From assembly GCA_024643645.1 (NCBI GenBank), contig JAHEMN010000002.1, positions 20,175 to 84,174 of the forward strand: a DNA stretch of 64,000 nt, written 5' to 3'. The translations under genes and the position numbers were made by a program. Below are positions 1-64,000 of this stretch, piece after piece (within the stretch, counting starts at the first letter, position 1; the number at the start of each line of letters is the position of its first letter). Under the pieces are notes generated by a model. It searched no databases and was not told the origin of the DNA. It worked only from the letters and a program-made list of their open reading frames with translations. Source of the stretch: Chitinophagaceae bacterium. GTDB taxonomy: Bacteria; Bacteroidota; Bacteroidia; Chitinophagales; Chitinophagaceae.

Positions 1-358
1 TTTCCGCTTCAGTTTTTACATCGCTTTTCTTTTTCCCGGCTATCCAACCCGGTATACAAACATTTTCAAGAGCTGAAAATTCAGGTAAAAGATGGTGAAA
101 CTGGAAAACAAATCCAATATGCTTGTTTCGAAAAGCTGACAGCTTTACTCCACTAAGGGAATTAACCAACATATTATTCATTTTCACTTCGCCTGAATCT
201 GCATTATCTAAAGTGCCGAGAATATGTAATAATGTACTCTTTCCTGAACCGGAAGGACCCACAATTGAAACCACTTCTCCTTTATTTATCTCCAGGTCTA
301 CTCCCTTCAATACTTCTACTTTTCCGTAGCGTTTAAAAATATTTTTTCCTGATATCAT
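1..358 (-). CDS. ABC transporter ATP-binding protein, LolD-like (partial, runs off window start)
   Basis: Reverse complement reads MISGKNIFKRYGKVEVLKGVDLEINKGEVVSIVGPSGSGKSTLLHILGTLDNADSGEV...; Walker A GPSGSGKST. Open to the window edge, so absent from the ORF track. Confidence 0.88.
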   Translation of the reverse strand, partial: MISGKNIFKRYGKVEVLKGVDLEINKGEVVSIVGPSGSGKSTLLHILGTLDNADSGEVKMNNMLVNSLSGVKLSAFRNKHIGFVFQFHHLLPEFSALENVCIPGWIAGKKKSDVKTEAE

Positions 359-522
359 GCAGCTAATAGTTCATTATATTAATCAATTGAATTGATATTG
401 GCAGCCCGAAACTATACAAATCAAGTTGAAAATTTTTCATAAAAGCCGGGTGATTCTAAAACAAAATTGCTTGTGTCCCGTTAAATTGAAAAATGCTCAA
501 AAAAACTGTTAAAAACTTAGGA

Positions 523-553
523 TTTGGAAAATACGTTAATACTACTACTTTTG
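523..553 (+). promoter_or_regulatory. Bacteroidetes-type promoter TTTG-N19-TACTTTTG upstream of DUF2795-like gene
   Basis: TTTG at 523-526 and TACTTTTG at 546-553 match the Bacteroidetes -33/-7 consensus (TTTG / TAnnTTTG) with 19-nt spacing. Confidence 0.6.
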
Positions 554-622
554 CGGAAAATTAAGGTATCTGAGTATAGCAATATATAACTAACCTTATT
601 CAAAAAATTAAATACCTAGAAG

Positions 623-844
623 ATGTTTTGGACTTTAGAATTAGCCTCGTACCTCGAAGACGCACCCTGGCCGGCTACCAAGGATGAATTGATTGATTAT
701 TCAATTCGTTCAGGTGCACCCATTGAAGTTGTAGAAAATTTACAGGAACTGGAAGATGAAGGTGATGTTTATGAAACCATCGAAGATATCTGGCCAGATT
801 ATCCTACGCATGAGGATTTCCTTTTTAATGAAGATGAATACTAA
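623..844 (+). CDS. DUF2795-like small acidic protein (73 aa)
   Basis: ORF MFWTLELASYLEDAPWPATKDELIDYSIRSGAPIEVVENLQELEDEGDVYETIEDIWPDYPTHEDFLFNEDEY; own promoter and terminator. Confidence 0.75.
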   Translation: MFWTLELASYLEDAPWPATKDELIDYSIRSGAPIEVVENLQELEDEGDVYETIEDIWPDYPTHEDFLFNEDEY

Positions 845-887
845 TACACTTCCCCTTAAGGGGCAGAAATAACTTATTCTTATATTA

Positions 888-918
888 CAGAAGCCTCCAA
901 ATTGGAGGCTTCTTCTTT
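888..918. terminator. Intrinsic terminator (probably bidirectional) between DUF2795-like gene and fabI
   Basis: GAAGCCTCCAA/TTGGAGGCTTC perfect stem followed by T-rich TTCTTTTA. Confidence 0.8.
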
Positions 919-980
919 TACATTTATGTTATTAAAAAGATATACAACAGATTTAATTTCCCTTTAGTAGAAAGGGGGGG

Positions 981-1796
981 CTACTCTACTCCTAACTTTT
1001 CCATTACTACATTACTAACTCCCGTTGTCGAATATCCTCCATCATGGAAAAGATTCTGCATAGTAACCATTCTGGTCAGGTCACTGAAAAGGGTGATACA
1101 GTAATTGGCACAATCTTCTGCCGATGCATTACCCAATGGTGCAATTGCCTCCGCATAATCAAAGAAATCGCCAAAGCCTTTAATACCTGTACCTGCTGTT
1201 GTTTTTGTAGGTGATTGTGAGACTGTATTGATACGTACTTTTTTATCAACCCCATAATGATAACCAAAGCTACGGGCTATAGATTCCAGCATTGCCTTTA
1301 TATCAGCCATATCTGTGTAAAAGGGATAAGTACGTTGTGCTGCCATATAAGTTAATGCCACTACACTACCCCATTCATTAATGGCATCAAGTTTTTTTGC
1401 AACTGCTAGCATTTTATGCAAAGACATGGCTGATACATCGATTCCTTTCATGAAATAATCATAATTCGATTCTGTATAAGGTATTTTTTTACGAATATTC
1501 ACACTCATACCTATAGAATGAAGTACGAAGTCAATTTTTCCACCTAATACTTCTTGTGATTTTGTAAATAAAGTAGTCAGTTCTTCCACATTTGTGGCAT
1601 CCGCCGGTATGATCTCTGATTTTGTTTTTTCTGCCAACTTATTTATTTCACCCATACGCATGGCAATTGGCGCATTTGTTAGCACAAATATTGCACCTTC
1701 TTCATGTGCCTTTTCAGCGACTTTCCAGGCAATGGAGTTTTCGTCCAGTGCACCAGTAATAATTCCTCTTTTTCCTTTCAATAAATTATAAGCCAT
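981..1796 (-). CDS. fabI: Enoyl-[acyl-carrier-protein] reductase (NADH)
   Basis: 271 aa; MAYNLLKGKRGIITGALDENSIAWKVAEKAHEEGA..., ...FVLHSIGMSV..., SDLTRMVTMQNLFHDGGYSTTGV typical of FabI. Confidence 0.93.
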   Translation of the reverse strand: MAYNLLKGKRGIITGALDENSIAWKVAEKAHEEGAIFVLTNAPIAMRMGEINKLAEKTKSEIIPADATNVEELTTLFTKSQEVLGGKIDFVLHSIGMSVNIRKKIPYTESNYDYFMKGIDVSAMSLHKMLAVAKKLDAINEWGSVVALTYMAAQRTYPFYTDMADIKAMLESIARSFGYHYGVDKKVRINTVSQSPTKTTAGTGIKGFGDFFDYAEAIAPLGNASAEDCANYCITLFSDLTRMVTMQNLFHDGGYSTTGVSNVVMEKLGVE

Positions 1797-1835
1797 AGAT
1801 GTTGATTTTATAGCAGTAAAAATAAGGAGATATTT

Positions 1836-2042
1836 TTAAGCTCCCGGAAACAGCATTCTAATGAAAAAAACAATAATAAATGTAAGTGCAAAAATCAATG
1901 TCATTACAGTTATCATCCAAAGTAAAAATTGTTTGAGCGATTCTCTGGGCTGTATTATCCTCTCAAGATATTTAATCAGTATATATACCGGAATTAATGC
2001 CAGTAAAATAATAATTAGAATCGGAATAGCTTTTAGTTTCAT
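1836..2042 (-). CDS. Small two-TM membrane protein, hypothetical
   Basis: 68 aa with two hydrophobic segments (AIPILIIILLALIPVYILI; LLWMITVMTLIFALTFIIVFFI). Confidence 0.5.
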   Translation of the reverse strand: MKLKAIPILIIILLALIPVYILIKYLERIIQPRESLKQFLLWMITVMTLIFALTFIIVFFIRMLFPGA

Positions 2043-2168
2043 TTGAAATAGTTATATAAGAAGTGTAATTTATTTTAAAATATTATTTCATTCAATAAAT
2101 TATTAAGTCTTGTTAATTACCTTTATTAGAATACCTATTCTGTGAGATCTTCAATAAATTCTTATTAA

Positions 2169-3245
2169 ATGAATGTGAAAACCGTAATTACCGGAACAGG
2201 ATGTTATATCCCTGAGACAATAAAGACCAATAAAGATTTTATTGATCAGGAATTTTACACTGATGAAAATCAACATCTCTCAACACCATCTGAGGTAATA
2301 GTAGAAAAATTCAGAGACATAACCGGAATTGAGGAAAGACGTTATATTGATGATACGATGAATTCATCTGATATGGCAACTATTGCAGCCCGTCAGGCTA
2401 TTGAAGATAGTGGTATTGATCCCGAAGAACTGGACCAGATCATTCTTGCACACAATTTCGGAAATGTTATAAAACATACCATTCAAACTGATGTATTACC
2501 GGCATTAGCATCAAGAGTAAAACATGACCTGGGTATAAAAAATCCAAACTGTGTTGCTTACGATATCTTATTTGGTTGCCCCGGATGGTTACAAGGTGTT
2601 ATTCAGGCAGATGCATTTTTTAAAGCAGGTATTGCAAAAAAAGCATTGGTAATTGGTACAGAAACATTAAGCAGAGTACTTGATATGTACGACAGGGACA
2701 GTATGATATTTTCTGATGGTGCTGGTGCATCAATACTTGAAGCTATCCCTGAAGAAAAAACATCAAGTGGCATCCTTTCTTCAAGTGTTCAAAGCCATTG
2801 TGTTGATGAAGCATTTTATTTGTATTTAGGTAAAAGCAATTTCCCTGATGCTGATTCAAAAATCAGGTATATAAAAATGAAAGGGCGAAAAGTGTACGAA
2901 TACGCCATGCAATATGTTCCGGTTGCAATGAAGGATTGTTTAGACAAAGCAAATATTCCTATTCAGGAAGTAAAAAAAGTTTTTATTCATCAGGCTAATG
3001 AAAAAATGGATGAAGGAATCATCAAACGATTATTTAAACTGTATGGTGAAAAAGAAATTCCTGATCATATAATGCCGATGAACATACATAAATATGGCAA
3101 TAGTTCTGTAGCTACCATTCCCACTTTATTTGACCAGGTAAAAAGAGGCAAACTTGAAAATCAATATTTTCAAACCGGTGATATAATACTTTTTGCTTCT
3201 GTTGGAGCAGGAATGAATATTAATGCAGTGTGCTACCGCATTTGA
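2169..3245 (+). CDS. 3-oxoacyl-ACP synthase III family protein (FabH-like)
   Basis: 358 aa; VITGTGCYIPETIKTNKDF, ...DILFGCPGWLQG..., ...FIHQANEKMDEGI..., NIHKYGNSSVATIP (Cys-His-Asn pattern). Confidence 0.88.
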   Translation: MNVKTVITGTGCYIPETIKTNKDFIDQEFYTDENQHLSTPSEVIVEKFRDITGIEERRYIDDTMNSSDMATIAARQAIEDSGIDPEELDQIILAHNFGNVIKHTIQTDVLPALASRVKHDLGIKNPNCVAYDILFGCPGWLQGVIQADAFFKAGIAKKALVIGTETLSRVLDMYDRDSMIFSDGAGASILEAIPEEKTSSGILSSSVQSHCVDEAFYLYLGKSNFPDADSKIRYIKMKGRKVYEYAMQYVPVAMKDCLDKANIPIQEVKKVFIHQANEKMDEGIIKRLFKLYGEKEIPDHIMPMNIHKYGNSSVATIPTLFDQVKRGKLENQYFQTGDIILFASVGAGMNINAVCYRI

Positions 3246-3274
3246 TAACTTAGTGCTTCTCTCTCTTATCTTTG
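3241..3274 (+). promoter_or_regulatory. Bacteroidetes-type promoter of pheT
   Basis: TTTG (3241-3244), N22, TATCTTTG (3267-3274), only 4 nt before the ATG at 3279. Confidence 0.55.
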
Positions 3275-3278
3275 CGCC

Positions 3279-5705
3279 ATGACGATCTCATATAAATGGC
3301 TAAGTGAATATTTACCCGTAACAGTTGAACCAGAAAGGTTAAGCCGTATTCTCACTTCAATAGGTTTGGAAGTTGAGAGTATGTATCAATACGAAGAAGT
3401 AAAAGGTGGATTAAAGGGCCTTGTAATTGGTGAAGTTTTAAGTACAGAAAAACATCCAAATGCAGATAAGCTGACAGTTACAAAAGTTACTATTGGCCAA
3501 AATGAGCCTTTACAAATTGTATGCGGAGCACCTAATGTTGCTGAAGGGCAAAAAGTAGTTGTTGCTACTGTTGGCACAACTATCTATCCGTTAAATGATG
3601 ATCCTCTGACAATGAAAGTAGCAAAGATCAGAAGTGTAGAAAGTCATGGAATGATCTGTGCTGAAGACGAAATAGGATTAGGAACTTCTCACGACGGAAT
3701 TATGGTACTACCTGATGATGCAAAAGTTGGTACCGCTGCTGCTGAATATTTTCAACCTTATGAGGATGTGGTATATGAAATCGGACTTACTCCAAACCGA
3801 ATGGATGCTATGAGCCATTGGGGAGTAGCCAGAGATGTATGTGCTTATCTGAGCCACCATGATAAACAGGATTTGAAACCAAAAACCCTAATATCAAATG
3901 GTTTTAAAATTGATAATAGCTCATTGACATTGGATGTATCTGTGGAAAATGAAACCGCTTGTCCCAGATATTCCGGCGTCAGTATTGCAAATGTTTCCAT
4001 TACAACTTCTCCAAAATGGCTGCAGCAAAAATTAAAAGCTATCGGCCTCAGGCCCATCAATAATATCGTTGATATAACTAATTTCATTCAGCATGAAACA
4101 GGGCAACCTTTACATGCATTTGATATAGATAAGATCACCGGTAAGAAGATCATTGTAAAAAATCTTCCAGAAGGAACCGGGTTTATTACGCTGGATGAGA
4201 AAAAAAGAACCTTGAATGCAGAAGATCTGATGATATGTGATGCAGCAGAAGGCATGTGCATAGCTGGTGTTTTTGGAGGAATACATAGTGGCGTTACAGA
4301 TACTACAAAAAACATCTTTCTTGAAAGTGCATTTTTTGATGCTGTAGCAATAAGAAAAACCTCTTTCCGACATGGACTTAGAACCGATGCTGCCAGCCGA
4401 TTTGAAAAAGGAACGGATATTTCTGCTACTGTAAACGTTTTAAAAAGAGCTGCGAAGCTTATTAAAGAGATTGCAGGAGGAGAAATCGCTTCTGAAATAG
4501 TGGATATATATCCAACTGTAAAACCAAAAACTGAAGTAGCTGTAAAATGGCATTTCATTAAAAAATTAAGTGGTAAAAATTATCACCCGGATGCTGTAAA
4601 GGATATTCTTAACAGCCTTGGTTTTGAAACACTCAAAGAAGGTATTGATGAGTTGCGGGTTGCTGTACCTTATCATAAACCAGACATTAGTTTTCCTGCT
4701 GATCTTGTAGAAGAGATCGTTCGAATAGACGGATTGGATAATATTGAAATACCATCATCAATAACAATTACACCAGCAGTTGACGAGAACTTTGAGAAAG
4801 AAATATTCTTTGAAAAAACGGCAAATTATTTAGTGGGCCAGGGATTCAATGAAATGATGACCAACTCCATCACTAATGCAGCCTATTTTTCTGAAGAAGA
4901 AAAGGAAAATATGGTTATTATGCTGAATAGCCTGAGTGCAGAATTAAATATATTACGCAATTCATTATTTGAAACTTCATTAGAAGTAGTAGCACATAAT
5001 CTCAATCATAAAAATAATTCTCTTCGCCTTTTTGAATTTGGTAAAGCTTATTCAAACGAAGGAAACAGCAAGTACAATGAAGATGCAAGGCTAAGTATTG
5101 TTATTGCCGGAAATAAAAATGATGACCACTGGAACCAAAAAGCCATAGCAGCTGATTTCTATACACTGAAAGGTATTGTTGAAGCAATCATGAATTTGTT
5201 GGGAGTTGAACCCGATTCAATTGAAAAGAATGAAGTACCTAAACTTCATAATCATATTGTTTTTAAATTAAATAATTTAATGCTGGGAGCTGCCGGAGAA
5301 GTTAAGAAGACAATACTAGAAAAATTTGGAATAAAACAACCCGTTTTTTATGCTGAGCTTAATTGGTCGGCTTTGTATGCGTTTGCATCAAAACAAAAAA
5401 ATAAAGTAAAGGAAATTTCAAAATATCCTTTGGTACAAAGAGACCTTGCAATGATCGTTTCCAAAGAATTGAAATGGGATGAAGTACAAAAAACAGTACA
5501 AAAGATCAAATTGAATAAATTACAGGACATTAAATTGTTTGATATTTTTGAAAGTGAAAAATTAGGTAACAATAAAAAATCGCTGGCTGTTAACTTTACT
5601 TTTCAGGATGAAGAAAAAACGTTGACAGACAAAGAAATTGATGGTTGGATGAATAAGATCATGTCTGCCATGGAAAAAGAACTACAGGCTGAAATCAGAA
5701 AATGA
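3279..5705 (+). CDS. pheT: Phenylalanine--tRNA ligase subunit beta
   Basis: 808 aa; MTISYKWLSEYLPV, tRNA-binding domain VTKVTIGQNEPLQIVCGAPNVAEGQKV, B3/4 and FDX-ACB domains. Confidence 0.96.
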   Translation: MTISYKWLSEYLPVTVEPERLSRILTSIGLEVESMYQYEEVKGGLKGLVIGEVLSTEKHPNADKLTVTKVTIGQNEPLQIVCGAPNVAEGQKVVVATVGTTIYPLNDDPLTMKVAKIRSVESHGMICAEDEIGLGTSHDGIMVLPDDAKVGTAAAEYFQPYEDVVYEIGLTPNRMDAMSHWGVARDVCAYLSHHDKQDLKPKTLISNGFKIDNSSLTLDVSVENETACPRYSGVSIANVSITTSPKWLQQKLKAIGLRPINNIVDITNFIQHETGQPLHAFDIDKITGKKIIVKNLPEGTGFITLDEKKRTLNAEDLMICDAAEGMCIAGVFGGIHSGVTDTTKNIFLESAFFDAVAIRKTSFRHGLRTDAASRFEKGTDISATVNVLKRAAKLIKEIAGGEIASEIVDIYPTVKPKTEVAVKWHFIKKLSGKNYHPDAVKDILNSLGFETLKEGIDELRVAVPYHKPDISFPADLVEEIVRIDGLDNIEIPSSITITPAVDENFEKEIFFEKTANYLVGQGFNEMMTNSITNAAYFSEEEKENMVIMLNSLSAELNILRNSLFETSLEVVAHNLNHKNNSLRLFEFGKAYSNEGNSKYNEDARLSIVIAGNKNDDHWNQKAIAADFYTLKGIVEAIMNLLGVEPDSIEKNEVPKLHNHIVFKLNNLMLGAAGEVKKTILEKFGIKQPVFYAELNWSALYAFASKQKNKVKEISKYPLVQRDLAMIVSKELKWDEVQKTVQKIKLNKLQDIKLFDIFESEKLGNNKKSLAVNFTFQDEEKTLTDKEIDGWMNKIMSAMEKELQAEIRK

Positions 5706-5989
5706 GTAGTACAGAACAACATTTAAAAAGAATACAGAATAAACTTCAACTATTATTGAAGGAGCATATTGCTGTGCAAAAGGAGAATGCTAAGTTGAAA
5801 GAAGACTTAAAAGATGCTGAACAAAAAATTGTTACTCAGCAAAAGAATATGGACCAATTGAAACAACAGGTAAGTATATTAAAAGTAACCTCAGGAGATA
5901 TGAGTGCAGCTGATAAAAAGGATTTTGAGAAAAGGATAAATGGCTATCTGAAAGAAATTGACCGTTGTATTACGATGCTTGGGCAATAA
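5702..5989 (+). CDS. Coiled-coil protein upstream of zapA (hypothetical; ZapB/ZauP-like candidate)
   Basis: 95 aa, heptad-rich; ATGA overlap with the pheT stop. Confidence 0.75.
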   Translation: MSSTEQHLKRIQNKLQLLLKEHIAVQKENAKLKEDLKDAEQKIVTQQKNMDQLKQQVSILKVTSGDMSAADKKDFEKRINGYLKEIDRCITMLGQ

Positions 5990-5998
5990 AGTCCGACA

Positions 5999-6253
5999 TT
6001 AGACTCTTTTCACAAGATTCATTTTCATTTCATTGTCACCGTGAGAAAGTTCCAATGTATACCTTCCATAAGGCAGATCACTTAAACCGGCCCAGGTCAT
6101 TTCTTCAAAATCAGCAATTATGTCTTTTTCGATAGTACGACAAACACATCCTGCATCATCCTTTAACACTCCACGAAGACAAATTCCTTTGGGTGCAGAT
6201 AGTTGTAATCGCAGCGCATCAATAAAAACTGATGACTTAACTTTAGCAAACAT
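5999..6253 (-). CDS. Hypothetical protein (84 aa)
   Basis: MFAKVKSSVFIDALRLQLSAPKGICLRGVLKDDAGCVCRTIEKDIIADFEEMTWAGLSDLPYGRYTLELSHGDNEMKMNLVKRV; protein-like composition, preferred over the antisense ORF 6120..6320. Confidence 0.65.
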   Translation of the reverse strand: MFAKVKSSVFIDALRLQLSAPKGICLRGVLKDDAGCVCRTIEKDIIADFEEMTWAGLSDLPYGRYTLELSHGDNEMKMNLVKRV

Positions 6254-6378
6254 GGCAATTATATTAAATAAAAAAATCGTTTACACAATGGCTTTTAACC
6301 AATATTACAAGCGGGTATGAATTTGAGGATAATTAATGGGTAACTAATATAATAAAATATTACTAAAAAAACCAATAT

Positions 6379-6672
6379 ATGAGTGATTTAATTGCAATTT
6401 CTGCTTTGATCGGTGACCGTAATTATCGTATTAAAATCGAGCCAGCAGATGAAGAAGTAGTTAGAAAAACCCTCAAAACAATAAACGAAAAGATCGTTGA
6501 ATTTAAAACCATGTTTGCCGGTAAGGATATGCAGGACTATATAGCTATGGTGTTGATCTGGTATGCGACCGAGCAAAATGCCGGAACTGCAGCGGGGTTA
6601 GAAAAACTAAACCTAACGGATCAATTATCCACAATAGAAAAATTATTAGATGGTCAGTTAGATAACAAATAA
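6379..6672 (+). CDS. zapA: Cell division protein ZapA
   Basis: 97 aa; ISALIGDRNYRIKIEPADEEVVRKTLKTINEKIVEFKTMFAGKDMQDYIAMVLI. Confidence 0.85.
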   Translation: MSDLIAISALIGDRNYRIKIEPADEEVVRKTLKTINEKIVEFKTMFAGKDMQDYIAMVLIWYATEQNAGTAAGLEKLNLTDQLSTIEKLLDGQLDNK

Positions 6673-6799
6673 TAATTCTTTATTGGGTGAATTCCGGGAT
6701 TTATCTCAGTTAAAATCAATATATCAACGTATTAGAATTGACCACTTTATCCAATAATTGAAGTTAATTTTCAATTTTCCACTATTACCCCTCGTTTTG

Positions 6800-6833
6800 T
6801 ATCTTCGCTATTAATCCCGACATTTCGTCGGGA
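6800..6833 (+). promoter_or_regulatory. Putative rny promoter (-7 TATCTTCG) and 5' leader hairpin
   Basis: TATCTTCG at 6800-6807; TCCCGAC-ATTTC-GTCGGGA 7-bp stem at 6815-6833. Confidence 0.45.
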
Positions 6834-6882
6834 AATTTAATATTAAGAAATAGCATTGTGCAACATCTAAACAAACACATTC

Positions 6883-8448
6883 ATGGATCCGAATATATTA
6901 TCTATCATAGTAGGCTCTGTTGCCCTTATTGTAGGGCTCATAGCGGGTAAATTCATATTTGCCAAAAACACAAAAAAGAAAATTGAAGAAGCAGAAATCC
7001 AGTCTCAATCCATCCTAAAAGAAGCCGCTCTAAGAGCTGAAACAATACGAAAAGAAAAGGAGCTGGAAGCCAAAGAGAGATTTGTTCAATTAAAATCCGC
7101 TCATGATAAAGAGGTCATGGATAAGACCAAAAAGATGAACGATGCGGAAAACCGAACCCGGCAGAAAGAACAATCCATCAACCAAAAAGAATCAAATCTT
7201 GATAAGCAGATCAAAGAAAATGATGCTATCAAAGAAAATCTGAACCGTCAGATACAACTGGTGAATATAAAAAGAACTGAACTGGAAAAACACCAGGAAG
7301 AGCATATTCGCCGGTTAGAAAAAATTGCAACTTTAACTGCTGAAGAAGCAAAATCACAATTAATAGAAAGTCTGAAAAGTGAGGCACATACCCAGGCGGT
7401 AGGTATCCAACAGGAGATCATTGATGATGCCAAGCAAAAGGCCAATAAAGAAGCAAGAAAAATTATAATTCAAACTATTCAGCGAACTGCGGCAGAACAA
7501 GCAATTGAAAATACGATCACTGTTTTCAATCTTGAAAGTGATGAGATCAAAGGCCAGATCATCGGTCGTGAGGGCCGAAATATCCGTGCCATTGAAGCAG
7601 CAACCGGTGTTGACCTGATCGTTGATGATACACCGGAAGCTATCCTTCTTTCTTCATTTGACCCTCTTCGCAGAGAAATTGCCCGTTTAAGTCTGCAGCG
7701 TTTGGTTGCTGATGGACGTATACACCCGGCAAGAATTGAAGAAGTTGTCGAAAAGACAAAAAAGCAGATAGAAGAACAAGTAAGAGAAATTGGTGAAAGG
7801 ACTGTGATTGAAATGGGAATACATGGATTACATAAAGAATTAGTGAGAATGGTAGGCCGTATGCGTTTCCGTTCTTCTTATGGTCAGAACCTTTTAATGC
7901 ACAGCCGTGAAACTGCTAATCTTTGTGCTACAATGGCTGCCGAATTGGGGTTAAATGCCAAACTAGCCAAAAGAGCCGGATTACTACATGATATTGGTAA
8001 AGTACCGGATGAAGAAAGTGAATTAAGCCATGCTTTATTAGGTGCTAAACTTGCAGAAAAATATGGTGAAAATCCTGCTGTTGTAAATGCAATAGGTGCC
8101 CACCATGATGAAATGGAGATGCAATATGTAATTTCTCCTATTGTACAGGCATGTGATGCCATCAGCGGTGCAAGACCCGGTGCCCGAAGAGAGATTATGC
8201 AGCAATATCTGCAACGGATCAAAGACCTTGAGAACCTGGCAATGGCGTATGATGGGGTGGAAAAAGCCTATGCTATTCAAGCAGGACGGGAACTAAGGGT
8301 AATTGTAGAGGCAGACAAAGTAACAGATCAGGAATCTGATAAATTATCTTTTGAGATTGCCCAGAAAATACAAACTGAAATGACCTTTCCCGGACAAATA
8401 AAAGTTACCGTCATCAGAGAAAAAAGAGCAGTTAATGTGGCGAGATAA
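6883..8448 (+). CDS. rny: Ribonuclease Y
   Basis: 521 aa; N-terminal TM, long coiled coil, KH domain ([33 protein letters not shown]), HD domain ([11 protein letters not shown]). Confidence 0.96.
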
Positions 8449-8556
8449 TAATTTAGTATTTAAGTGATTATAGAGTAAAGTTTCAGTGTTTTGCCGATTG
8501 GTGAAATTTGAAAAAAAACATTGACCATTAAACTATAATTTTTAAACTGATTCCCT

Positions 8557-8564
8557 TACCTTTG
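8557..8564 (+). promoter_or_regulatory. -7 element TACCTTTG upstream of rplS
   Basis: Exact TAnnTTTG match 20 nt before the rplS ATG. Confidence 0.5.
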
Positions 8565-8584
8565 CCCTCCTAAAAATCAGGAAT

Positions 8585-8947
8585 ATGAACGCTATAGCAT
8601 ATGTACATGAGCAGTTGACCGGCAAAAAAGAATTCCCAAAATTCAAAGCCGGTGATAACATTACAGTTAATTATAAGATCATTGAAGGAAATAAGGAAAG
8701 GATCCAGTCTTTCAAGGGTGATGTAATTAAAAAGCAAGGTACCGGAGCTACTGCAAGTTTTACTGTTCGTAAAATTTCTGACGGAATTGGTGTAGAAAGA
8801 GTTTTCCCTTTCTTTTCTCCAAATGTTGATTCAATAGTTGTGAATAAAACTGGTAATGTACGCAGAGCAAAGTTATTCTATCAGCGTAGCCGTAGTGGTA
8901 AGAGTGCCAGAATCCGTGAAAAACGTATGATCGTTTCTAACAATTAA
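8585..8947 (+). CDS. rplS: 50S ribosomal protein L19
   Basis: 120 aa; FKAGDNITVNYKIIEGNKERIQSFKGDVIKKQGTG...RRAKLFYQRSRSGKSARIREKR. Confidence 0.96.
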   Translation: MNAIAYVHEQLTGKKEFPKFKAGDNITVNYKIIEGNKERIQSFKGDVIKKQGTGATASFTVRKISDGIGVERVFPFFSPNVDSIVVNKTGNVRRAKLFYQRSRSGKSARIREKRMIVSNN

Positions 8948-8966
8948 TAGTTTTAATAAATAATTT

Positions 8967-8999
8967 AAAAGCTTTCCAATAAAAAGGAAAGCTTTTTTT
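8967..8999 (+). terminator. Intrinsic terminator after rplS
   Basis: AAAGCTTTCC-loop-GGAAAGCTTTTTTT. Confidence 0.85.
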
Positions 9000-9051
9000 A
9001 TTAAATGCTGTTAAATAATAACATATTAGTCCTTTATTTTTCGATACTTAC

Positions 9052-9059
9052 TATCTTTG
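9052..9059 (+). promoter_or_regulatory. -7 element TATCTTTG upstream of tatA
   Basis: Exact TAnnTTTG match 20 nt before the ATG at 9079. Confidence 0.5.
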
Positions 9060-9078
9060 ATTTCTAATTATTTTGATT

Positions 9079-9288
9079 ATGATACAACCAACTTTATTGG
9101 GTGTGCTTGGTACTAATGAGATTGTTATCATTCTTGTGATCGTACTTTTATTATTTGGAGGTAAAAAAATACCTGAGTTGATGCGTGGATTAGGTAAAGG
9201 TGTCCGTGAATTTAATGACGCCAAAACAAATGTGAAGAAAGAGATCGAGGAAAGTGCAAATGATGTAAAGAACTCTATAAAAGAGTGA
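9079..9288 (+). CDS. tatA: Sec-independent protein translocase TatA/TatE family
   Basis: [52 protein letters not shown] at 9079 preferred over the TTG at 9073 used in the ORF track. Confidence 0.9.
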
Positions 9289-9314
9289 TCCTCTATTGAT
9301 TTTTTCTTACGCTA

Positions 9315-10757
9315 ATGTCATCGATTTTGTTTGAATTCGCTTCCATTGAGCAATACCATGCACAATTACAGGAAGGAAATGTAACCTGCTTGCAAATTGC
9401 AGAGCATTATCTGAATCGTATTGAAGAAACTAAACATCTCAATGCATTTATTGAAGTGTATAGAGATGAAGTTTTACAGCAAGCAAAATCTTTAGATGAA
9501 AAAAGAAAGTCTGGTAAACCTATCGGTAAGCTGCATGGCGTTATAATTGGCTTGAAAGATGTAATCTGTTACAAAGACCATACAGTTTCAGCAGCTTCAA
9601 AGATCCTTAAGAACTTTACTTCAATTTATTCTGCTACTGCTGTAGAAAGATTACTGGCAGAAGATGCTATAATAATCGGCAATTTGAATTGTGATGAATT
9701 TGCCATGGGTTCAACAAATGAAAACTCGGCATATGGCAAAGTGCTGAATGCATTGGATGAAACAAAAGTACCGGGAGGTTCTTCAGGCGGCTCTGCAGTG
9801 GCTGTACAAGCTGGCTGCTGTATGGTTTCACTGGGAAGTGATACCGGCGGTTCTGTTCGTCAACCCGCAGATTTTTGTGGTATCATAGGACTGAAGCCTA
9901 CTTATGGAAGAATTTCCAGATACGGACTTATTGCGTATGCTTCTTCTTTTGATCAAATAGGGATTTTTGGTAAATGTATTCCTGATGTTGCCTTGTTATT
10001 AGAGGTTATGTCGGGCGCCGATGAATTTGATAGTACCGTTTCTCATCAGGAAGTACCGGCTTATTCAAAACAACTTCAATCAGACAAAAAATACCGGATT
10101 GCTTATTTCGAAGAAGCATTAACTCATCCCGGACTGGATCCGGAAATTGGTTCAACCATTAAAAATAAAATTGAAGAATTGAAGCAGGATGGTCACACCA
10201 TCGAACCTGTTTCTTTTAATCTCCTGAATTATGTTGTTCCTGCATATTATGTGTTAACCACAGCTGAGGCATCTTCAAATCTTTCCCGGTTTGATGGCAT
10301 TAAATATGGCTATCGCTCCGATGCCCCCGGAATTGAATTAACAGAATTTTATAAGCAGAGCAGATCTGCTGGTTTTGGTAAAGAAGTAAAGCGAAGGATC
10401 ATGCTTGGAACATTTGTTTTAAGTGCCGGATACTATGATGCATACTTTACCAGGGCTCAAAAAGTAAGAAAATTACTAAATGACCAGATAGAACTGGTTT
10501 TCAAAGACTTCGACTTTATTATTCTTCCCACCTCCCCTGTTACAGCCTTCAAAGCCGGCGAAAAAATGGACGACCCTATCGCCATGTATCTTGCAGATAT
10601 TTACACAGTTATGGCCAATCTGGCAGGAATTCCAGCCATTTCAATTCCACTATTCAAACATAGCAACAATATGCCCTTTGGCCTCCAATTGATGGCAAAC
10701 CGGTTTAATGAAGTATCTTTGCTGCGAATTTCAAACCTGCTTTTAGTAGGAAATTGA
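9315..10757 (+). CDS. gatA: Asp-tRNA(Asn)/Glu-tRNA(Gln) amidotransferase subunit GatA
   Basis: 480 aa amidase signature VPGGSSGGSAVAVQAGCCMVSLGSDTGGSVRQPADFCGIIGLKPTYGRISRYGLIAYASSFDQIG. Confidence 0.93.
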   Translation: MSSILFEFASIEQYHAQLQEGNVTCLQIAEHYLNRIEETKHLNAFIEVYRDEVLQQAKSLDEKRKSGKPIGKLHGVIIGLKDVICYKDHTVSAASKILKNFTSIYSATAVERLLAEDAIIIGNLNCDEFAMGSTNENSAYGKVLNALDETKVPGGSSGGSAVAVQAGCCMVSLGSDTGGSVRQPADFCGIIGLKPTYGRISRYGLIAYASSFDQIGIFGKCIPDVALLLEVMSGADEFDSTVSHQEVPAYSKQLQSDKKYRIAYFEEALTHPGLDPEIGSTIKNKIEELKQDGHTIEPVSFNLLNYVVPAYYVLTTAEASSNLSRFDGIKYGYRSDAPGIELTEFYKQSRSAGFGKEVKRRIMLGTFVLSAGYYDAYFTRAQKVRKLLNDQIELVFKDFDFIILPTSPVTAFKAGEKMDDPIAMYLADIYTVMANLAGIPAISIPLFKHSNNMPFGLQLMANRFNEVSLLRISNLLLVGN

Positions 10758-10783
10758 TTGTAAAACGTTAATAATCATACGGT

Positions 10784-11854
10784 TTGAGGAAATTGAAGCA
10801 AATATCGATACTTAGTATTTCAGGTTTTTTATTAGTTCAGGTTGCCAGATCTGCTGGCATTGATCAGGATATGAACAATAGATCAGTTTTTAATGATACC
10901 ACGTTAAATAATGATTCCCTTGATCAAAATGCAACACTAAAAACAGATCCGAAAAAGGATTTTAAAAATCTTTTTACAACGGCAGTATTTGGTGATGGGA
11001 TCAATAGTCCCAAATTAAATCCCATGGCAATAAGTTTTGTCGAAAAATATATTTCAAAAAACAAACGGGGTTTTATGAACATGAAGGATTGGGCCAAACC
11101 CAAATTCGACATGATGGATAAGGTTTTAAGTGAACATGGTTTACCTGTTGAACTGAAATATCTGGCAGTGATTGAGTCCGGTTTAAAATACAATGCAAAA
11201 TCCTTTACAGGGGCCGTTGGGCCATGGGCATTTATGCCTGCAGCTGCAAGACAATATGGATTAAAAATGAGCCGGAATAATGATGAGCGGCTGGATTATT
11301 ATAAAAGTACACATGCTGCAGCAAGACTGTTGACAGATCTATATGAACAATATGGTGATTGGCTATTAGTAATTGCCGCCTATAATAGTGGGCCCGGTAA
11401 TGTGAGCAAAGCAATCCGAAGAAGTGGAGGAAGTAAAGACTTCTGGACCATTCAACATTTTCTACCTAATGAAACAATGAATCATGTTAAGAAATTCATT
11501 GCTGTACATTACATTTTTGAAGGGGAAGGAGGAATCACTACAGTTACAAAAAGTGAATTGAAGGATCTCGTACTAAATGCGGGAAGTAATTTGAAAGAAG
11601 ATGAATTAAACACTTCTACATCCTACAAAATAACAGGTCGTTTCAGCGCTGCAATCATTAAAAAGTATGTAGACCTGGATCATACTACATTCAATCGTTA
11701 CAATCCTAATTTCGATAACGAAATAGCATTGAACGGAACATACGAACTTCGTTTACCTACACAAAAGATGAACATCTTTGTTGCCAAGAGATATGAAATT
11801 CTGGATGAAAGTATCAAACTGCTTTTGAACCAGACTAATACCGGAACAAATTAA
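10784..11854 (+). CDS. Lytic transglycosylase (SLT domain, MltD-like)
   Basis: 356 aa; ESGLKYNAKSFTGAVGPWAFMPAAARQYGLKMS...AAYNSGPGNVSKAI; N-terminal signal; likely TTG start. Confidence 0.85.
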   Translation: MRKLKQISILSISGFLLVQVARSAGIDQDMNNRSVFNDTTLNNDSLDQNATLKTDPKKDFKNLFTTAVFGDGINSPKLNPMAISFVEKYISKNKRGFMNMKDWAKPKFDMMDKVLSEHGLPVELKYLAVIESGLKYNAKSFTGAVGPWAFMPAAARQYGLKMSRNNDERLDYYKSTHAAARLLTDLYEQYGDWLLVIAAYNSGPGNVSKAIRRSGGSKDFWTIQHFLPNETMNHVKKFIAVHYIFEGEGGITTVTKSELKDLVLNAGSNLKEDELNTSTSYKITGRFSAAIIKKYVDLDHTTFNRYNPNFDNEIALNGTYELRLPTQKMNIFVAKRYEILDESIKLLLNQTNTGTN

Positions 11855-11866
11855 TTCATATACTAT

Positions 11867-13159
11867 TTACTCCAAGACCTTTTTCATTGCATTTACTTTC
11901 ATCAAACATTCTTCCCATTCTTTTTCCGGATCACTATAGAATGTAATTCCTGAACCTGCAGGAAATGATAAGTATCCTGATGTTTCATTAAATAAGATAC
12001 TTCTTATCACTACATTAAAATCAAAATTTCCTGAAGGATCAATATAACCAAGGGCACCGGAAAAAACTCCTCTTTTGGTAAGTTCAAATTCTTCTATCAA
12101 CTCCATTACTCTCTTTTTTGGAGCCCCCGTCATAGAACCCATTGGAAAAGTTGCTTTAATTATTTCTGAAAATGAAATATCGTTTTTTAATTTGCCGCTC
12201 ACCGTTGAGATCATCTGGTGTACCTGTGGAAAGGAATATATTCCATAAAGTTCGTCTACTACCACTGACCCTTCTTCACAGATCTTTGCAAGATCATTTC
12301 TTACAAGATCCACCACCATTACATTTTCTGACCTGTCTTTAGCACTATTGTATAATTCCTTTTTACTTAAATCATCTCTAGTATTGTCTCCATTTATTCG
12401 TATCGAGGTACCCTTTATAGGCTGTGACAATATATTGTATCCCTCTTTTTTTAAATAACGTTCAGGACTGGCACAAATAAGCCACTGATCTTTCATCCTA
12501 TATAATGCAGAAAAAGGATTAGGTGAAACCTCGCTTAAATTATTATAGATGTAAATTGGATCGATACTTGCATTGACAGAATAAAATTCCTGACAATAAT
12601 TGATCTCGTAACAATCTCCCCGCAGGATATGCTTTTTCAATTCATTTATTGCAGTTGTATATGCACTCTTTGAAAGCCTGCTTTGAATTGAATTTTTAAT
12701 GGCGGACGAACTAGTAGTTGGTTCAATTTGTATTTCAGCTATTTCATTGAATATTTGCAGTGGATCGTTTGCTTCGATGCAAATTGAATTTCCGGAAAGT
12801 TTAATCAATACTTCAGGCTCAAAGAAAAATAAATCAGGAAACTTTAATCCGTTTTCCTTTTTTGAAGATTGTTGTTCAATCTCATTTTTAAGATCATATC
12901 CAAGATGCCCAAATAACCAGGAGTTTTTATTATCAATAAATATTTGAAGCTGATCCAGCGATGATCCGGCCTGTAAACTTATATTTCTTTTTATTCCGGC
13001 TGCCAATAAACATTCTAATGAATTTGGCTTTATCTGGTATTGGTGGTTGTCCAAAAAACAAAAAGTGCTGAACTGTCTTGCCCAGTTCAGCACTTTCTTC
13101 TTCATTAGATCAAACTCACTGATATCAAAATTGCAATTAGTATTGGTAGTTTTATTCAA
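11867..13159 (-). CDS. pabB: Aminodeoxychorismate synthase component I / anthranilate synthase component I-like
   Basis: Chorismate-binding domain: LKKHILRGDCYEINYCQEF, ASPERYLKKEG, PIKGTSIR, MVVDLVRNDLAKIC, KATFPMGSMTGAPKKRVMELIEEFE. Start is TTG 13159 (an in-frame TGA lies 3 codons upstream) or ATG 13105. Confidence 0.85.
   Translation of the reverse strand: MNKTTNTNCNFDISEFDLMKKKVLNWARQFSTFCFLDNHQYQIKPNSLECLLAAGIKRNISLQAGSSLDQLQIFIDNKNSWLFGHLGYDLKNEIEQQSSKKENGLKFPDLFFFEPEVLIKLSGNSICIEANDPLQIFNEIAEIQIEPTTSSSAIKNSIQSRLSKSAYTTAINELKKHILRGDCYEINYCQEFYSVNASIDPIYIYNNLSEVSPNPFSALYRMKDQWLICASPERYLKKEGYNILSQPIKGTSIRINGDNTRDDLSKKELYNSAKDRSENVMVVDLVRNDLAKICEEGSVVVDELYGIYSFPQVHQMISTVSGKLKNDISFSEIIKATFPMGSMTGAPKKRVMELIEEFELTKRGVFSGALGYIDPSGNFDFNVVIRSILFNETSGYLSFPAGSGITFYSDPEKEWEECLMKVNAMKKVLE
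13053..13097 (-). terminator. Intrinsic terminator-like hairpin embedded in the pabB 5' coding region
   Basis: Minus strand: AAAGTGCTGAACTG-GGCAAGA-CAGTTCAGCACTTT followed by TTGTTTTTTGG; 14-bp perfect stem. Confidence 0.75.
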
Positions 13160-13182
13160 ATTAGTTCAACACTGCTGTTCTA

Positions 13183-13605
13183 TTAAAAATCTTCATCGTC
13201 ATCATCATCAAAATCATCTTTATCATCAAACAGATCTTTAAACTCATCATCCAGTTTAAAATCATCATCATCTACCGCTTTTTTACCACCTCCGGATTTT
13301 TTACCCTTTGATGAAGGAGTATCAAACTCTTCAAAGTCCGGATCCCATTCCTCTTCTTCCTCTTCGGGCTTTTCCCAATCATCTGCTTCATCATCTACAT
13401 CATCATCGTCATCATCTTCCTTACCTTTTTTAGAAGACGAAGGTTTTTTCCCTTTTTTTGAAGGATTAATATCTTCATCATCCATCAACTCATCATCATC
13501 TTCTTCTTTTTCAGATTTTGATGAACTTTTTTTGGGAGCTCCTTTAGATGAAGCAGGATTAGTTTTCCCGGAAGTCTTACTTCCTTTTTCTGGTTTAATT
13601 GACAT
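13183..13605 (-). CDS. Highly acidic, low-complexity (Asp/Glu-rich, Lys/Ser-rich N-terminus) protein
   Basis: 140 aa, e.g. EDDDDDDVDDEADDWEKPEEEEEEWDPDFEEFD...DDKDDFDDDDDEDF. Confidence 0.75.
   Translation of the reverse strand: MSIKPEKGSKTSGKTNPASSKGAPKKSSSKSEKEEDDDELMDDEDINPSKKGKKPSSSKKGKEDDDDDDVDDEADDWEKPEEEEEEWDPDFEEFDTPSSKGKKSGGGKKAVDDDDFKLDDEFKDLFDDKDDFDDDDDEDF
13187..13282. repeat. Degenerate ATC/GAT triplet repeat tract encoding the poly-Asp tail
   Basis: ATCGTCATCATCATCAAAATCATC... repeated (ATC)n runs. Confidence 0.5.
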
Positions 13606-13700
13606 GGTATTTACAGGATTATAAGTGTAAAATTTCAGCGAAGTTTTTAATCCGCCAAATTTTTAGTTAGTTTTTTTTATTTTTTATCAAAAAGCAAAAA

Positions 13701-14966
13701 TTATTTCACTTCAACTATCTGTTCCCTTCCCGGCCCATTAGAAATATAATTAATATTTACGCCCAGGTAATTATTAATAAAGTTAATATAGTCTTTCATA
13801 GTTTCAGGTAAATCAGCATAAGAATTTATTGCACTGCTGTCTGAATTCCAACCAGAAAAATTCTTATATACCGGAATTGGTTTTGATCGCTCCATTTGAA
13901 AAGGAATTTCCCTGCTTTTATTTCCGTTCACATCATATTCAGTACAAACCTCTAATTCTTTAAAAGTATCTAATACATCTGCTTTAGTCATTACAATTTT
14001 GGTAACCCCATTGATCATGCATGCAAAATTCAACGCTACCAGATCGATCCAACCACATCTTCTAGGGCGACCGGTTGTAGCTCCAAATTCATTTCCGAGC
14101 TTTCGCAATTCTTCACCTGTTTCATTTTCCAGTTCAGTTGGAAACGGACCACTGCCTACCCGGGTACAATAAGCTTTTGTAATACCTATTACATCTTTTA
14201 TTAGCTGAGGTGCAATTCCTAAGCCACTACAGACACCTGCAGATGTTGTATTGGATGAAGTAACAAACGGGAATGTACCAAAATCAATATCCAACATGCT
14301 TCCCTGAGCACCTTCAGCAAGTATTTTCTTTCCGCTTCTGATCTTTTCATTTATAAAATACTCACCATTAACAATATTCAGTTCTTTTAAAAACTCCAAT
14401 GTTTCAAAAAATTCATTTTCCCATGCAGTAATATCTTCTTCGAAATTGTAGTTATCCAATAATTGTTGATGCTTTGAACGTAATTTATTATAAGAATTTT
14501 TAAAATCCTTATCCAGTAAATCTCCAACTCTCAAACCATTACGTCCTGTTTTATCCATATAAGTTGGTCCAATCCCTTTTAATGTTGAACCGATCTTTTC
14601 ATTTCCTTTAGACAATTCAGCTGCTTTATCTAAAGCCCTGTGTGTTGGAAGAATGAGGTGTGTTCTTTGAGCAATAAAAAGATTCTTCTTTAGATCAACA
14701 CCAAATGATGCAACTGTATCACACTCTTTTTTTAGTGTAACAGGATCAAGCACTACACCATTACCAATCAGATTTGTAATTCCTTCATGAAATATTCCTG
14801 AAGGAATTTGATGGAGAACAACTTTTTTATCTTTAACGTATAATGTATGTCCTGCATTAGGGCCACCCTGGAAACGGGCTACAACGGCATAATCTTTGGC
14901 AAAAAAATCAACAATTTTTCCTTTTCCTTCATCGCCCCACTGGAGGCCAAGTATTACATCTACCAT
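13701..14966 (-). CDS. purA: Adenylosuccinate synthase
   Basis: MVDVILGLQWGDEGKGKIVDFFAKDYAVVARFQGGPNAGHTLY; ORF-track start at 15035 adds 23 non-homologous residues, ATG at 14966 preferred. Confidence 0.95.
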   Translation of the reverse strand: MVDVILGLQWGDEGKGKIVDFFAKDYAVVARFQGGPNAGHTLYVKDKKVVLHQIPSGIFHEGITNLIGNGVVLDPVTLKKECDTVASFGVDLKKNLFIAQRTHLILPTHRALDKAAELSKGNEKIGSTLKGIGPTYMDKTGRNGLRVGDLLDKDFKNSYNKLRSKHQQLLDNYNFEEDITAWENEFFETLEFLKELNIVNGEYFINEKIRSGKKILAEGAQGSMLDIDFGTFPFVTSSNTTSAGVCSGLGIAPQLIKDVIGITKAYCTRVGSGPFPTELENETGEELRKLGNEFGATTGRPRRCGWIDLVALNFACMINGVTKIVMTKADVLDTFKELEVCTEYDVNGNKSREIPFQMERSKPIPVYKNFSGWNSDSSAINSYADLPETMKDYINFINNYLGVNINYISNGPGREQIVEVK

Positions 14967-15034
14967 GCTGCTTTTATTATTTTCCCTTTTCTGATCTGAA
15001 AAGGAACTTGTATTGAAGCAAAAATAAGGGTTCA

Positions 15035-15065
15035 TAAAAAAGCTACCGAATTAAATCCGATAGCT
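15035..15065 (-). terminator. Intrinsic terminator after T9SS type B protein gene
   Basis: Minus strand AGCTATCG-loop-CGGTAGCT (one G.U) followed by TTTTTT. Confidence 0.65.
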
Positions 15066-15101
15066 GTTAATAAGACATTTATTATGTTGATATTATTTTA
15101 A

Positions 15102-18100
15102 TTAACGAATTAAAGTAACGGTACCTTTTTTAGTAATTACCTTGTTATCATTTGCAACAACCTCAATCATCCAAACATATACTCCTGAAGGTTGTTTCAC
15201 CCCTCCAAGATTACCATCCCAACCATCATGTAATCTGTTAGTTGAGAATAATAATTGTCCCCATCGATTAAATACCCGGAAATAATTAAGCCCTTTTATA
15301 CCAACTGGTATCGGTAAAAAACGGTCGTTTCTTCCATCTCCATTAGGAGAAAATGCTGTTGCCACATAAATTTCAGGTCCTTTATATACCCGTACAGTTA
15401 CAAATCCTTCGCCTTTACAACCGGCAATGGTTGAAGTTGTTACCCTGTATTGAACTACATCACCATTTGCACCAAGCGTTACAATCGGATCAGGAATTTT
15501 AGTATCACTTAAACCTGTTGCAGGTGTCCAGGTATAATTAATGACATCCGGATCATTTGGTATAGCCAATAACTGGAACTGATCACCACTGTAACCAATA
15601 GTATCGAAAGGAAAAGTTTTTACTTTAATTGGGGGAGTTACATCAATATAAATCTGATCAGTAACCAAAGATGCACAACCATTTATGTCTGATAAAATAG
15701 AAACAGTATATGTGATATCTTTTGTAGCAGATGAAACAGGGTTTGAAATTGTCGTGCTGCTCAGATAAGTGTCAGGTGACCACAAGTATTGTGTACCACC
15801 AGTTGCCTGCAGTTGATAGGTCTGTCCGAAACATATATATCCATCTGCACCTGCATTAGGGATCGGAGCTGGATTAACGTTTACTATTACCGTATCATTT
15901 GCACTACATCTTCCTAATGTAGCAGTTACAATATATTGGGTAGTGACTGTAGGATTAGCGACAGGATTTGCAATTGTAGTACTACTTAATGCATTAGCTG
16001 GAGTCCATGCATATTGGGTTGCATTTGAGGTTAAACTTAATTGTATTGAATTCCCTTCACAAATCGTTGGGTCTGTTTGAGGAGTCATTGTAAAATTACT
16101 TCCTAATAAAACCGTAGTTGGGAAAGAAGTTGTACAACCCAGGTTATCCCTTACTGTTATTGTAAAGTTACCCGGAGCAACATTAAAAATATTACTGCTT
16201 TGCCAGTTAGTACCACCATCAATAGAATATTCATAACCTGTATTACCGCCAGTAGCAGTTACATCTATAATACCATCATTACCTCCATCACAACTTGCAG
16301 GACTGTTAGCCGAAGTTGCATTTAATGCAACAGGTTCTGTTACAGAAACGGTTTGAGTAGTTATGCAATTGTTAGCATCCCTGATCGTAATAGTATAAGA
16401 TCCGGCAGCTACATTAAAAATATTATTACTCTGCCAGACAGTACCTCCATCGATCGAATACTCATAAGGTGATATACCACCGCCAGAGCTAATAGTAATA
16501 ATGCCATTATTTTGGCCATTACAAATAACCGGTACAAATGCTGAAGAAGCAGTCAACGGTGTAGGCTCAGATACCGAAATGGATAAACTTCCCACACATC
16601 CGTTACTCTCTCTGTAAAAAACAGTATAATTTCCTGCTGCTAATCCATTAAATACATTACTACCCTGCCAACTGATTCCGTCCAATGAATATTCAAATGG
16701 TGCTGTACCGATAGTTGGTTGAGTAACAATTATCGATCCTGTAGCTGAACCACTACATAATGCATCTGTTTTACTTGCAGTTGTAAATAGAGCAGCTCCG
16801 GATGGTATGGACACATTAATTGAATTCGTAACACATCCTATTCCATCTGTTACAACTATTGTGTGTGAACCTGTCATTAATCCTGTAAATGTATAAGGTG
16901 CTGTACCAGGAACAGCTGCAGCACCATCAATAGAAAAAGTATAAGGCGCAACGCCTCCGTTAGGAGTAACTGTTATGGTTCCATTTGCTGCTCCACTACA
17001 CGTAGTAGGTGCTGCTGAAGTAGTAGCTGTTAATGTTGGACCAGCCAGAACACTTTGAGTGATAGATCTTGTACAACCAAAATTATCAGTAATGATAATT
17101 GTATGACTTCCCGAAGAAACATTATTAAACGTATATGGACTTGCTCCACTCTGTACAGGTCCTCCATCTAATTGAAATGTAAATGGTGCTGTCCCTGCTG
17201 TTGCAGTAATGGTGATCGATCCGTTTGAAGCTGTTGGACATGTTGTTGCTGCACTTGTTGCATTAGCTGTAACGCCTGTACCAACTGCAACATTGACACT
17301 TATAGGATTAGAAGTACAACCTGAACTAAGGTCAGTTACAATTACTGTATGTACACCAGGACTAACATTATTAAAAGTATATGGCAATACACCGGGCTGT
17401 GCTATACCGCCATCCAGTGTAAATGTATATGGCCCTATTCCACCAGCTGTATTGATCGTTATCGCTCCATTATTTACACCGCTGCATGAACTTGCTGCCG
17501 AAGACGATGTAGCCGGAAGTGCCCCCGCTAAAGTAACTGTTACAGGAATAGTACGGGTACATAGTAAACTTGCATCTCTGACTTCCACATTGTATATACC
17601 GGCTGTTAAACCATTAAATACATTGCTGCTTTGCCATGTAACTCCATTCAAAGAATATTCATAAGGTGCTGTTCCACCTGTTACTCCTGTTATTGTTATT
17701 GAACCATTGCTTGATCCGCAAGATGCAGCTGCTGAAGAACCATTTCCGGTTAACCCTGCTGATCTGTTAACCCTAACTGTATCAGTTCCAAAAATCTCAA
17801 CTGCAGGATCATCAAACTTTTCATATACAGACCGAATAACATATGATGTAATTGCGCCAACCGGAGAACAAACATTGGGAAATGATGCTTCAAGATTTCC
17901 ATTTCCAACACTGGCAGTTGTACCGGTTGCTATAAGTGTTCCTCCTAGATCATATAATTCAACTCTCTTTAAAAGTGAAGTACCTGTTGAAGGAACAAAT
18001 CGCCATGTTTCATTCATATTTACAGCTCCCCAGGTAGGACCTAATGCAGTTCTTCCCGGAGCCATCATTCCTTGCGTTTTTGTAAAATCCTGAATACCCA

Positions 18101-18812
18101 CAATGGCCCTTCCTGAATTCCAGGAGGTGCAGGTTTGCTTACTCATAATATTTACTTCAATAATACCTGTAGATTCATATAGAATGATCTGATGTGTATT
18201 TTCAAACAATCCTGTACATGAAGAACCAAATAATGGCACTTTATAAAAACTCAATATCCATCTGCGATGTGGTGCTACTCCCCAAACCTGGTATTGAATT
18301 CGTTGCGTTGGTTGCGCAACGTTAGGATTAAGATCATGGTTGGGCCCCATAATTAAAGCTCTGTCATAAGCTGTGCTTGGCAAATCAGATCCTATCGACC
18401 AGTGTGCAAATAAGTTTGCTTTAGAGATATCAAAACTTAAAAAACCGTTTGTACTTGCAATAAGTGAATTATATACAGTACCATAAAATGGAAAAGGGAA
18501 TCCCATATTGATCACACTTGTATAAGTATCATCTACTGTAAGACCTGATGGGGTACCTGCCGGATCGTTTGGAGCAAGGTAAACAGGAAAGCAACCTGTA
18601 GCATTGGGTGAAATGCGATTTAAAGTATATGTATTTGATAGTCGCTTAATATCGGGAATAATCCCTTTTAATGTAATACACAAACCAGGAGGACATCCCG
18701 GCACCAAAGTATCTCTGGAACAATTGAATGAAAAACTTTGTGCTTTAGAAACTTCAGAAAAAAACAGAAAAAAACTAATGTAAACACATAACCGAAGAAT
18801 AAACCGCATCAT
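15102..18812 (-). CDS. T9SS type B sorting domain-containing SprB-repeat surface protein (1236 aa)
   Basis: N-terminal signal, ~330-aa N-terminal module, 7 SprB-like repeats, PKD/Ig-like domains, C-terminal gliding-motility (CHU_C) domain ...ATAFSPNGDGRNDRFLPI...FNRWGQLLFSTNRLHDGWDGN...GVYVWMIEV. Confidence 0.9.
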   Translation of the reverse strand: MMRFILRLCVYISFFLFFSEVSKAQSFSFNCSRDTLVPGCPPGLCITLKGIIPDIKRLSNTYTLNRISPNATGCFPVYLAPNDPAGTPSGLTVDDTYTSVINMGFPFPFYGTVYNSLIASTNGFLSFDISKANLFAHWSIGSDLPSTAYDRALIMGPNHDLNPNVAQPTQRIQYQVWGVAPHRRWILSFYKVPLFGSSCTGLFENTHQIILYESTGIIEVNIMSKQTCTSWNSGRAIVGIQDFTKTQGMMAPGRTALGPTWGAVNMNETWRFVPSTGTSLLKRVELYDLGGTLIATGTTASVGNGNLEASFPNVCSPVGAITSYVIRSVYEKFDDPAVEIFGTDTVRVNRSAGLTGNGSSAAASCGSSNGSITITGVTGGTAPYEYSLNGVTWQSSNVFNGLTAGIYNVEVRDASLLCTRTIPVTVTLAGALPATSSSAASSCSGVNNGAITINTAGGIGPYTFTLDGGIAQPGVLPYTFNNVSPGVHTVIVTDLSSGCTSNPISVNVAVGTGVTANATSAATTCPTASNGSITITATAGTAPFTFQLDGGPVQSGASPYTFNNVSSGSHTIIITDNFGCTRSITQSVLAGPTLTATTSAAPTTCSGAANGTITVTPNGGVAPYTFSIDGAAAVPGTAPYTFTGLMTGSHTIVVTDGIGCVTNSINVSIPSGAALFTTASKTDALCSGSATGSIIVTQPTIGTAPFEYSLDGISWQGSNVFNGLAAGNYTVFYRESNGCVGSLSISVSEPTPLTASSAFVPVICNGQNNGIITISSGGGISPYEYSIDGGTVWQSNNIFNVAAGSYTITIRDANNCITTQTVSVTEPVALNATSANSPASCDGGNDGIIDVTATGGNTGYEYSIDGGTNWQSSNIFNVAPGNFTITVRDNLGCTTSFPTTVLLGSNFTMTPQTDPTICEGNSIQLSLTSNATQYAWTPANALSSTTIANPVANPTVTTQYIVTATLGRCSANDTVIVNVNPAPIPNAGADGYICFGQTYQLQATGGTQYLWSPDTYLSSTTISNPVSSATKDITYTVSILSDINGCASLVTDQIYIDVTPPIKVKTFPFDTIGYSGDQFQLLAIPNDPDVINYTWTPATGLSDTKIPDPIVTLGANGDVVQYRVTTSTIAGCKGEGFVTVRVYKGPEIYVATAFSPNGDGRNDRFLPIPVGIKGLNYFRVFNRWGQLLFSTNRLHDGWDGNLGGVKQPSGVYVWMIEVVANDNKVITKKGTVTLIR
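16105..17740 (-). repeat. Tandem SprB-like repeat array (about 7 units of ~75-80 codons)
   Basis: Recurring (C)xGxxNGxIxIxxxGGxxPYEYSxDG...W(Q)SSNxFNxxxxGxYxxxVxDxxxC units. Confidence 0.75.
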
Positions 18813-18939
18813 AAAATTAAAAAAATGATTTACTGGTGCTAGAACAGCCTAAAACCAACCCGTAAGATAGTAAATTAAAAGTTGAAATTCAAGGAAGTGA
18901 CAGCTGATTTATAAAGCAAAATGATTGAAATCATGGAGT

Positions 18940-21177
18940 TTATGAAGGAATATCTTCCATATCATATCGTTCAACCGATTCAATGCCCGGAAGATTGAGT
19001 AATTGCTGTACCAAATTGTCTAATTCTTCTTTATCATGAACAAAAAGCCTGATATTTCCTTTGAATAATCCCTCTTTTGCTTCAATTGTCAAAGCAGAAA
19101 TATTTATTTTAAGATCCCCAGATATCAGCATGGTTATTTTATTGACCACTCCCACATCATCCATCCCAATAATCTTAATACCGGTCAGAAATGAGATCTC
19201 TTTGTTTTTGGCCCATTTAGTTTTCACTACCCGATGTCCATAGTTGGACAAAAGCTTTGTAGCATTTGGGCAATTAGTACGGTGAATGGTCAAGCCCTTT
19301 CCTGTAGTTACAAAACCAAAAACATCATCTCCCGGTATTGGCTTGCAACAATTTGCAAGATTATAAACTATCTTATCACTACTTTCTCCAAATATTACCA
19401 ATTCAGTTTCCTTCTTGCCCGGTTGAGGAACATATTCAGGTTTTTCAGTCTGAATCTTTACTGGTTTAGGAGCTTCAATTTTATCTCCATGAACATTGAA
19501 TTCTTTCAGGTCCTTAAGGTCAATATTCTTTATGGCTACCTGGTAAAAGAGATCAAGGTTTGAACCTAATTTATACCAATGCACCAGTTCATCAATATTG
19601 TGTTGTGACATCGGCACCCCAACACCTTCCAGTTTTCGCTGCAAAGTATATTTCCCCTCATCAGCTACTTCTCTTTTCTCTTCCTTCAAAGCATCCCTGA
19701 TCCTTCCTTTTGCTTTGGAAGTAACAACAAACGTTAACCAATCTTCTGAAGCTTTTTGTTTATTACTTGTAATGATCTCTACCTGGTCACCACTGTGTAA
19801 TTTATGACTGATAGGAACTAATTTATGATTCACTTTAGCACCGATGGTCTTTACTCCAATTGCACTATGTATTGCAAATGCAAAATCAAGAGCAGTAGAT
19901 CCTACAGGTAACATCTTTACATCTCCCTTTGGAGTATACACATAAATTTCCTCTGCAAGAAAACTTGTTTTAAAGTCTTGCAGAAAATCTATTCCGTCTG
20001 TTTCCTGGTTACTGATCACTTCCCTTATTTGTTGAAACCATTTATCAAAACGACTTTCATCAGTAGTTCCTTCTTTATATTTCCAATGTGCAGCTAATCC
20101 TTTTTCCGCTATTTCATTCATTCTTTTTGTACGTATCTGTACTTCCACCCATCTACCCTGTGGACCCATCACAGTTGTGTGCAACGCTTCATATCCATTT
20201 GATTTTGGATTACTCAACCAATCTCTTAATCTTTCCGGTGATGGGGTGTATTCATCTGTGATCATGGAATAAACTTTCCAGCAATCTTCTTTCTCTTTAG
20301 CAGGAGGAGAATCAAGTATTGCACGGATAGCAAACAGGTCATATACTTCTTCAAAATCTACACCCTTCTTCTTCATCTTATTCCAGATAGAATGAATGCT
20401 TTTGGGACGACCATAAATTTCCCCCTTAAGATTAGCCTTATCAATCTTTTCTTTTATCGGTTTTATAAATTCATTGATGTATCGGGATCTTTCTTTTTTT
20501 GTTTCTGATAACTTTCTTGCAATGTCTTTATAAATTTCCGGCTCCATATATTTCATAGCCAGGTCTTCCATTTCTGTTTTTATATTATAAAGACCCATCC
20601 TGTGTGCCAGCGGAGCATAAACATAGACTGTTTCAGAAGCTATTTTTAATTGCTTTTCTCTCTTCATACTGTCTAGTGTACGCATATTATGCAACCGATC
20701 AGCCAGCTTCATAAGAATAACCCTGGGGTCGTCTGTAAGGGTAAGTAATATCTTTTTAAAATTTTCTGCCTGTTGTGAAGCATTGACATCAATGACATTT
20801 GAGATTTTGGTGAGACCATCGACGATCTTTGATATTTCTTCTCCAAATTCCCTTTTTATATCATCTAAAGAAATATCTGTGTCCTCGACGGTATCATGTA
20901 ATAATGCACAAATTGTAGAACGTACTCCTAAGCCAATTTCCTCTACACATATTTTTGCCACTGCAATAGGATGAAGAATATATGGCTCACCACTTTTTCT
21001 CCGCATTGTTTTATGTGCTTCTGCTGCCATTTCAAATGCAATACGGATCAGGTTCTTATCACCCGGTTTTAATTTAACCTTTAATACCTTCAATAGGGAA
21101 CGATATTCCCTGAGGATAAGCTTCTTTTCCTCCTCATCGTTTAGATTATACTTCGGTATCTGGGCAATAGTTTCCAT
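18940..21177 (-). CDS. RelA/SpoT family bifunctional (p)ppGpp synthetase/hydrolase
   Basis: 745 aa; HD domain (ICALLHDTVEDTD), synthetase (YGRPKSIHSIWNKMKKKGVDFEEVYDLFAIRAI), TGS and ACT domains. Confidence 0.95.
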   Translation of the reverse strand: METIAQIPKYNLNDEEEKKLILREYRSLLKVLKVKLKPGDKNLIRIAFEMAAEAHKTMRRKSGEPYILHPIAVAKICVEEIGLGVRSTICALLHDTVEDTDISLDDIKREFGEEISKIVDGLTKISNVIDVNASQQAENFKKILLTLTDDPRVILMKLADRLHNMRTLDSMKREKQLKIASETVYVYAPLAHRMGLYNIKTEMEDLAMKYMEPEIYKDIARKLSETKKERSRYINEFIKPIKEKIDKANLKGEIYGRPKSIHSIWNKMKKKGVDFEEVYDLFAIRAILDSPPAKEKEDCWKVYSMITDEYTPSPERLRDWLSNPKSNGYEALHTTVMGPQGRWVEVQIRTKRMNEIAEKGLAAHWKYKEGTTDESRFDKWFQQIREVISNQETDGIDFLQDFKTSFLAEEIYVYTPKGDVKMLPVGSTALDFAFAIHSAIGVKTIGAKVNHKLVPISHKLHSGDQVEIITSNKQKASEDWLTFVVTSKAKGRIRDALKEEKREVADEGKYTLQRKLEGVGVPMSQHNIDELVHWYKLGSNLDLFYQVAIKNIDLKDLKEFNVHGDKIEAPKPVKIQTEKPEYVPQPGKKETELVIFGESSDKIVYNLANCCKPIPGDDVFGFVTTGKGLTIHRTNCPNATKLLSNYGHRVVKTKWAKNKEISFLTGIKIIGMDDVGVVNKITMLISGDLKINISALTIEAKEGLFKGNIRLFVHDKEELDNLVQQLLNLPGIESVERYDMEDIPS

Positions 21178-21273
21178 TGTCTACGAATTTACTGATTAAA
21201 GCTTATAGCTCAAAAGAGTGTACAATAAATCCAACAAATATTTTTTATGAGATTTTCAATTTAAAGATCAGAC

Positions 21274-21316
21274 TATAAAAAAAGGATAAGTGTTTATGAA
21301 AAACAGCTTACCCTTT
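21274..21316 (-). terminator. Intrinsic terminator after porP/sprF-like gene
   Basis: Minus strand AAAGGGTAAG-loop-CTTATCCTTTTTTTT. Confidence 0.65.
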
Positions 21317-21337
21317 ATTAAAATTATTCCCTATACT

Positions 21338-22234
21338 CTATTTCAAAAAATCATATTTCAATAAAACCTCATGACCATTTGATCCTTTATCATAAACACT
21401 AAGCGGCGTTCTGAAAATATCAAAACAATATCCAATTGTAAACTTCTTTTGCACTTTTACTCCGGCAGAGATCATCCAGCTTTGTCTGGCCCTTAATGCA
21501 ACTCCCCACCAAAAAACTTCTTTATGTTCTACTCTGGCTCCCCCCTGAAATTCCAATGGTGCATTTGGAAGATAAATGAAAAGAATATTAGGGATGATCT
21601 TTGTACTTTCATCCACTTGCCATTGATAATTGCTATGTAAGTAATAATGACGGTAAAGCCTTGCTTCTTCTGTACGGCTTAAATTCCCGCTGTAAAAATC
21701 CAATTTAGATTGTAACAATTGGCTTACCGAAGCTCCAATTTGAAACTTCGTACCATTATAAGATACACCAAACCCGGCATCACCTTTAAACCGGTTAGCT
21801 GCACCAGCCAGCACAGGGTCATTTCCTAAAGACTCTTGCAATTTGGATTTGTCAATAGAAAATTGCTGAAATCTTGCTTCTAACCCTAATGAAAAAGTAC
21901 CTCCCTTTTTTAATGGAATATGATAGGCGTATGCTGTTTGTAAACCTGTTCTTTTTGTTGGTCCGGTAACATCATTATAAATATAACCACCAATACCAAC
22001 TTTTGCATTCTTCAGATACGCAGAACCAAAGAGTATTGCTGTTTGAGGTCCACCATCAATACCTTCCCACATAGAACGATATGATGCACCAATCACTCCA
22101 TGTTGAGATGCACCTGCAGTAGCAGGATTGTGCAGGTTTCCATGCTGATCATATAAAGAAGCAACAGTTAATTGCTGAGCTTCAACAGAGTTTACAATCA
22201 TAACACCAAGAAAAAAATATATAATACGTTTCAT
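21338..22234 (-). CDS. PorP/SprF family type IX secretion system membrane protein
   Basis: 298 aa; signal peptide, LYDQHGNLHNPATAGASQHGVIGASYRSMWEGIDGGPQTAILFGSAYLKNAKVGIGGYIYNDVTGPTKRTGLQTAYAYHI. Confidence 0.92.
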   Translation of the reverse strand: MKRIIYFFLGVMIVNSVEAQQLTVASLYDQHGNLHNPATAGASQHGVIGASYRSMWEGIDGGPQTAILFGSAYLKNAKVGIGGYIYNDVTGPTKRTGLQTAYAYHIPLKKGGTFSLGLEARFQQFSIDKSKLQESLGNDPVLAGAANRFKGDAGFGVSYNGTKFQIGASVSQLLQSKLDFYSGNLSRTEEARLYRHYYLHSNYQWQVDESTKIIPNILFIYLPNAPLEFQGGARVEHKEVFWWGVALRARQSWMISAGVKVQKKFTIGYCFDIFRTPLSVYDKGSNGHEVLLKYDFLK

Positions 22235-22252
22235 AAATTCTTATTTAAAAAA

Positions 22253-24469
22253 TTATCTCAAAATGGTAAGGTTACCTTTCAACACCACTGCTTTTCCATT
22301 TATTAAATTGAAATCAATCACATAATAATAAGTGCCGTCTGCCACTGGCTTTCCTTTGTATGTACCATTCCAGGTATTTTTATAGTCATTTGATTCAAAT
22401 ACTTTATTTCCATATCTGTTGAAAACCTGTGCTCTTGCTTTCACCAGGCAATTGCCATTGGTAATTAGCCATAAGTCATTAATACCATCACCATTTGGTG
22501 TAAACGCATTCATTGGTTTTACACAATAGGGAACTACTGTGATAGTAAGATCATCTGTAGCAATACATCCTAACGGAGTAGTTACGCTTAACGTATATGT
22601 GGTAGTTGCCTGCGGAGAAGCAACCGGTGCCAATATTGAAGTTGAATTTAATCCTACTGATGGAGTCCATAAAAAAGTTCCGGCCGAACCAGTTGCCTGT
22701 ATCTGGTATGTATCTCCGGCAATTATCGTAGCATCCTGACCTGCATTTACTGAAGCACCCGGCGCAACATTCATAGTTACGGTTCGTGTTGCAGTACAAG
22801 AACCCAGTTGTACTGTTAATGTATATGTTGTTGATGTTTGAGGCGATAATACCGGATTTAGAATAGCAGGATTACTTACACCAGTTGTTGGTGACCAGCT
22901 ATAAGTTGTTCCATTTGAAGTAAAATTTGGCGTATAGCTTGCTCCGTTACAAATACTACTTTGCTGATTGGCACTAACGTTTAAGTTATTTGTAAACGAA
23001 AGTGTTATTGATTGAGATGCAGTACAATTGGAAGCATCCCTGACAACAACATTATATGTACCACCGGCTAAACTGTTGAATGTGTTTCCACTTTGGTAAG
23101 TAGTACCTCCATTTATACTATATTGATATGGGGATGTTCCTCCTGATGGAGTAATTGTAATTGATCCACCATTACAATCAGCATCTGTTTTAGTAACAGT
23201 AATAGAAAGTGTATTTATTAATGTAATAGTTACCTGTTGTATTGCTGATGGACAGGTAGTACCTACCACTCTTGCTATTACATTATAATTACCTGGAGCA
23301 ACATTATTAAAAATATTAGAAGATTGATAAGTAGCACCTCCATTAATACTGTATTCAAATGGCCCCTGTTGTCCACCTGTAACTGTTACTGTAATTGTTC
23401 CGTTTGCAGAACAGGATGCATCTGTTTTAGCAACTGTTATATCCGGACCCAATCCTTTTTTTACAAAAACAGTATCAGTAAAAATTACATCCTGTAACGG
23501 ATCGCCAATGCAATCAACATATTTAACTCTGATAACATAAGCTGTACTATCCAAAGTTGGGCAAACATTCGGGAAATTTAAATTCAACACCCCGGGTGAA
23601 AGTGTACTTGTATCCGCTGTTGCCACCACTGTTCCATTCACTTCCAATACAGCACTTTTGAACCTTGATGCACCGGATGTTGGAATAAATCTAAAACAAG
23701 AATCCATCCCTGTAGTACCCCAAACAGTAGCATTTTTTCCAGGTGCAGCTATAGCATTTGTTCTACTTTGATCCTGCATTCCAAGAATAGCAAGACCACT
23801 GTTCCAGGCAGTACAAAAAGGTTTATCCTTAATATATACTTCAACGATACCTGTACTTTCATATAGTACCATTTGATGAGTTGCCCTTGGTACAGTACAA
23901 CTGGATCCAAAGAATGGCATATCGTTATAGCTTGCAATAAATCTTCTTTGTGGAGCAGTACCTTCTACCCTCCATTCAATCTTTTTATTTGGTGAACTTA
24001 TATTTGGATTAATGTCATGATATGGGCCAAATATCATAGAAGGTGCATAAGTTGAATTAGGGATGGCACCTGTTGTTGAACTGATAGAATAACCACTTCC
24101 GGTACCAGCTCTTGAAATATCAAAAGTGATAGCTGAATTTGACCCCATAATCAAGGAAGAATAATTACTGCCATAAAAGCAAAAATTAAATCCGGGAGAT
24201 ATTACCGGACTCCAGGTATCATCAATATATATCTGAGTAACTTCATTTCCCGAAGGAGTTGTATAATTAAAAGGCACATATCCGGGATTAGTAATTACAT
24301 ATCCATTTGTACCTTTTATATGTGGGACCTGCACAGTAATGGGTGTACAAGAAGCTCCACATGGCAGATCAATATTCCTGTTAGGAATTGTAAATACAGT
24401 GGCCGGATTTTGTGCAAATCCATTGATAAATAAGAAAATACCTGAAATAAAGAAAAGAACCCTTCTCAT
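22253..24469 (-). CDS. T9SS type B sorting domain-containing protein with two SprB-like repeats (738 aa)
   Basis: Signal peptide, N-terminal module related to 15102..18812, two SprB-like repeats, C-terminal ...MNAFTPNGDGINDLWLITNG...FNRYGNKVFESNDYKNTWNGTYKGKPVADGTYYYVID. Confidence 0.9.
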   Translation of the reverse strand: MRRVLFFISGIFLFINGFAQNPATVFTIPNRNIDLPCGASCTPITVQVPHIKGTNGYVITNPGYVPFNYTTPSGNEVTQIYIDDTWSPVISPGFNFCFYGSNYSSLIMGSNSAITFDISRAGTGSGYSISSTTGAIPNSTYAPSMIFGPYHDINPNISSPNKKIEWRVEGTAPQRRFIASYNDMPFFGSSCTVPRATHQMVLYESTGIVEVYIKDKPFCTAWNSGLAILGMQDQSRTNAIAAPGKNATVWGTTGMDSCFRFIPTSGASRFKSAVLEVNGTVVATADTSTLSPGVLNLNFPNVCPTLDSTAYVIRVKYVDCIGDPLQDVIFTDTVFVKKGLGPDITVAKTDASCSANGTITVTVTGGQQGPFEYSINGGATYQSSNIFNNVAPGNYNVIARVVGTTCPSAIQQVTITLINTLSITVTKTDADCNGGSITITPSGGTSPYQYSINGGTTYQSGNTFNSLAGGTYNVVVRDASNCTASQSITLSFTNNLNVSANQQSSICNGASYTPNFTSNGTTYSWSPTTGVSNPAILNPVLSPQTSTTYTLTVQLGSCTATRTVTMNVAPGASVNAGQDATIIAGDTYQIQATGSAGTFLWTPSVGLNSTSILAPVASPQATTTYTLSVTTPLGCIATDDLTITVVPYCVKPMNAFTPNGDGINDLWLITNGNCLVKARAQVFNRYGNKVFESNDYKNTWNGTYKGKPVADGTYYYVIDFNLINGKAVVLKGNLTILR

Positions 24470-24679
24470 CAGTAGTTAGTTTAATTGAATAATTTAATCC
24501 TGCAACTAAATGTTTAGCTGCGTTTTCATGACCATTTTTAGTAGAAATAAGTAAAAAATAACTCCGGAAGATATTGGGGATATATCAAACGTACAATAAT
24601 TAATATAATTATGAAAGCGAATCACTCCTTTTTTAAGTATTATCCTTTAAATATTACTTTAAAAAAAGTAAAAATGCCC

Positions 24680-24687
24680 TACATTTG
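24680..24687 (+). promoter_or_regulatory. -7 element TACATTTG upstream of tRNA-Leu
   Basis: Exact TAnnTTTG match 74 nt upstream of the tRNA. Confidence 0.45.
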
Positions 24688-24760
24688 CAACCCAAAAGAA
24701 TGGGCTTCGGGTTGAGAATTCATGTAAGTTTAATTTGAATTTTAATCCCATTTTGAATTG

Positions 24761-24842
24761 CCGGATGTGGTGAAATTGGTAGACACGTCAGACTTAGGAT
24801 CTGATGCCGCAAGGTGTGGGGGTTCGAGTCCCTTCATCCGGA
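24761..24842 (+). tRNA. tRNA-Leu(TAG)
   Basis: CCGGATG/CATCCGG acceptor stem, TCAGA-CTTAGGA-TCTGA anticodon arm (TAG), GGGTTCGAGTCCC T-arm, class II variable arm; CCA not encoded. Confidence 0.95.
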
Positions 24843-24861
24843 CTAAAGGAAGTTCGAAAAG

Positions 24862-24940
24862 ATGAACAAGGAATAACGAATGATGAAGTAACCCTTTTTT
24901 TGAGGTTATCTACTTCGATGTTCTTTATTCCTTGTTTTTT
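24862..24940. repeat. Long imperfect inverted repeat between tRNA-Leu and tig
   Basis: GAACAAGGAATAACGAATGATGAAGTAACC ... GGTTATCTACTTCGATGTTCTTTATTCCTTGTTTTTT; arms are near reverse complements. Confidence 0.75.
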
Positions 24941-24961
24941 ATTCACTATTTAAAAGATATT

Positions 24962-26350
24962 ATGGCTACAATTACTAAAGAAAATATTGGTCTTTTACAC
25001 GAGAAGCTAACTGTGAAATTGCAGAAGACCGATTACCTGCCTTCATTTGAAAAGGCATTGAAGGAATACAGCAAAAAAGCAAATATCCCTGGCTTCAGAA
25101 AAGGAATGGTTCCATCTGGCCTGATCAAAAAAATGTATGGCCCGTCACTTTTTGCTGATGAGGTGTTAAAATCGGTTGACCGTGAATTGATCGGTTTTCT
25201 AGAAACTGATAAATTAGAAATATTTGCTCAACCACTTCCATTGGAATCAGATTTTGGTCAATTGGATGTAAACAATCCTATCGATTATACATTCAATTTT
25301 GAGATTGGTATGAAGCCGGAATTTCAATTACCTGAATTAGCAAAAGCAAAAACAACAAAATATGTTGTTACTGTAACTGATGAAATGGTAAATAATGAAG
25401 TAGACAGACTGCAAAACCGCCATGGAAATATGAAGGATGTAGATGCCGTAACTTCTGATGACAATGTATTGAATGTTAATTTTGTTGAAGCAGACTCAGA
25501 AGGAAATACAGTTGATGGAGGTATTACAAAAGATAATTCTATTCTTGTAAAATACTTTTCAGAAGCATATCGGAAAACCTGGATGGGAAAGAAAGCTGGT
25601 GATACAGAAACTGTTCAGCTTAAAAATGTATTTGATGAAAAAGAAAGAGAATGGATAATCAGTGATCTTGGATTAAAAGATGTTGAAGGTGCAGAAGAAA
25701 AATATTTCAATATTGTAATAACCAAAGTGGGGTTATTAGAGAAAAGAGAATTGAATGAAGAATTCTTCAATCAGCTTTATCCAAACAAGGAAGTAAAAAC
25801 TGCCGAAGATTTCAAAGCAAAAATAAAAGAAGAGATTCAAAAGCACTGGGATGCTCAGGCAAATAATCAGATACATGATCAGATCTTTCATGCACTTGTT
25901 GATAATACTGAAATAAAATTTCCGGAAGGTTTTCTAAAGAAATGGATCAAAACCCAGGGGACTCAGTCAAAAGACCAGGAGCCAAAAACTGATGAAGAAG
26001 TTGAAAAAGAGTTTCCAACATTTCTAAATCAACTTAAATGGACCTTGATCTCTGAAAAAATCGTACAGGATAATGCTATACAGGTAGATCCTGAAGAGAT
26101 CAAAATTTTTGCCAAACAGCAGCTTTTCAGTTATATGGGTGGTGCTAATCTTAGCGAAGATCAACCATGGCTAACGGATTATATAGATAAAATGATGAAG
26201 GATAGAAAATATGTAGAAGATGCATATACCAGAATTCAATCACAAAAAATATTTGAATGGGCAGCTACACAGGTAAAACCTACTGATAAAGAAATAAGTG
26301 CGGAAGATTTTACTAAAATGACGGAAGAACACCAGCATAGTCATCATTAA
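24962..26350 (+). CDS. tig: Trigger factor
   Basis: MATITKENIGLLHEKLTVKLQKTDYLPSFEKALKEYSKKANIPGFRKGMVPSGLIKKMYG; ATG at 24962 preferred over the TTG in the ORF track. Confidence 0.92.
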   Translation: MATITKENIGLLHEKLTVKLQKTDYLPSFEKALKEYSKKANIPGFRKGMVPSGLIKKMYGPSLFADEVLKSVDRELIGFLETDKLEIFAQPLPLESDFGQLDVNNPIDYTFNFEIGMKPEFQLPELAKAKTTKYVVTVTDEMVNNEVDRLQNRHGNMKDVDAVTSDDNVLNVNFVEADSEGNTVDGGITKDNSILVKYFSEAYRKTWMGKKAGDTETVQLKNVFDEKEREWIISDLGLKDVEGAEEKYFNIVITKVGLLEKRELNEEFFNQLYPNKEVKTAEDFKAKIKEEIQKHWDAQANNQIHDQIFHALVDNTEIKFPEGFLKKWIKTQGTQSKDQEPKTDEEVEKEFPTFLNQLKWTLISEKIVQDNAIQVDPEEIKIFAKQQLFSYMGGANLSEDQPWLTDYIDKMMKDRKYVEDAYTRIQSQKIFEWAATQVKPTDKEISAEDFTKMTEEHQHSHH

Positions 26351-26396
26351 ACCACTGTGCTCTAAGGGGAATTTAGTAACAACTTATAATATATAC

Positions 26397-26424
26397 AGCT
26401 TTGCAGAAGTGCAAAGCTTTTTTT
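26397..26424 (+). terminator. Intrinsic terminator after tig
   Basis: AGCTTTGCA-gaag-TGCAAAGCTTTTTTT. Confidence 0.85.
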
Positions 26425-26559
26425 ATTGCCTTTATGACAATAAGTCAAAAATTCTGATAAAAAAGACACACATTTTGCCGTTTTACCATTTGGACGGATA
26501 TTTGATACTTTCGGGATTGTTACTGATTAATAAATAAACGAATCACTCAATTAACTAAT

Positions 26560-27258
26560 ATGACATTTAATTCAGAATTTGAAAAATATGCGGTGAAGCA
26601 CCGTGGAATTTCCAGCAATACATTACATAGTTATGCATCGCACCTGGTTACAGGGATGACGCCAAACATTATTGAAGAACGTTCATTGAATGTTGCCGTA
26701 ATGGATGTATATAGCCGCTTGATGATGGACCGTATCATCTTTTTAGGATATCCTATTAATGATGAAATAGCAAATATTGTAACTGCCCAATTATTATTCC
26801 TGGATTCTTCTGACAGAACCAGAGATATAAATATGTATATCAACAGCCCAGGTGGAAGTGTCTATTCCGGTTTGGGAGTTTATGATACAATGCAGTATGT
26901 AAGTCCGGATATTGCAACAATTTGTATTGGCGTTGCTGCTTCAATGGCCTGTGTGCTGTTAGGAGCAGGTACGAATGGAAAAAGAGCAGCCTTGAAACAT
27001 TCCCGTATAATGATGCATCAACCAAGCGGAGCAATCGGTGGTCAGGCAAGCGATATTGAAATAACGGTGAATGAGATCCGTAAACTCAAAAAAGAGTTAT
27101 ACGAGGTTGTTAATGTACATACAGGAAAGCCAATCGATCAGATTGAAAAAGATTTTGACCGTGATAATTGGATGACGGCTGCAGAAGCAAAAGAATATGG
27201 CCTGGTAGATGAAGTTTTAATGATGAATCCAAGAAAACAGAAAAAAGAAACTAAATAA
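26560..27258 (+). CDS. clpP: ATP-dependent Clp protease proteolytic subunit (paralogue 1)
   Basis: 232 aa; IYINSPGGSVYSGLGVYDTMQYV, CIGVAASMACVLLGAG, RIMMHQPSGAIGGQASDIEI. Confidence 0.94.
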   Translation: MTFNSEFEKYAVKHRGISSNTLHSYASHLVTGMTPNIIEERSLNVAVMDVYSRLMMDRIIFLGYPINDEIANIVTAQLLFLDSSDRTRDINMYINSPGGSVYSGLGVYDTMQYVSPDIATICIGVAASMACVLLGAGTNGKRAALKHSRIMMHQPSGAIGGQASDIEITVNEIRKLKKELYEVVNVHTGKPIDQIEKDFDRDNWMTAAEAKEYGLVDEVLMMNPRKQKKETK

Positions 27259-27298
27259 AAAATTAAACAGGAACTATAAATATTTTAAAAATTATCAT

Positions 27299-27931
27299 AT
27301 GAATCGCAAACAATTTTTAAACAATGATTGGAGAGCAGATGACGAGGATGATGAAAAAGATGAAAATGTGAAAAGCGACCTTGGCATTTTTAGTAAAAAA
27401 TTAGAAAAATATTTTTTTCAGAAGAGATCCGTTTATCTATGGGGTGTAGTAGATGATAAAAGCGCAAAAGATATTGTAAGCAAACTTTTATTATTAGATG
27501 CCGATAAACCGGGTGAAGAAATTAAATTTTATATAAATAGCCCCGGAGGAGTGGTAACAAGCGGAATGGTGATGTATGATACCATGCAAATGATCAGCAG
27601 TCCAGTAAGTACAATATGCATGGGTCTGGCAGCTTCAATGGGAAGCATATTATTAAGCGGCGGTGAAAAAGGTAAACGTTTTATCTTCCCACACGGAGAA
27701 GTGATGATACATCAGCCTTCATTAGGAGGTTATATACAAGGTGTAACTGCTGATCTGGAAATTCAGGCAGAACAAACTAAAAGGGTGAAAGAGATTGGTG
27801 CTACTATCCTGGCAAAAAACTGTGGAAAGACAATAGAACAGATCATGAAAGATTTTGACAGGGATTATTGGATGGATGCCAAAAAAGCAATAGAATATGG
27901 TATAGCTGACAAATTAGTTGAAAAGCTATAA
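27299..27931 (+). CDS. clpP: ATP-dependent Clp protease proteolytic subunit (paralogue 2)
   Basis: 210 aa; FYINSPGGVVTSGMVMYDTMQMI, CMGLAASMGSILLSGG, EVMIHQPSLGG. Confidence 0.92.
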   Translation: MNRKQFLNNDWRADDEDDEKDENVKSDLGIFSKKLEKYFFQKRSVYLWGVVDDKSAKDIVSKLLLLDADKPGEEIKFYINSPGGVVTSGMVMYDTMQMISSPVSTICMGLAASMGSILLSGGEKGKRFIFPHGEVMIHQPSLGGYIQGVTADLEIQAEQTKRVKEIGATILAKNCGKTIEQIMKDFDRDYWMDAKKAIEYGIADKLVEKL

Positions 27932-28048
27932 GGCATTGTATATTAATATATTAAGGTTTAATTAATAAATAAAGCCGCCCTTTTCGAGGTGGTTTTATAA
28001 TTTTGATTGTTACGAATTCGTTTGTAGTTCGTATTATAGAAACAAATT

Positions 28049-29293
28049 ATGGCAAAAAATCCTTTACATTGTTCGTTTTGTGGCCGCAACCGGGATGAGG
28101 TAAAGATCCTTATTGCTGGTCAGGAAGGACATATCTGTGAAAACTGCGTAGAACATGCCAGGGAAATAATAGACCAGGAATTGACTGTTAAAGATGAAAA
28201 AGGGAACTCCGCATTTAAATTAACGGTCAAAAAACCAATGGAGATCACCAGGTTTTTGGATGAATATGCAATTGGCCAGAATGAGGCAAAAAAAGTTCTA
28301 GCTGTTGCTGTATATAATCATTATAAAAGATTACAGCAAAAACCATCTGAAAATCCCAATGGCAATGATATTGAAATTGAAAAGAGTAATATCATCATGG
28401 TGGGTGAAACCGGTACCGGTAAAACATTACTGGCAAAAAGTATAGCCCGTATGTTGAATGTACCCTTTGCTATTGTTGATGCTACTGTATTTACTGAAGC
28501 CGGATATGTAGGAGAAGATGTGGAAAGTATACTTACGAGATTATTACAGGTTTGTAATTACGATGTTACCGCTGCTGAGAGAGGTATCGTATATATAGAT
28601 GAGATAGATAAGATAGCCAGAAAAGGTGATAACCCTTCTATAACCCGTGATGTAAGTGGAGAAGGAGTACAACAAGGTATGTTGAAACTGTTAGAAGGAA
28701 CTGATGTACTGGTACCACCACAAGGCGGAAGAAAACATCCTGAACAGAAACTGATCAAAATAAATACACAGAATATATTATTTATTTGCGGAGGTGCTTT
28801 TGATGGAATTGATAAAATAATAGCCCGCCGGGTACAAACCAATACGATCGGATTTAATGTAGATAAGGAACTACAGGAAAACATGAAGAAAAATTTACTT
28901 CGTTATGTAAATGCAACAGACTTAAAAGGATTTGGCTTAATACCTGAATTGCTGGGAAGGTTGCCGGTAGTAACACATCTTGATCCGTTGGATGCAGAAA
29001 CATTAAGGGCCATCCTTACAGAACCAAAGAATGCTTTGGTAAAACAGTACAAGAAACTTTTTGAATTGGAAAATATTAAGCTGACCATTGAAGATGATGT
29101 GCTTGATTTTATGGTAGAAAAAGCAATGGAATATAAACTTGGTGCAAGAGGTCTAAGAAGTATTTGCGAAGGAATACTTACTGATGCAATGTATGAAATG
29201 CCATCTTCAGATGTAAAAGAATTCAATTTGGATCTCGAATATGCCAAACGACATTTTGATAAGAGTAAGTTGAGCTTATTGAAAGTAGCTTAA
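28049..29293 (+). CDS. clpX: ATP-dependent Clp protease ATP-binding subunit ClpX
   Basis: 414 aa; zinc-binding CSFCGR...CENC, Walker [26 protein letters not shown]. Confidence 0.96.
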
Positions 29294-29318
29294 CCAGTTT
29301 CATTATAAAATAATTATT

Positions 29319-29352
29319 AAATGCCAGAGTAAATATGCTCCGGCATTTTTAG
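29319..29352 (+). terminator. Probable intrinsic terminator after clpX
   Basis: AATGCCAGAG-loop-CTCCGGCATTTTT (one mismatch). Confidence 0.6.
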
Positions 29353-29385
29353 TATTGCTAACTTTATTTTTCAAAAAAGTATATT

Positions 29386-29532
29386 ATGCAAGAATTATTA
29401 GAAAAACTAAAGGCAGAAGCCGGACTTACTGATGAACAGGCAAAGAAAGCTATCTCTACTATTAAAAGTTACGTTGTAGAAAAATTTCCAATGCTGGAAG
29501 GTGCCGTTAGCAATGTATTTGGGAATGAGTAA
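29386..29532 (+). CDS. Small protein (48 aa), hypothetical
   Basis: MQELLEKLKAEAGLTDEQAKKAISTIKSYVVEKFPMLEGAVSNVFGNE; below the ORF-track length cutoff; amphipathic helical pattern. Confidence 0.7.
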   Translation: MQELLEKLKAEAGLTDEQAKKAISTIKSYVVEKFPMLEGAVSNVFGNE

Positions 29533-29658
29533 TTAACGGATGTTACGACAATGTTTTCCTTTTGGATGATTAGCCGCTTCATATGGAGTCATTGCCCTGG
29601 AACATGATTGAAAAACAATACCTGCAAGGATCAATAAAAAAAAGATTCTGGTTTTCAT
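29533..29658 (-). CDS. Small putative lipoprotein (41 aa)
   Basis: MKTRIFFLLILAGIVFQSCSRAMTPYEAANHPKGKHCRNIR; signal sequence with lipobox-like VFQSC; below the ORF-track cutoff. Confidence 0.65.
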   Translation of the reverse strand: MKTRIFFLLILAGIVFQSCSRAMTPYEAANHPKGKHCRNIR

Positions 29659-29930
29659 AGCTGTTTTTTTAGACAACTAAAATACATATTCCTTCAAGGT
29701 TTTATAGTAAAGAAATACTTAGAAAAATCATTTTTTTAAGGCGTAGAATTTATCAGTAAAAATTCTGGAAAATCACTCTTTAAATAAAATATTTCTGTTT
29801 TATGTATAACTATTAAAAAGAACATCCCGGCGCCTGGCCGGGATGTAGAATTAATGGGTACTTTCTTTATTTGGTTTTTCAATCCAAACATGTTTGATGT
29901 CCGCCATTGTTATTACAACAGCAGAATAGA

Positions 29931-32900
29931 TCAACTGCAACCACCCTGGTTACCACAGTTCAGGCATTTGTAACAAGTGCCGCTTCTCATCATTATATGT
30001 CCACAAACATTACAAGCAGGTGCATCACTTTGCATACTCTTGGAAGCTGCATTCAATGCCTCTGCACCAGTATCAGGTCTTGCTGACTGTGCTACACGTT
30101 GATTCTTTACAGGCTGTGGAGCAACAGTTCCCGCTGAAGGTGTTACACGAACACTGGATAATTCATGCGGTACATATTCCAATGGATTTGATGGTACCTC
30201 ATCCCATTCATCTGCTCCAGTATTCATGATCTCAGGCTTATCCAAAACATGAACAAGATCAGTACGGCCGAGGTATTCATAACCTAATACCCTGAAAATA
30301 AAATCAACTATTGATGTTGTTGATTTGATATTCGGATGCTCTACAAATCCAGATGGGTCAAATCTTGTAAAAGCAAACTTGTCAACAAACTCTTCTAATG
30401 GAACACCATATTGTAAACCAATAGAGATTGAGATCGCAAAGCAGTTCATCATACTACGCATGGTAGCTCCCTCTTTCGCCATATCCACAAAAATTTCTCC
30501 CAATGTTCCATCACTGTACTCACCGGTGCGGAGGAAGATGGCTTGTCCGTTGATTTTAGCTTTTTGTGTAAAACCACGGCGCTTGGCAGGCAATGCTCTT
30601 CTTTCAACAATAGTGGCAAGTCTTCTTTTCAGCTTGGTATCAGGTGATGCCTGTACCCTCTTTTGTACTTCATCCAGTAATTCTTCAACAGTTAATTTTC
30701 CCAGATCAACAATGTTGGAATCACCCGTAGTATTCAACTGTTCCTTAGTAGCTGCTTCCTCCGATTTTGTATCTTCTTTTTTCTTCTTATCACTTTTATT
30801 ACTTAATGGCTGTGATAATTTAGAACCATCCCTATACAATGCATTTGCTTTCAACCCTAACTTCCAGCTGAGGTAATATGCATCTGCAATCTCTTCTACT
30901 TTAGCTTCATAAGGCAGGTTAATTGTTTTGGAGATAGCACCACTGATAAATGGTTGTGTAGCTCCCATCATGCGGATGTGGCCATGTGCATGTATATATC
31001 GTTGGCCTTTAGCTCCGCATTTATTGGCACAGTCAAAAACGGGCAAGTGTTCATCTTTTAATCCAGGGGCACCTTCAAGCATCATTGTACCACACACATA
31101 ATTATTCGCTTCCTCTATCTGCTCATCTGTGAATCCTAATGCTTCCAGCATACTCCATTCACCATCATTATATTCGTCCGCAGTAAAGCCCAGTCTTTGC
31201 AGACACTCTTCACCTAATGAATATTTATTGAAAATAAAGCCGACTTCAAATGCAGTCAATGCAGCAGCATCCAGTTTCTTAATTTCATCAGCTATAAAAC
31301 CTTTTTCACTTAACGTCTGATGATTAATATGCGGTGCACCTGCAAATGAAGCAGACCCTGTTGCATACTTAATAATATTCTCTGATTCTTTTTCAGAATA
31401 ACCCAGATGCTTTAGTGCAGATGGTACTGACTGGTTAATGATCTTAAAATAACCACCACCAGATAGTTTTTTAAATTTCACCAAAGCGAAATCTGGTTCT
31501 ACGCCTGTAGTATCACAATCCATTACCAGACCTATAGTTCCTGTAGGTGCTATTACGGTTGCCTGTGCATTTCTGTAACCAAACTTCTCTCCCATTTCTA
31601 CTGCATCATCCCATGCCTTGCAAGCTGCTTTTAATAAATAATCAGGACAATATTTTGCATGAATTCCCTGAGGCTTCAAACTTAATCCTTCGTATTCATC
31701 AGCATCATAAGCAGCAAGGCGGTGATTACGCATTACTTTCATCATGTGCTCCTTGTTCTCTTCATATCTTGGAAAAGCACCTAAAACACTTGCCATTTCT
31801 GCAGAGGTTTTATAAGCAACACCAGTCATTATTGCAGTGATAGCTCCTGCAATACCCCTTGCTTCTTCACTATCATAAGGAATACCACCAACCATTAACA
31901 TGGTGCCAAGGTTAGCATAGCCTAATCCTAATGTCCTGTACTCATAACTCAATTGAGCCACTTCTTTAGAAGGGAATTGAGCCATTAATACTGAAACTTC
32001 CAATACAACTGTCCATAAACGACAGTTATATTCATATCCTTCTACATCAAATGATTTTTTTTCTTTATCATAAAACTTCATCAGGTTTGATGAAGCCAGA
32101 TTACAAGCTGTATTATCAAGGAACATGTATTCAGAGCAAGGATTTGATGCTCTGATTTCCCCACCTTCAGGACAAGTATGCCATTCGTTGATGGTGGTAT
32201 TATATTGTGTACCGGGATCAGCACAACGCCATGCAGCGTAAGAGATCTGATTCCATAATTCCCTTGCAGGAACTTTCTTCATCACTCTTCCATCCATTCT
32301 TCCTTTCAATTCCCAATCTTCATTATTATCTAATTTTTCGAAAAATGAATTTGGAATACGGATAGAGTTATTTGAGTTCTGTCCACTTACAGTTCTGTAT
32401 GCTTCATCTTCATAGCCTGAAGGATATCCGGCAGCGATCAATGCCCCTACTTTCTTTTCTTCTTCAACTTTCCAGTTAATGAAATCAACAATTTCAGGAT
32501 GATCCAGATCCAGGCAAACCATTTTAGCAGCACGGCGTGTAGTACCACCCGATTTGATAGCTCCTGCAGCACGGTCACCAATTTTCAGAAAACTCATTAA
32601 TCCGGAAGAACTTCCGCCACCACTTAATTTTTCTCCTGAACCACGCAGATTGGAATAGTTTGTTCCGACACCAGAACCATATTTAAAAATCCTTGCTTCC
32701 CTTACCCACAGGTCCATGATTCCTCCATCATTTACCAGATCATCATCAACGCTCAGAATAAAGCAGGCATGCGGTTGTGGACGTTCATATGCATTCTGAG
32801 ATCTTTTCAATTCCCCGTCATTAGCATCTACATAATAATGGCCCTGAGGCTTACCTGTAATGCCGTAGCTTTCGTGAAGGCCAGTATTGAACCACTGAGG

Positions 32901-33311
32901 TGAATTTGGTACACACATCTGATTAAGGATACTATACACTAATTCCTCATAAAATACCTGAGCATCATTTTGACTGGCAAAATAACCATAGCGTTCACCC
33001 CAGGCTCTCCAGCAATTTGCCATGCGATGTGCAACCTGTTTTGCTGAAGTCTCTCTTCCCAAACTTCCATCTGGTTGAGGAATCCCGGCTTTACGAAAAT
33101 ATTTTTGCGCAAGAATATCAGTAGCAATCTGACTCCACTGTTTCGGCACTTCAACATTGTTCATTTCAAATACAGTTTCTCCATTCGGGTTTCGAATTAC
33201 AGAAGTACGGTAATCATACTCAAACATGTCAAATACATCGACGTCCTCACGGGTAAAGCGACGAGAAAATTGCAAACCGCTCTTTGCGGATGCTTTGGTT
33301 TTGGTAGCCAT
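29931..33311 (-). CDS. nrdJ: Vitamin B12-dependent (class II) ribonucleoside-diphosphate reductase
   Basis: 1126 aa; VPNSPQWFNTGL, NPCSEYMFLDNTACNLASSNL, APTGTIGLVMDCDTTGVEP, C-terminal CNVCGHIMMRSGTCYKCLNCGNQGGCS. Confidence 0.94.
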   Translation of the reverse strand: MATKTKASAKSGLQFSRRFTREDVDVFDMFEYDYRTSVIRNPNGETVFEMNNVEVPKQWSQIATDILAQKYFRKAGIPQPDGSLGRETSAKQVAHRMANCWRAWGERYGYFASQNDAQVFYEELVYSILNQMCVPNSPQWFNTGLHESYGITGKPQGHYYVDANDGELKRSQNAYERPQPHACFILSVDDDLVNDGGIMDLWVREARIFKYGSGVGTNYSNLRGSGEKLSGGGSSSGLMSFLKIGDRAAGAIKSGGTTRRAAKMVCLDLDHPEIVDFINWKVEEEKKVGALIAAGYPSGYEDEAYRTVSGQNSNNSIRIPNSFFEKLDNNEDWELKGRMDGRVMKKVPARELWNQISYAAWRCADPGTQYNTTINEWHTCPEGGEIRASNPCSEYMFLDNTACNLASSNLMKFYDKEKKSFDVEGYEYNCRLWTVVLEVSVLMAQFPSKEVAQLSYEYRTLGLGYANLGTMLMVGGIPYDSEEARGIAGAITAIMTGVAYKTSAEMASVLGAFPRYEENKEHMMKVMRNHRLAAYDADEYEGLSLKPQGIHAKYCPDYLLKAACKAWDDAVEMGEKFGYRNAQATVIAPTGTIGLVMDCDTTGVEPDFALVKFKKLSGGGYFKIINQSVPSALKHLGYSEKESENIIKYATGSASFAGAPHINHQTLSEKGFIADEIKKLDAAALTAFEVGFIFNKYSLGEECLQRLGFTADEYNDGEWSMLEALGFTDEQIEEANNYVCGTMMLEGAPGLKDEHLPVFDCANKCGAKGQRYIHAHGHIRMMGATQPFISGAISKTINLPYEAKVEEIADAYYLSWKLGLKANALYRDGSKLSQPLSNKSDKKKKEDTKSEEAATKEQLNTTGDSNIVDLGKLTVEELLDEVQKRVQASPDTKLKRRLATIVERRALPAKRRGFTQKAKINGQAIFLRTGEYSDGTLGEIFVDMAKEGATMRSMMNCFAISISIGLQYGVPLEEFVDKFAFTRFDPSGFVEHPNIKSTTSIVDFIFRVLGYEYLGRTDLVHVLDKPEIMNTGADEWDEVPSNPLEYVPHELSSVRVTPSAGTVAPQPVKNQRVAQSARPDTGAEALNAASKSMQSDAPACNVCGHIMMRSGTCYKCLNCGNQGGCS

Positions 33312-33415
33312 AACTAAAAGAATTTCTCAGGTTAAGTAAATGTAAACTGTGATGACGAAAATATTTTTTTGTATCTGTAATTCATAGTTAGAAATATACA
33401 CATTCTGTGGATAAC

Positions 33416-33424
33416 AGGATTTTG
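33416..33424 (-). promoter_or_regulatory. DnaA-box 9-mer TTATCCACA in the nrdJ upstream region
   Basis: TGTGGATAA on + strand = TTATCCACA; ~105 bp upstream of nrdJ. Confidence 0.4.
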
Positions 33425-34016
33425 AAAACCGACAATTCAAGCCTGTATTGCATCCTGTCTTTTTTTCACAAAACTGCCAAAAGTTTAGGGTAATTTTTTT
33501 TGGAAATATAACTCCGGTAACCTATCTGATTTTTTACCAAAATACTTTTGTATAGAACCTAATTCAGGCAAGGGTTTAAAAGAATAAAACGGCTGAAAGC
33601 TTTGGTACTGCTGACTTTTATAAATATACTACCTTGAAAGGCTTAGCAGCAAAGGGTTTCACAAAAAATTTATTTTTTAAAAAAAGTTGTGAAAAAAATA
33701 CTTCAAAATTTCGTTTGTGCCATACGTAAGAAAGCATAACATATAGCTTATCAATTTTATTGATCTGGCATTCATTTAAAACCAAAATGTAGATCACAAT
33801 CGTTTATTAAATTGAGATTACCAAAAAACTGTACTACTTGGTTTTATTGGATGTAGTTTATTGTTGATAACGCTTATAGAACTACCCTACTATTGAATTC
33901 TTTGTAGAAAGAAAATATGGAACATTTTGAAAAAAAGTACTTTTAAAATCAATTTTAATTACTAGTGGGCAATGCCGAAAGTTTTTTGCATTTTTGTACC
34001 TAACAACACAGGATGA

Positions 34017-34772
34017 ATGAAGTCATTGATTTATAATACACTTGCAGATAAAAAAAAGAACGGCAAAAAATCTTTTGCAGTACTTATTGACCCGGATAAG
34101 GTTAACAAAGGCCTGTTAGATGAACTTGTTGAACTTTCAGTAACTGCAAAAGTTGATTACTTACTGGTTGGCGGAAGCCTGGTTATTTCCAATCACCTGG
34201 ATGAATGTGTGCAACAAATCAAACAAAGTTGTGATATACCAGTAATTCTTTTTCCGGGAAGCCCGTCTCAAATCAGCAAATATGCTGATGCATTATTATA
34301 TCTTTCATTGATCTCCGGACGTAATCCGGAATTATTGATCGGTCAACATGTTGTATCTGCTCCATTTGTTAAGCAAAGCGGATTAGAAATAATGCCAACA
34401 GGTTATATTGTTGTTGATGGTGGTGCACCTACTACAGTTTCTTATATCAGCAATGCAGTACCGGTACCTGCCGATAAAAATGAGATAGCGATGTGTACTG
34501 CTATGGCAGGAGAAATGCTGGGAATGAAATTGATATATATGGACTCAGGAAGTGGTGCCAAACGGCCTGTTTCAGAAAGTATGATAAAATCAGTAGCTGA
34601 CCAGATTGAAGTTCCTTTAATCGTTGGAGGCGGAATTTTGGTTCCTGAAAAAGCTTATCTGAATTGTAAAGCCGGTGCTGATGTGATCGTAGTTGGCAAT
34701 GCCATCGAAAAAAATGCATCACTCATCAAAGAAATGAGCGATGCAGTACATTCTGTTCCCGTAACTATTTAA
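34017..34772 (+). CDS. Geranylgeranylglyceryl/heptaprenylglyceryl phosphate synthase family protein
   Basis: 251 aa; KSFAVLIDPDKVNKG, YLLVGGSLV, IPVILFPGSPSQIS, YMDSGSGAKRPVS, PLIVGGGI, GADVIVVGNAIEKN. Confidence 0.88.
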   Translation: MKSLIYNTLADKKKNGKKSFAVLIDPDKVNKGLLDELVELSVTAKVDYLLVGGSLVISNHLDECVQQIKQSCDIPVILFPGSPSQISKYADALLYLSLISGRNPELLIGQHVVSAPFVKQSGLEIMPTGYIVVDGGAPTTVSYISNAVPVPADKNEIAMCTAMAGEMLGMKLIYMDSGSGAKRPVSESMIKSVADQIEVPLIVGGGILVPEKAYLNCKAGADVIVVGNAIEKNASLIKEMSDAVHSVPVTI

Positions 34773-36103
34773 CGCAGCTCATTTACCTGCACTCTTGTTG
34801 GTGTGGCCTTCCCCTCTAAAATGCTTTTTGAGCTTAAGGCAATTGCTTTAATTATCATCGTCATATTCGCAAGATCCAACGTTGCCACCTCATCACTCAC
34901 TTTATGATAATTAGGCTCATTATCCATTTTAGAAGTAGAAATTGTATGTGCAGGCACACCGAGTCTTGCTAAGGTTGCATTGTCTGATCTGTAAAATAAT
35001 TGCTGGTTGGGATAAGGATCAGGATAAAAAGTAAATTCAGATCCATTTAAATCCTTAGCCAATATTTCTCCCAAATCAGTTTTTTCATACCCGGTGATAT
35101 AAGCTGAATTTTTGCCCCATTTACTATCAGTACCTATCATTTCAATATTAAACATTGCTACAACTTTATCCGGGTCTATATGATTTGAAAAATATTGAGA
35201 CCCAAAACCTCCCATCTCTTCAGCAGTAAATGCAACAAAGACAATTGTTCTTTCATTGAACTTTTGCTGTTGAAAATATTTTGCCAACATAATAACGGCC
35301 GTTACACCAGCAGCATCATCATTTGCTCCATTGTAAATTGAATCACCATTAACCGGCTTTCCAACTCCGATATGGTCATAATGGCCGGAATAAACGACAA
35401 ACTCATCTTTTTTTCCTTTTCCAGGAATTACCCCAACTACATTTGCTAATTTTTGCTCTGTAATTTCATGTGTAGAAGCTATCTCATATTTATCCGGTTC
35501 AATATCTGATAACACAAATACAACATTTGTATTTTGCTTAAACATTGAATTTTTAAGCCGATTGAGATTGTTGAAATTATTGGCAAAAATTTTATCAACC
35601 AATACCAATAAGTTCTCACCGGACTTAATTAAATTTCTTGCACTTGTGAAAAAATTTTCACCGGCTTTAATAAATGATTTTTTGTAGTGTGAATTTTGAT
35701 CAATTTTCAGTTGCGGTTGACAGGTAATGACAATGATATTTTTTATATCAAGAGAAACTTTGTCAAAGCTGGCAGAAGTAGAAATATGCTTTGCTTTTAC
35801 CATCGAAAATTCCTGTTTAAATCCATTACTGTTATTCCATGTTTGAAGTCCTATTGATTTAAACTCATTTGCAATAAAATCTGCGGCTATATCTATTTCC
35901 GGTGAATAAGCCCTTCGCCCTTTCAATTCATCGGCTGCCAAAAAATTTTCTATCCTTTCAACATCATTTACATTTATTATTTCATCGAAATCAGTTCTTA
36001 CTGTTTTAGAATTTTTCTGTGAATTTCCACAACCTGAAAATAAAAAAAACGAGGCTGATAAAATCAACAACCTCGCAAGTATAGATTTCCGAATTTGAAT
36101 CAT
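34769..36103 (-). CDS. M28 family metallopeptidase, lipoprotein
   Basis: 444 aa; lipobox LFSGC; VVYSGHYDHIGVG, GANDDAAGVTAVIMLA, AFTAEEMGGFGS. Confidence 0.88.
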   Translation of the reverse strand: MIQIRKSILARLLILSASFFLFSGCGNSQKNSKTVRTDFDEIINVNDVERIENFLAADELKGRRAYSPEIDIAADFIANEFKSIGLQTWNNSNGFKQEFSMVKAKHISTSASFDKVSLDIKNIIVITCQPQLKIDQNSHYKKSFIKAGENFFTSARNLIKSGENLLVLVDKIFANNFNNLNRLKNSMFKQNTNVVFVLSDIEPDKYEIASTHEITEQKLANVVGVIPGKGKKDEFVVYSGHYDHIGVGKPVNGDSIYNGANDDAAGVTAVIMLAKYFQQQKFNERTIVFVAFTAEEMGGFGSQYFSNHIDPDKVVAMFNIEMIGTDSKWGKNSAYITGYEKTDLGEILAKDLNGSEFTFYPDPYPNQQLFYRSDNATLARLGVPAHTISTSKMDNEPNYHKVSDEVATLDLANMTMIIKAIALSSKSILEGKATPTRVQVNELR

Positions 36104-36147
36104 AAATTTTTTAAATAATTGTAATTAAAAGTAAGCTGATTCCTGAT

Positions 36148-36873
36148 CTACAGACTCATCATCTCTTTAAACTTAACAGTTTGCCTGCGGCTTACTTCAA
36201 TTTTATCCCCGCCTTTCAATTCAAGCAAAAGCCCACCGTTGAAATAAGGTTCTATTTTATCTATCATTCTCAAATTCACAATATGTTTTCTATTCGCTCT
36301 GAAAAAATTTTTTTCATCCAACCTTTCTTCTAATGCATTCAATGATTTAAGTATTAGAGGCTTATTGGTTCCAAAAAATACTTTTGCATAATTCCCTACA
36401 CTTTCAAATAACCTGATCTCTCCCAGCTTTACAAACCAGCATTTTTCGCCATCTTTTACAAAGACCTGATCAGACTCCGTTAATAAACTTGTATTAACAA
36501 ACTCAGTATCGGTATTGGCTTTTCCTTCGGGTATATTCAACTTATGAATAGCATCTGCTAATCGTTTAGGCTCAACTGGTTTTAACAAATAGTCCAATGC
36601 ATTTACCTCAAAAGCTTTTAAAGCAAACTCATCATAAGCAGTTGTAAAGATCACCTGTGGTGCTTTTTCTAATTCTGATAACATCTCAAAACCAGTTTTA
36701 CCGGGCATTTGTATATCAAGAAATACAAGATCAGGTTGCAGGCTTTCAATTTTAGAAATACCTTCATCTGCATTTGTAGCTTCGTCCACTACAATTACTT
36801 CCGGAAAGTCCTGTAATAATTTTTTTAATTCTGTCCTGGCTAATCTTTCATCATCTATAATGATCGCTTTCAT
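36148..36873 (-). CDS. LytTR-family response regulator
   Basis: 241 aa; receiver domain MKAIIIDDERLARTEL...LVFLDIQMPGKTGFEML and LytTR DNA-binding domain. Confidence 0.92.
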   Translation of the reverse strand: MKAIIIDDERLARTELKKLLQDFPEVIVVDEATNADEGISKIESLQPDLVFLDIQMPGKTGFEMLSELEKAPQVIFTTAYDEFALKAFEVNALDYLLKPVEPKRLADAIHKLNIPEGKANTDTEFVNTSLLTESDQVFVKDGEKCWFVKLGEIRLFESVGNYAKVFFGTNKPLILKSLNALEERLDEKNFFRANRKHIVNLRMIDKIEPYFNGGLLLELKGGDKIEVSRRQTVKFKEMMSL

Positions 36874-36907
36874 ATAAATATTATTTTGTTCTTAAATAGA
36901 AGTTCAA

Positions 36908-37966
36908 TTAATGAATAGTAACTGGTATCATAACTTTTGCTTCAACCAATGAACCATTGATCTGTTTTATTTCAAAATTGGCATTTTCTCCATATAATAA
37001 ACTTAACCTGTTATTTGTGCTGGAAAGTCCAAATCCAAATTCATTGATCTCAGCAGGAAGTTTTCCGGTATTCTGAACTGTCAGCTCATGATAATCTCCA
37101 TTGAAATCTGATATTACTTTTATCAATCCTCCATTCACCTGTTTACTGATTCCATGTTTTATTGCGTTTTCAACCAACGTCTGCAGCATCATTGGTGGAA
37201 CAGGCTGGTTCAATGTGTCTTCATCAATCATATATTCAACTTTCAATCTGTCTTCAAATCGCATATTTTCCAATGCCAGGTAATCTTTTACTATTGATAG
37301 TTCCCTCTCAAAAGGCACTGTTTCTAATTTTTCAGACTGCATGCTGCTCCTTAAAATATTACTTAACTCTGTTATGGCTCTTCTTGCCCTTATCGGATCT
37401 TCATCAACCAATGCTCTGATACTATTTAATGCATTAAAAATAAAATGGGGATTAATATGTGCTTTGATCGTTTTTAATTCCAATTCTTTTATCAATGTCT
37501 CCAATCGCAATGTATCCAATTGTTGTCTTCTGCTTTTCTGAAAAAAATGGTAGAAATAATAGATCAATAACCAGGGCAAAATAAAAAGACCGTTACTGAT
37601 AGAATTACCAAGTAACTGTGTAAAAAAGGTCAATTTTTTATTTGATTCATTTTCAAGATTAAAAAAATTATACCCACCTAAAACGATCAAACTAAAAAGC
37701 ATTGAAGCTACTATCAATGCTATCGTTAATTTAGGAATAACCTTTATAATGGACTCCATCATCCAGCCTCTCCATTTAATTACTAAACGAAGTATATGAG
37801 TAACCAAAATGCCAGCCGTAAAAACAATTACTATTCTTCCAAATAATATTTTATTGGGAATATTAACGTTATACGTGTAGGCAAAAAATATCATTACAAG
37901 TCCAATAAAACCCCAGCCTAATAGCTGGAGCAACCAATATCTCGAATTACCAAAAAACATACGCAA
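36908..37966 (-). CDS. Sensor histidine kinase, LytS/YehU family
   Basis: 352 aa; four TM helices, KAHINPHFIFNALNSIRALV, MMLQTLVENAIKHGI. Confidence 0.92.
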   Translation of the reverse strand: MRMFFGNSRYWLLQLLGWGFIGLVMIFFAYTYNVNIPNKILFGRIVIVFTAGILVTHILRLVIKWRGWMMESIIKVIPKLTIALIVASMLFSLIVLGGYNFFNLENESNKKLTFFTQLLGNSISNGLFILPWLLIYYFYHFFQKSRRQQLDTLRLETLIKELELKTIKAHINPHFIFNALNSIRALVDEDPIRARRAITELSNILRSSMQSEKLETVPFERELSIVKDYLALENMRFEDRLKVEYMIDEDTLNQPVPPMMLQTLVENAIKHGISKQVNGGLIKVISDFNGDYHELTVQNTGKLPAEINEFGFGLSSTNNRLSLLYGENANFEIKQINGSLVEAKVMIPVTIH

Positions 37967-38170
37967 ATCTAATTAATCCTTAACCCTGTTACAATGTTTA
38001 TATACCAGTGGCGGATTGCATGGACAAAAGGATACAAAATTCAGTTATTATTTTAAAACAGGTCTCTGAACAACCATTCTCTCAATGGATTGTTAAACAA
38101 TTTGTCATAAAATGTGGAATCCTGTCCTATCAGGCAGAAAGCTTAATTTTACACCGTTTAATTTAAATAG

Positions 38171-40105
38171 ATGGAAATCACACCAGGACCGTTATTAAAA
38201 AAGATAAATTCTCCGGAAGACCTGAAAAAACTACCCCGTGAAAAATTACACCAGGTATGTGATGAGTTACGCCAATACATTACCGATGTAGTAAGTGTAC
38301 ATGGAGGTCATTTTGGTGCCAGCCTTGGAGTTGTGGAATTATCAACAGCATTGCATTATGTGTATGATACTCCCTATGACCAATTGGTTTGGGATGTTGG
38401 CCACCAGGCTTATGGCCATAAGATATTGACCGGAAGAAGAGATAATTTCCCTACCAATAGAAAATATAATGGAATAAGTGGCTTTCCGAAAAGAAGCGAA
38501 AGTGAATACGATACATTTGGAGTTGGCCATTCATCTACCTCCATTTCAGCTGCCCTTGGAATGGCAATCGCTGCAAAATATAAAGGGGAAACAGACAGAA
38601 AAGTTATCGCTGTAATTGGTGATGGTGCAATGACTGCCGGTCTGGCTTTTGAAGGCATGAATCATGCAGGTGTAGCAGATGCTGATATGCTCATAGTGTT
38701 GAATGATAATTGCATGGGCATAGATCCTAATGTTGGCGCATTAAAAGAATACCTTACTGATATTACAACATCTCCTACTTACAATAAAGTAAAGGATGAT
38801 GTTTGGAAGTTATTAGGGAAATTGCCTGTAGGAAAAAATTTCAGCCGTGCAATGGCACATAAACTTACCGATGGATTAAAAGGAATGGTAAGCAGTAGTG
38901 CTAATTTATTTGAAGCTTTGAATCTCAGATATTTTGGACCTATTGATGGTCATAATGTGGCAAAATTAGTTGACACTTTAAAGGATCTTCGAAATATACC
39001 CGGACCAAAAATCCTTCATATTATCACAACAAAGGGTAAAGGCTATGCACCGGCTGAAAAAGATCAAACCATATGGCATGCACCGGGATTATTTGATAAG
39101 ATAACCGGAGAAATAAAAAAGAAAGTATATGACCTGCCACAACCTCCCAAGTACCAGGATGTTTTTGGTCATACAATTATAGAATTAGCAGAAAAAAATG
39201 AAAAAATATTTGGTATAACTCCGGCTATGCCTTCCGGCTCCTCATTAAAATTCATGATGGAGAAAATGCCTGACCGTGCCTTTGATGTGGGTATTGCAGA
39301 GCAACATGCCGTTACTGTAAGTGCAGGGATGGCTACGCAGGGATTAAAGGTTTTCTGTAATATTTATTCTTCATTCATGCAGAGAGCTTATGATCAGGTG
39401 GTGCATGATGTAGCAATTCAAAAACTTCCGGTAATATTTTGTTTGGACAGAGCAGGGCTTGTTGGCGATGATGGCCCAACTCATCATGGTTGTTACGACA
39501 TTGCCTATATGCGTTGTATACCAAATATGATTATTAGTGCTCCAATGAATGAGAGTGAATTAAGAAACTTAATGTATACAGCTCAATTGGAATCAACCAA
39601 TATTCCGTTTGTTATCCGTTATCCAAGAGGACAAGGTGTTATGACTGAATGGAGAACTGAAATGAAGGAAATTGAGATCGGTAAAGGCCGTAAAATCAGG
39701 GAAGGAAAAGAAATAGCTATCCTTTCATTTGGCCACCCGGGCAATTTTGCTTCAACTGCAATCCGTGATTTAAAGAATGACGGATTAAATCCGGGTCATT
39801 TTGATATGCGTTTTGCCAAACCTCTAGACGAAGAATTATTACACCATGTTTGCCAGCAGTACAAAAAGATTATTACTGTGGAAGATGGAACAGTAGAAGG
39901 TGGCATAGGAAGTGCTATCCTGGAGTTTATGGCATTGCATGGATATAAAAATGATGTAAAAATTCTTGGCATTCCGGATAGATTGGTAGAACATGGTACA
40001 CCGAAAGAACTGCATAAAGAGTGTGGTTATGATGCGGAAGCCATTGCAAATGCAGTGAGGGAAATGATGAAAGAGAAGATCACTGTCAGTAATATACAGG
40101 TATAG
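38171..40105 (+). CDS. dxs: 1-deoxy-D-xylulose-5-phosphate synthase
   Basis: 644 aa; GHFGASLGVVELSTALHYVYDTPYDQLVWDVGHQAYGHKILTGRR, VIGDGAMTAG, DRAGLVGDDGPTHHG. Confidence 0.96.
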   Translation: MEITPGPLLKKINSPEDLKKLPREKLHQVCDELRQYITDVVSVHGGHFGASLGVVELSTALHYVYDTPYDQLVWDVGHQAYGHKILTGRRDNFPTNRKYNGISGFPKRSESEYDTFGVGHSSTSISAALGMAIAAKYKGETDRKVIAVIGDGAMTAGLAFEGMNHAGVADADMLIVLNDNCMGIDPNVGALKEYLTDITTSPTYNKVKDDVWKLLGKLPVGKNFSRAMAHKLTDGLKGMVSSSANLFEALNLRYFGPIDGHNVAKLVDTLKDLRNIPGPKILHIITTKGKGYAPAEKDQTIWHAPGLFDKITGEIKKKVYDLPQPPKYQDVFGHTIIELAEKNEKIFGITPAMPSGSSLKFMMEKMPDRAFDVGIAEQHAVTVSAGMATQGLKVFCNIYSSFMQRAYDQVVHDVAIQKLPVIFCLDRAGLVGDDGPTHHGCYDIAYMRCIPNMIISAPMNESELRNLMYTAQLESTNIPFVIRYPRGQGVMTEWRTEMKEIEIGKGRKIREGKEIAILSFGHPGNFASTAIRDLKNDGLNPGHFDMRFAKPLDEELLHHVCQQYKKIITVEDGTVEGGIGSAILEFMALHGYKNDVKILGIPDRLVEHGTPKELHKECGYDAEAIANAVREMMKEKITVSNIQV

Positions 40106-40146
40106 AATTATCGGCCATAGAAGACAGCTTTTACTAAATCCATATC

Positions 40147-40743
40147 ATGAAAAGAATTTGTATTCTTATTCTGTTATTTATTTTTTGTAATTCTCTTTTC
40201 GCACAATTAGGTTTGAATGTTGGCTTAAAAGCAGGCCTGAACTATTCAAACCTCACTAATTCAACCGGCATAAATGCAGATCGGTTCACTGGATATTTAA
40301 TAGGTGGATTCATTGCTCCTAAACCAAAAAAGTTTCTGGGTTTCAGATCAGAATTTATTTTATCCAGACAAGGATATAATTACAGAACCAATACCGATTC
40401 AGGTGATGTAACCCTGGATTATATATTACTACCTCAGCTAATCACCTTTAACTTTTCGAAACGAATGCAATTACAAATAGGTGGCCAGGCAGCATTTTTA
40501 TTAAATACGGGAGTTGACAGTACAGGGAATGGAAGTAGCGGTAGCCTTTTTAATTATTTAAACCAGTTCGATTATGGATTTGTGGCCGGGGGTGAAATTG
40601 TTCCCCTTGGTGGTTTTTTTATTGGAGCAAGAACTAATATCAGTATCAGTAGTCTAAGTAAAAAAGGTACTCGTCCAAATTATATACCTGACAGTAAAGC
40701 CAGAAACAATGTAATACAGGCTTATGTAGGTTGGAGATTTTAG
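40147..40743 (+). CDS. Outer membrane beta-barrel protein (PorT-like)
   Basis: 198 aa; signal peptide, GLKAGLNYSNLTNS..., alternating beta pattern, C-terminal aromatic (YVGWRF). Confidence 0.8.
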   Translation: MKRICILILLFIFCNSLFAQLGLNVGLKAGLNYSNLTNSTGINADRFTGYLIGGFIAPKPKKFLGFRSEFILSRQGYNYRTNTDSGDVTLDYILLPQLITFNFSKRMQLQIGGQAAFLLNTGVDSTGNGSSGSLFNYLNQFDYGFVAGGEIVPLGGFFIGARTNISISSLSKKGTRPNYIPDSKARNNVIQAYVGWRF

Positions 40744-40752
40744 ATGCTCCAT

Positions 40753-40790
40753 AAAAAAAGCCGCTTTTTTCAAATGCGGCTTTTTTTATT
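40753..40790. terminator. Bidirectional intrinsic terminator
   Basis: AAAAAAAGCCGC-ttttttcaaat-GCGGCTTTTTTT. Confidence 0.85.
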
Positions 40791-40803
40791 TTTTAATATC
40801 TAT

Positions 40804-41244
40804 TTATTGTGCCGGAGTTATTGCTCTGAAGCTCTTAACTAATTCGGCATGCATTGTAATATCAACAGCCAAAGATTTACTCACCGGACAGTTTGCCTTT
40901 GCATCTGCCGCATATTCTGCAAAAGCTGCTGCTTTACATTTTGGCACCTTTGCTCTTACTTCAAGATGACTTCCGGTAATAACACCACCCTCAAGTGTTA
41001 CTGTGCATTTTGTTTCAATACGATTAGGAGTTAATCCCGCAGCGCCTAAAATAAAACTTAATTTCATTGAATAACATCCTGCATGAGCAGCTGCAATTAA
41101 CTCTTCAGGATTGGTAAATGTGCCATCTTCGAATCGGCTTCTGTAATCATAGGCCTTGTTTTTAATTACGCCGGACTGAGTAAGTAATTTACCAGATCCT
41201 TCTTTACCTGAGCCTTTCCAATTGGCAGTTGCTGTACGTTTCAT
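40804..41244 (-). CDS. OsmC family peroxiredoxin
   Basis: 146 aa; GTFTNPEELIAAAHAGCYSMKLSFIL ... NCPVSKSL. Confidence 0.9.
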   Translation of the reverse strand: MKRTATANWKGSGKEGSGKLLTQSGVIKNKAYDYRSRFEDGTFTNPEELIAAAHAGCYSMKLSFILGAAGLTPNRIETKCTVTLEGGVITGSHLEVRAKVPKCKAAAFAEYAADAKANCPVSKSLAVDITMHAELVKSFRAITPAQ

Positions 41245-41259
41245 AATGTAATTTTTAAA

Positions 41260-42048
41260 TTAAGGTAGTTGGTTTATATCCTCCAGATCCGCAAGGCGGT
41301 TTTCTGGTTCATTGTACTCTATTATAAAGTTATTCTTTCCTTCACCAATAATAATATTTAAAAACTTTTGCTGCACTAATTCAAGCAATGACAAGAAAAG
41401 AAAAATTGCATGTACTCTGTTTTCACATTGATCAAATATTTTTTCGAACGATAATGTTTTTTGGGCCTGCGCAAGGCTTAACATCTTGCTACGGCTCGAT
41501 TCCATTGTATAATTATACTGAACAACTGTATGAACGGGTTTGTTGAGACGGTCACTATACTTCTGCATTGCTTTTTCGAAGGCCCGCATCAGTTTAAACA
41601 AAGTAATATTCTGAATCTCTGTTCCTTCACTATCTTCTTCACCAATATGAGATAATTCTTTTTGTATGTTACCCCGCTTAACGCTTAACATACGTAATGC
41701 TTCCATTTCTGCCATTTGTGCAGAAGCTTCTTTGAACCTCTTATACTCCAGTATTTTATTCACTAATTCTTCTCTTGGATCAATCTCATTTCCCTGTGCA
41801 TCTAATTCTTTTCGAGGTAAAAGCATTTTTGCTTTAATTCTCATAAGTGTAGAAATAAATAAAATAAACTCACTACTGAGTTCAATATTTAATTCTTCGC
41901 TTTTATGTATGTAATCCAGAAAATCATTTATGATACCGGTAATTGGAATATTGTAAATATCCAATTCATCTCTTTCAATAAAGAATAACAATAGGTCAAA
42001 GGGACCTTCAAATTGAGGGAGTTTTATCTGATAGGTTGTCGGCTGCAC
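41260..42048 (-). CDS. scpA: Segregation and condensation protein A
   Basis: 262 aa; YQIKLPQFEGPFDLLLFFIERDELDIYNIPITGIINDFLDYI. Confidence 0.92.
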   Translation of the reverse strand: MQPTTYQIKLPQFEGPFDLLLFFIERDELDIYNIPITGIINDFLDYIHKSEELNIELSSEFILFISTLMRIKAKMLLPRKELDAQGNEIDPREELVNKILEYKRFKEASAQMAEMEALRMLSVKRGNIQKELSHIGEEDSEGTEIQNITLFKLMRAFEKAMQKYSDRLNKPVHTVVQYNYTMESSRSKMLSLAQAQKTLSFEKIFDQCENRVHAIFLFLSLLELVQQKFLNIIIGEGKNNFIIEYNEPENRLADLEDINQLP

Positions 42049-42069
42049 TTTTTAATATATTAAAGAAAA

Positions 42070-42098
42070 ATAAAGTCCTGCTATATACAGGACTTTAC
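42070..42098 (-). terminator. Intrinsic terminator after mscL
   Basis: AAAGTCCTG-loop-CAGGACTTT with T-rich tail on minus strand (TATTTTTCTTT). Confidence 0.7.
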
Positions 42099-42144
42099 AA
42101 AAATAAGGGAAATTGCTTTTTAGGATGATTCCTAAATTACCTTA

Positions 42145-42549
42145 TTATTTTTTCAAAGAATCTCTTATTTCCATCAATAATGCATCTGTTGAAGATGGAC
42201 CAGCAGGAGCCGCTTCTTCTTTTTTCTTCATAGCATTTATTGACTTGATCACCATGAACATAACAAAAGCTACAATGATGAAGTTAATCACTTGTGTTAA
42301 GAAATCACCCCATTTAACCGCTACAGCTTCTGTTACAACTTGCCCGGTAGCATCCATAACGGCTTCTTTTATTACATACATGTTTTTACTTAAGTCTGCC
42401 CCCCCAATTAGTCCAATTAGAGGAGAAACAATACCCTCGGTAAAGGCAGTAATTACCTTTCCAAATGCTGCTCCCATAACAAAGGCAACAGCAATGTCAA
42501 CCAGACTGCCTTTCATGGCAAAGTCTTTGAATTCTTTCATCATTCCCAT
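42145..42549 (-). CDS. mscL: Large-conductance mechanosensitive channel
   Basis: 134 aa; MKEFKDFAMKGSLVDIAVAFVMGAAFGKVITAFTEGIVSPLIGL. Confidence 0.95.
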   Translation of the reverse strand: MGMMKEFKDFAMKGSLVDIAVAFVMGAAFGKVITAFTEGIVSPLIGLIGGADLSKNMYVIKEAVMDATGQVVTEAVAVKWGDFLTQVINFIIVAFVMFMVIKSINAMKKKEEAAPAGPSSTDALLMEIRDSLKK

Positions 42550-42662
42550 AAAATTAAATTTTGGTGTGAGTAAATTATAAAGAGCTAATATATTGTTTAT
42601 TTAACCATTTGTAAAAATTCATGGGAAGACTAAAGCAAAATGTCAATTACCCAAATGATCGT

Positions 42663-43409
42663 TTATTTCTTTAACCCCGGAAATTTCATATCAAGACTTT
42701 TCAACAAATCACTTAACTGTTTAGCAATCAGATATTCTTTGTACCAGTTTTGATCAGCCGGTACAATGGTCCACACTGGGTTGTTGCATTTATTAAAGCA
42801 ATCTTCATACATCTCCATATAAATATCCCAAAGTTTGGCTTCTGCAAAATCAGCCTCATTATACTTCCACATTTTAGCCGGATTCTTAATTCTTTCTTTT
42901 AACCTTTCCTGTTGTTCCTCCGGCGAAATATGCAGGTAAAATTTTAGTATATGACAATTATTATGGGTAATTAAAAGTTTTTCAAAATCATTGATAGCAT
43001 CAATTCTCTTTTTTGCAGTAGCATCATCGCACCACTTGTGTACCCTTGTAATCAAAATATCTTCATAATGCGACCTGTTAAAGATCTGTATCATTCCCTT
43101 AGGCGGTGTATGCCGATGTATTCTCCATAGAAAATCATGCGATAACTCTTCAGCTGTCGGAGCTTTATAGGATTGAACATTTACCCCCTGCGGATTCATA
43201 TTGCCCATTACATTTCTGATAACACCATCCTTTCCGCTGGCATCCATTCCTTGTATAACAATCAGTATAGAATGTTTACCCTCTGCATATAAAAGATTCT
43301 GTAAATCATCTAATTCATTAATGATTGCTTCTGTTTTTTCTTTTGTATCCAGCTTGTCAAATTCCTTTGGAGCTTTTGTAGATATTTCACTCAATTTGAT
43401 CTTTCCCAT
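42663..43409 (-). CDS. Polyphosphate kinase 2 family protein
   Basis: 248 aa; IVIQGMDASGKDGVIRNVMGNMNPQGVNVQSYKAPTAEEL, FNRSHYEDILITRVH. Confidence 0.92.
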   Translation of the reverse strand: MGKIKLSEISTKAPKEFDKLDTKEKTEAIINELDDLQNLLYAEGKHSILIVIQGMDASGKDGVIRNVMGNMNPQGVNVQSYKAPTAEELSHDFLWRIHRHTPPKGMIQIFNRSHYEDILITRVHKWCDDATAKKRIDAINDFEKLLITHNNCHILKFYLHISPEEQQERLKERIKNPAKMWKYNEADFAEAKLWDIYMEMYEDCFNKCNNPVWTIVPADQNWYKEYLIAKQLSDLLKSLDMKFPGLKK

Positions 43410-43520
43410 AATATTTATTTGAATAATAGTATTGCAATATACTGTTTCGAAAATTCTAAATATTTACTCCGCCAATAATTACTTAAAATCAATGTAATTA
43501 ATGACATTTGCACCCATTAT

Positions 43521-44438
43521 ATGAGTAACAAATTTGCAAGCTGGTCTATTTTTATCATTCTTTGTATAATATGGGGCAGTTCGTTTAAACTTATGCAAGA
43601 CAGTCAGCAAGGACTTTCTGCAATCCAGATTGCTGCTGTTAGAATTTTTTCCGCAGGATTTGTTTTTATCCCATTTGCTTTTTTTCATTTCAAAAAAATT
43701 CCAAAAAATAAATTAGGCCTGGTAATTCTCAGTGCTATTGTAGGCAATTTATTACCGGCATTTCTTTTTGCTGAAGCTATTACACGACTGGATAGTTCAC
43801 TTGCCGGGATCTTAAATTCATTGACACCAATTTGTGTTGTTATTATTGGTATTTTCTTTTTTAAGGATCATATAAAATCTCAAAAGATATGGGGCGTTAT
43901 TACTGGTTTTGTCGGCCTCGTTTTATTAACTATCATTCCGATGATGATTGATCATGAAAGTATAAGCCTACATAATTTCGGTTATACATTATTAATCCTT
44001 ACCGCTACTTTTCTTTATGGTATAAATGTAAATATGGTTGGTCATTATTTAAAAGGACTAAATCCGGTTCATATTGCTACAGTATCTCTGGCTGTTATGA
44101 CAATACCTACCGGAATCATATTATGGCAGCAAGATTTTCTTCATCTCAATTTCAGAAGTATTGCTGTTCAATATTCAATCTGGGCATCAATTGGACTTGG
44201 AGTGGCAGGAAGTGCTATAGCAACTGCTTTGTTTTATATTTTAGTAAAAAAAGCAGGTATTCTATTTGCTTCATTGGTTACATATGGAATACCTTTTATT
44301 GCTCTTTTCTGGGGCTTTATGGATGGAGAAAAAATAACCTGGGTAGAATGGCTTTGCCTAAGCATTATCTTGTTTGGAGTATATCTTGCTAATCTTCCGG
44401 ATAAAAAAAAGGCAACACCTGTTGATGTTGCCGTATAA
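43521..44438 (+). CDS. EamA/DMT family transporter
   Basis: 305 aa; ten hydrophobic segments, CIIWGSSF, duplicated EamA pattern. Confidence 0.88.
   Translation: MSNKFASWSIFIILCIIWGSSFKLMQDSQQGLSAIQIAAVRIFSAGFVFIPFAFFHFKKIPKNKLGLVILSAIVGNLLPAFLFAEAITRLDSSLAGILNSLTPICVVIIGIFFFKDHIKSQKIWGVITGFVGLVLLTIIPMMIDHESISLHNFGYTLLILTATFLYGINVNMVGHYLKGLNPVHIATVSLAVMTIPTGIILWQQDFLHLNFRSIAVQYSIWASIGLGVAGSAIATALFYILVKKAGILFASLVTYGIPFIALFWGFMDGEKITWVEWLCLSIILFGVYLANLPDKKKATPVDVAV
44403..44432 (-). terminator. Intrinsic terminator for frr, located inside the 3' end of the convergent EamA gene
   Basis: Minus strand GGCAACA-TCAACAGG-TGTTGCC-TTTTTTTT. Confidence 0.75.
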
Positions 44439-44454
44439 TTAAGATTGTGTAATG

Positions 44455-45018
44455 TTAAACTGACATTATCTCTTTTTCCTTTGCTTCGAGATGTTTTTCA
44501 ACTTCACCTGTATATTTATCGGTAGCAGTCTGTACTTCAGCTTCTGCATCCTTTGCAGCATCTTCACTTAATCCACCCTTTTCAAGCTTTTTAATATGTT
44601 CAATTGCATCTCGGCGGATATTACGAATAGCCACTTTTGAATGTTCTCCTTCTCCTTGGCATTTTTTCACCAACTCTTTTCTTCGTTCTTCAGTTAGCGG
44701 AGGTAAAGATAGCCTGATAATAGCTCCATCATTTTGAGGAGTTACACCAATATTAGCTGCAATTATTGACCTTTCAATCGGTTGAAGCATATTCTTTTCC
44801 CATGGTTGAATAGTTAACGTACGGGCATCCATTACGCTTACATTAGCCACCTGGTTTATAGGTGTTGGAGATCCATAATAATCAACAACCAAACTATCCA
44901 ACATTTGTGGGTTTGCTTTTCCGGCTCTTATTTTAACCAGTTCAGCCTCCAGATGATTAATTGCTTTTTTCATATGATCATCTGCAACTTCAATAATAGA
45001 AGATATATCTTCTGACAT
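44455..45018 (-). CDS. frr: Ribosome recycling factor
   Basis: 187 aa; IRAGKANPQMLDSLVVDYYGSPTPINQVANVSVMDARTLTIQPWE. Confidence 0.96.
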   Translation of the reverse strand: MSEDISSIIEVADDHMKKAINHLEAELVKIRAGKANPQMLDSLVVDYYGSPTPINQVANVSVMDARTLTIQPWEKNMLQPIERSIIAANIGVTPQNDGAIIRLSLPPLTEERRKELVKKCQGEGEHSKVAIRNIRRDAIEHIKKLEKGGLSEDAAKDAEAEVQTATDKYTGEVEKHLEAKEKEIMSV

Positions 45019-45064
45019 AAATATTTAATTTAAATTATAACCCAGGAAAAATCCTGAAGAATAG

Positions 45065-45072
45065 CAAATTTA
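45065..45072 (-). promoter_or_regulatory. -7 element TAAATTTG upstream of frr
   Basis: CAAATTTA on + strand; TTTC 19 nt further upstream on minus strand. Confidence 0.4.
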
Positions 45073-45139
45073 ATAAAAGTGAATTATCTCTGAAATGATT
45101 TAAAGATATTCTAACAATAAAATTTAAAAAAGGAGATTC

Positions 45140-46276
45140 TTAATTTTTATCTACAAGTTGATTTATCTCGTTAGTAAGTGTTACAACTTTTGAAGCTTTT
45201 TTGAGTGCCGTTTTACCATTTAAGTCCTTTGCAACAACCATTTTTCGACGATTCTTATTATAATAAAGTAATGCGATACCACTAAAGGCAATAGTCAACA
45301 AAATTAAAAGTAGAAAATTAGGGCCTAAGAATCTGCCAAACCATGCTATTGCAATAAAAGAAATATTTATGATTACACAGGCAAAAGTTACTGCTGCATG
45401 GCTTAAACCATTATCTAATAATAAATGATGAACATGATTTCTGTCTGGTGTAAATGGAGATCGTCCGTTTATAATTCTTATACTGAAAACTCTTAAAGTA
45501 TCCAATAATGGAACAATAAGGATAGAGAATCCTACTGCTACTGCAGCAGGAACCTGAATTGCTACAAAAGGTGTGTCAGCAACGTTAATGAATTTAATAA
45601 CCAGAATAGCATTAACCAGTCCAATCAGAAGTGATCCTGAGTCACCCATGAATATTTTTGCCGGGTGATGATTAAAAATGATAAATGCTACTAGTGATCC
45701 AGCCAATGCATAAGCTAATAATGCATATGCCTGGTATTCAATCGCAAAGAAATAACTGCCAAATACGATCATCGACAGCAATCCAAGGCTTGTTGCAAGA
45801 CCATCCACACCATCAATAAGATTGAATGAATTGATTACTACAATAATTGTCAGGTATGACAATGCAAGACTAAAACCTTCGGGCAATAGCTCAAAACCCA
45901 TAAACCCATGCATACTATCTAGTCGAATTCCGCCAAGGTGAATAAGAATAGATGCGGCTATTATTTGACCGATAAATTTCTTAGTAGCAGAAAGAATCAG
46001 AATATCATCTTTCAACCCCACAAAAAATACAACTAAAGTAGCTGCAAAAAAATATTGAAACTCAGGATTGAGATATACCTGAATTGAAAGTAATGCTGCT
46101 AATAAAAACCCGCCAAAAATGCCAATTCCACCTAAAGAAGCAATTAACCTGGTATGCACTTTTCTTTCATCCGGAATATCATATAGCTTTTTCTGCTCAG
46201 CAATCTGAATCACAATTGGAATTGCAAGAAATGTTATAATGAAGGAAACAGAAGCAGTTAATAAAATATCTAACAT
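45140..46276 (-). CDS. MraY/WecA-like undecaprenyl-phosphate glycosyl-1-phosphate transferase
   Basis: 378 aa polytopic; DDILILSATKKFIGQIIAA, NSFNLIDGVDGLA, FMGDSGSLLIGL, DRNHVHHLLLD. Confidence 0.92.
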   Translation of the reverse strand: MLDILLTASVSFIITFLAIPIVIQIAEQKKLYDIPDERKVHTRLIASLGGIGIFGGFLLAALLSIQVYLNPEFQYFFAATLVVFFVGLKDDILILSATKKFIGQIIAASILIHLGGIRLDSMHGFMGFELLPEGFSLALSYLTIIVVINSFNLIDGVDGLATSLGLLSMIVFGSYFFAIEYQAYALLAYALAGSLVAFIIFNHHPAKIFMGDSGSLLIGLVNAILVIKFINVADTPFVAIQVPAAVAVGFSILIVPLLDTLRVFSIRIINGRSPFTPDRNHVHHLLLDNGLSHAAVTFACVIINISFIAIAWFGRFLGPNFLLLILLTIAFSGIALLYYNKNRRKMVVAKDLNGKTALKKASKVVTLTNEINQLVDKN

Positions 46277-46509
46277 CTAAGCAGTCTTTAAAATTTGTGC
46301 AAATTTAACTTAAATCGAACTAAAATCATAAAAATCAATCATTAATTACGTTATAACGAATTAATTTTCAGTTAACAAAAGGAATATTTGACTTTTTGAA
46401 CAGTTTGGTTAATCCAGATGGATTTTTTATAAAAAAAGTATGCACTTTTGCAGCGCTTCGAAGGTTTGAATTAACAATATACAAAAAGTTTAATAAGAAA
46501 ATAAATATC

Positions 46510-47343
46510 ATGGCAGAATTAAAGGAAATAGCTTCACAAATCAGAAGGGATATTGTAAGAATGGTACATGGTTGCAGTAGCGGTCACCCCGGCGGTTCAT
46601 TAGGTTGTACAGATTTTCTTACTGCCTTGTATTTCAAGATCATGAAACACAATCCATCCTTCAATATGGATGCGACAAATGAAGATGTTTTCTTTTTGTC
46701 AAACGGACATATTTCACCATTATTTTACTCAACCCTTGCCCGATCAGGCTATTTTGATATAAAAGAGCTGGCAACATTCAGAAAAATAAATTCACGGTTA
46801 CAAGGTCATCCTGCAACTCATGAACACTTACCAGGTGTTCGGATTGCTTCAGGATCTTTAGGTCAGGGAATGAGTGTTGCCATTGGTGCCGCATTAACAA
46901 AAAAACTGAATGGTGAAAAAAATCTTGTATTCTCATTACATGGTGATGGAGAATTGGATGAAGGCCAGATGTGGGAAGCCATAATGTTTGCTGCACATCA
47001 TAAAGTTGATAATTTAATTTCTACTGTTGATTGGAATGGTCAACAAATTGATGGCCCTACTGATAAAGTAATGGGACTTGGAAATATCAGGGAAAAATTT
47101 GATGCATTTGGCTGGACAACACTGGAAATGAATGGCAATGATATGGATGAAGTAGTTGCAACATTAGATAAAGCCAAAACACTAACTGGCAATGGTAAAC
47201 CTATCGGCATTATGATGCATACTTCTATGGGTAAAGGCGTTGATTTTATGGAAGGCACTCATGAATGGCATGGCATAGCGCCGAATGATGAGCAATTGGC
47301 AAAAGCGTTAGCCCAATTGCCAGAAACACTTGGAGATTATTAA
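46510..47343 (+). CDS. Transketolase, N-terminal (TPP-binding) subunit
   Basis: MAELKEIASQIRRDIVRMVHGCSSGHPGGSLGCTDFLTALYF...GDGELDEGQMWEAIMFAAHHKVDNLISTVDWNGQQIDG; ends at ~278 aa. ORF-track start 46396 adds upstream sequence. Confidence 0.93.
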   Translation: MAELKEIASQIRRDIVRMVHGCSSGHPGGSLGCTDFLTALYFKIMKHNPSFNMDATNEDVFFLSNGHISPLFYSTLARSGYFDIKELATFRKINSRLQGHPATHEHLPGVRIASGSLGQGMSVAIGAALTKKLNGEKNLVFSLHGDGELDEGQMWEAIMFAAHHKVDNLISTVDWNGQQIDGPTDKVMGLGNIREKFDAFGWTTLEMNGNDMDEVVATLDKAKTLTGNGKPIGIMMHTSMGKGVDFMEGTHEWHGIAPNDEQLAKALAQLPETLGDY

Positions 47344-47364
47344 TCCATTAAAGATCGCAAAGAA

Positions 47365-48588
47365 TTATTCGCTTCGTAATGAAAACTCTTGTGCTGCCGC
47401 TTTTCTTGAAGGTAGCCATGAAGCAATTAATGCAATCACAAATACTGTTGCGCCAACTAATAAGAAATCCATCAACCTGAGTTTTACCGGAAAATAATCT
47501 ATTAAAAAAGATCCGCCTGCCAGAGGTATCAAGTGGTATTGTATTTGCAAAAAGGCAATTAATAAAGCCAGCAACATTCCTACTCCACAGCCGATTATTG
47601 CTAATAACATACCCTCACTTAAAAATATCTTCTGAATAAAATTTCTATTTCCTCCTAATGCATGAAGCACACTAATATCTTTTTGTTTTTCAAGTACAAG
47701 CATTGTTAATGCCCCTATCATGTTGAAAGCTGCAACTACCAATATCAGGCAAAGAACTCCATAAATAACCCAGCGTTCAGCATTCATGATAGAATATAAA
47801 CTTCTATTTTGCTCATATTTATTTTGTACAAGGTATTTATCACCAAATAATTTCTTTATTTGATTTTTTATTACATCTGCTTGCGCAGGATCTTTTAAAG
47901 TAATTTCCAAAAAACTGTAATCATCAGGAGCTATTTTTATAGAACGCTTTACAAAATCAATATTTGTAATTCCGTATTTGTTATCAAAATCTTGTTGAAT
48001 TCGAAATGACGCTGATGACCTTATTGTATCATTACTGATATCTTCCAGCATATTGATCTGTTCAGTATTACTTTTCCTTGGCAGGTAAATCTTTAAAGGT
48101 GTACTAAACTGATCAGCATAAATCTGCAAAGCACCTTCAACACCAGCACCCAATATCAATTTTGGTTCATCAGCAGTACCAATATCATATTCACCGCTTA
48201 GTATATTATCTGCAACTCCGGTTATGTAACGATAATTTTCATCAACACCTTTCAAATAGACTACTGACTGATATTCTCCGTTTTGAACCAGTGCTTTTTC
48301 TTCCACTGATAAGGAATAATTCTTTATTCCATTTAATCCTTTCAATTTTTGAAGCTGCTCTTGAGTAATGGTCATTATCTTACCTGAAACAGGAGATACA
48401 CGGATATCTGTATAAAATGAAGAGTATAATGATTTCACCAACCCTTCGAATCCATTAAAAACACTTAACACCAGAATTAATGCGGTAGTACCGATTATTA
48501 TTGCAGAAATGCTTACCCAGGCAATTATATTTATTGCATTGGTTGATTTCTTTGCTTTAAAATATCTCCAGGCAAATAGGAAATGCAA
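47365..48588 (-). CDS. FtsX-like/LolC-LolE-type ABC transporter permease
   Basis: 407 aa; AWVSISAIIIGTTALILVLSVFNGFEGLVKSLYSSF; C-terminal three TM segments. Confidence 0.9.
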   Translation of the reverse strand: MHFLFAWRYFKAKKSTNAINIIAWVSISAIIIGTTALILVLSVFNGFEGLVKSLYSSFYTDIRVSPVSGKIMTITQEQLQKLKGLNGIKNYSLSVEEKALVQNGEYQSVVYLKGVDENYRYITGVADNILSGEYDIGTADEPKLILGAGVEGALQIYADQFSTPLKIYLPRKSNTEQINMLEDISNDTIRSSASFRIQQDFDNKYGITNIDFVKRSIKIAPDDYSFLEITLKDPAQADVIKNQIKKLFGDKYLVQNKYEQNRSLYSIMNAERWVIYGVLCLILVVAAFNMIGALTMLVLEKQKDISVLHALGGNRNFIQKIFLSEGMLLAIIGCGVGMLLALLIAFLQIQYHLIPLAGGSFLIDYFPVKLRLMDFLLVGATVFVIALIASWLPSRKAAAQEFSLRSE

Positions 48589-48613
48589 GTTGTACGTTTA
48601 AGTTTGATTAATA

Positions 48614-49000
48614 CTAATCTTTGCTATCTGAATCAGACCTGTTCTGTTTTTCTTCCTCGATCTTTTTAAAGATCTCTTCCATCTTAAAAACATGATCTAG
48701 CGTATCGTCTTTATAAAACTTTAATACAGGAATGCTACGAAGCTGATGCCTTACACTGGCGGCCAGTTCTTTTTTTATTTCATGATGCCGGCTCTCAATT
48801 TTTTCCATAGCTGCATCCGGATCTTTTACCTGAAATAAACTTAAATAAAATCTTGCTTCAAGCAGATCAGGTGTAACCTTTACAGAAGAGATAGAGATCA
48901 TCCCACCATCAATCATATTCAATCCTAATCGCTGAAAAATAGTATTCATTTCCTGATTTAAGAGCCCCGCAATCTGTTTTTGTCTTTTTCCTTCTTCCAT
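48614..49000 (-). CDS. rbfA: 30S ribosome-binding factor A
   Basis: 128 aa; KRQKQIAGLLNQEMNTIF...ISSVKVTPDLLEARFYLSLF...LRSIPVLKFYKDDTLDHVFKMEEIFKKI. Confidence 0.9.
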   Translation of the reverse strand: MEEGKRQKQIAGLLNQEMNTIFQRLGLNMIDGGMISISSVKVTPDLLEARFYLSLFQVKDPDAAMEKIESRHHEIKKELAASVRHQLRSIPVLKFYKDDTLDHVFKMEEIFKKIEEEKQNRSDSDSKD

Positions 49001-49078
49001 TTTATTATAATTTACCGTTCTGTTCGGTGAACGCTGTAAAATTAGTTACTTTGCGCCGTTTAAGTGTTACAATAGATC

Positions 49079-50887
49079 ATGAAGAAATATTCCCGCATTT
49101 TAAGATATTTATTGGACTATAAAGGCAAGATTGCTCTATACTTTCTTTGTATCATACTGTCGATTGTTTTTTCGATCATGTCATTTGGTATGCTTGCGCC
49201 ATTTTTTGATTTGATCTTTAAGGGAGATACAAGCAACCTCACTAAAACAATTGACAATCCTGCAATGGAATACCTGCGGAGCTTTTTGGTAAGCCAGGTT
49301 GGTCAAATGAATGCGATTGGTGCTTTGGCTTTGATCTGTTTGATCATCGTGGTTTCAATCCTGCTTAAAAATATATTCCTTTATTTTTCCTTCTATATTC
49401 TTAATCCGCTAAAAAATGAAATTGTAAATACACTTCGATCTGAAATTTATAATAAGATATTACAATTACCGATCGGGTATTTTACTGAAAAAAGAAAAGG
49501 TGACTTGATTAGCCGTAGCACCAATGATGTGTGGGAAGTAGAGAATTCACTTGTCGGTGCATTGGAAGGTTGGATAAGAGACCCCTTAACGATCCTTATA
49601 AATTTTGCAGTCCTGTTTTATATCAGTCCGCAATTGACCATTGCTATTTTAATTTTTATTCCGGTAATAGGTTTCATATTAGGTCGTATATCGAGAGCCT
49701 TAAAAAGGCAGTCAAGCGAAGCAGCAATCAAACAAGGTGAAGCACTTTCAATAATGGATGAAACATTGAATGGACTTCGGGTAATAAAAGCCTTCAATAT
49801 TGAAGGTCTACTCAGGTCAAGATTTGAAAAAACAAATGATGATCTGTTAAATGCAAAAAACAAAATAAGCCGTAGAAGAGATATGGCCTCTCCTGTTTCA
49901 GAATTTTTAGGTGTTTTGGTATTTGTCGGGATACTTTGGTTTGGCGGTCAAATGGTATTAAGTCAAAAAATTCCATTGGCTCCATCTACTTTTTTAGCAT
50001 ACCTCGCTTTATTTTACAATATCATTAATCCTGTAAAAGCACTTTCAACATCATTCAGTAATATGCAGAAGGGTTCTGCTGCTATCTTGCGTATTGAAGA
50101 AGTATTAAAAACACCTGTTACAGTAGATGATAACCCAACAGGTAAAAAATTAAATTCCTTTAATGATTCGATTGAATTCAGGAATGTACATTTTGCTTAT
50201 GCTGATACAGTGATCCTCGACAATATCAATCTCACTGTTAGAAAAGGACAAACTATTGCGTTAGTTGGTTCTTCCGGTGCAGGTAAATCAACTTTAGCAG
50301 ATCTTGTACCAAGGTTTCATGATGTAACTGGTGGAGAAGTGCTGATTGATGGAATCAACATAAAAGAATATGCATTACAATCAGTAAGAAGCCTGATGAG
50401 TATTGTTACACAGGAACCGATTTTATTTAATGATACCATTGCGAATAATATTGCACTAGGGCAAACAACCGCTACTGAAGAGGAAATAATTGAAGCAGCT
50501 AAGATTGCAAATGCCCATGAATTCATTATTAAAAAAGATGGTGGTTATAAAAGTAATATCGGCGATCGTGGAAGCAAACTAAGCGGAGGTGAAAGACAAC
50601 GCTTAACTATAGCAAGAGCTGTTTTAAAAAACCCACCGATACTTATTCTTGATGAAGCAACCTCTTCTCTAGATACAGAAAGCGAAAGGTTGGTACAGGA
50701 TGCTATAAATAACATGATGCAGAACAGAACCAGTATTGTAATTGCCCATCGTCTTTCCACTATCCGCCATGCGAATGAAATAATTGTTCTGCAAAAAGGT
50801 AAGATCGTAGAAAGAGGAAGCCATGAAGTATTACTATCTCAAAATGGCTTTTATAGAAAACTAGTTGAGATGCAGGAAGTAAAATAA
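49079..50887 (+). CDS. ABC transporter ATP-binding protein/permease (MsbA-like)
   Basis: 602 aa; TM domain then Walker A GSSGAGKSTLAD, LSGGERQRLTIARA. Confidence 0.93.
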   Translation: MKKYSRILRYLLDYKGKIALYFLCIILSIVFSIMSFGMLAPFFDLIFKGDTSNLTKTIDNPAMEYLRSFLVSQVGQMNAIGALALICLIIVVSILLKNIFLYFSFYILNPLKNEIVNTLRSEIYNKILQLPIGYFTEKRKGDLISRSTNDVWEVENSLVGALEGWIRDPLTILINFAVLFYISPQLTIAILIFIPVIGFILGRISRALKRQSSEAAIKQGEALSIMDETLNGLRVIKAFNIEGLLRSRFEKTNDDLLNAKNKISRRRDMASPVSEFLGVLVFVGILWFGGQMVLSQKIPLAPSTFLAYLALFYNIINPVKALSTSFSNMQKGSAAILRIEEVLKTPVTVDDNPTGKKLNSFNDSIEFRNVHFAYADTVILDNINLTVRKGQTIALVGSSGAGKSTLADLVPRFHDVTGGEVLIDGINIKEYALQSVRSLMSIVTQEPILFNDTIANNIALGQTTATEEEIIEAAKIANAHEFIIKKDGGYKSNIGDRGSKLSGGERQRLTIARAVLKNPPILILDEATSSLDTESERLVQDAINNMMQNRTSIVIAHRLSTIRHANEIIVLQKGKIVERGSHEVLLSQNGFYRKLVEMQEVK

Positions 50888-50989
50888 ATCTTCTCAGCAA
50901 AAAGTCAATTGCTATTTTACTTGCAAGTTTTATTTTCCTGTTTTATTATTCTTCAGGATAGATTATCTTTCCTATAAATCGTTAGCCAT

Positions 50990-51481
50990 ATGGGTGATAA
51001 AAAAGAATTTTTTCAGGTTAAAGTAAATGATTTTGATTTTTCATTTACAAAAGAAGAAATAGAAAAACTGGATTTTATACAAGACTCTTCGTTTTCTTTC
51101 AATCTTATCAAACAACACCGATCTGTAAGTGCACTTGTCACTGATTCAAATATTCCGGAAAAAAAATTCAACATTGAAATAGAAGGTGAAAATTTTGAAG
51201 TAGCCATTAAGAATGAATTAGATATCAAATTGGATCAAATGGGATTCAGTGCTGTTTCTACCAAACATGTGAAAGAAATAAAAGCACCTATGCCCGGTTT
51301 AGTATTAGAGATCGATGTTAAGGAAGGCCAGCAAGTAAATGAAGGAGATAAACTCCTGATACTTGAAGCAATGAAGATGGAAAACAGTATCGTAATACAT
51401 ACAGCAGCAACAATAAAAAATATTATTGTAAAAGCAGGCCAGGCAGTAGAAAAAGGACAGGTTCTCATTGAATTAGATTAA
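50990..51481 (+). CDS. Biotin carboxyl carrier (biotinyl domain) protein of acyl-CoA carboxylase
   Basis: 163 aa; IKAPMPGLVLEIDVKEGQQVNEGDKLLILEAMKMENSI. Confidence 0.9.
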   Translation: MGDKKEFFQVKVNDFDFSFTKEEIEKLDFIQDSSFSFNLIKQHRSVSALVTDSNIPEKKFNIEIEGENFEVAIKNELDIKLDQMGFSAVSTKHVKEIKAPMPGLVLEIDVKEGQQVNEGDKLLILEAMKMENSIVIHTAATIKNIIVKAGQAVEKGQVLIELD

Positions 51482-51498
51482 TAAAATGTATACTACTC

Positions 51499-52971
51499 AT
51501 GAATAAAATATTAGTAGCCAATCGTGGTGAAATTGCACTGCGTATAATGCGGACTATTAAAAAGATGGGCATAAAATCTGTGGCAGTATATTCTGAAGCA
51601 GACCGCAACTCTCCGCATGTAATTTTTGCTGATGAAGCAATATGCCTTGGCCCTGCAACATCAAATCAATCCTATTTAAATGGCGATAAGATATTAGCTG
51701 TTTGTAAAGAGTTAGGTGTCGACGGTATACATCCAGGGTATGGATTTCTCAGTGAGAATGCAGTATTTGCCCAAAAAGTAGAAGATGCAGGTATCACTTT
51801 TATTGGCCCGGATGCAAATGCAATGCGTATAATGGGATCCAAACTTTCAGCAAAAGAAAGCGTCAAAAAATATAATGTGCCGATGGTTCCCGGTATTGAT
51901 AAAGCTGTTGAAAATATTGACCTCGCTTTAGAAATAGCAAATCAAATCGGGTATCCTGTTCTTATAAAAGCATCTGCTGGTGGTGGTGGTAAAGGAATGC
52001 GGATCGTAGAAAGAGCTGAGGAGATGAAAGAACAAATGGAAAGAGCTATCAGTGAAGCTGAATCATCTTTCGGTGATGGCGCAGTCTTTATAGAAAAATA
52101 TGTTACCTCACCCCGGCATATTGAAATCCAGGTATTGGCAGATAAATTTGGCAATACTGTTCATTTGTTTGAAAGAGAATGCAGTATTCAACGACGTCAT
52201 CAAAAAGTAGTTGAAGAATCTCCTTCTGTTATCGTTAGTCCGGATATGCGAAAAAGAATGGGCGAAGCCGCTGTTTTGGTAGCCAAGTCATGTAATTATA
52301 CAAGTACAGGAACTGTCGAATTTCTTGTTGATGATAAATTGAATTTTTATTTTCTTGAAATGAATACACGGCTGCAGGTAGAGCATCCGGTTACAGAAAT
52401 GATTACAGGTCTTGATCTTGTAGAACAACAAATAAAGATTGCAAGAGGTGAAAAACTTTCCTTTACGCAAGATGATCTGTCAATTAATGGTCATGCTGTT
52501 GAATTAAGGGTTTATGCTGAAGATCCGTTGAATAATTTTTTACCATCAATCGGTAAACTTCACAAATATCAAAAACCTGTTGGTGATGGAATACGAATAG
52601 ATGATGGATACGAAGAAGGAATGACAATTCCGATTTATTATGATCCGATGATAGCAAAACTTGTTACCCATGGTAAAGACAGAACAGAGGCTATACAAAA
52701 AATGCTTGGGGCTATTAAAAATTACAAGATCGAAGGAGTATCTACTACCCTTCCATTTGGAACTTTTGTATTTGAACATAACGCTTTTCTATCAGGAAAA
52801 TTTGACACCCATTTTGTAAAGAATTATTATAGCCCTGAATTAATTAAAGAAAAGCAAAAAGCTAATGCAGAGATCGCTGCATTAGTTGCAATTAAATTCT
52901 GGATGGAAAGTGAGAAAAAATTAAAACCGGTGGAACATAAATCAACCAGTTGGAAAAGGCGTTTAGCCTAA
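51499..52971 (+). CDS. Acetyl/propionyl-CoA carboxylase biotin carboxylase subunit
   Basis: 490 aa; NKILVANRGEIALRIMRTIKKMGIKSVAVYSEAD, ASAGGGGKGMRIV, ECSIQRRHQKVVEESPS, FLEMNTRLQVEHPVTE. Confidence 0.94.
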   Translation: MNKILVANRGEIALRIMRTIKKMGIKSVAVYSEADRNSPHVIFADEAICLGPATSNQSYLNGDKILAVCKELGVDGIHPGYGFLSENAVFAQKVEDAGITFIGPDANAMRIMGSKLSAKESVKKYNVPMVPGIDKAVENIDLALEIANQIGYPVLIKASAGGGGKGMRIVERAEEMKEQMERAISEAESSFGDGAVFIEKYVTSPRHIEIQVLADKFGNTVHLFERECSIQRRHQKVVEESPSVIVSPDMRKRMGEAAVLVAKSCNYTSTGTVEFLVDDKLNFYFLEMNTRLQVEHPVTEMITGLDLVEQQIKIARGEKLSFTQDDLSINGHAVELRVYAEDPLNNFLPSIGKLHKYQKPVGDGIRIDDGYEEGMTIPIYYDPMIAKLVTHGKDRTEAIQKMLGAIKNYKIEGVSTTLPFGTFVFEHNAFLSGKFDTHFVKNYYSPELIKEKQKANAEIAALVAIKFWMESEKKLKPVEHKSTSWKRRLA

Positions 52972-53006
52972 TTATAAATATTAATTAAGATTTTTAAAAA
53001 AGGAAT

Positions 53007-54548
53007 ATGAAATCGAAGGTTGAACAATTGAGAGATAAATTAGAAGAAGGTAAATTGGGCGGAGGACAAAAACGTATTGATGCCCAACACAAAAAAGGAA
53101 AATTGACTGCCCGTGAACGGGTTGAATTATTAATGGACCCGGGATCATTTGAAGAAGTGGGTGCATTGGTTACCCACCGAACCAAAGATTTTGGAATGGA
53201 AGATCAGCAATTCTATGGTGATGGTGTAATTACAGGTTATGGTACAGTGAACAGTAGATTAGTATATGTATTTGCACAGGACTTTACAGTTTTTGGTGGT
53301 TCATTATCTGAAACTCATGCTGAAAAAATTTGTCGCATCATGGATATGGCTATGAAATCGGGTGCACCAATGATCGGATTAAATGATTCAGGGGGTGCCC
53401 GTATTCAGGAAGGGGTTCGGTCATTAGGTGGCTATGCAGATATATTTTTCAGGAATGTACAAGCATCAGGTGTTATTCCACAAATCTCTGCAATCATGGG
53501 GCCATGCGCTGGTGGTGCTGTGTATTCACCTGCGATAACCGACTTTATTATTATGGTAGAGAATACCAGCTACATGTTTGTGACAGGCCCCAATGTTGTA
53601 AAAACAGTTACAAATGAAGAAGTAAGTTCTGAAGACCTTGGCGGAGCCTCTACACATTCCACTAAATCAGGCGTAACACATCTTACTGCGGTCAATGACA
53701 AGGATTGTATTGAACAAATAAAAAAATTATTAAGCTACGTACCACAAAATTGTGAAGACGTACTACCTAAATGGCCCTATGAATTAGGAAATGAATTAAG
53801 AGAAGAACTGGAAAGTATTGTTCCTTCCAGTGCCAATCAACCTTATGATATGAGATCAGTTATTGATGGCATCTGTGATAAAGATACTTTTTTTGAAGTG
53901 CATAAATCTTATGCAGACAATATTGTAGTTGGTTTTGCAAGATTAGCCGGAAGAAGTATCGGCATAGTAGCAAATCAACCAATGAGTCTTGCCGGAGTAT
54001 TGGACATTGATAGCTCCAAAAAAGGTGCAAGGTTTACAAGGTTCTGTGATTGTTTTAATATCCCTCTTTTAGTTTTGGTGGATGTGCCTGGTTTTTTACC
54101 TGGTACTGATCAGGAATGGAATGGCATCATTACAAATGGAGCTAAGCTGTTATTTGCTTTAAGTGAGGCTAATGTTCCCCGTTGTACAGTTATAACCCGT
54201 AAAGCATATGGTGGTGCCTATGATGTAATGAACTCAAAACATATAGGAGCAGATATGAACTATGCATGGCCGTCAGCTGAAATCGCAGTTATGGGAGCAA
54301 AAGGTGCCAGTGAAATAATTTTCAAAAACGAAATTGCTGCTGCTGCCGACCCTGCCAAAAAATTATTGGAAAAAGAAGCAGAGTATGCAGAATTATTTGC
54401 CAATCCATATACTGCTGCTGAAAGAGGTTTTATTGATGAAGTAATAGAACCAAGAGAAACCAGAAGAAAATTGATCAAAGCATTTGCAATGCTTGAAAAT
54501 AAAGTAGCAAAAAGGCCCAGAAAGAAACATGGAAACATTCCTTTATAG
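53007..54548 (+). CDS. Acyl-CoA carboxylase carboxyltransferase subunit (propionyl-CoA carboxylase beta-like)
   Basis: 513 aa; [60 protein letters not shown]. Confidence 0.93.
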
Positions 54549-54567
54549 GCCTTTAAAATTGTAATAA

Positions 54568-55707
54568 TTATTTCAACACTTCCCGGCTGATCACAATCTT
54601 TTGTATCTCACTGGTACCTTCACCAATGGTACAAAGCTTTGCATCTCTGTAATGTTTTTCTACCGGAAAATCTTTAGTATAACCATAACCACCAAACACC
54701 TGAACTGCATCATTAGATACCCGAACAGCTACTTCACTGGCATAGTATTTTGCCATAGCTGATTCTTTTGACATAGGTAGTTTTCTTTCTTTCAGATCAC
54801 ATGCCTGCAATGTCAATAACTCCGCAGCTTCTATTTCTGTAGCCATATCAGCCAGCTTAAATGAGATGCCCTGGAAATTTGAAATAGGCTGATCAAACTG
54901 ATGCCTTTCTTTTGAATACTGTAATGCAGCTTCATAAGCACCTTTTGCAATTCCTAATGAAAGGGATGCAATAGAAATTCTTCCTCCGTCTAGTATTTTT
55001 AATGCTTGTTTAAATCCACTCCCAACTTCTCCTAACCTGTTTGCATCTGGCACACGACAATTATCAAAGATCATTTCTGCCGTTTCACTGGCTCTCATTC
55101 CTAATTTATTTTCTTTTTTACCTGCAGCAAATCCTTTGGTGCCTTTTTCAACTACAAATACAGTTGAATTATTCCTCGCCCTTGGCTCTCCGGTTCTGCA
55201 AACAACAACAGCTACATCACCACTTTTTCCATGAGTTATCCAGTTCTTTGTTCCATTGATAACCCATTCATCACCCTCTTTTATAGCAGTACATGCCATA
55301 TTTCCGGCATCGCTTCCTGTATTGGCTTCTGTAAGACCCCATGCTCCTATCCATTCTGCCGTTGCTAATTTTGGCAACCATTTTTTCTTTTGTTCTTCAT
55401 TACCAAATGTCATGATATGACCTGTACAAAGTGAATTATGTGCTGCAAGGCTTAATCCGATTGAACCACACACTTTTGCAATTTCTTCAATGATCGTTTT
55501 ATATTCAAAATACGAAAGCCCTGCACCTCCATATTCCTCCGGTACTAGCACTCCCATTAAACCAAGTTTTCCCATTTCTTTAAATAAGCTAACAGGGAAT
55601 TCCTGACTTTCATCCCATTCCATTACAAAGGGTTTGATGTGTTGTTGAGCAAAGTCCCTGGTAGTTTGTGCCACCTGTTGTGTTAATTCTGCCTTTTGAA
55701 AATTCAT
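54568..55707 (-). CDS. Acyl-CoA dehydrogenase
   Basis: 379 aa; GIPVPEEYGG-type motif GVLVPEEYGGAGLSY, WGLTEANTGSDAG, QVFGGYGYTKDFPVEKHYRDAKLCTIGEGTSEIQK. Confidence 0.94.
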   Translation of the reverse strand: MNFQKAELTQQVAQTTRDFAQQHIKPFVMEWDESQEFPVSLFKEMGKLGLMGVLVPEEYGGAGLSYFEYKTIIEEIAKVCGSIGLSLAAHNSLCTGHIMTFGNEEQKKKWLPKLATAEWIGAWGLTEANTGSDAGNMACTAIKEGDEWVINGTKNWITHGKSGDVAVVVCRTGEPRARNNSTVFVVEKGTKGFAAGKKENKLGMRASETAEMIFDNCRVPDANRLGEVGSGFKQALKILDGGRISIASLSLGIAKGAYEAALQYSKERHQFDQPISNFQGISFKLADMATEIEAAELLTLQACDLKERKLPMSKESAMAKYYASEVAVRVSNDAVQVFGGYGYTKDFPVEKHYRDAKLCTIGEGTSEIQKIVISREVLK

Positions 55708-55731
55708 TTTATTTTTTTATCGATGATTTTT

Positions 55732-55772
55732 AAAGATTGTGCCACTCAATAAATTGGGTGGCACAATTTTTA
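55732..55772. terminator. Strong hairpin/terminator upstream of acyl-CoA dehydrogenase
   Basis: ATTGTGCCAC-TCAATAAATTGG-GTGGCACAAT with T tract on + side. Confidence 0.6.
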
Positions 55773-55795
55773 CCTCTATATAATGCAAGCAATAT

Positions 55796-55867
55796 CTGCC
55801 TTAAAAAGGCAGTCGTTAAAGGTGGGTGCAAGATAATGAAAAAAGATTTAATACTAACAATCGTTAG
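55796..55867. promoter_or_regulatory. Palindromic putative operator sites CTGCCTTAAAAAGGCAG and CTAACAATCGTTAG
   Basis: 7-bp arms at 55796-55812; 5-bp arms with 4-bp spacer at 55854-55867. Confidence 0.35.
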
Positions 55868-55879
55868 CCTAATTAAAAA

Positions 55880-56659
55880 TCACTCAAATTTCAATTTCAA
55901 ACCATCATAAGCAAGATGCCTGTTAGATGGAAGTTCTTTTTTAATTTGTTCATGAAGCCCCAATTGATGTGATATATGTGTGAAATAGGCAGTTGGAATA
56001 TTTAATTCATTGACCATTTCAATTGCTTCTTCTAAATTGAAATGAGATATATGTTTTTTCTTGCGCAGTGCATTTAAGACAAGTACTTCGCTACCTTTTA
56101 TTTTATTCTTTTCTACATCCTCAATTTTATTGGCGTCGGTAATGTAAGTGAACTTTCCAAACCTAAAACCGAGAACCGGCATTCTGAGGTGCCAAACAAG
56201 AATAGGAGCAACCGGAATATCACCAATTACAAATGGCTCCAGCGTAATTGTATTTAAATTCAATTCAGGAATACCAGGATATTTTGTATCAGCAAAGGCA
56301 TAATAAAAATCCCTACGCAGTGCTTCTTCTGTTAATGAATCAGCATAAATATCAATTGGCTTTTTTGCAAAATAGTTGAAGGCCTTTACATCATCCAGAC
56401 CGGCCATATGATCTTTATGTGGATGAGTAAAAAGTACTGCATCCAGCTTTTTTACTTTTTCACGAAGCATCTGATACCGAAAATCAGGACCGGTATCAAC
56501 TATCAAATTTGTTTTTTCTGATTGAACAAGTATGCTTGAACGAAGCCTCTTATCCTTTTTGTTGGATGAAGTACATACTTCACATTCGCAACCGATCATA
56601 GGTACTCCACTGCTGGTTCCGCTGCCAAGAAAGGTAATTGTAAGCGATGGATATATCAC
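55880..56659 (-). CDS. MBL-fold metallo-hydrolase (PhnP-like)
   Basis: 259 aa; FLGSGTSSGVPMIGCECEVCTS, FTHPHKDHMAGLDDV, YFTHISHQLGLHE. Confidence 0.9.
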   Translation of the reverse strand: MIYPSLTITFLGSGTSSGVPMIGCECEVCTSSNKKDKRLRSSILVQSEKTNLIVDTGPDFRYQMLREKVKKLDAVLFTHPHKDHMAGLDDVKAFNYFAKKPIDIYADSLTEEALRRDFYYAFADTKYPGIPELNLNTITLEPFVIGDIPVAPILVWHLRMPVLGFRFGKFTYITDANKIEDVEKNKIKGSEVLVLNALRKKKHISHFNLEEAIEMVNELNIPTAYFTHISHQLGLHEQIKKELPSNRHLAYDGLKLKFE

Positions 56660-56723
56660 CGGGCAAAGTTAACTTGTTGCAATGAAAATTGAAGGAAACT
56701 GAAAGATCAGAAAAATGAATCAG

Positions 56724-57005
56724 CTATTTGCCATTGTCTTCTGTCTCCAGTTTTGACATTATTCCCTCATACATTTTTTTAGATTCTTCTGTTAAAGTCT
56801 CAATATCAATAGAAAGCTGAGGGATCAGATCTACAAGAGTACTTATTCGTCCTTCTATTTGCAGAAATTTATTAAGCACTACAACCTTTTTAGCTTCAAG
56901 AATGCAATATCCACTTTGAAAAGTACCCCTTTCATAACGTAAGATATATCCGGCTTCCTCGGGAATCGATTCTAACTTATCAAGAGTTGTCTGTGTATAC
57001 TTCAT
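56724..57005 (-). CDS. Hypothetical protein (93 aa)
   Basis: MKYTQTTLDKLESIPEEAGYILRYERGTFQSGYCILEAKKVVVLNKFLQIEGRISTLVDLIPQ...; protein-like composition. Confidence 0.75.
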   Translation of the reverse strand: MKYTQTTLDKLESIPEEAGYILRYERGTFQSGYCILEAKKVVVLNKFLQIEGRISTLVDLIPQLSIDIETLTEESKKMYEGIMSKLETEDNGK

Positions 57006-57125
57006 ATTGAATAGTCAATTAAATAATAATCAAAAGGTACTACTACAAGCAAATGTAAAGCACTACACTTTTATTATTTTATAAAGGGATTTCTTCTTTT
57101 CCACAACCCATTCACCTTTCGCAGA

Positions 57126-58682
57126 TTACTTACTCTGCATTTTTATTACCGGAACAATCATTTCCTCTAAACTTACACCACCATGCTGAAAAGTATTCTT
57201 GTAATAATTTACATAATAGTTATAGTTATTGGGATAGCACAGAAAACTATCTTCCTTTGCAAAAATAAACGAGGAATTGATAGTTGGAACGGGCAACCCT
57301 GCCTCTCTAGGATCTTTAAAAGCTAAAACCTCTTTAGGTTCATATTTAAGATTGCGTCCATGTTTATAGCGAAGATTGGTAGTTGTCTGTTTATCACCTA
57401 CCACTTTATATGGAGTTTTAACCCGTACACTTCCATGGTCAGTAGCTAAAACTATCTTTATGTTTTTATCAGCAATTTTTTTCAATGCCTGATGCAGGGG
57501 GGAATGCTCAAACCAACTTGCAGTAATGCTTCTATAACTCATTTCATCACTAGCCAGTTCTTTCAACACTTCCATTTCTGTACGGGCATGGCTCAACATA
57601 TCAACAAAATTGTAAACGATCACATTAATATCATTATTCATCAAATTATGAATATTATTTACCAGATCTAACCCTGCCTGGTTATTGACCACTTTTGTAT
57701 ATGAAACTTTTAAATCCTCTTTTCCTAATCTTTTTAATTGTGCTTTAAAAAATTGTTCTTCATTAAGATTCTTGCCCCCTTCTTCCTCATCATTTTTCCA
57801 TAATACAGGGAACTGTTTTTCAATGTCAATAGGCATCAAACCAGCAAATATTGCATTGCGGCAATATTGTGTTGCAGTTGGCAAAATGCTATAAAAACTT
57901 TCTTCTTCCAGTATCCTGAAACTTTCCGCAAAAATTGGTTGAATGGATTTCCATTGATCAAACCGAAGATTATCTATCAATATAAAAAACAAAGGTGTTC
58001 CCGATTCTACATGCGGAAGTACTTTGAATTGAAATAAATTATGGCTCATTACTGGCCCATCAGTACTTTTTGGACCAACCCAACCGGCATAATTTTTTGA
58101 AACAAATTTGAAAAACTCAGTATTCGCTTCACTTTTCTGACTTTGCAATACCTCCTGCATTTCCGGACTATCACTTTTCTGCATCTCCAGTTCCCAATAA
58201 ACCAACTTTTTATAAATATCCATCCATTCATTATAATCCGGATTACTATTCAATGCTGTAAATAAATGGCGAAATTGTTGCTGATAGGATGTTGTTGTTT
58301 TCTCAGCTACCAGTCTTCTATTATCAATAATTTTTTTAAGGCTCAGCCATACCTGATTTGGATTTACCGGTTTTATCAGATAATCACTTATTTGAGAACC
58401 TATGGCTTCATCCATCAGGTTTTCTGTTTCATTTTTAGTGATCAGAACGATTGGCAACGCCTGTTTTATTTCTTTGATCTTTGCAATTGTTTCCAACCCT
58501 GTAATACCAGGCATACTTTCATCTATCAATACAACATCTACAAGATTATCTTTCACATAGTCAATTGCATCAAATCCATTTGTAAAAGTTTGTACTTCAT
58601 ATCCTTTATTCTCTAAAAACATTTTTTGTGACTGAAGACTATCAATTTCATCATCTACCCAAATAATTTTTGCTATCGCCAT
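57126..58682 (-). CDS. porX: PorX-like response regulator with PglZ/alkaline phosphatase-type domain
   Basis: MAIAKIIWVDDEIDSLQSQKMFLENKGYEVQTF...VVLIDESMPGITGLETIAKIKE plus FILIDNLRFDQWKSIQPIF...LATDHGSVRVKTPYKV; ATG 58682 preferred over the upstream track start. Confidence 0.88.
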   Translation of the reverse strand: MAIAKIIWVDDEIDSLQSQKMFLENKGYEVQTFTNGFDAIDYVKDNLVDVVLIDESMPGITGLETIAKIKEIKQALPIVLITKNETENLMDEAIGSQISDYLIKPVNPNQVWLSLKKIIDNRRLVAEKTTTSYQQQFRHLFTALNSNPDYNEWMDIYKKLVYWELEMQKSDSPEMQEVLQSQKSEANTEFFKFVSKNYAGWVGPKSTDGPVMSHNLFQFKVLPHVESGTPLFFILIDNLRFDQWKSIQPIFAESFRILEEESFYSILPTATQYCRNAIFAGLMPIDIEKQFPVLWKNDEEEGGKNLNEEQFFKAQLKRLGKEDLKVSYTKVVNNQAGLDLVNNIHNLMNNDINVIVYNFVDMLSHARTEMEVLKELASDEMSYRSITASWFEHSPLHQALKKIADKNIKIVLATDHGSVRVKTPYKVVGDKQTTTNLRYKHGRNLKYEPKEVLAFKDPREAGLPVPTINSSFIFAKEDSFLCYPNNYNYYVNYYKNTFQHGGVSLEEMIVPVIKMQSK

Positions 58683-58793
58683 TCTAAATAATTTATTTGC
58701 CGTGAAGTTACGGGTTGAGTAAAAATAGCTTATTAAATTCTGCCGTTGTACTTTTACCTCCTTTCCTTTAGGCGTCTTTAACAAAACAGCAAC

Positions 58794-60011
58794 ATGCCAT
58801 CTATACGCAAAATAATTAACGATCCTGTATATGGATTTATTACAATAGACCACCCTTTGATCTTAGAGGTTATTTCTCATCCATGGTATCAGCGATTGAG
58901 AAATATTCATCAAATGGCATTTGCCCACCTGGTATATCCAGGTGCAGTTCACTCCAGATTGCATCATTCTTTGGGAGCATATCATTTAATGTGTACTGCT
59001 TTATCAGAGTTAAAGAATAAAAATGTTGATATAACTGAAGAAGAAGAATTAGGAGCCAAAATTGCAATCTTATTACACGATATTGGTCATGGTCCTTTTT
59101 CTCATGCCTTGGAAAATGAATTAATAAATGGGATTCATCATGAAGAGATCTCAATATTATTAATGCAAAAACTGAATGAACAATTCAATGGGGCATTAAA
59201 AATAGCAATTGAAATTTTCACAAATAGACATAAAAAACGATTTTTATTTCAATTGGTTTCTGGCCAATTAGACGTAGACAGAATGGATTACCTGAACAGA
59301 GACAGTTTCTTTACAGGTGTTGCTGAAGGTGTAATCGGGTATGATAGAATAATTAAAATGCTTACAGTGCACAATGGAGAATTAATGGTAGAAGAAAAAG
59401 GCATTTATTCAATTGAAAAATTCCTGGTGTCCAGGCGGCTGATGTACTGGCAGGTTTATTTACATAAAACAGTGTTAGCTTCAGAACGAATCCTCGTCAA
59501 GATCATACAAAGAGCAAAAGAACTTTGTAAAGAAGGAATTGCCGTAATTGCAGCTACTGAAGAATTGAATTTTTTTCTGTTAGATTTCCATTCGAAACAT
59601 TCTATTGAGCAGCATTTAGAAACTTTCTGTCGTCTTGATGATCATGATGTAATGGCAACTATAAAAAACTGGTGTCATCATCCAGATAAAATATTATCTA
59701 GATTATGCCGTTCATTAGTGGAACGAAAATTGCTGAAAGTAAAATTACAAGCTGAGCCATTTGATCCATCTTTTGTTAAAGAAAAACAAAAAGAAGCTAT
59801 GGCAAAACTGGATATAAACGAAAGTGAAGTCAATTACTTTGTTTTTACTGGAGAAGCCAGTAACACAACATATGATTTTACAGATGAACAGATCAATATT
59901 TTATTTAAAGATGGAACCATAAAAGATATATCAGATGTTGACAATGCGTTGATACAGCACAACCTGAGTGGCGCAACAAAAAAATATTACTTTTGTCATC
60001 TAAGGGATTAA
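58794..60011 (+). CDS. HD domain-containing phosphohydrolase
   Basis: 405 aa; VHSRLHHSLGAYHLM, LLHDIGHGPFSHALE, LDVDRMDYLNRDS. Confidence 0.92.
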   Translation: MPSIRKIINDPVYGFITIDHPLILEVISHPWYQRLRNIHQMAFAHLVYPGAVHSRLHHSLGAYHLMCTALSELKNKNVDITEEEELGAKIAILLHDIGHGPFSHALENELINGIHHEEISILLMQKLNEQFNGALKIAIEIFTNRHKKRFLFQLVSGQLDVDRMDYLNRDSFFTGVAEGVIGYDRIIKMLTVHNGELMVEEKGIYSIEKFLVSRRLMYWQVYLHKTVLASERILVKIIQRAKELCKEGIAVIAATEELNFFLLDFHSKHSIEQHLETFCRLDDHDVMATIKNWCHHPDKILSRLCRSLVERKLLKVKLQAEPFDPSFVKEKQKEAMAKLDINESEVNYFVFTGEASNTTYDFTDEQINILFKDGTIKDISDVDNALIQHNLSGATKKYYFCHLRD

Positions 60012-60023
60012 CAAAAATCAATT

Positions 60024-61070
60024 ATGAATTTTTCTGCTTCACAAATTGCACAATTAATAAATGGAAAAGTTGAAGGTGATGCTTCAATACTTGTAGCATC
60101 GTTTGGTAAGATTGAAGAAGCAACTGAAGGACAGTTAACCTTTTTTGCTAATGCTAAATATGAAGATTTTCTTTACGAAACCCAAGCATCAATAGTTATC
60201 ATCAATGAAGCATATCAATTAAAAAAACCTATCAATGCTGCTCTTATAAGAGTGGCTGATGCTTATTCAGCCTTTGCTACTCTATTGACAAAATACCAGG
60301 AAATCGTACAACAAATGCTAACCGGTATTCAGGAACCATCATATATAGCTAAATCAGCTTCTTATGGTGATAATGTTTTTATCGGTGCGTTTGTATACCT
60401 GGGTGAAAATGTAAAAGTTGGAAATAATACAAAAATATATCCGAATGCATATCTGGGAGATAATGTAATGGTGGGAGATAATTCAATAATTCATCCCGGT
60501 GTAAAAATCTATCATGACTGTATTATTGGAAATAATGTAACTATACATGCAGGCACTGTAATAGGAAGCGATGGATTTGGCTTTGCTCCACAAGCAGATG
60601 GCACATTGAAAAAGGTGCCACAGATCGGTAATGTAATAATTGAAGACTTTGTAGAGATAGGTGCTAATGCTACAATAGACAGAGCTACCATCGGATCAAC
60701 ACTAATAAAAAAAGGTGCCAAGCTTGATAACCTTATTCAGATAGCACATAATGTTGAGATCGGCAATAGCACCGTTATTGCAGCACAGGCTGGTATTAGC
60801 GGTAGTACTAAAGTTGGCAAAGGTGTAATGATCGGTGGACAGGCCGGAATTGTGGGGCATATTCAAATTGCTGATGGTTCAAAAATAAATGCACAAGCTG
60901 GTTTAGGTAAATCACTAAAAACTCCTGGAACAGCAGTAACAGGTTCACCGGCTTATGATTATAGTCAGGCAATACGTAGCCAGGCAATAGCCCGTAATCT
61001 ACCAGCAATGGAAAAAAGAATTAAAGAGTTAGAAGAATTGATAAAGCAGCTATTAATTGAAAGGGTTTAA
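60024..61070 (+). CDS. lpxD: UDP-3-O-(3-hydroxyacyl)glucosamine N-acyltransferase
   Basis: 348 aa; N-terminal LpxD domain, hexapeptide repeats, [46 protein letters not shown]. Confidence 0.95.
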
Positions 61071-61111
61071 TTTAGAAATATTTCTTTGCGTAAATCCTTT
61101 ATTTATTTGTT

Positions 61112-61696
61112 TTATTCTTCTTTTATAATTTTACCGGCTCTATCTATATAAACCATTTCCCCACCTTTCATAATCCTTGCTTTGCCATCTTCAAAACGAC
61201 CAGCAAATGTAAATTTGTAAGGTATAGCTAGTTTTCCATCAATTCCAATATACCCCCACTGTTCATTTTCATTAGCAACAGCTGCAAGCCCATCTGAAAA
61301 CCCTGACGCCATTGAAAAATGAAATGGGATCTTTGCTTGGTTTGAAACATTTATGAAACCATATTTACTCCCTTTCCTTACTACTGCAAGACCTTCATAA
61401 AATGAACCAGCTTCATCATACTCAGGTTCAATAATTACTTTACCGGTACTATCCAGAAAGCCCCATTTTTTTTCCAGTTTTACTGCAGCATACCCCTCAT
61501 TAAAAGTCATTGCCTCATTATAAACTAATGGGACAACCAAATTTCCCTTTTGATCCACATATCCAATTTTACCGTCTTTACTTACTTTGGCTAATCCACA
61601 AATACAATCATCTACATAATCATATTGCTTTGTCCAGGATTGAGAATAAAGGCAGGTTGCAGCAAAAAGCAAGCTAATAAATAATAACTTTTTCAT
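61112..61696 (-). CDS. WG repeat-containing exported protein
   Basis: 194 aa; signal peptide; repeated KxGYVDQKGNLVVPLVYNEAMTFNEGYAAVKLEKKWGFLDSTGKVIIEPEYDEAGSFYEGLAVV units. Confidence 0.9.
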   Translation of the reverse strand: MKKLLFISLLFAATCLYSQSWTKQYDYVDDCICGLAKVSKDGKIGYVDQKGNLVVPLVYNEAMTFNEGYAAVKLEKKWGFLDSTGKVIIEPEYDEAGSFYEGLAVVRKGSKYGFINVSNQAKIPFHFSMASGFSDGLAAVANENEQWGYIGIDGKLAIPYKFTFAGRFEDGKARIMKGGEMVYIDRAGKIIKEE

Positions 61697-61883
61697 AATT
61701 GCATTTTTAAACCAATAAAAAAAACTTTTATGTTAAGTTACCTTACTCAATGTCTGAATTATATGATTTAAAGCAGGTCAACTCATGATTAAAATACTGT
61801 ATCTACTACCGACTGTTTTCTTCTTATTATCTTTGTCCGCATTGATTTTATAAATTGAAAACAAATCACCAACTGAAAAAAAT

Positions 61884-63287
61884 ATGGCGGAAAATTTCAA
61901 CCCGGATAAACAGCATACACTTTTAAATGAGGCTAGTATCTCCGGAACCGGATTACATACCGGAATATTGGCAACTCTAACCTTAAAACCGGCAAAAACA
62001 GGATTTGGGTTTCAGTTTCAACGGATTGATTTAGCAGGCCAACCAATCATTAAAGCCGATTGTGACCTCGTTACTGATGTTAGCCGTGGGACTACTTTAG
62101 AAGCAAATGGTGCCAAAATAAGTACTGTGGAGCATGTATTAGCTGCATTAGTCGGTATGGGGGTCGATAATTGTCTTTTAGAAATAAACGGCCCAGAGAT
62201 GCCAATCATGGATGGAAGCTCTCAGCCATTTGTAGCATTAATTGAGCAAGCCGGTATTATTGAACAGGAAGATGAAAAAATCTGGTATACTATTGATGAG
62301 AACATAAATTATTTTGATGAAGAAAAAAGAGTAGAAATGGTAGCAATGCCCGCTACTGAATACCAGGTAACAACGTTGATAGATTTTAATTCACCGGTAC
62401 TAGGCACACAACATGCAGGCCTCAAACATATAAAAGATTTTAGAAAAGAAATTGCCCCTTGTCGTACGTTTTGTTTTTTACATGAACTAGAAATGTTGCT
62501 GGATAACAACCTTATAAAGGGAGGCGATATAAACAATGCCATAGTTATTGTTGATAAGGTAGTTGATGAAGAAGAATTAAAAAGGCTTAATTCGATTTTC
62601 AAAAAAGATAAGATTGAAGTAAAAAGTGAGGGTTATTTGAATAACCTTGAATTACGTTTTCCAAATGAACCGGCCAGGCATAAATTATTAGATGTTGTAG
62701 GTGACCTTGCTTTAATTGGATTTCCAATAAAGTCTAAAATTATTGCTAACAGGCCAGGCCATAGTTCAAATGTAGAGTTTGCAAAAAAGATAAAACAGTA
62801 CATTAAAAAAAATAAACAGAATAAGAATATTCCTGTTTATGATCCTACAATTCCTCCTGTACATGATTACCAATTCATTGAAAAAACATTACCACATCGT
62901 TTTCCTTTTGCTTTGGTAGACAAGATCATTGAATTAAATGAAACGACGATAGTAGGAATTAAAAATGTCACCATCAACGAATGGTTCTTCCAAGGTCACT
63001 TCCCGGGCAATCCTGTAATGCCCGGAGTATTACAGATTGAGGCGTTGGCACAATGTGGAGGCATTCTGGCAATTAATCTGAGTGGAGAAGGACAATATGA
63101 TACCTATTTTTTAAAGATCGATAACTGTAAGTTTAAGAGCATGGTAAAACCCGGAGATACTCTAATATTGAAAATGGAATTATCTGCACCAATCCGACGA
63201 GGAATTTGTGAAATGAAGGGAACTACATATGTTGGAAACAGAGTTTGTGCAGAAGCTGATATGGTAGCTCAGATCGTAAAAAGATAA
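61884..63287 (+). CDS. Bifunctional LpxC / FabZ fusion
   Basis: 467 aa; LpxC (HTLLNEASISGTGLHTG, STVEHVLAALVGMGVDNC, KHKLLDVVGDLALIG-like) fused to FabZ (LPHRFPFALVDKIIEL, FFQGHFPGNPVMPGVLQIEALAQ). Confidence 0.95.
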   Translation: MAENFNPDKQHTLLNEASISGTGLHTGILATLTLKPAKTGFGFQFQRIDLAGQPIIKADCDLVTDVSRGTTLEANGAKISTVEHVLAALVGMGVDNCLLEINGPEMPIMDGSSQPFVALIEQAGIIEQEDEKIWYTIDENINYFDEEKRVEMVAMPATEYQVTTLIDFNSPVLGTQHAGLKHIKDFRKEIAPCRTFCFLHELEMLLDNNLIKGGDINNAIVIVDKVVDEEELKRLNSIFKKDKIEVKSEGYLNNLELRFPNEPARHKLLDVVGDLALIGFPIKSKIIANRPGHSSNVEFAKKIKQYIKKNKQNKNIPVYDPTIPPVHDYQFIEKTLPHRFPFALVDKIIELNETTIVGIKNVTINEWFFQGHFPGNPVMPGVLQIEALAQCGGILAINLSGEGQYDTYFLKIDNCKFKSMVKPGDTLILKMELSAPIRRGICEMKGTTYVGNRVCAEADMVAQIVKR

Positions 63288-63352
63288 ACTTCTAAAATCC
63301 GGTATTAAATTAATAAACAAGGTAAGTTTTTCTCAAATATCAAAATTAGCTG

Positions 63353-63380
63353 AAATGCCCGATTGTCGGGCATTTTCATT
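63353..63380 (+). terminator. Intrinsic terminator after lpxC/fabZ
   Basis: AAATGCCCGA-TTG-TCGGGCATTT followed by TCATTTC. Confidence 0.7.
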
Positions 63381-63447
63381 TCATAAAACTCTTCAAAATT
63401 TGGGTAAAAAATGGGCTATTTTTTCAGGTCAGAAGGGGTATTTTCGG

Positions 63448-63455
63448 TACATTTG
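63448..63455 (+). promoter_or_regulatory. -7 element TACATTTG upstream of gyrB
   Basis: Exact TAnnTTTG match ~80 nt before the gyrB ATG. Confidence 0.45.
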
Positions 63456-63509
63456 TCGGTATTCATTTTTTCCCGAAAAAATCGGGGTGTACCACATTTC
63501 TAACATTAG

Positions 63510-64000
<491 letters not shown>

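Follow-up and report, generated by a model that had tools for sequence, protein, structure and literature searches.

Within a 64,000-nucleotide stretch from a Chitinophagaceae bacterium (GenBank assembly GCA_024643645.1, contig JAHEMN010000002.1; hereafter the window), we identified a hairpin that proves to be a genuine RNA element, present family-wide and overprinted on the coding sequence of the folate-synthesis gene pabB. Judging from its sequence, its setting and its conservation, we put at roughly three in four the probability that this hairpin is the intrinsic (Rho-independent) terminator of the gene upstream, which encodes an acidic protein, laid over the start of pabB with read-through to pabB.

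The hairpin lies on the minus strand at window positions 13051-13096 and consists of a perfect 14-bp stem, a 7-nt loop and a U-rich tail. Its 5' arm (AAAGTGCTGAACTG, 13083..13096) has an A-rich extension running outward to about 13102, the loop (13076..13082) has its first base within a conserved Trp codon, and the 3' arm (CAGTTCAGCACTTT, 13062..13075) leads into the tail (TTGTTTTTTGG, 13051..13061), which is read as the codons Phe-Cys-Phe-Leu. The original prediction of this stem, loop and U-tract on the minus strand holds in the sequence, although its coordinates (13053-13097) are shifted by one base. It had placed the stem about 20 codons into pabB; the stem begins at codon 22 of the ORF, the hairpin spanning codons about 22-36, and is separated from the stop codon of the acidic-protein gene by 86 nt. 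The hairpin is the strongest terminator-like site in the 19-kb stretch from 5000 to 24000 of the window, and an 81-nt piece containing it folds at -32.9 kcal/mol (z -5.4), with none of 200 dinucleotide shuffles being equally stable. No second copy was found in the genome when up to 3 mismatches were allowed. At the gathering score the hairpin matched no Rfam 15 family, a tRNA being the only match in the window.

Both genes concerned are on the minus strand. The product of pabB (11867..13159, UUG (TTG) start at 13159) is, by its sequence, a PabB-type chorismate-binding enzyme of the aminodeoxychorismate synthase component I type. It matches Pfam Chorismate_bind (E 3e-80), and its best NCBIfam model is TIGR00553 pabB, for which the score of 300.9 bits is under the curated cut-off of 328.4 bits. 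Directly upstream is the proposed owner of the terminator, the acidic-protein gene (13183..13605), the product of which matched no Pfam or NCBIfam model and is not assigned to a family. Its N-terminal half is rich in Lys and Ser and its tail is rich in Asp, ending in a DDDDxDF-like motif, a layout conserved family-wide. The gap between the two genes measures 23 nt, as had been estimated, and holds no leader ORF. Upstream of the acidic-protein gene is a promoter-like block (TTTGGCNNATTAAAAACTTCGCTGAAATTTTACA, 13626..13659, minus strand), which is long, strongly conserved across much of the family and unique in the source genome. The hairpin thus stands where a partial terminator would, separating the gene nearest the putative promoter from the one that follows.

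To assess conservation, pabB sequences were gathered at the level of genus, family and order, and named Chitinophagaceae (among them Niastella, Terrimonas, Niabella, Ferruginibacter and Sediminibacterium) were included. The hairpin, scored as kept when 9 or more of the 11 core pairs could form, was present in 154 of the 167 unique loci from Chitinophagaceae, and all 11 pairs formed in 123 of the 167; stem lengths were mostly 13-21 bp. The peptide encoded across the hairpin aligned without gaps in all cases but one. The gene order is persistent as well, the acidic-protein gene directly preceding pabB in nearly all Chitinophagaceae loci with a median of 75 nt (IQR 70-83) from its stop codon to the start of the stem. 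In loci of the same order from other families the hairpin is missing; where these lack the acidic-protein gene, purA usually precedes pabB. The 13 family loci without the stem retain the gene order, and just two or three of them have a clear replacement hairpin; L179 and L181 carry a shifted hairpin of 10-11 bp. Candidate replacements near the acidic stop codon in two other stem-less loci (L023 and L025) were rejected, being no better than shuffled sequence. In one metagenome-assembled genome (L014, G032:C21) the hairpin and a T8 tail are intact while a deletion shifts the pabB frame, which may mean that pabB has decayed there or that the assembly is wrong. Many same-genus genomes of 1.5-2.1 Mb had no pabB match at all and other small same-genus genomes have a divergent pabB (44-46% identity) with no hairpin; these small genomes may represent a separate reduced lineage.

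Could the hairpin be merely a by-product of the protein, the N-terminal peptide of PabB being conserved? The motif K..L.WA.QF.TFCFLD does recur outside the family and provides A-rich and U-rich flanks. We recoded the same peptide synonymously, using the codon usage of each gene, and compared folding. Across 88 Chitinophagaceae the segment holding the hairpin was far more stable than its recodings (median z -3.3), whereas all other pabB segments gave a z of about 0 and 13 outlying loci (other families and three divergent small genomes) gave a z of -0.3; for single genomes the test was weak in a few (L098, L106 and L076). The stem also retains the unfavoured codons TTC, AAC and AGC. Over a few codons the preference for Phe reverses, TTC being used in 77 of 86 cases in the stem and TTT in 61 of 62 in the tail, where Cys is TGT in 81 of 84. 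The tail holds 8.45 U compared to 7.27 expected from synonymous codons, exceeding expectation in 134 of the 154 loci. A U-rich tract directly after the stem is thus under selection, even though it is interrupted by the Cys codon, is weak in some genomes (L016) and is swallowed by an extended stem in others (L105). Moreover, residues of the peptide change in base-paired sets, and relatives with the same peptide and a broken stem, which had been named in advance as evidence against the prediction, were essentially absent. The codon test refutes the by-product explanation, to which we give next to no credence.

Compensatory change among relatives, proposed at the outset as the check on the stem, was strongly evident. 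In an ungapped alignment, 91.7% of cells in the 17-bp helix were paired, compared to 35-53% when the helix was slid. Double changes were seen in 11 pairs and amounted to 115 cells, where shuffles gave 42. Relatedness is not accounted for in the shuffle control, a weakness from which the slid and codon controls are free. RNAalifold recovered the same stem on its own. In a tree-based sign test of independent double changes the directions mostly agreed, the well-supported pairs being too few for significance. The coupling extends to amino acids: numbering from the ATG at 13105, codons 5 and 14 read Val-Thr in 40 loci, Met-Ile in 95, Val-Ile in 2 and Met-Thr in none, the change from Val..Thr to Met..Ile corresponding to GTG..ACT becoming ATG..ATT, and codons 4 and 15 read Lys-Phe (71), Gln-Cys (41) or Arg-Leu (18). 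Among paired codons CTG-AGC occurred 65 times, TTG-AAC 53 times and the wobble combination TTG-AGC 6 times; the mispaired CTG-AAC was not among the codon pairs listed. Selection for pairing has thus constrained both the codons and the amino acids of PabB.

The pairs also tell which strand is under selection. As a long inverted repeat whose reverse strand likewise scores as terminator-like, the stem could in principle act as a DNA palindrome (an operator or a cruciform) or as a terminator for antisense transcription. However, stem pairs in the 154 loci comprised 1985 Watson-Crick, 214 G:U and 16 A:C, and although these loci were selected for sense-direction pairing, which biases the wobble count, all 167 unselected loci still gave 246 G:U against 43 A:C. 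As A:C is what a G:U wobble on the opposite strand would look like, the excess of G:U means that the structure is kept on the pabB-sense RNA. This asymmetry largely refutes the palindrome and antisense explanations, against which the occurrence of the hairpin as a single copy in the genome also counts, and their chances are negligible. Folding (z -5.4), covariation and wobble asymmetry together place a stable stem-loop on the transcribed strand. The earlier view that such a stem and U-tract could hardly arise by chance is borne out by the shuffles, the codon test, the covariation and the counts over 154 loci.

How would such an element work? In the mechanism that we favour, RNA polymerase would start at the acidic-protein gene's own promoter and run beyond its stop codon, and the hairpin with its U-rich tail would form about 75-90 nt past that codon. 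Ribosomes halted at the stop codon would be too far back to prevent folding, and a ribosome initiating pabB at a weak UUG or GUG would rarely be there in time. Most transcripts would then end at the tail, with pabB being made from the read-through fraction. Placement and resemblance to ordinary terminators speak for termination at this site. In E. coli, terminators work efficiently once they lie more than about 27-30 nt beyond a stop codon, and also in the opening 100 bp of a coding region, where the first ribosome has not caught up (PMC4824070); the position of the pabB hairpin roughly matches these efficient placements. Away from pabB, a covariance model of the hairpin picked out mainly ordinary terminator-like hairpins of the order that immediately follow unrelated genes; their flanks are likewise A-rich and U-rich, and their tails are interrupted by G or C. 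Within the family, the strong matches of the model fall at pabB coordinates. Six of the matches beyond the family or at sites other than pabB were inspected: five are ordinary hairpins in intergenic positions or immediately behind genes, and the sixth (L200) is a pabB with a weak partial hairpin.

One consequence counts against the terminator reading, namely that terminated transcripts would lack a pabB-frame stop codon. In E. coli, a working start codon ahead of a terminator yields non-stop mRNA and lowers expression of the gene upstream by roughly half (PMC4824070). Start codons in the family are of interest here. UUG or GUG is the pabB start in most family members (13159 in the source genome), the position of the start varies among relatives, and a few members have no ATG, GTG or TTG anywhere ahead of the hairpin. 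An in-frame ATG at or upstream of codon 1 was absent in 116 of 154 hairpin loci compared to 9 of 23 others, counts that rest on predicted start sites in genomes related to one another. Such weak starts would be in keeping both with pabB being expressed at a low level and with non-stop translation being avoided, and an in-gene terminator would explain why they are mostly UUG or GUG.

The original prediction had left two alternatives, an overprinted terminator of the upstream gene or an attenuator making pabB depend on translation of its first codons. Our data favour the former, whereas the latter adds a regulatory claim that is undecidable from sequence alone. As an attenuator, the hairpin would be opened by the leading ribosome on the first pabB codons, letting polymerase through, so that pabB transcription would track translation initiation or tRNA charging for those codons. 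It does lie in the pabB frame 60-odd nt past the start and contains a near-invariant Trp codon, and coupling between ribosomes and terminators is established elsewhere (PMC4824070). Yet the starts are weak and variable in position, the Trp is also retained in hairpin-less outgroups, and in E. coli a start codon just before a terminator cut its efficiency by only about 10% (PMC4824070). Nor is there a leader peptide or a conserved, mutually exclusive antiterminator. The sole competing pairing found, between the 3' arm and AGTGTTGAACT (13162-13172, just upstream of the UUG), was rejected as it is absent in the nearest relative (L002). In leader-peptide attenuators such as those of trp and pyrBI, the terminator is close to translated codons, as is the pabB hairpin. 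Unlike them, the latter has neither a leader peptide nor a conserved competing hairpin, and the codons are those of the structural gene itself. We therefore regard regulated attenuation as rather unlikely. Only slightly better are the odds of the broader idea of a family-wide translation-coupled switch, in which the first pabB codons would serve both as protein and as conditional terminator, folate-pathway expression would be set by the rate of ribosome entry into pabB, and pairing would dictate paired amino-acid changes. Less likely again is that the stable hairpin protects a 3' end or marks an RNA-processing site, as an exonuclease stop after Rho-dependent termination or a point of RNase cleavage. 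With mostly 13-21 bp the stems are longer than usual, and pairing is retained even where the U-tract is consumed, as might be expected of such roles; however, the U content of the tail above synonymous expectation, and an architecture shared with the ordinary intergenic terminators of the order, render this explanation improbable.

Like known intrinsic terminators, then, the putative pabB terminator has a GC-containing stem, a short loop and a U-rich tail and stands downstream of a gene with a promoter-like block, and, as in the intergenic terminators of the order, its A-tract pairs with the U-tract. It differs from the usual ones in that all of it falls within the coding sequence of the following gene and that coupled amino-acid changes conserve it family-wide. 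Partial terminators are known to set operon stoichiometry in the ABC importers of cellulolytic Clostridia (PMC9045158); there too a hairpin stands between two genes, and here read-through would likewise set their ratio, but the Clostridia elements are intergenic whereas the pabB hairpin is within an ORF. The lambda tR2 terminator, when engineered to lie within 100 bp of the start of a coding region, stands in much the same place with respect to start and stop codons and was shown to terminate efficiently, giving rise to non-stop mRNA (PMC4824070). That construct is artificial, whereas the pabB hairpin is natural and kept in more than 150 species. We found no earlier description of it in the open-access literature. 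It clearly illustrates how, in nature, a regulatory RNA element and a protein can share their bases, the RNA having visibly imposed coupled amino-acid substitutions in more than 150 species. It would go unnoticed in terminator scans that leave out coding sequence, and it provides a ready system for studying the interaction of ribosome and polymerase at an in-gene terminator in Bacteroidota.

Other features were observed in the window. A bidirectional terminator-like palindrome, AAAAGCTTTCC..GGAAAGCTTTT, is present at 8967-8996. On the minus strand at 15041-15065, a terminator-like hairpin has a U-tract that reaches the ATG (15035) of the longest purA ORF, the true purA start being probably further downstream. 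Also on the minus strand, 15102-18812 encodes a large protein that carries seven SprB repeats together with a CHU_C type IX secretion signal.
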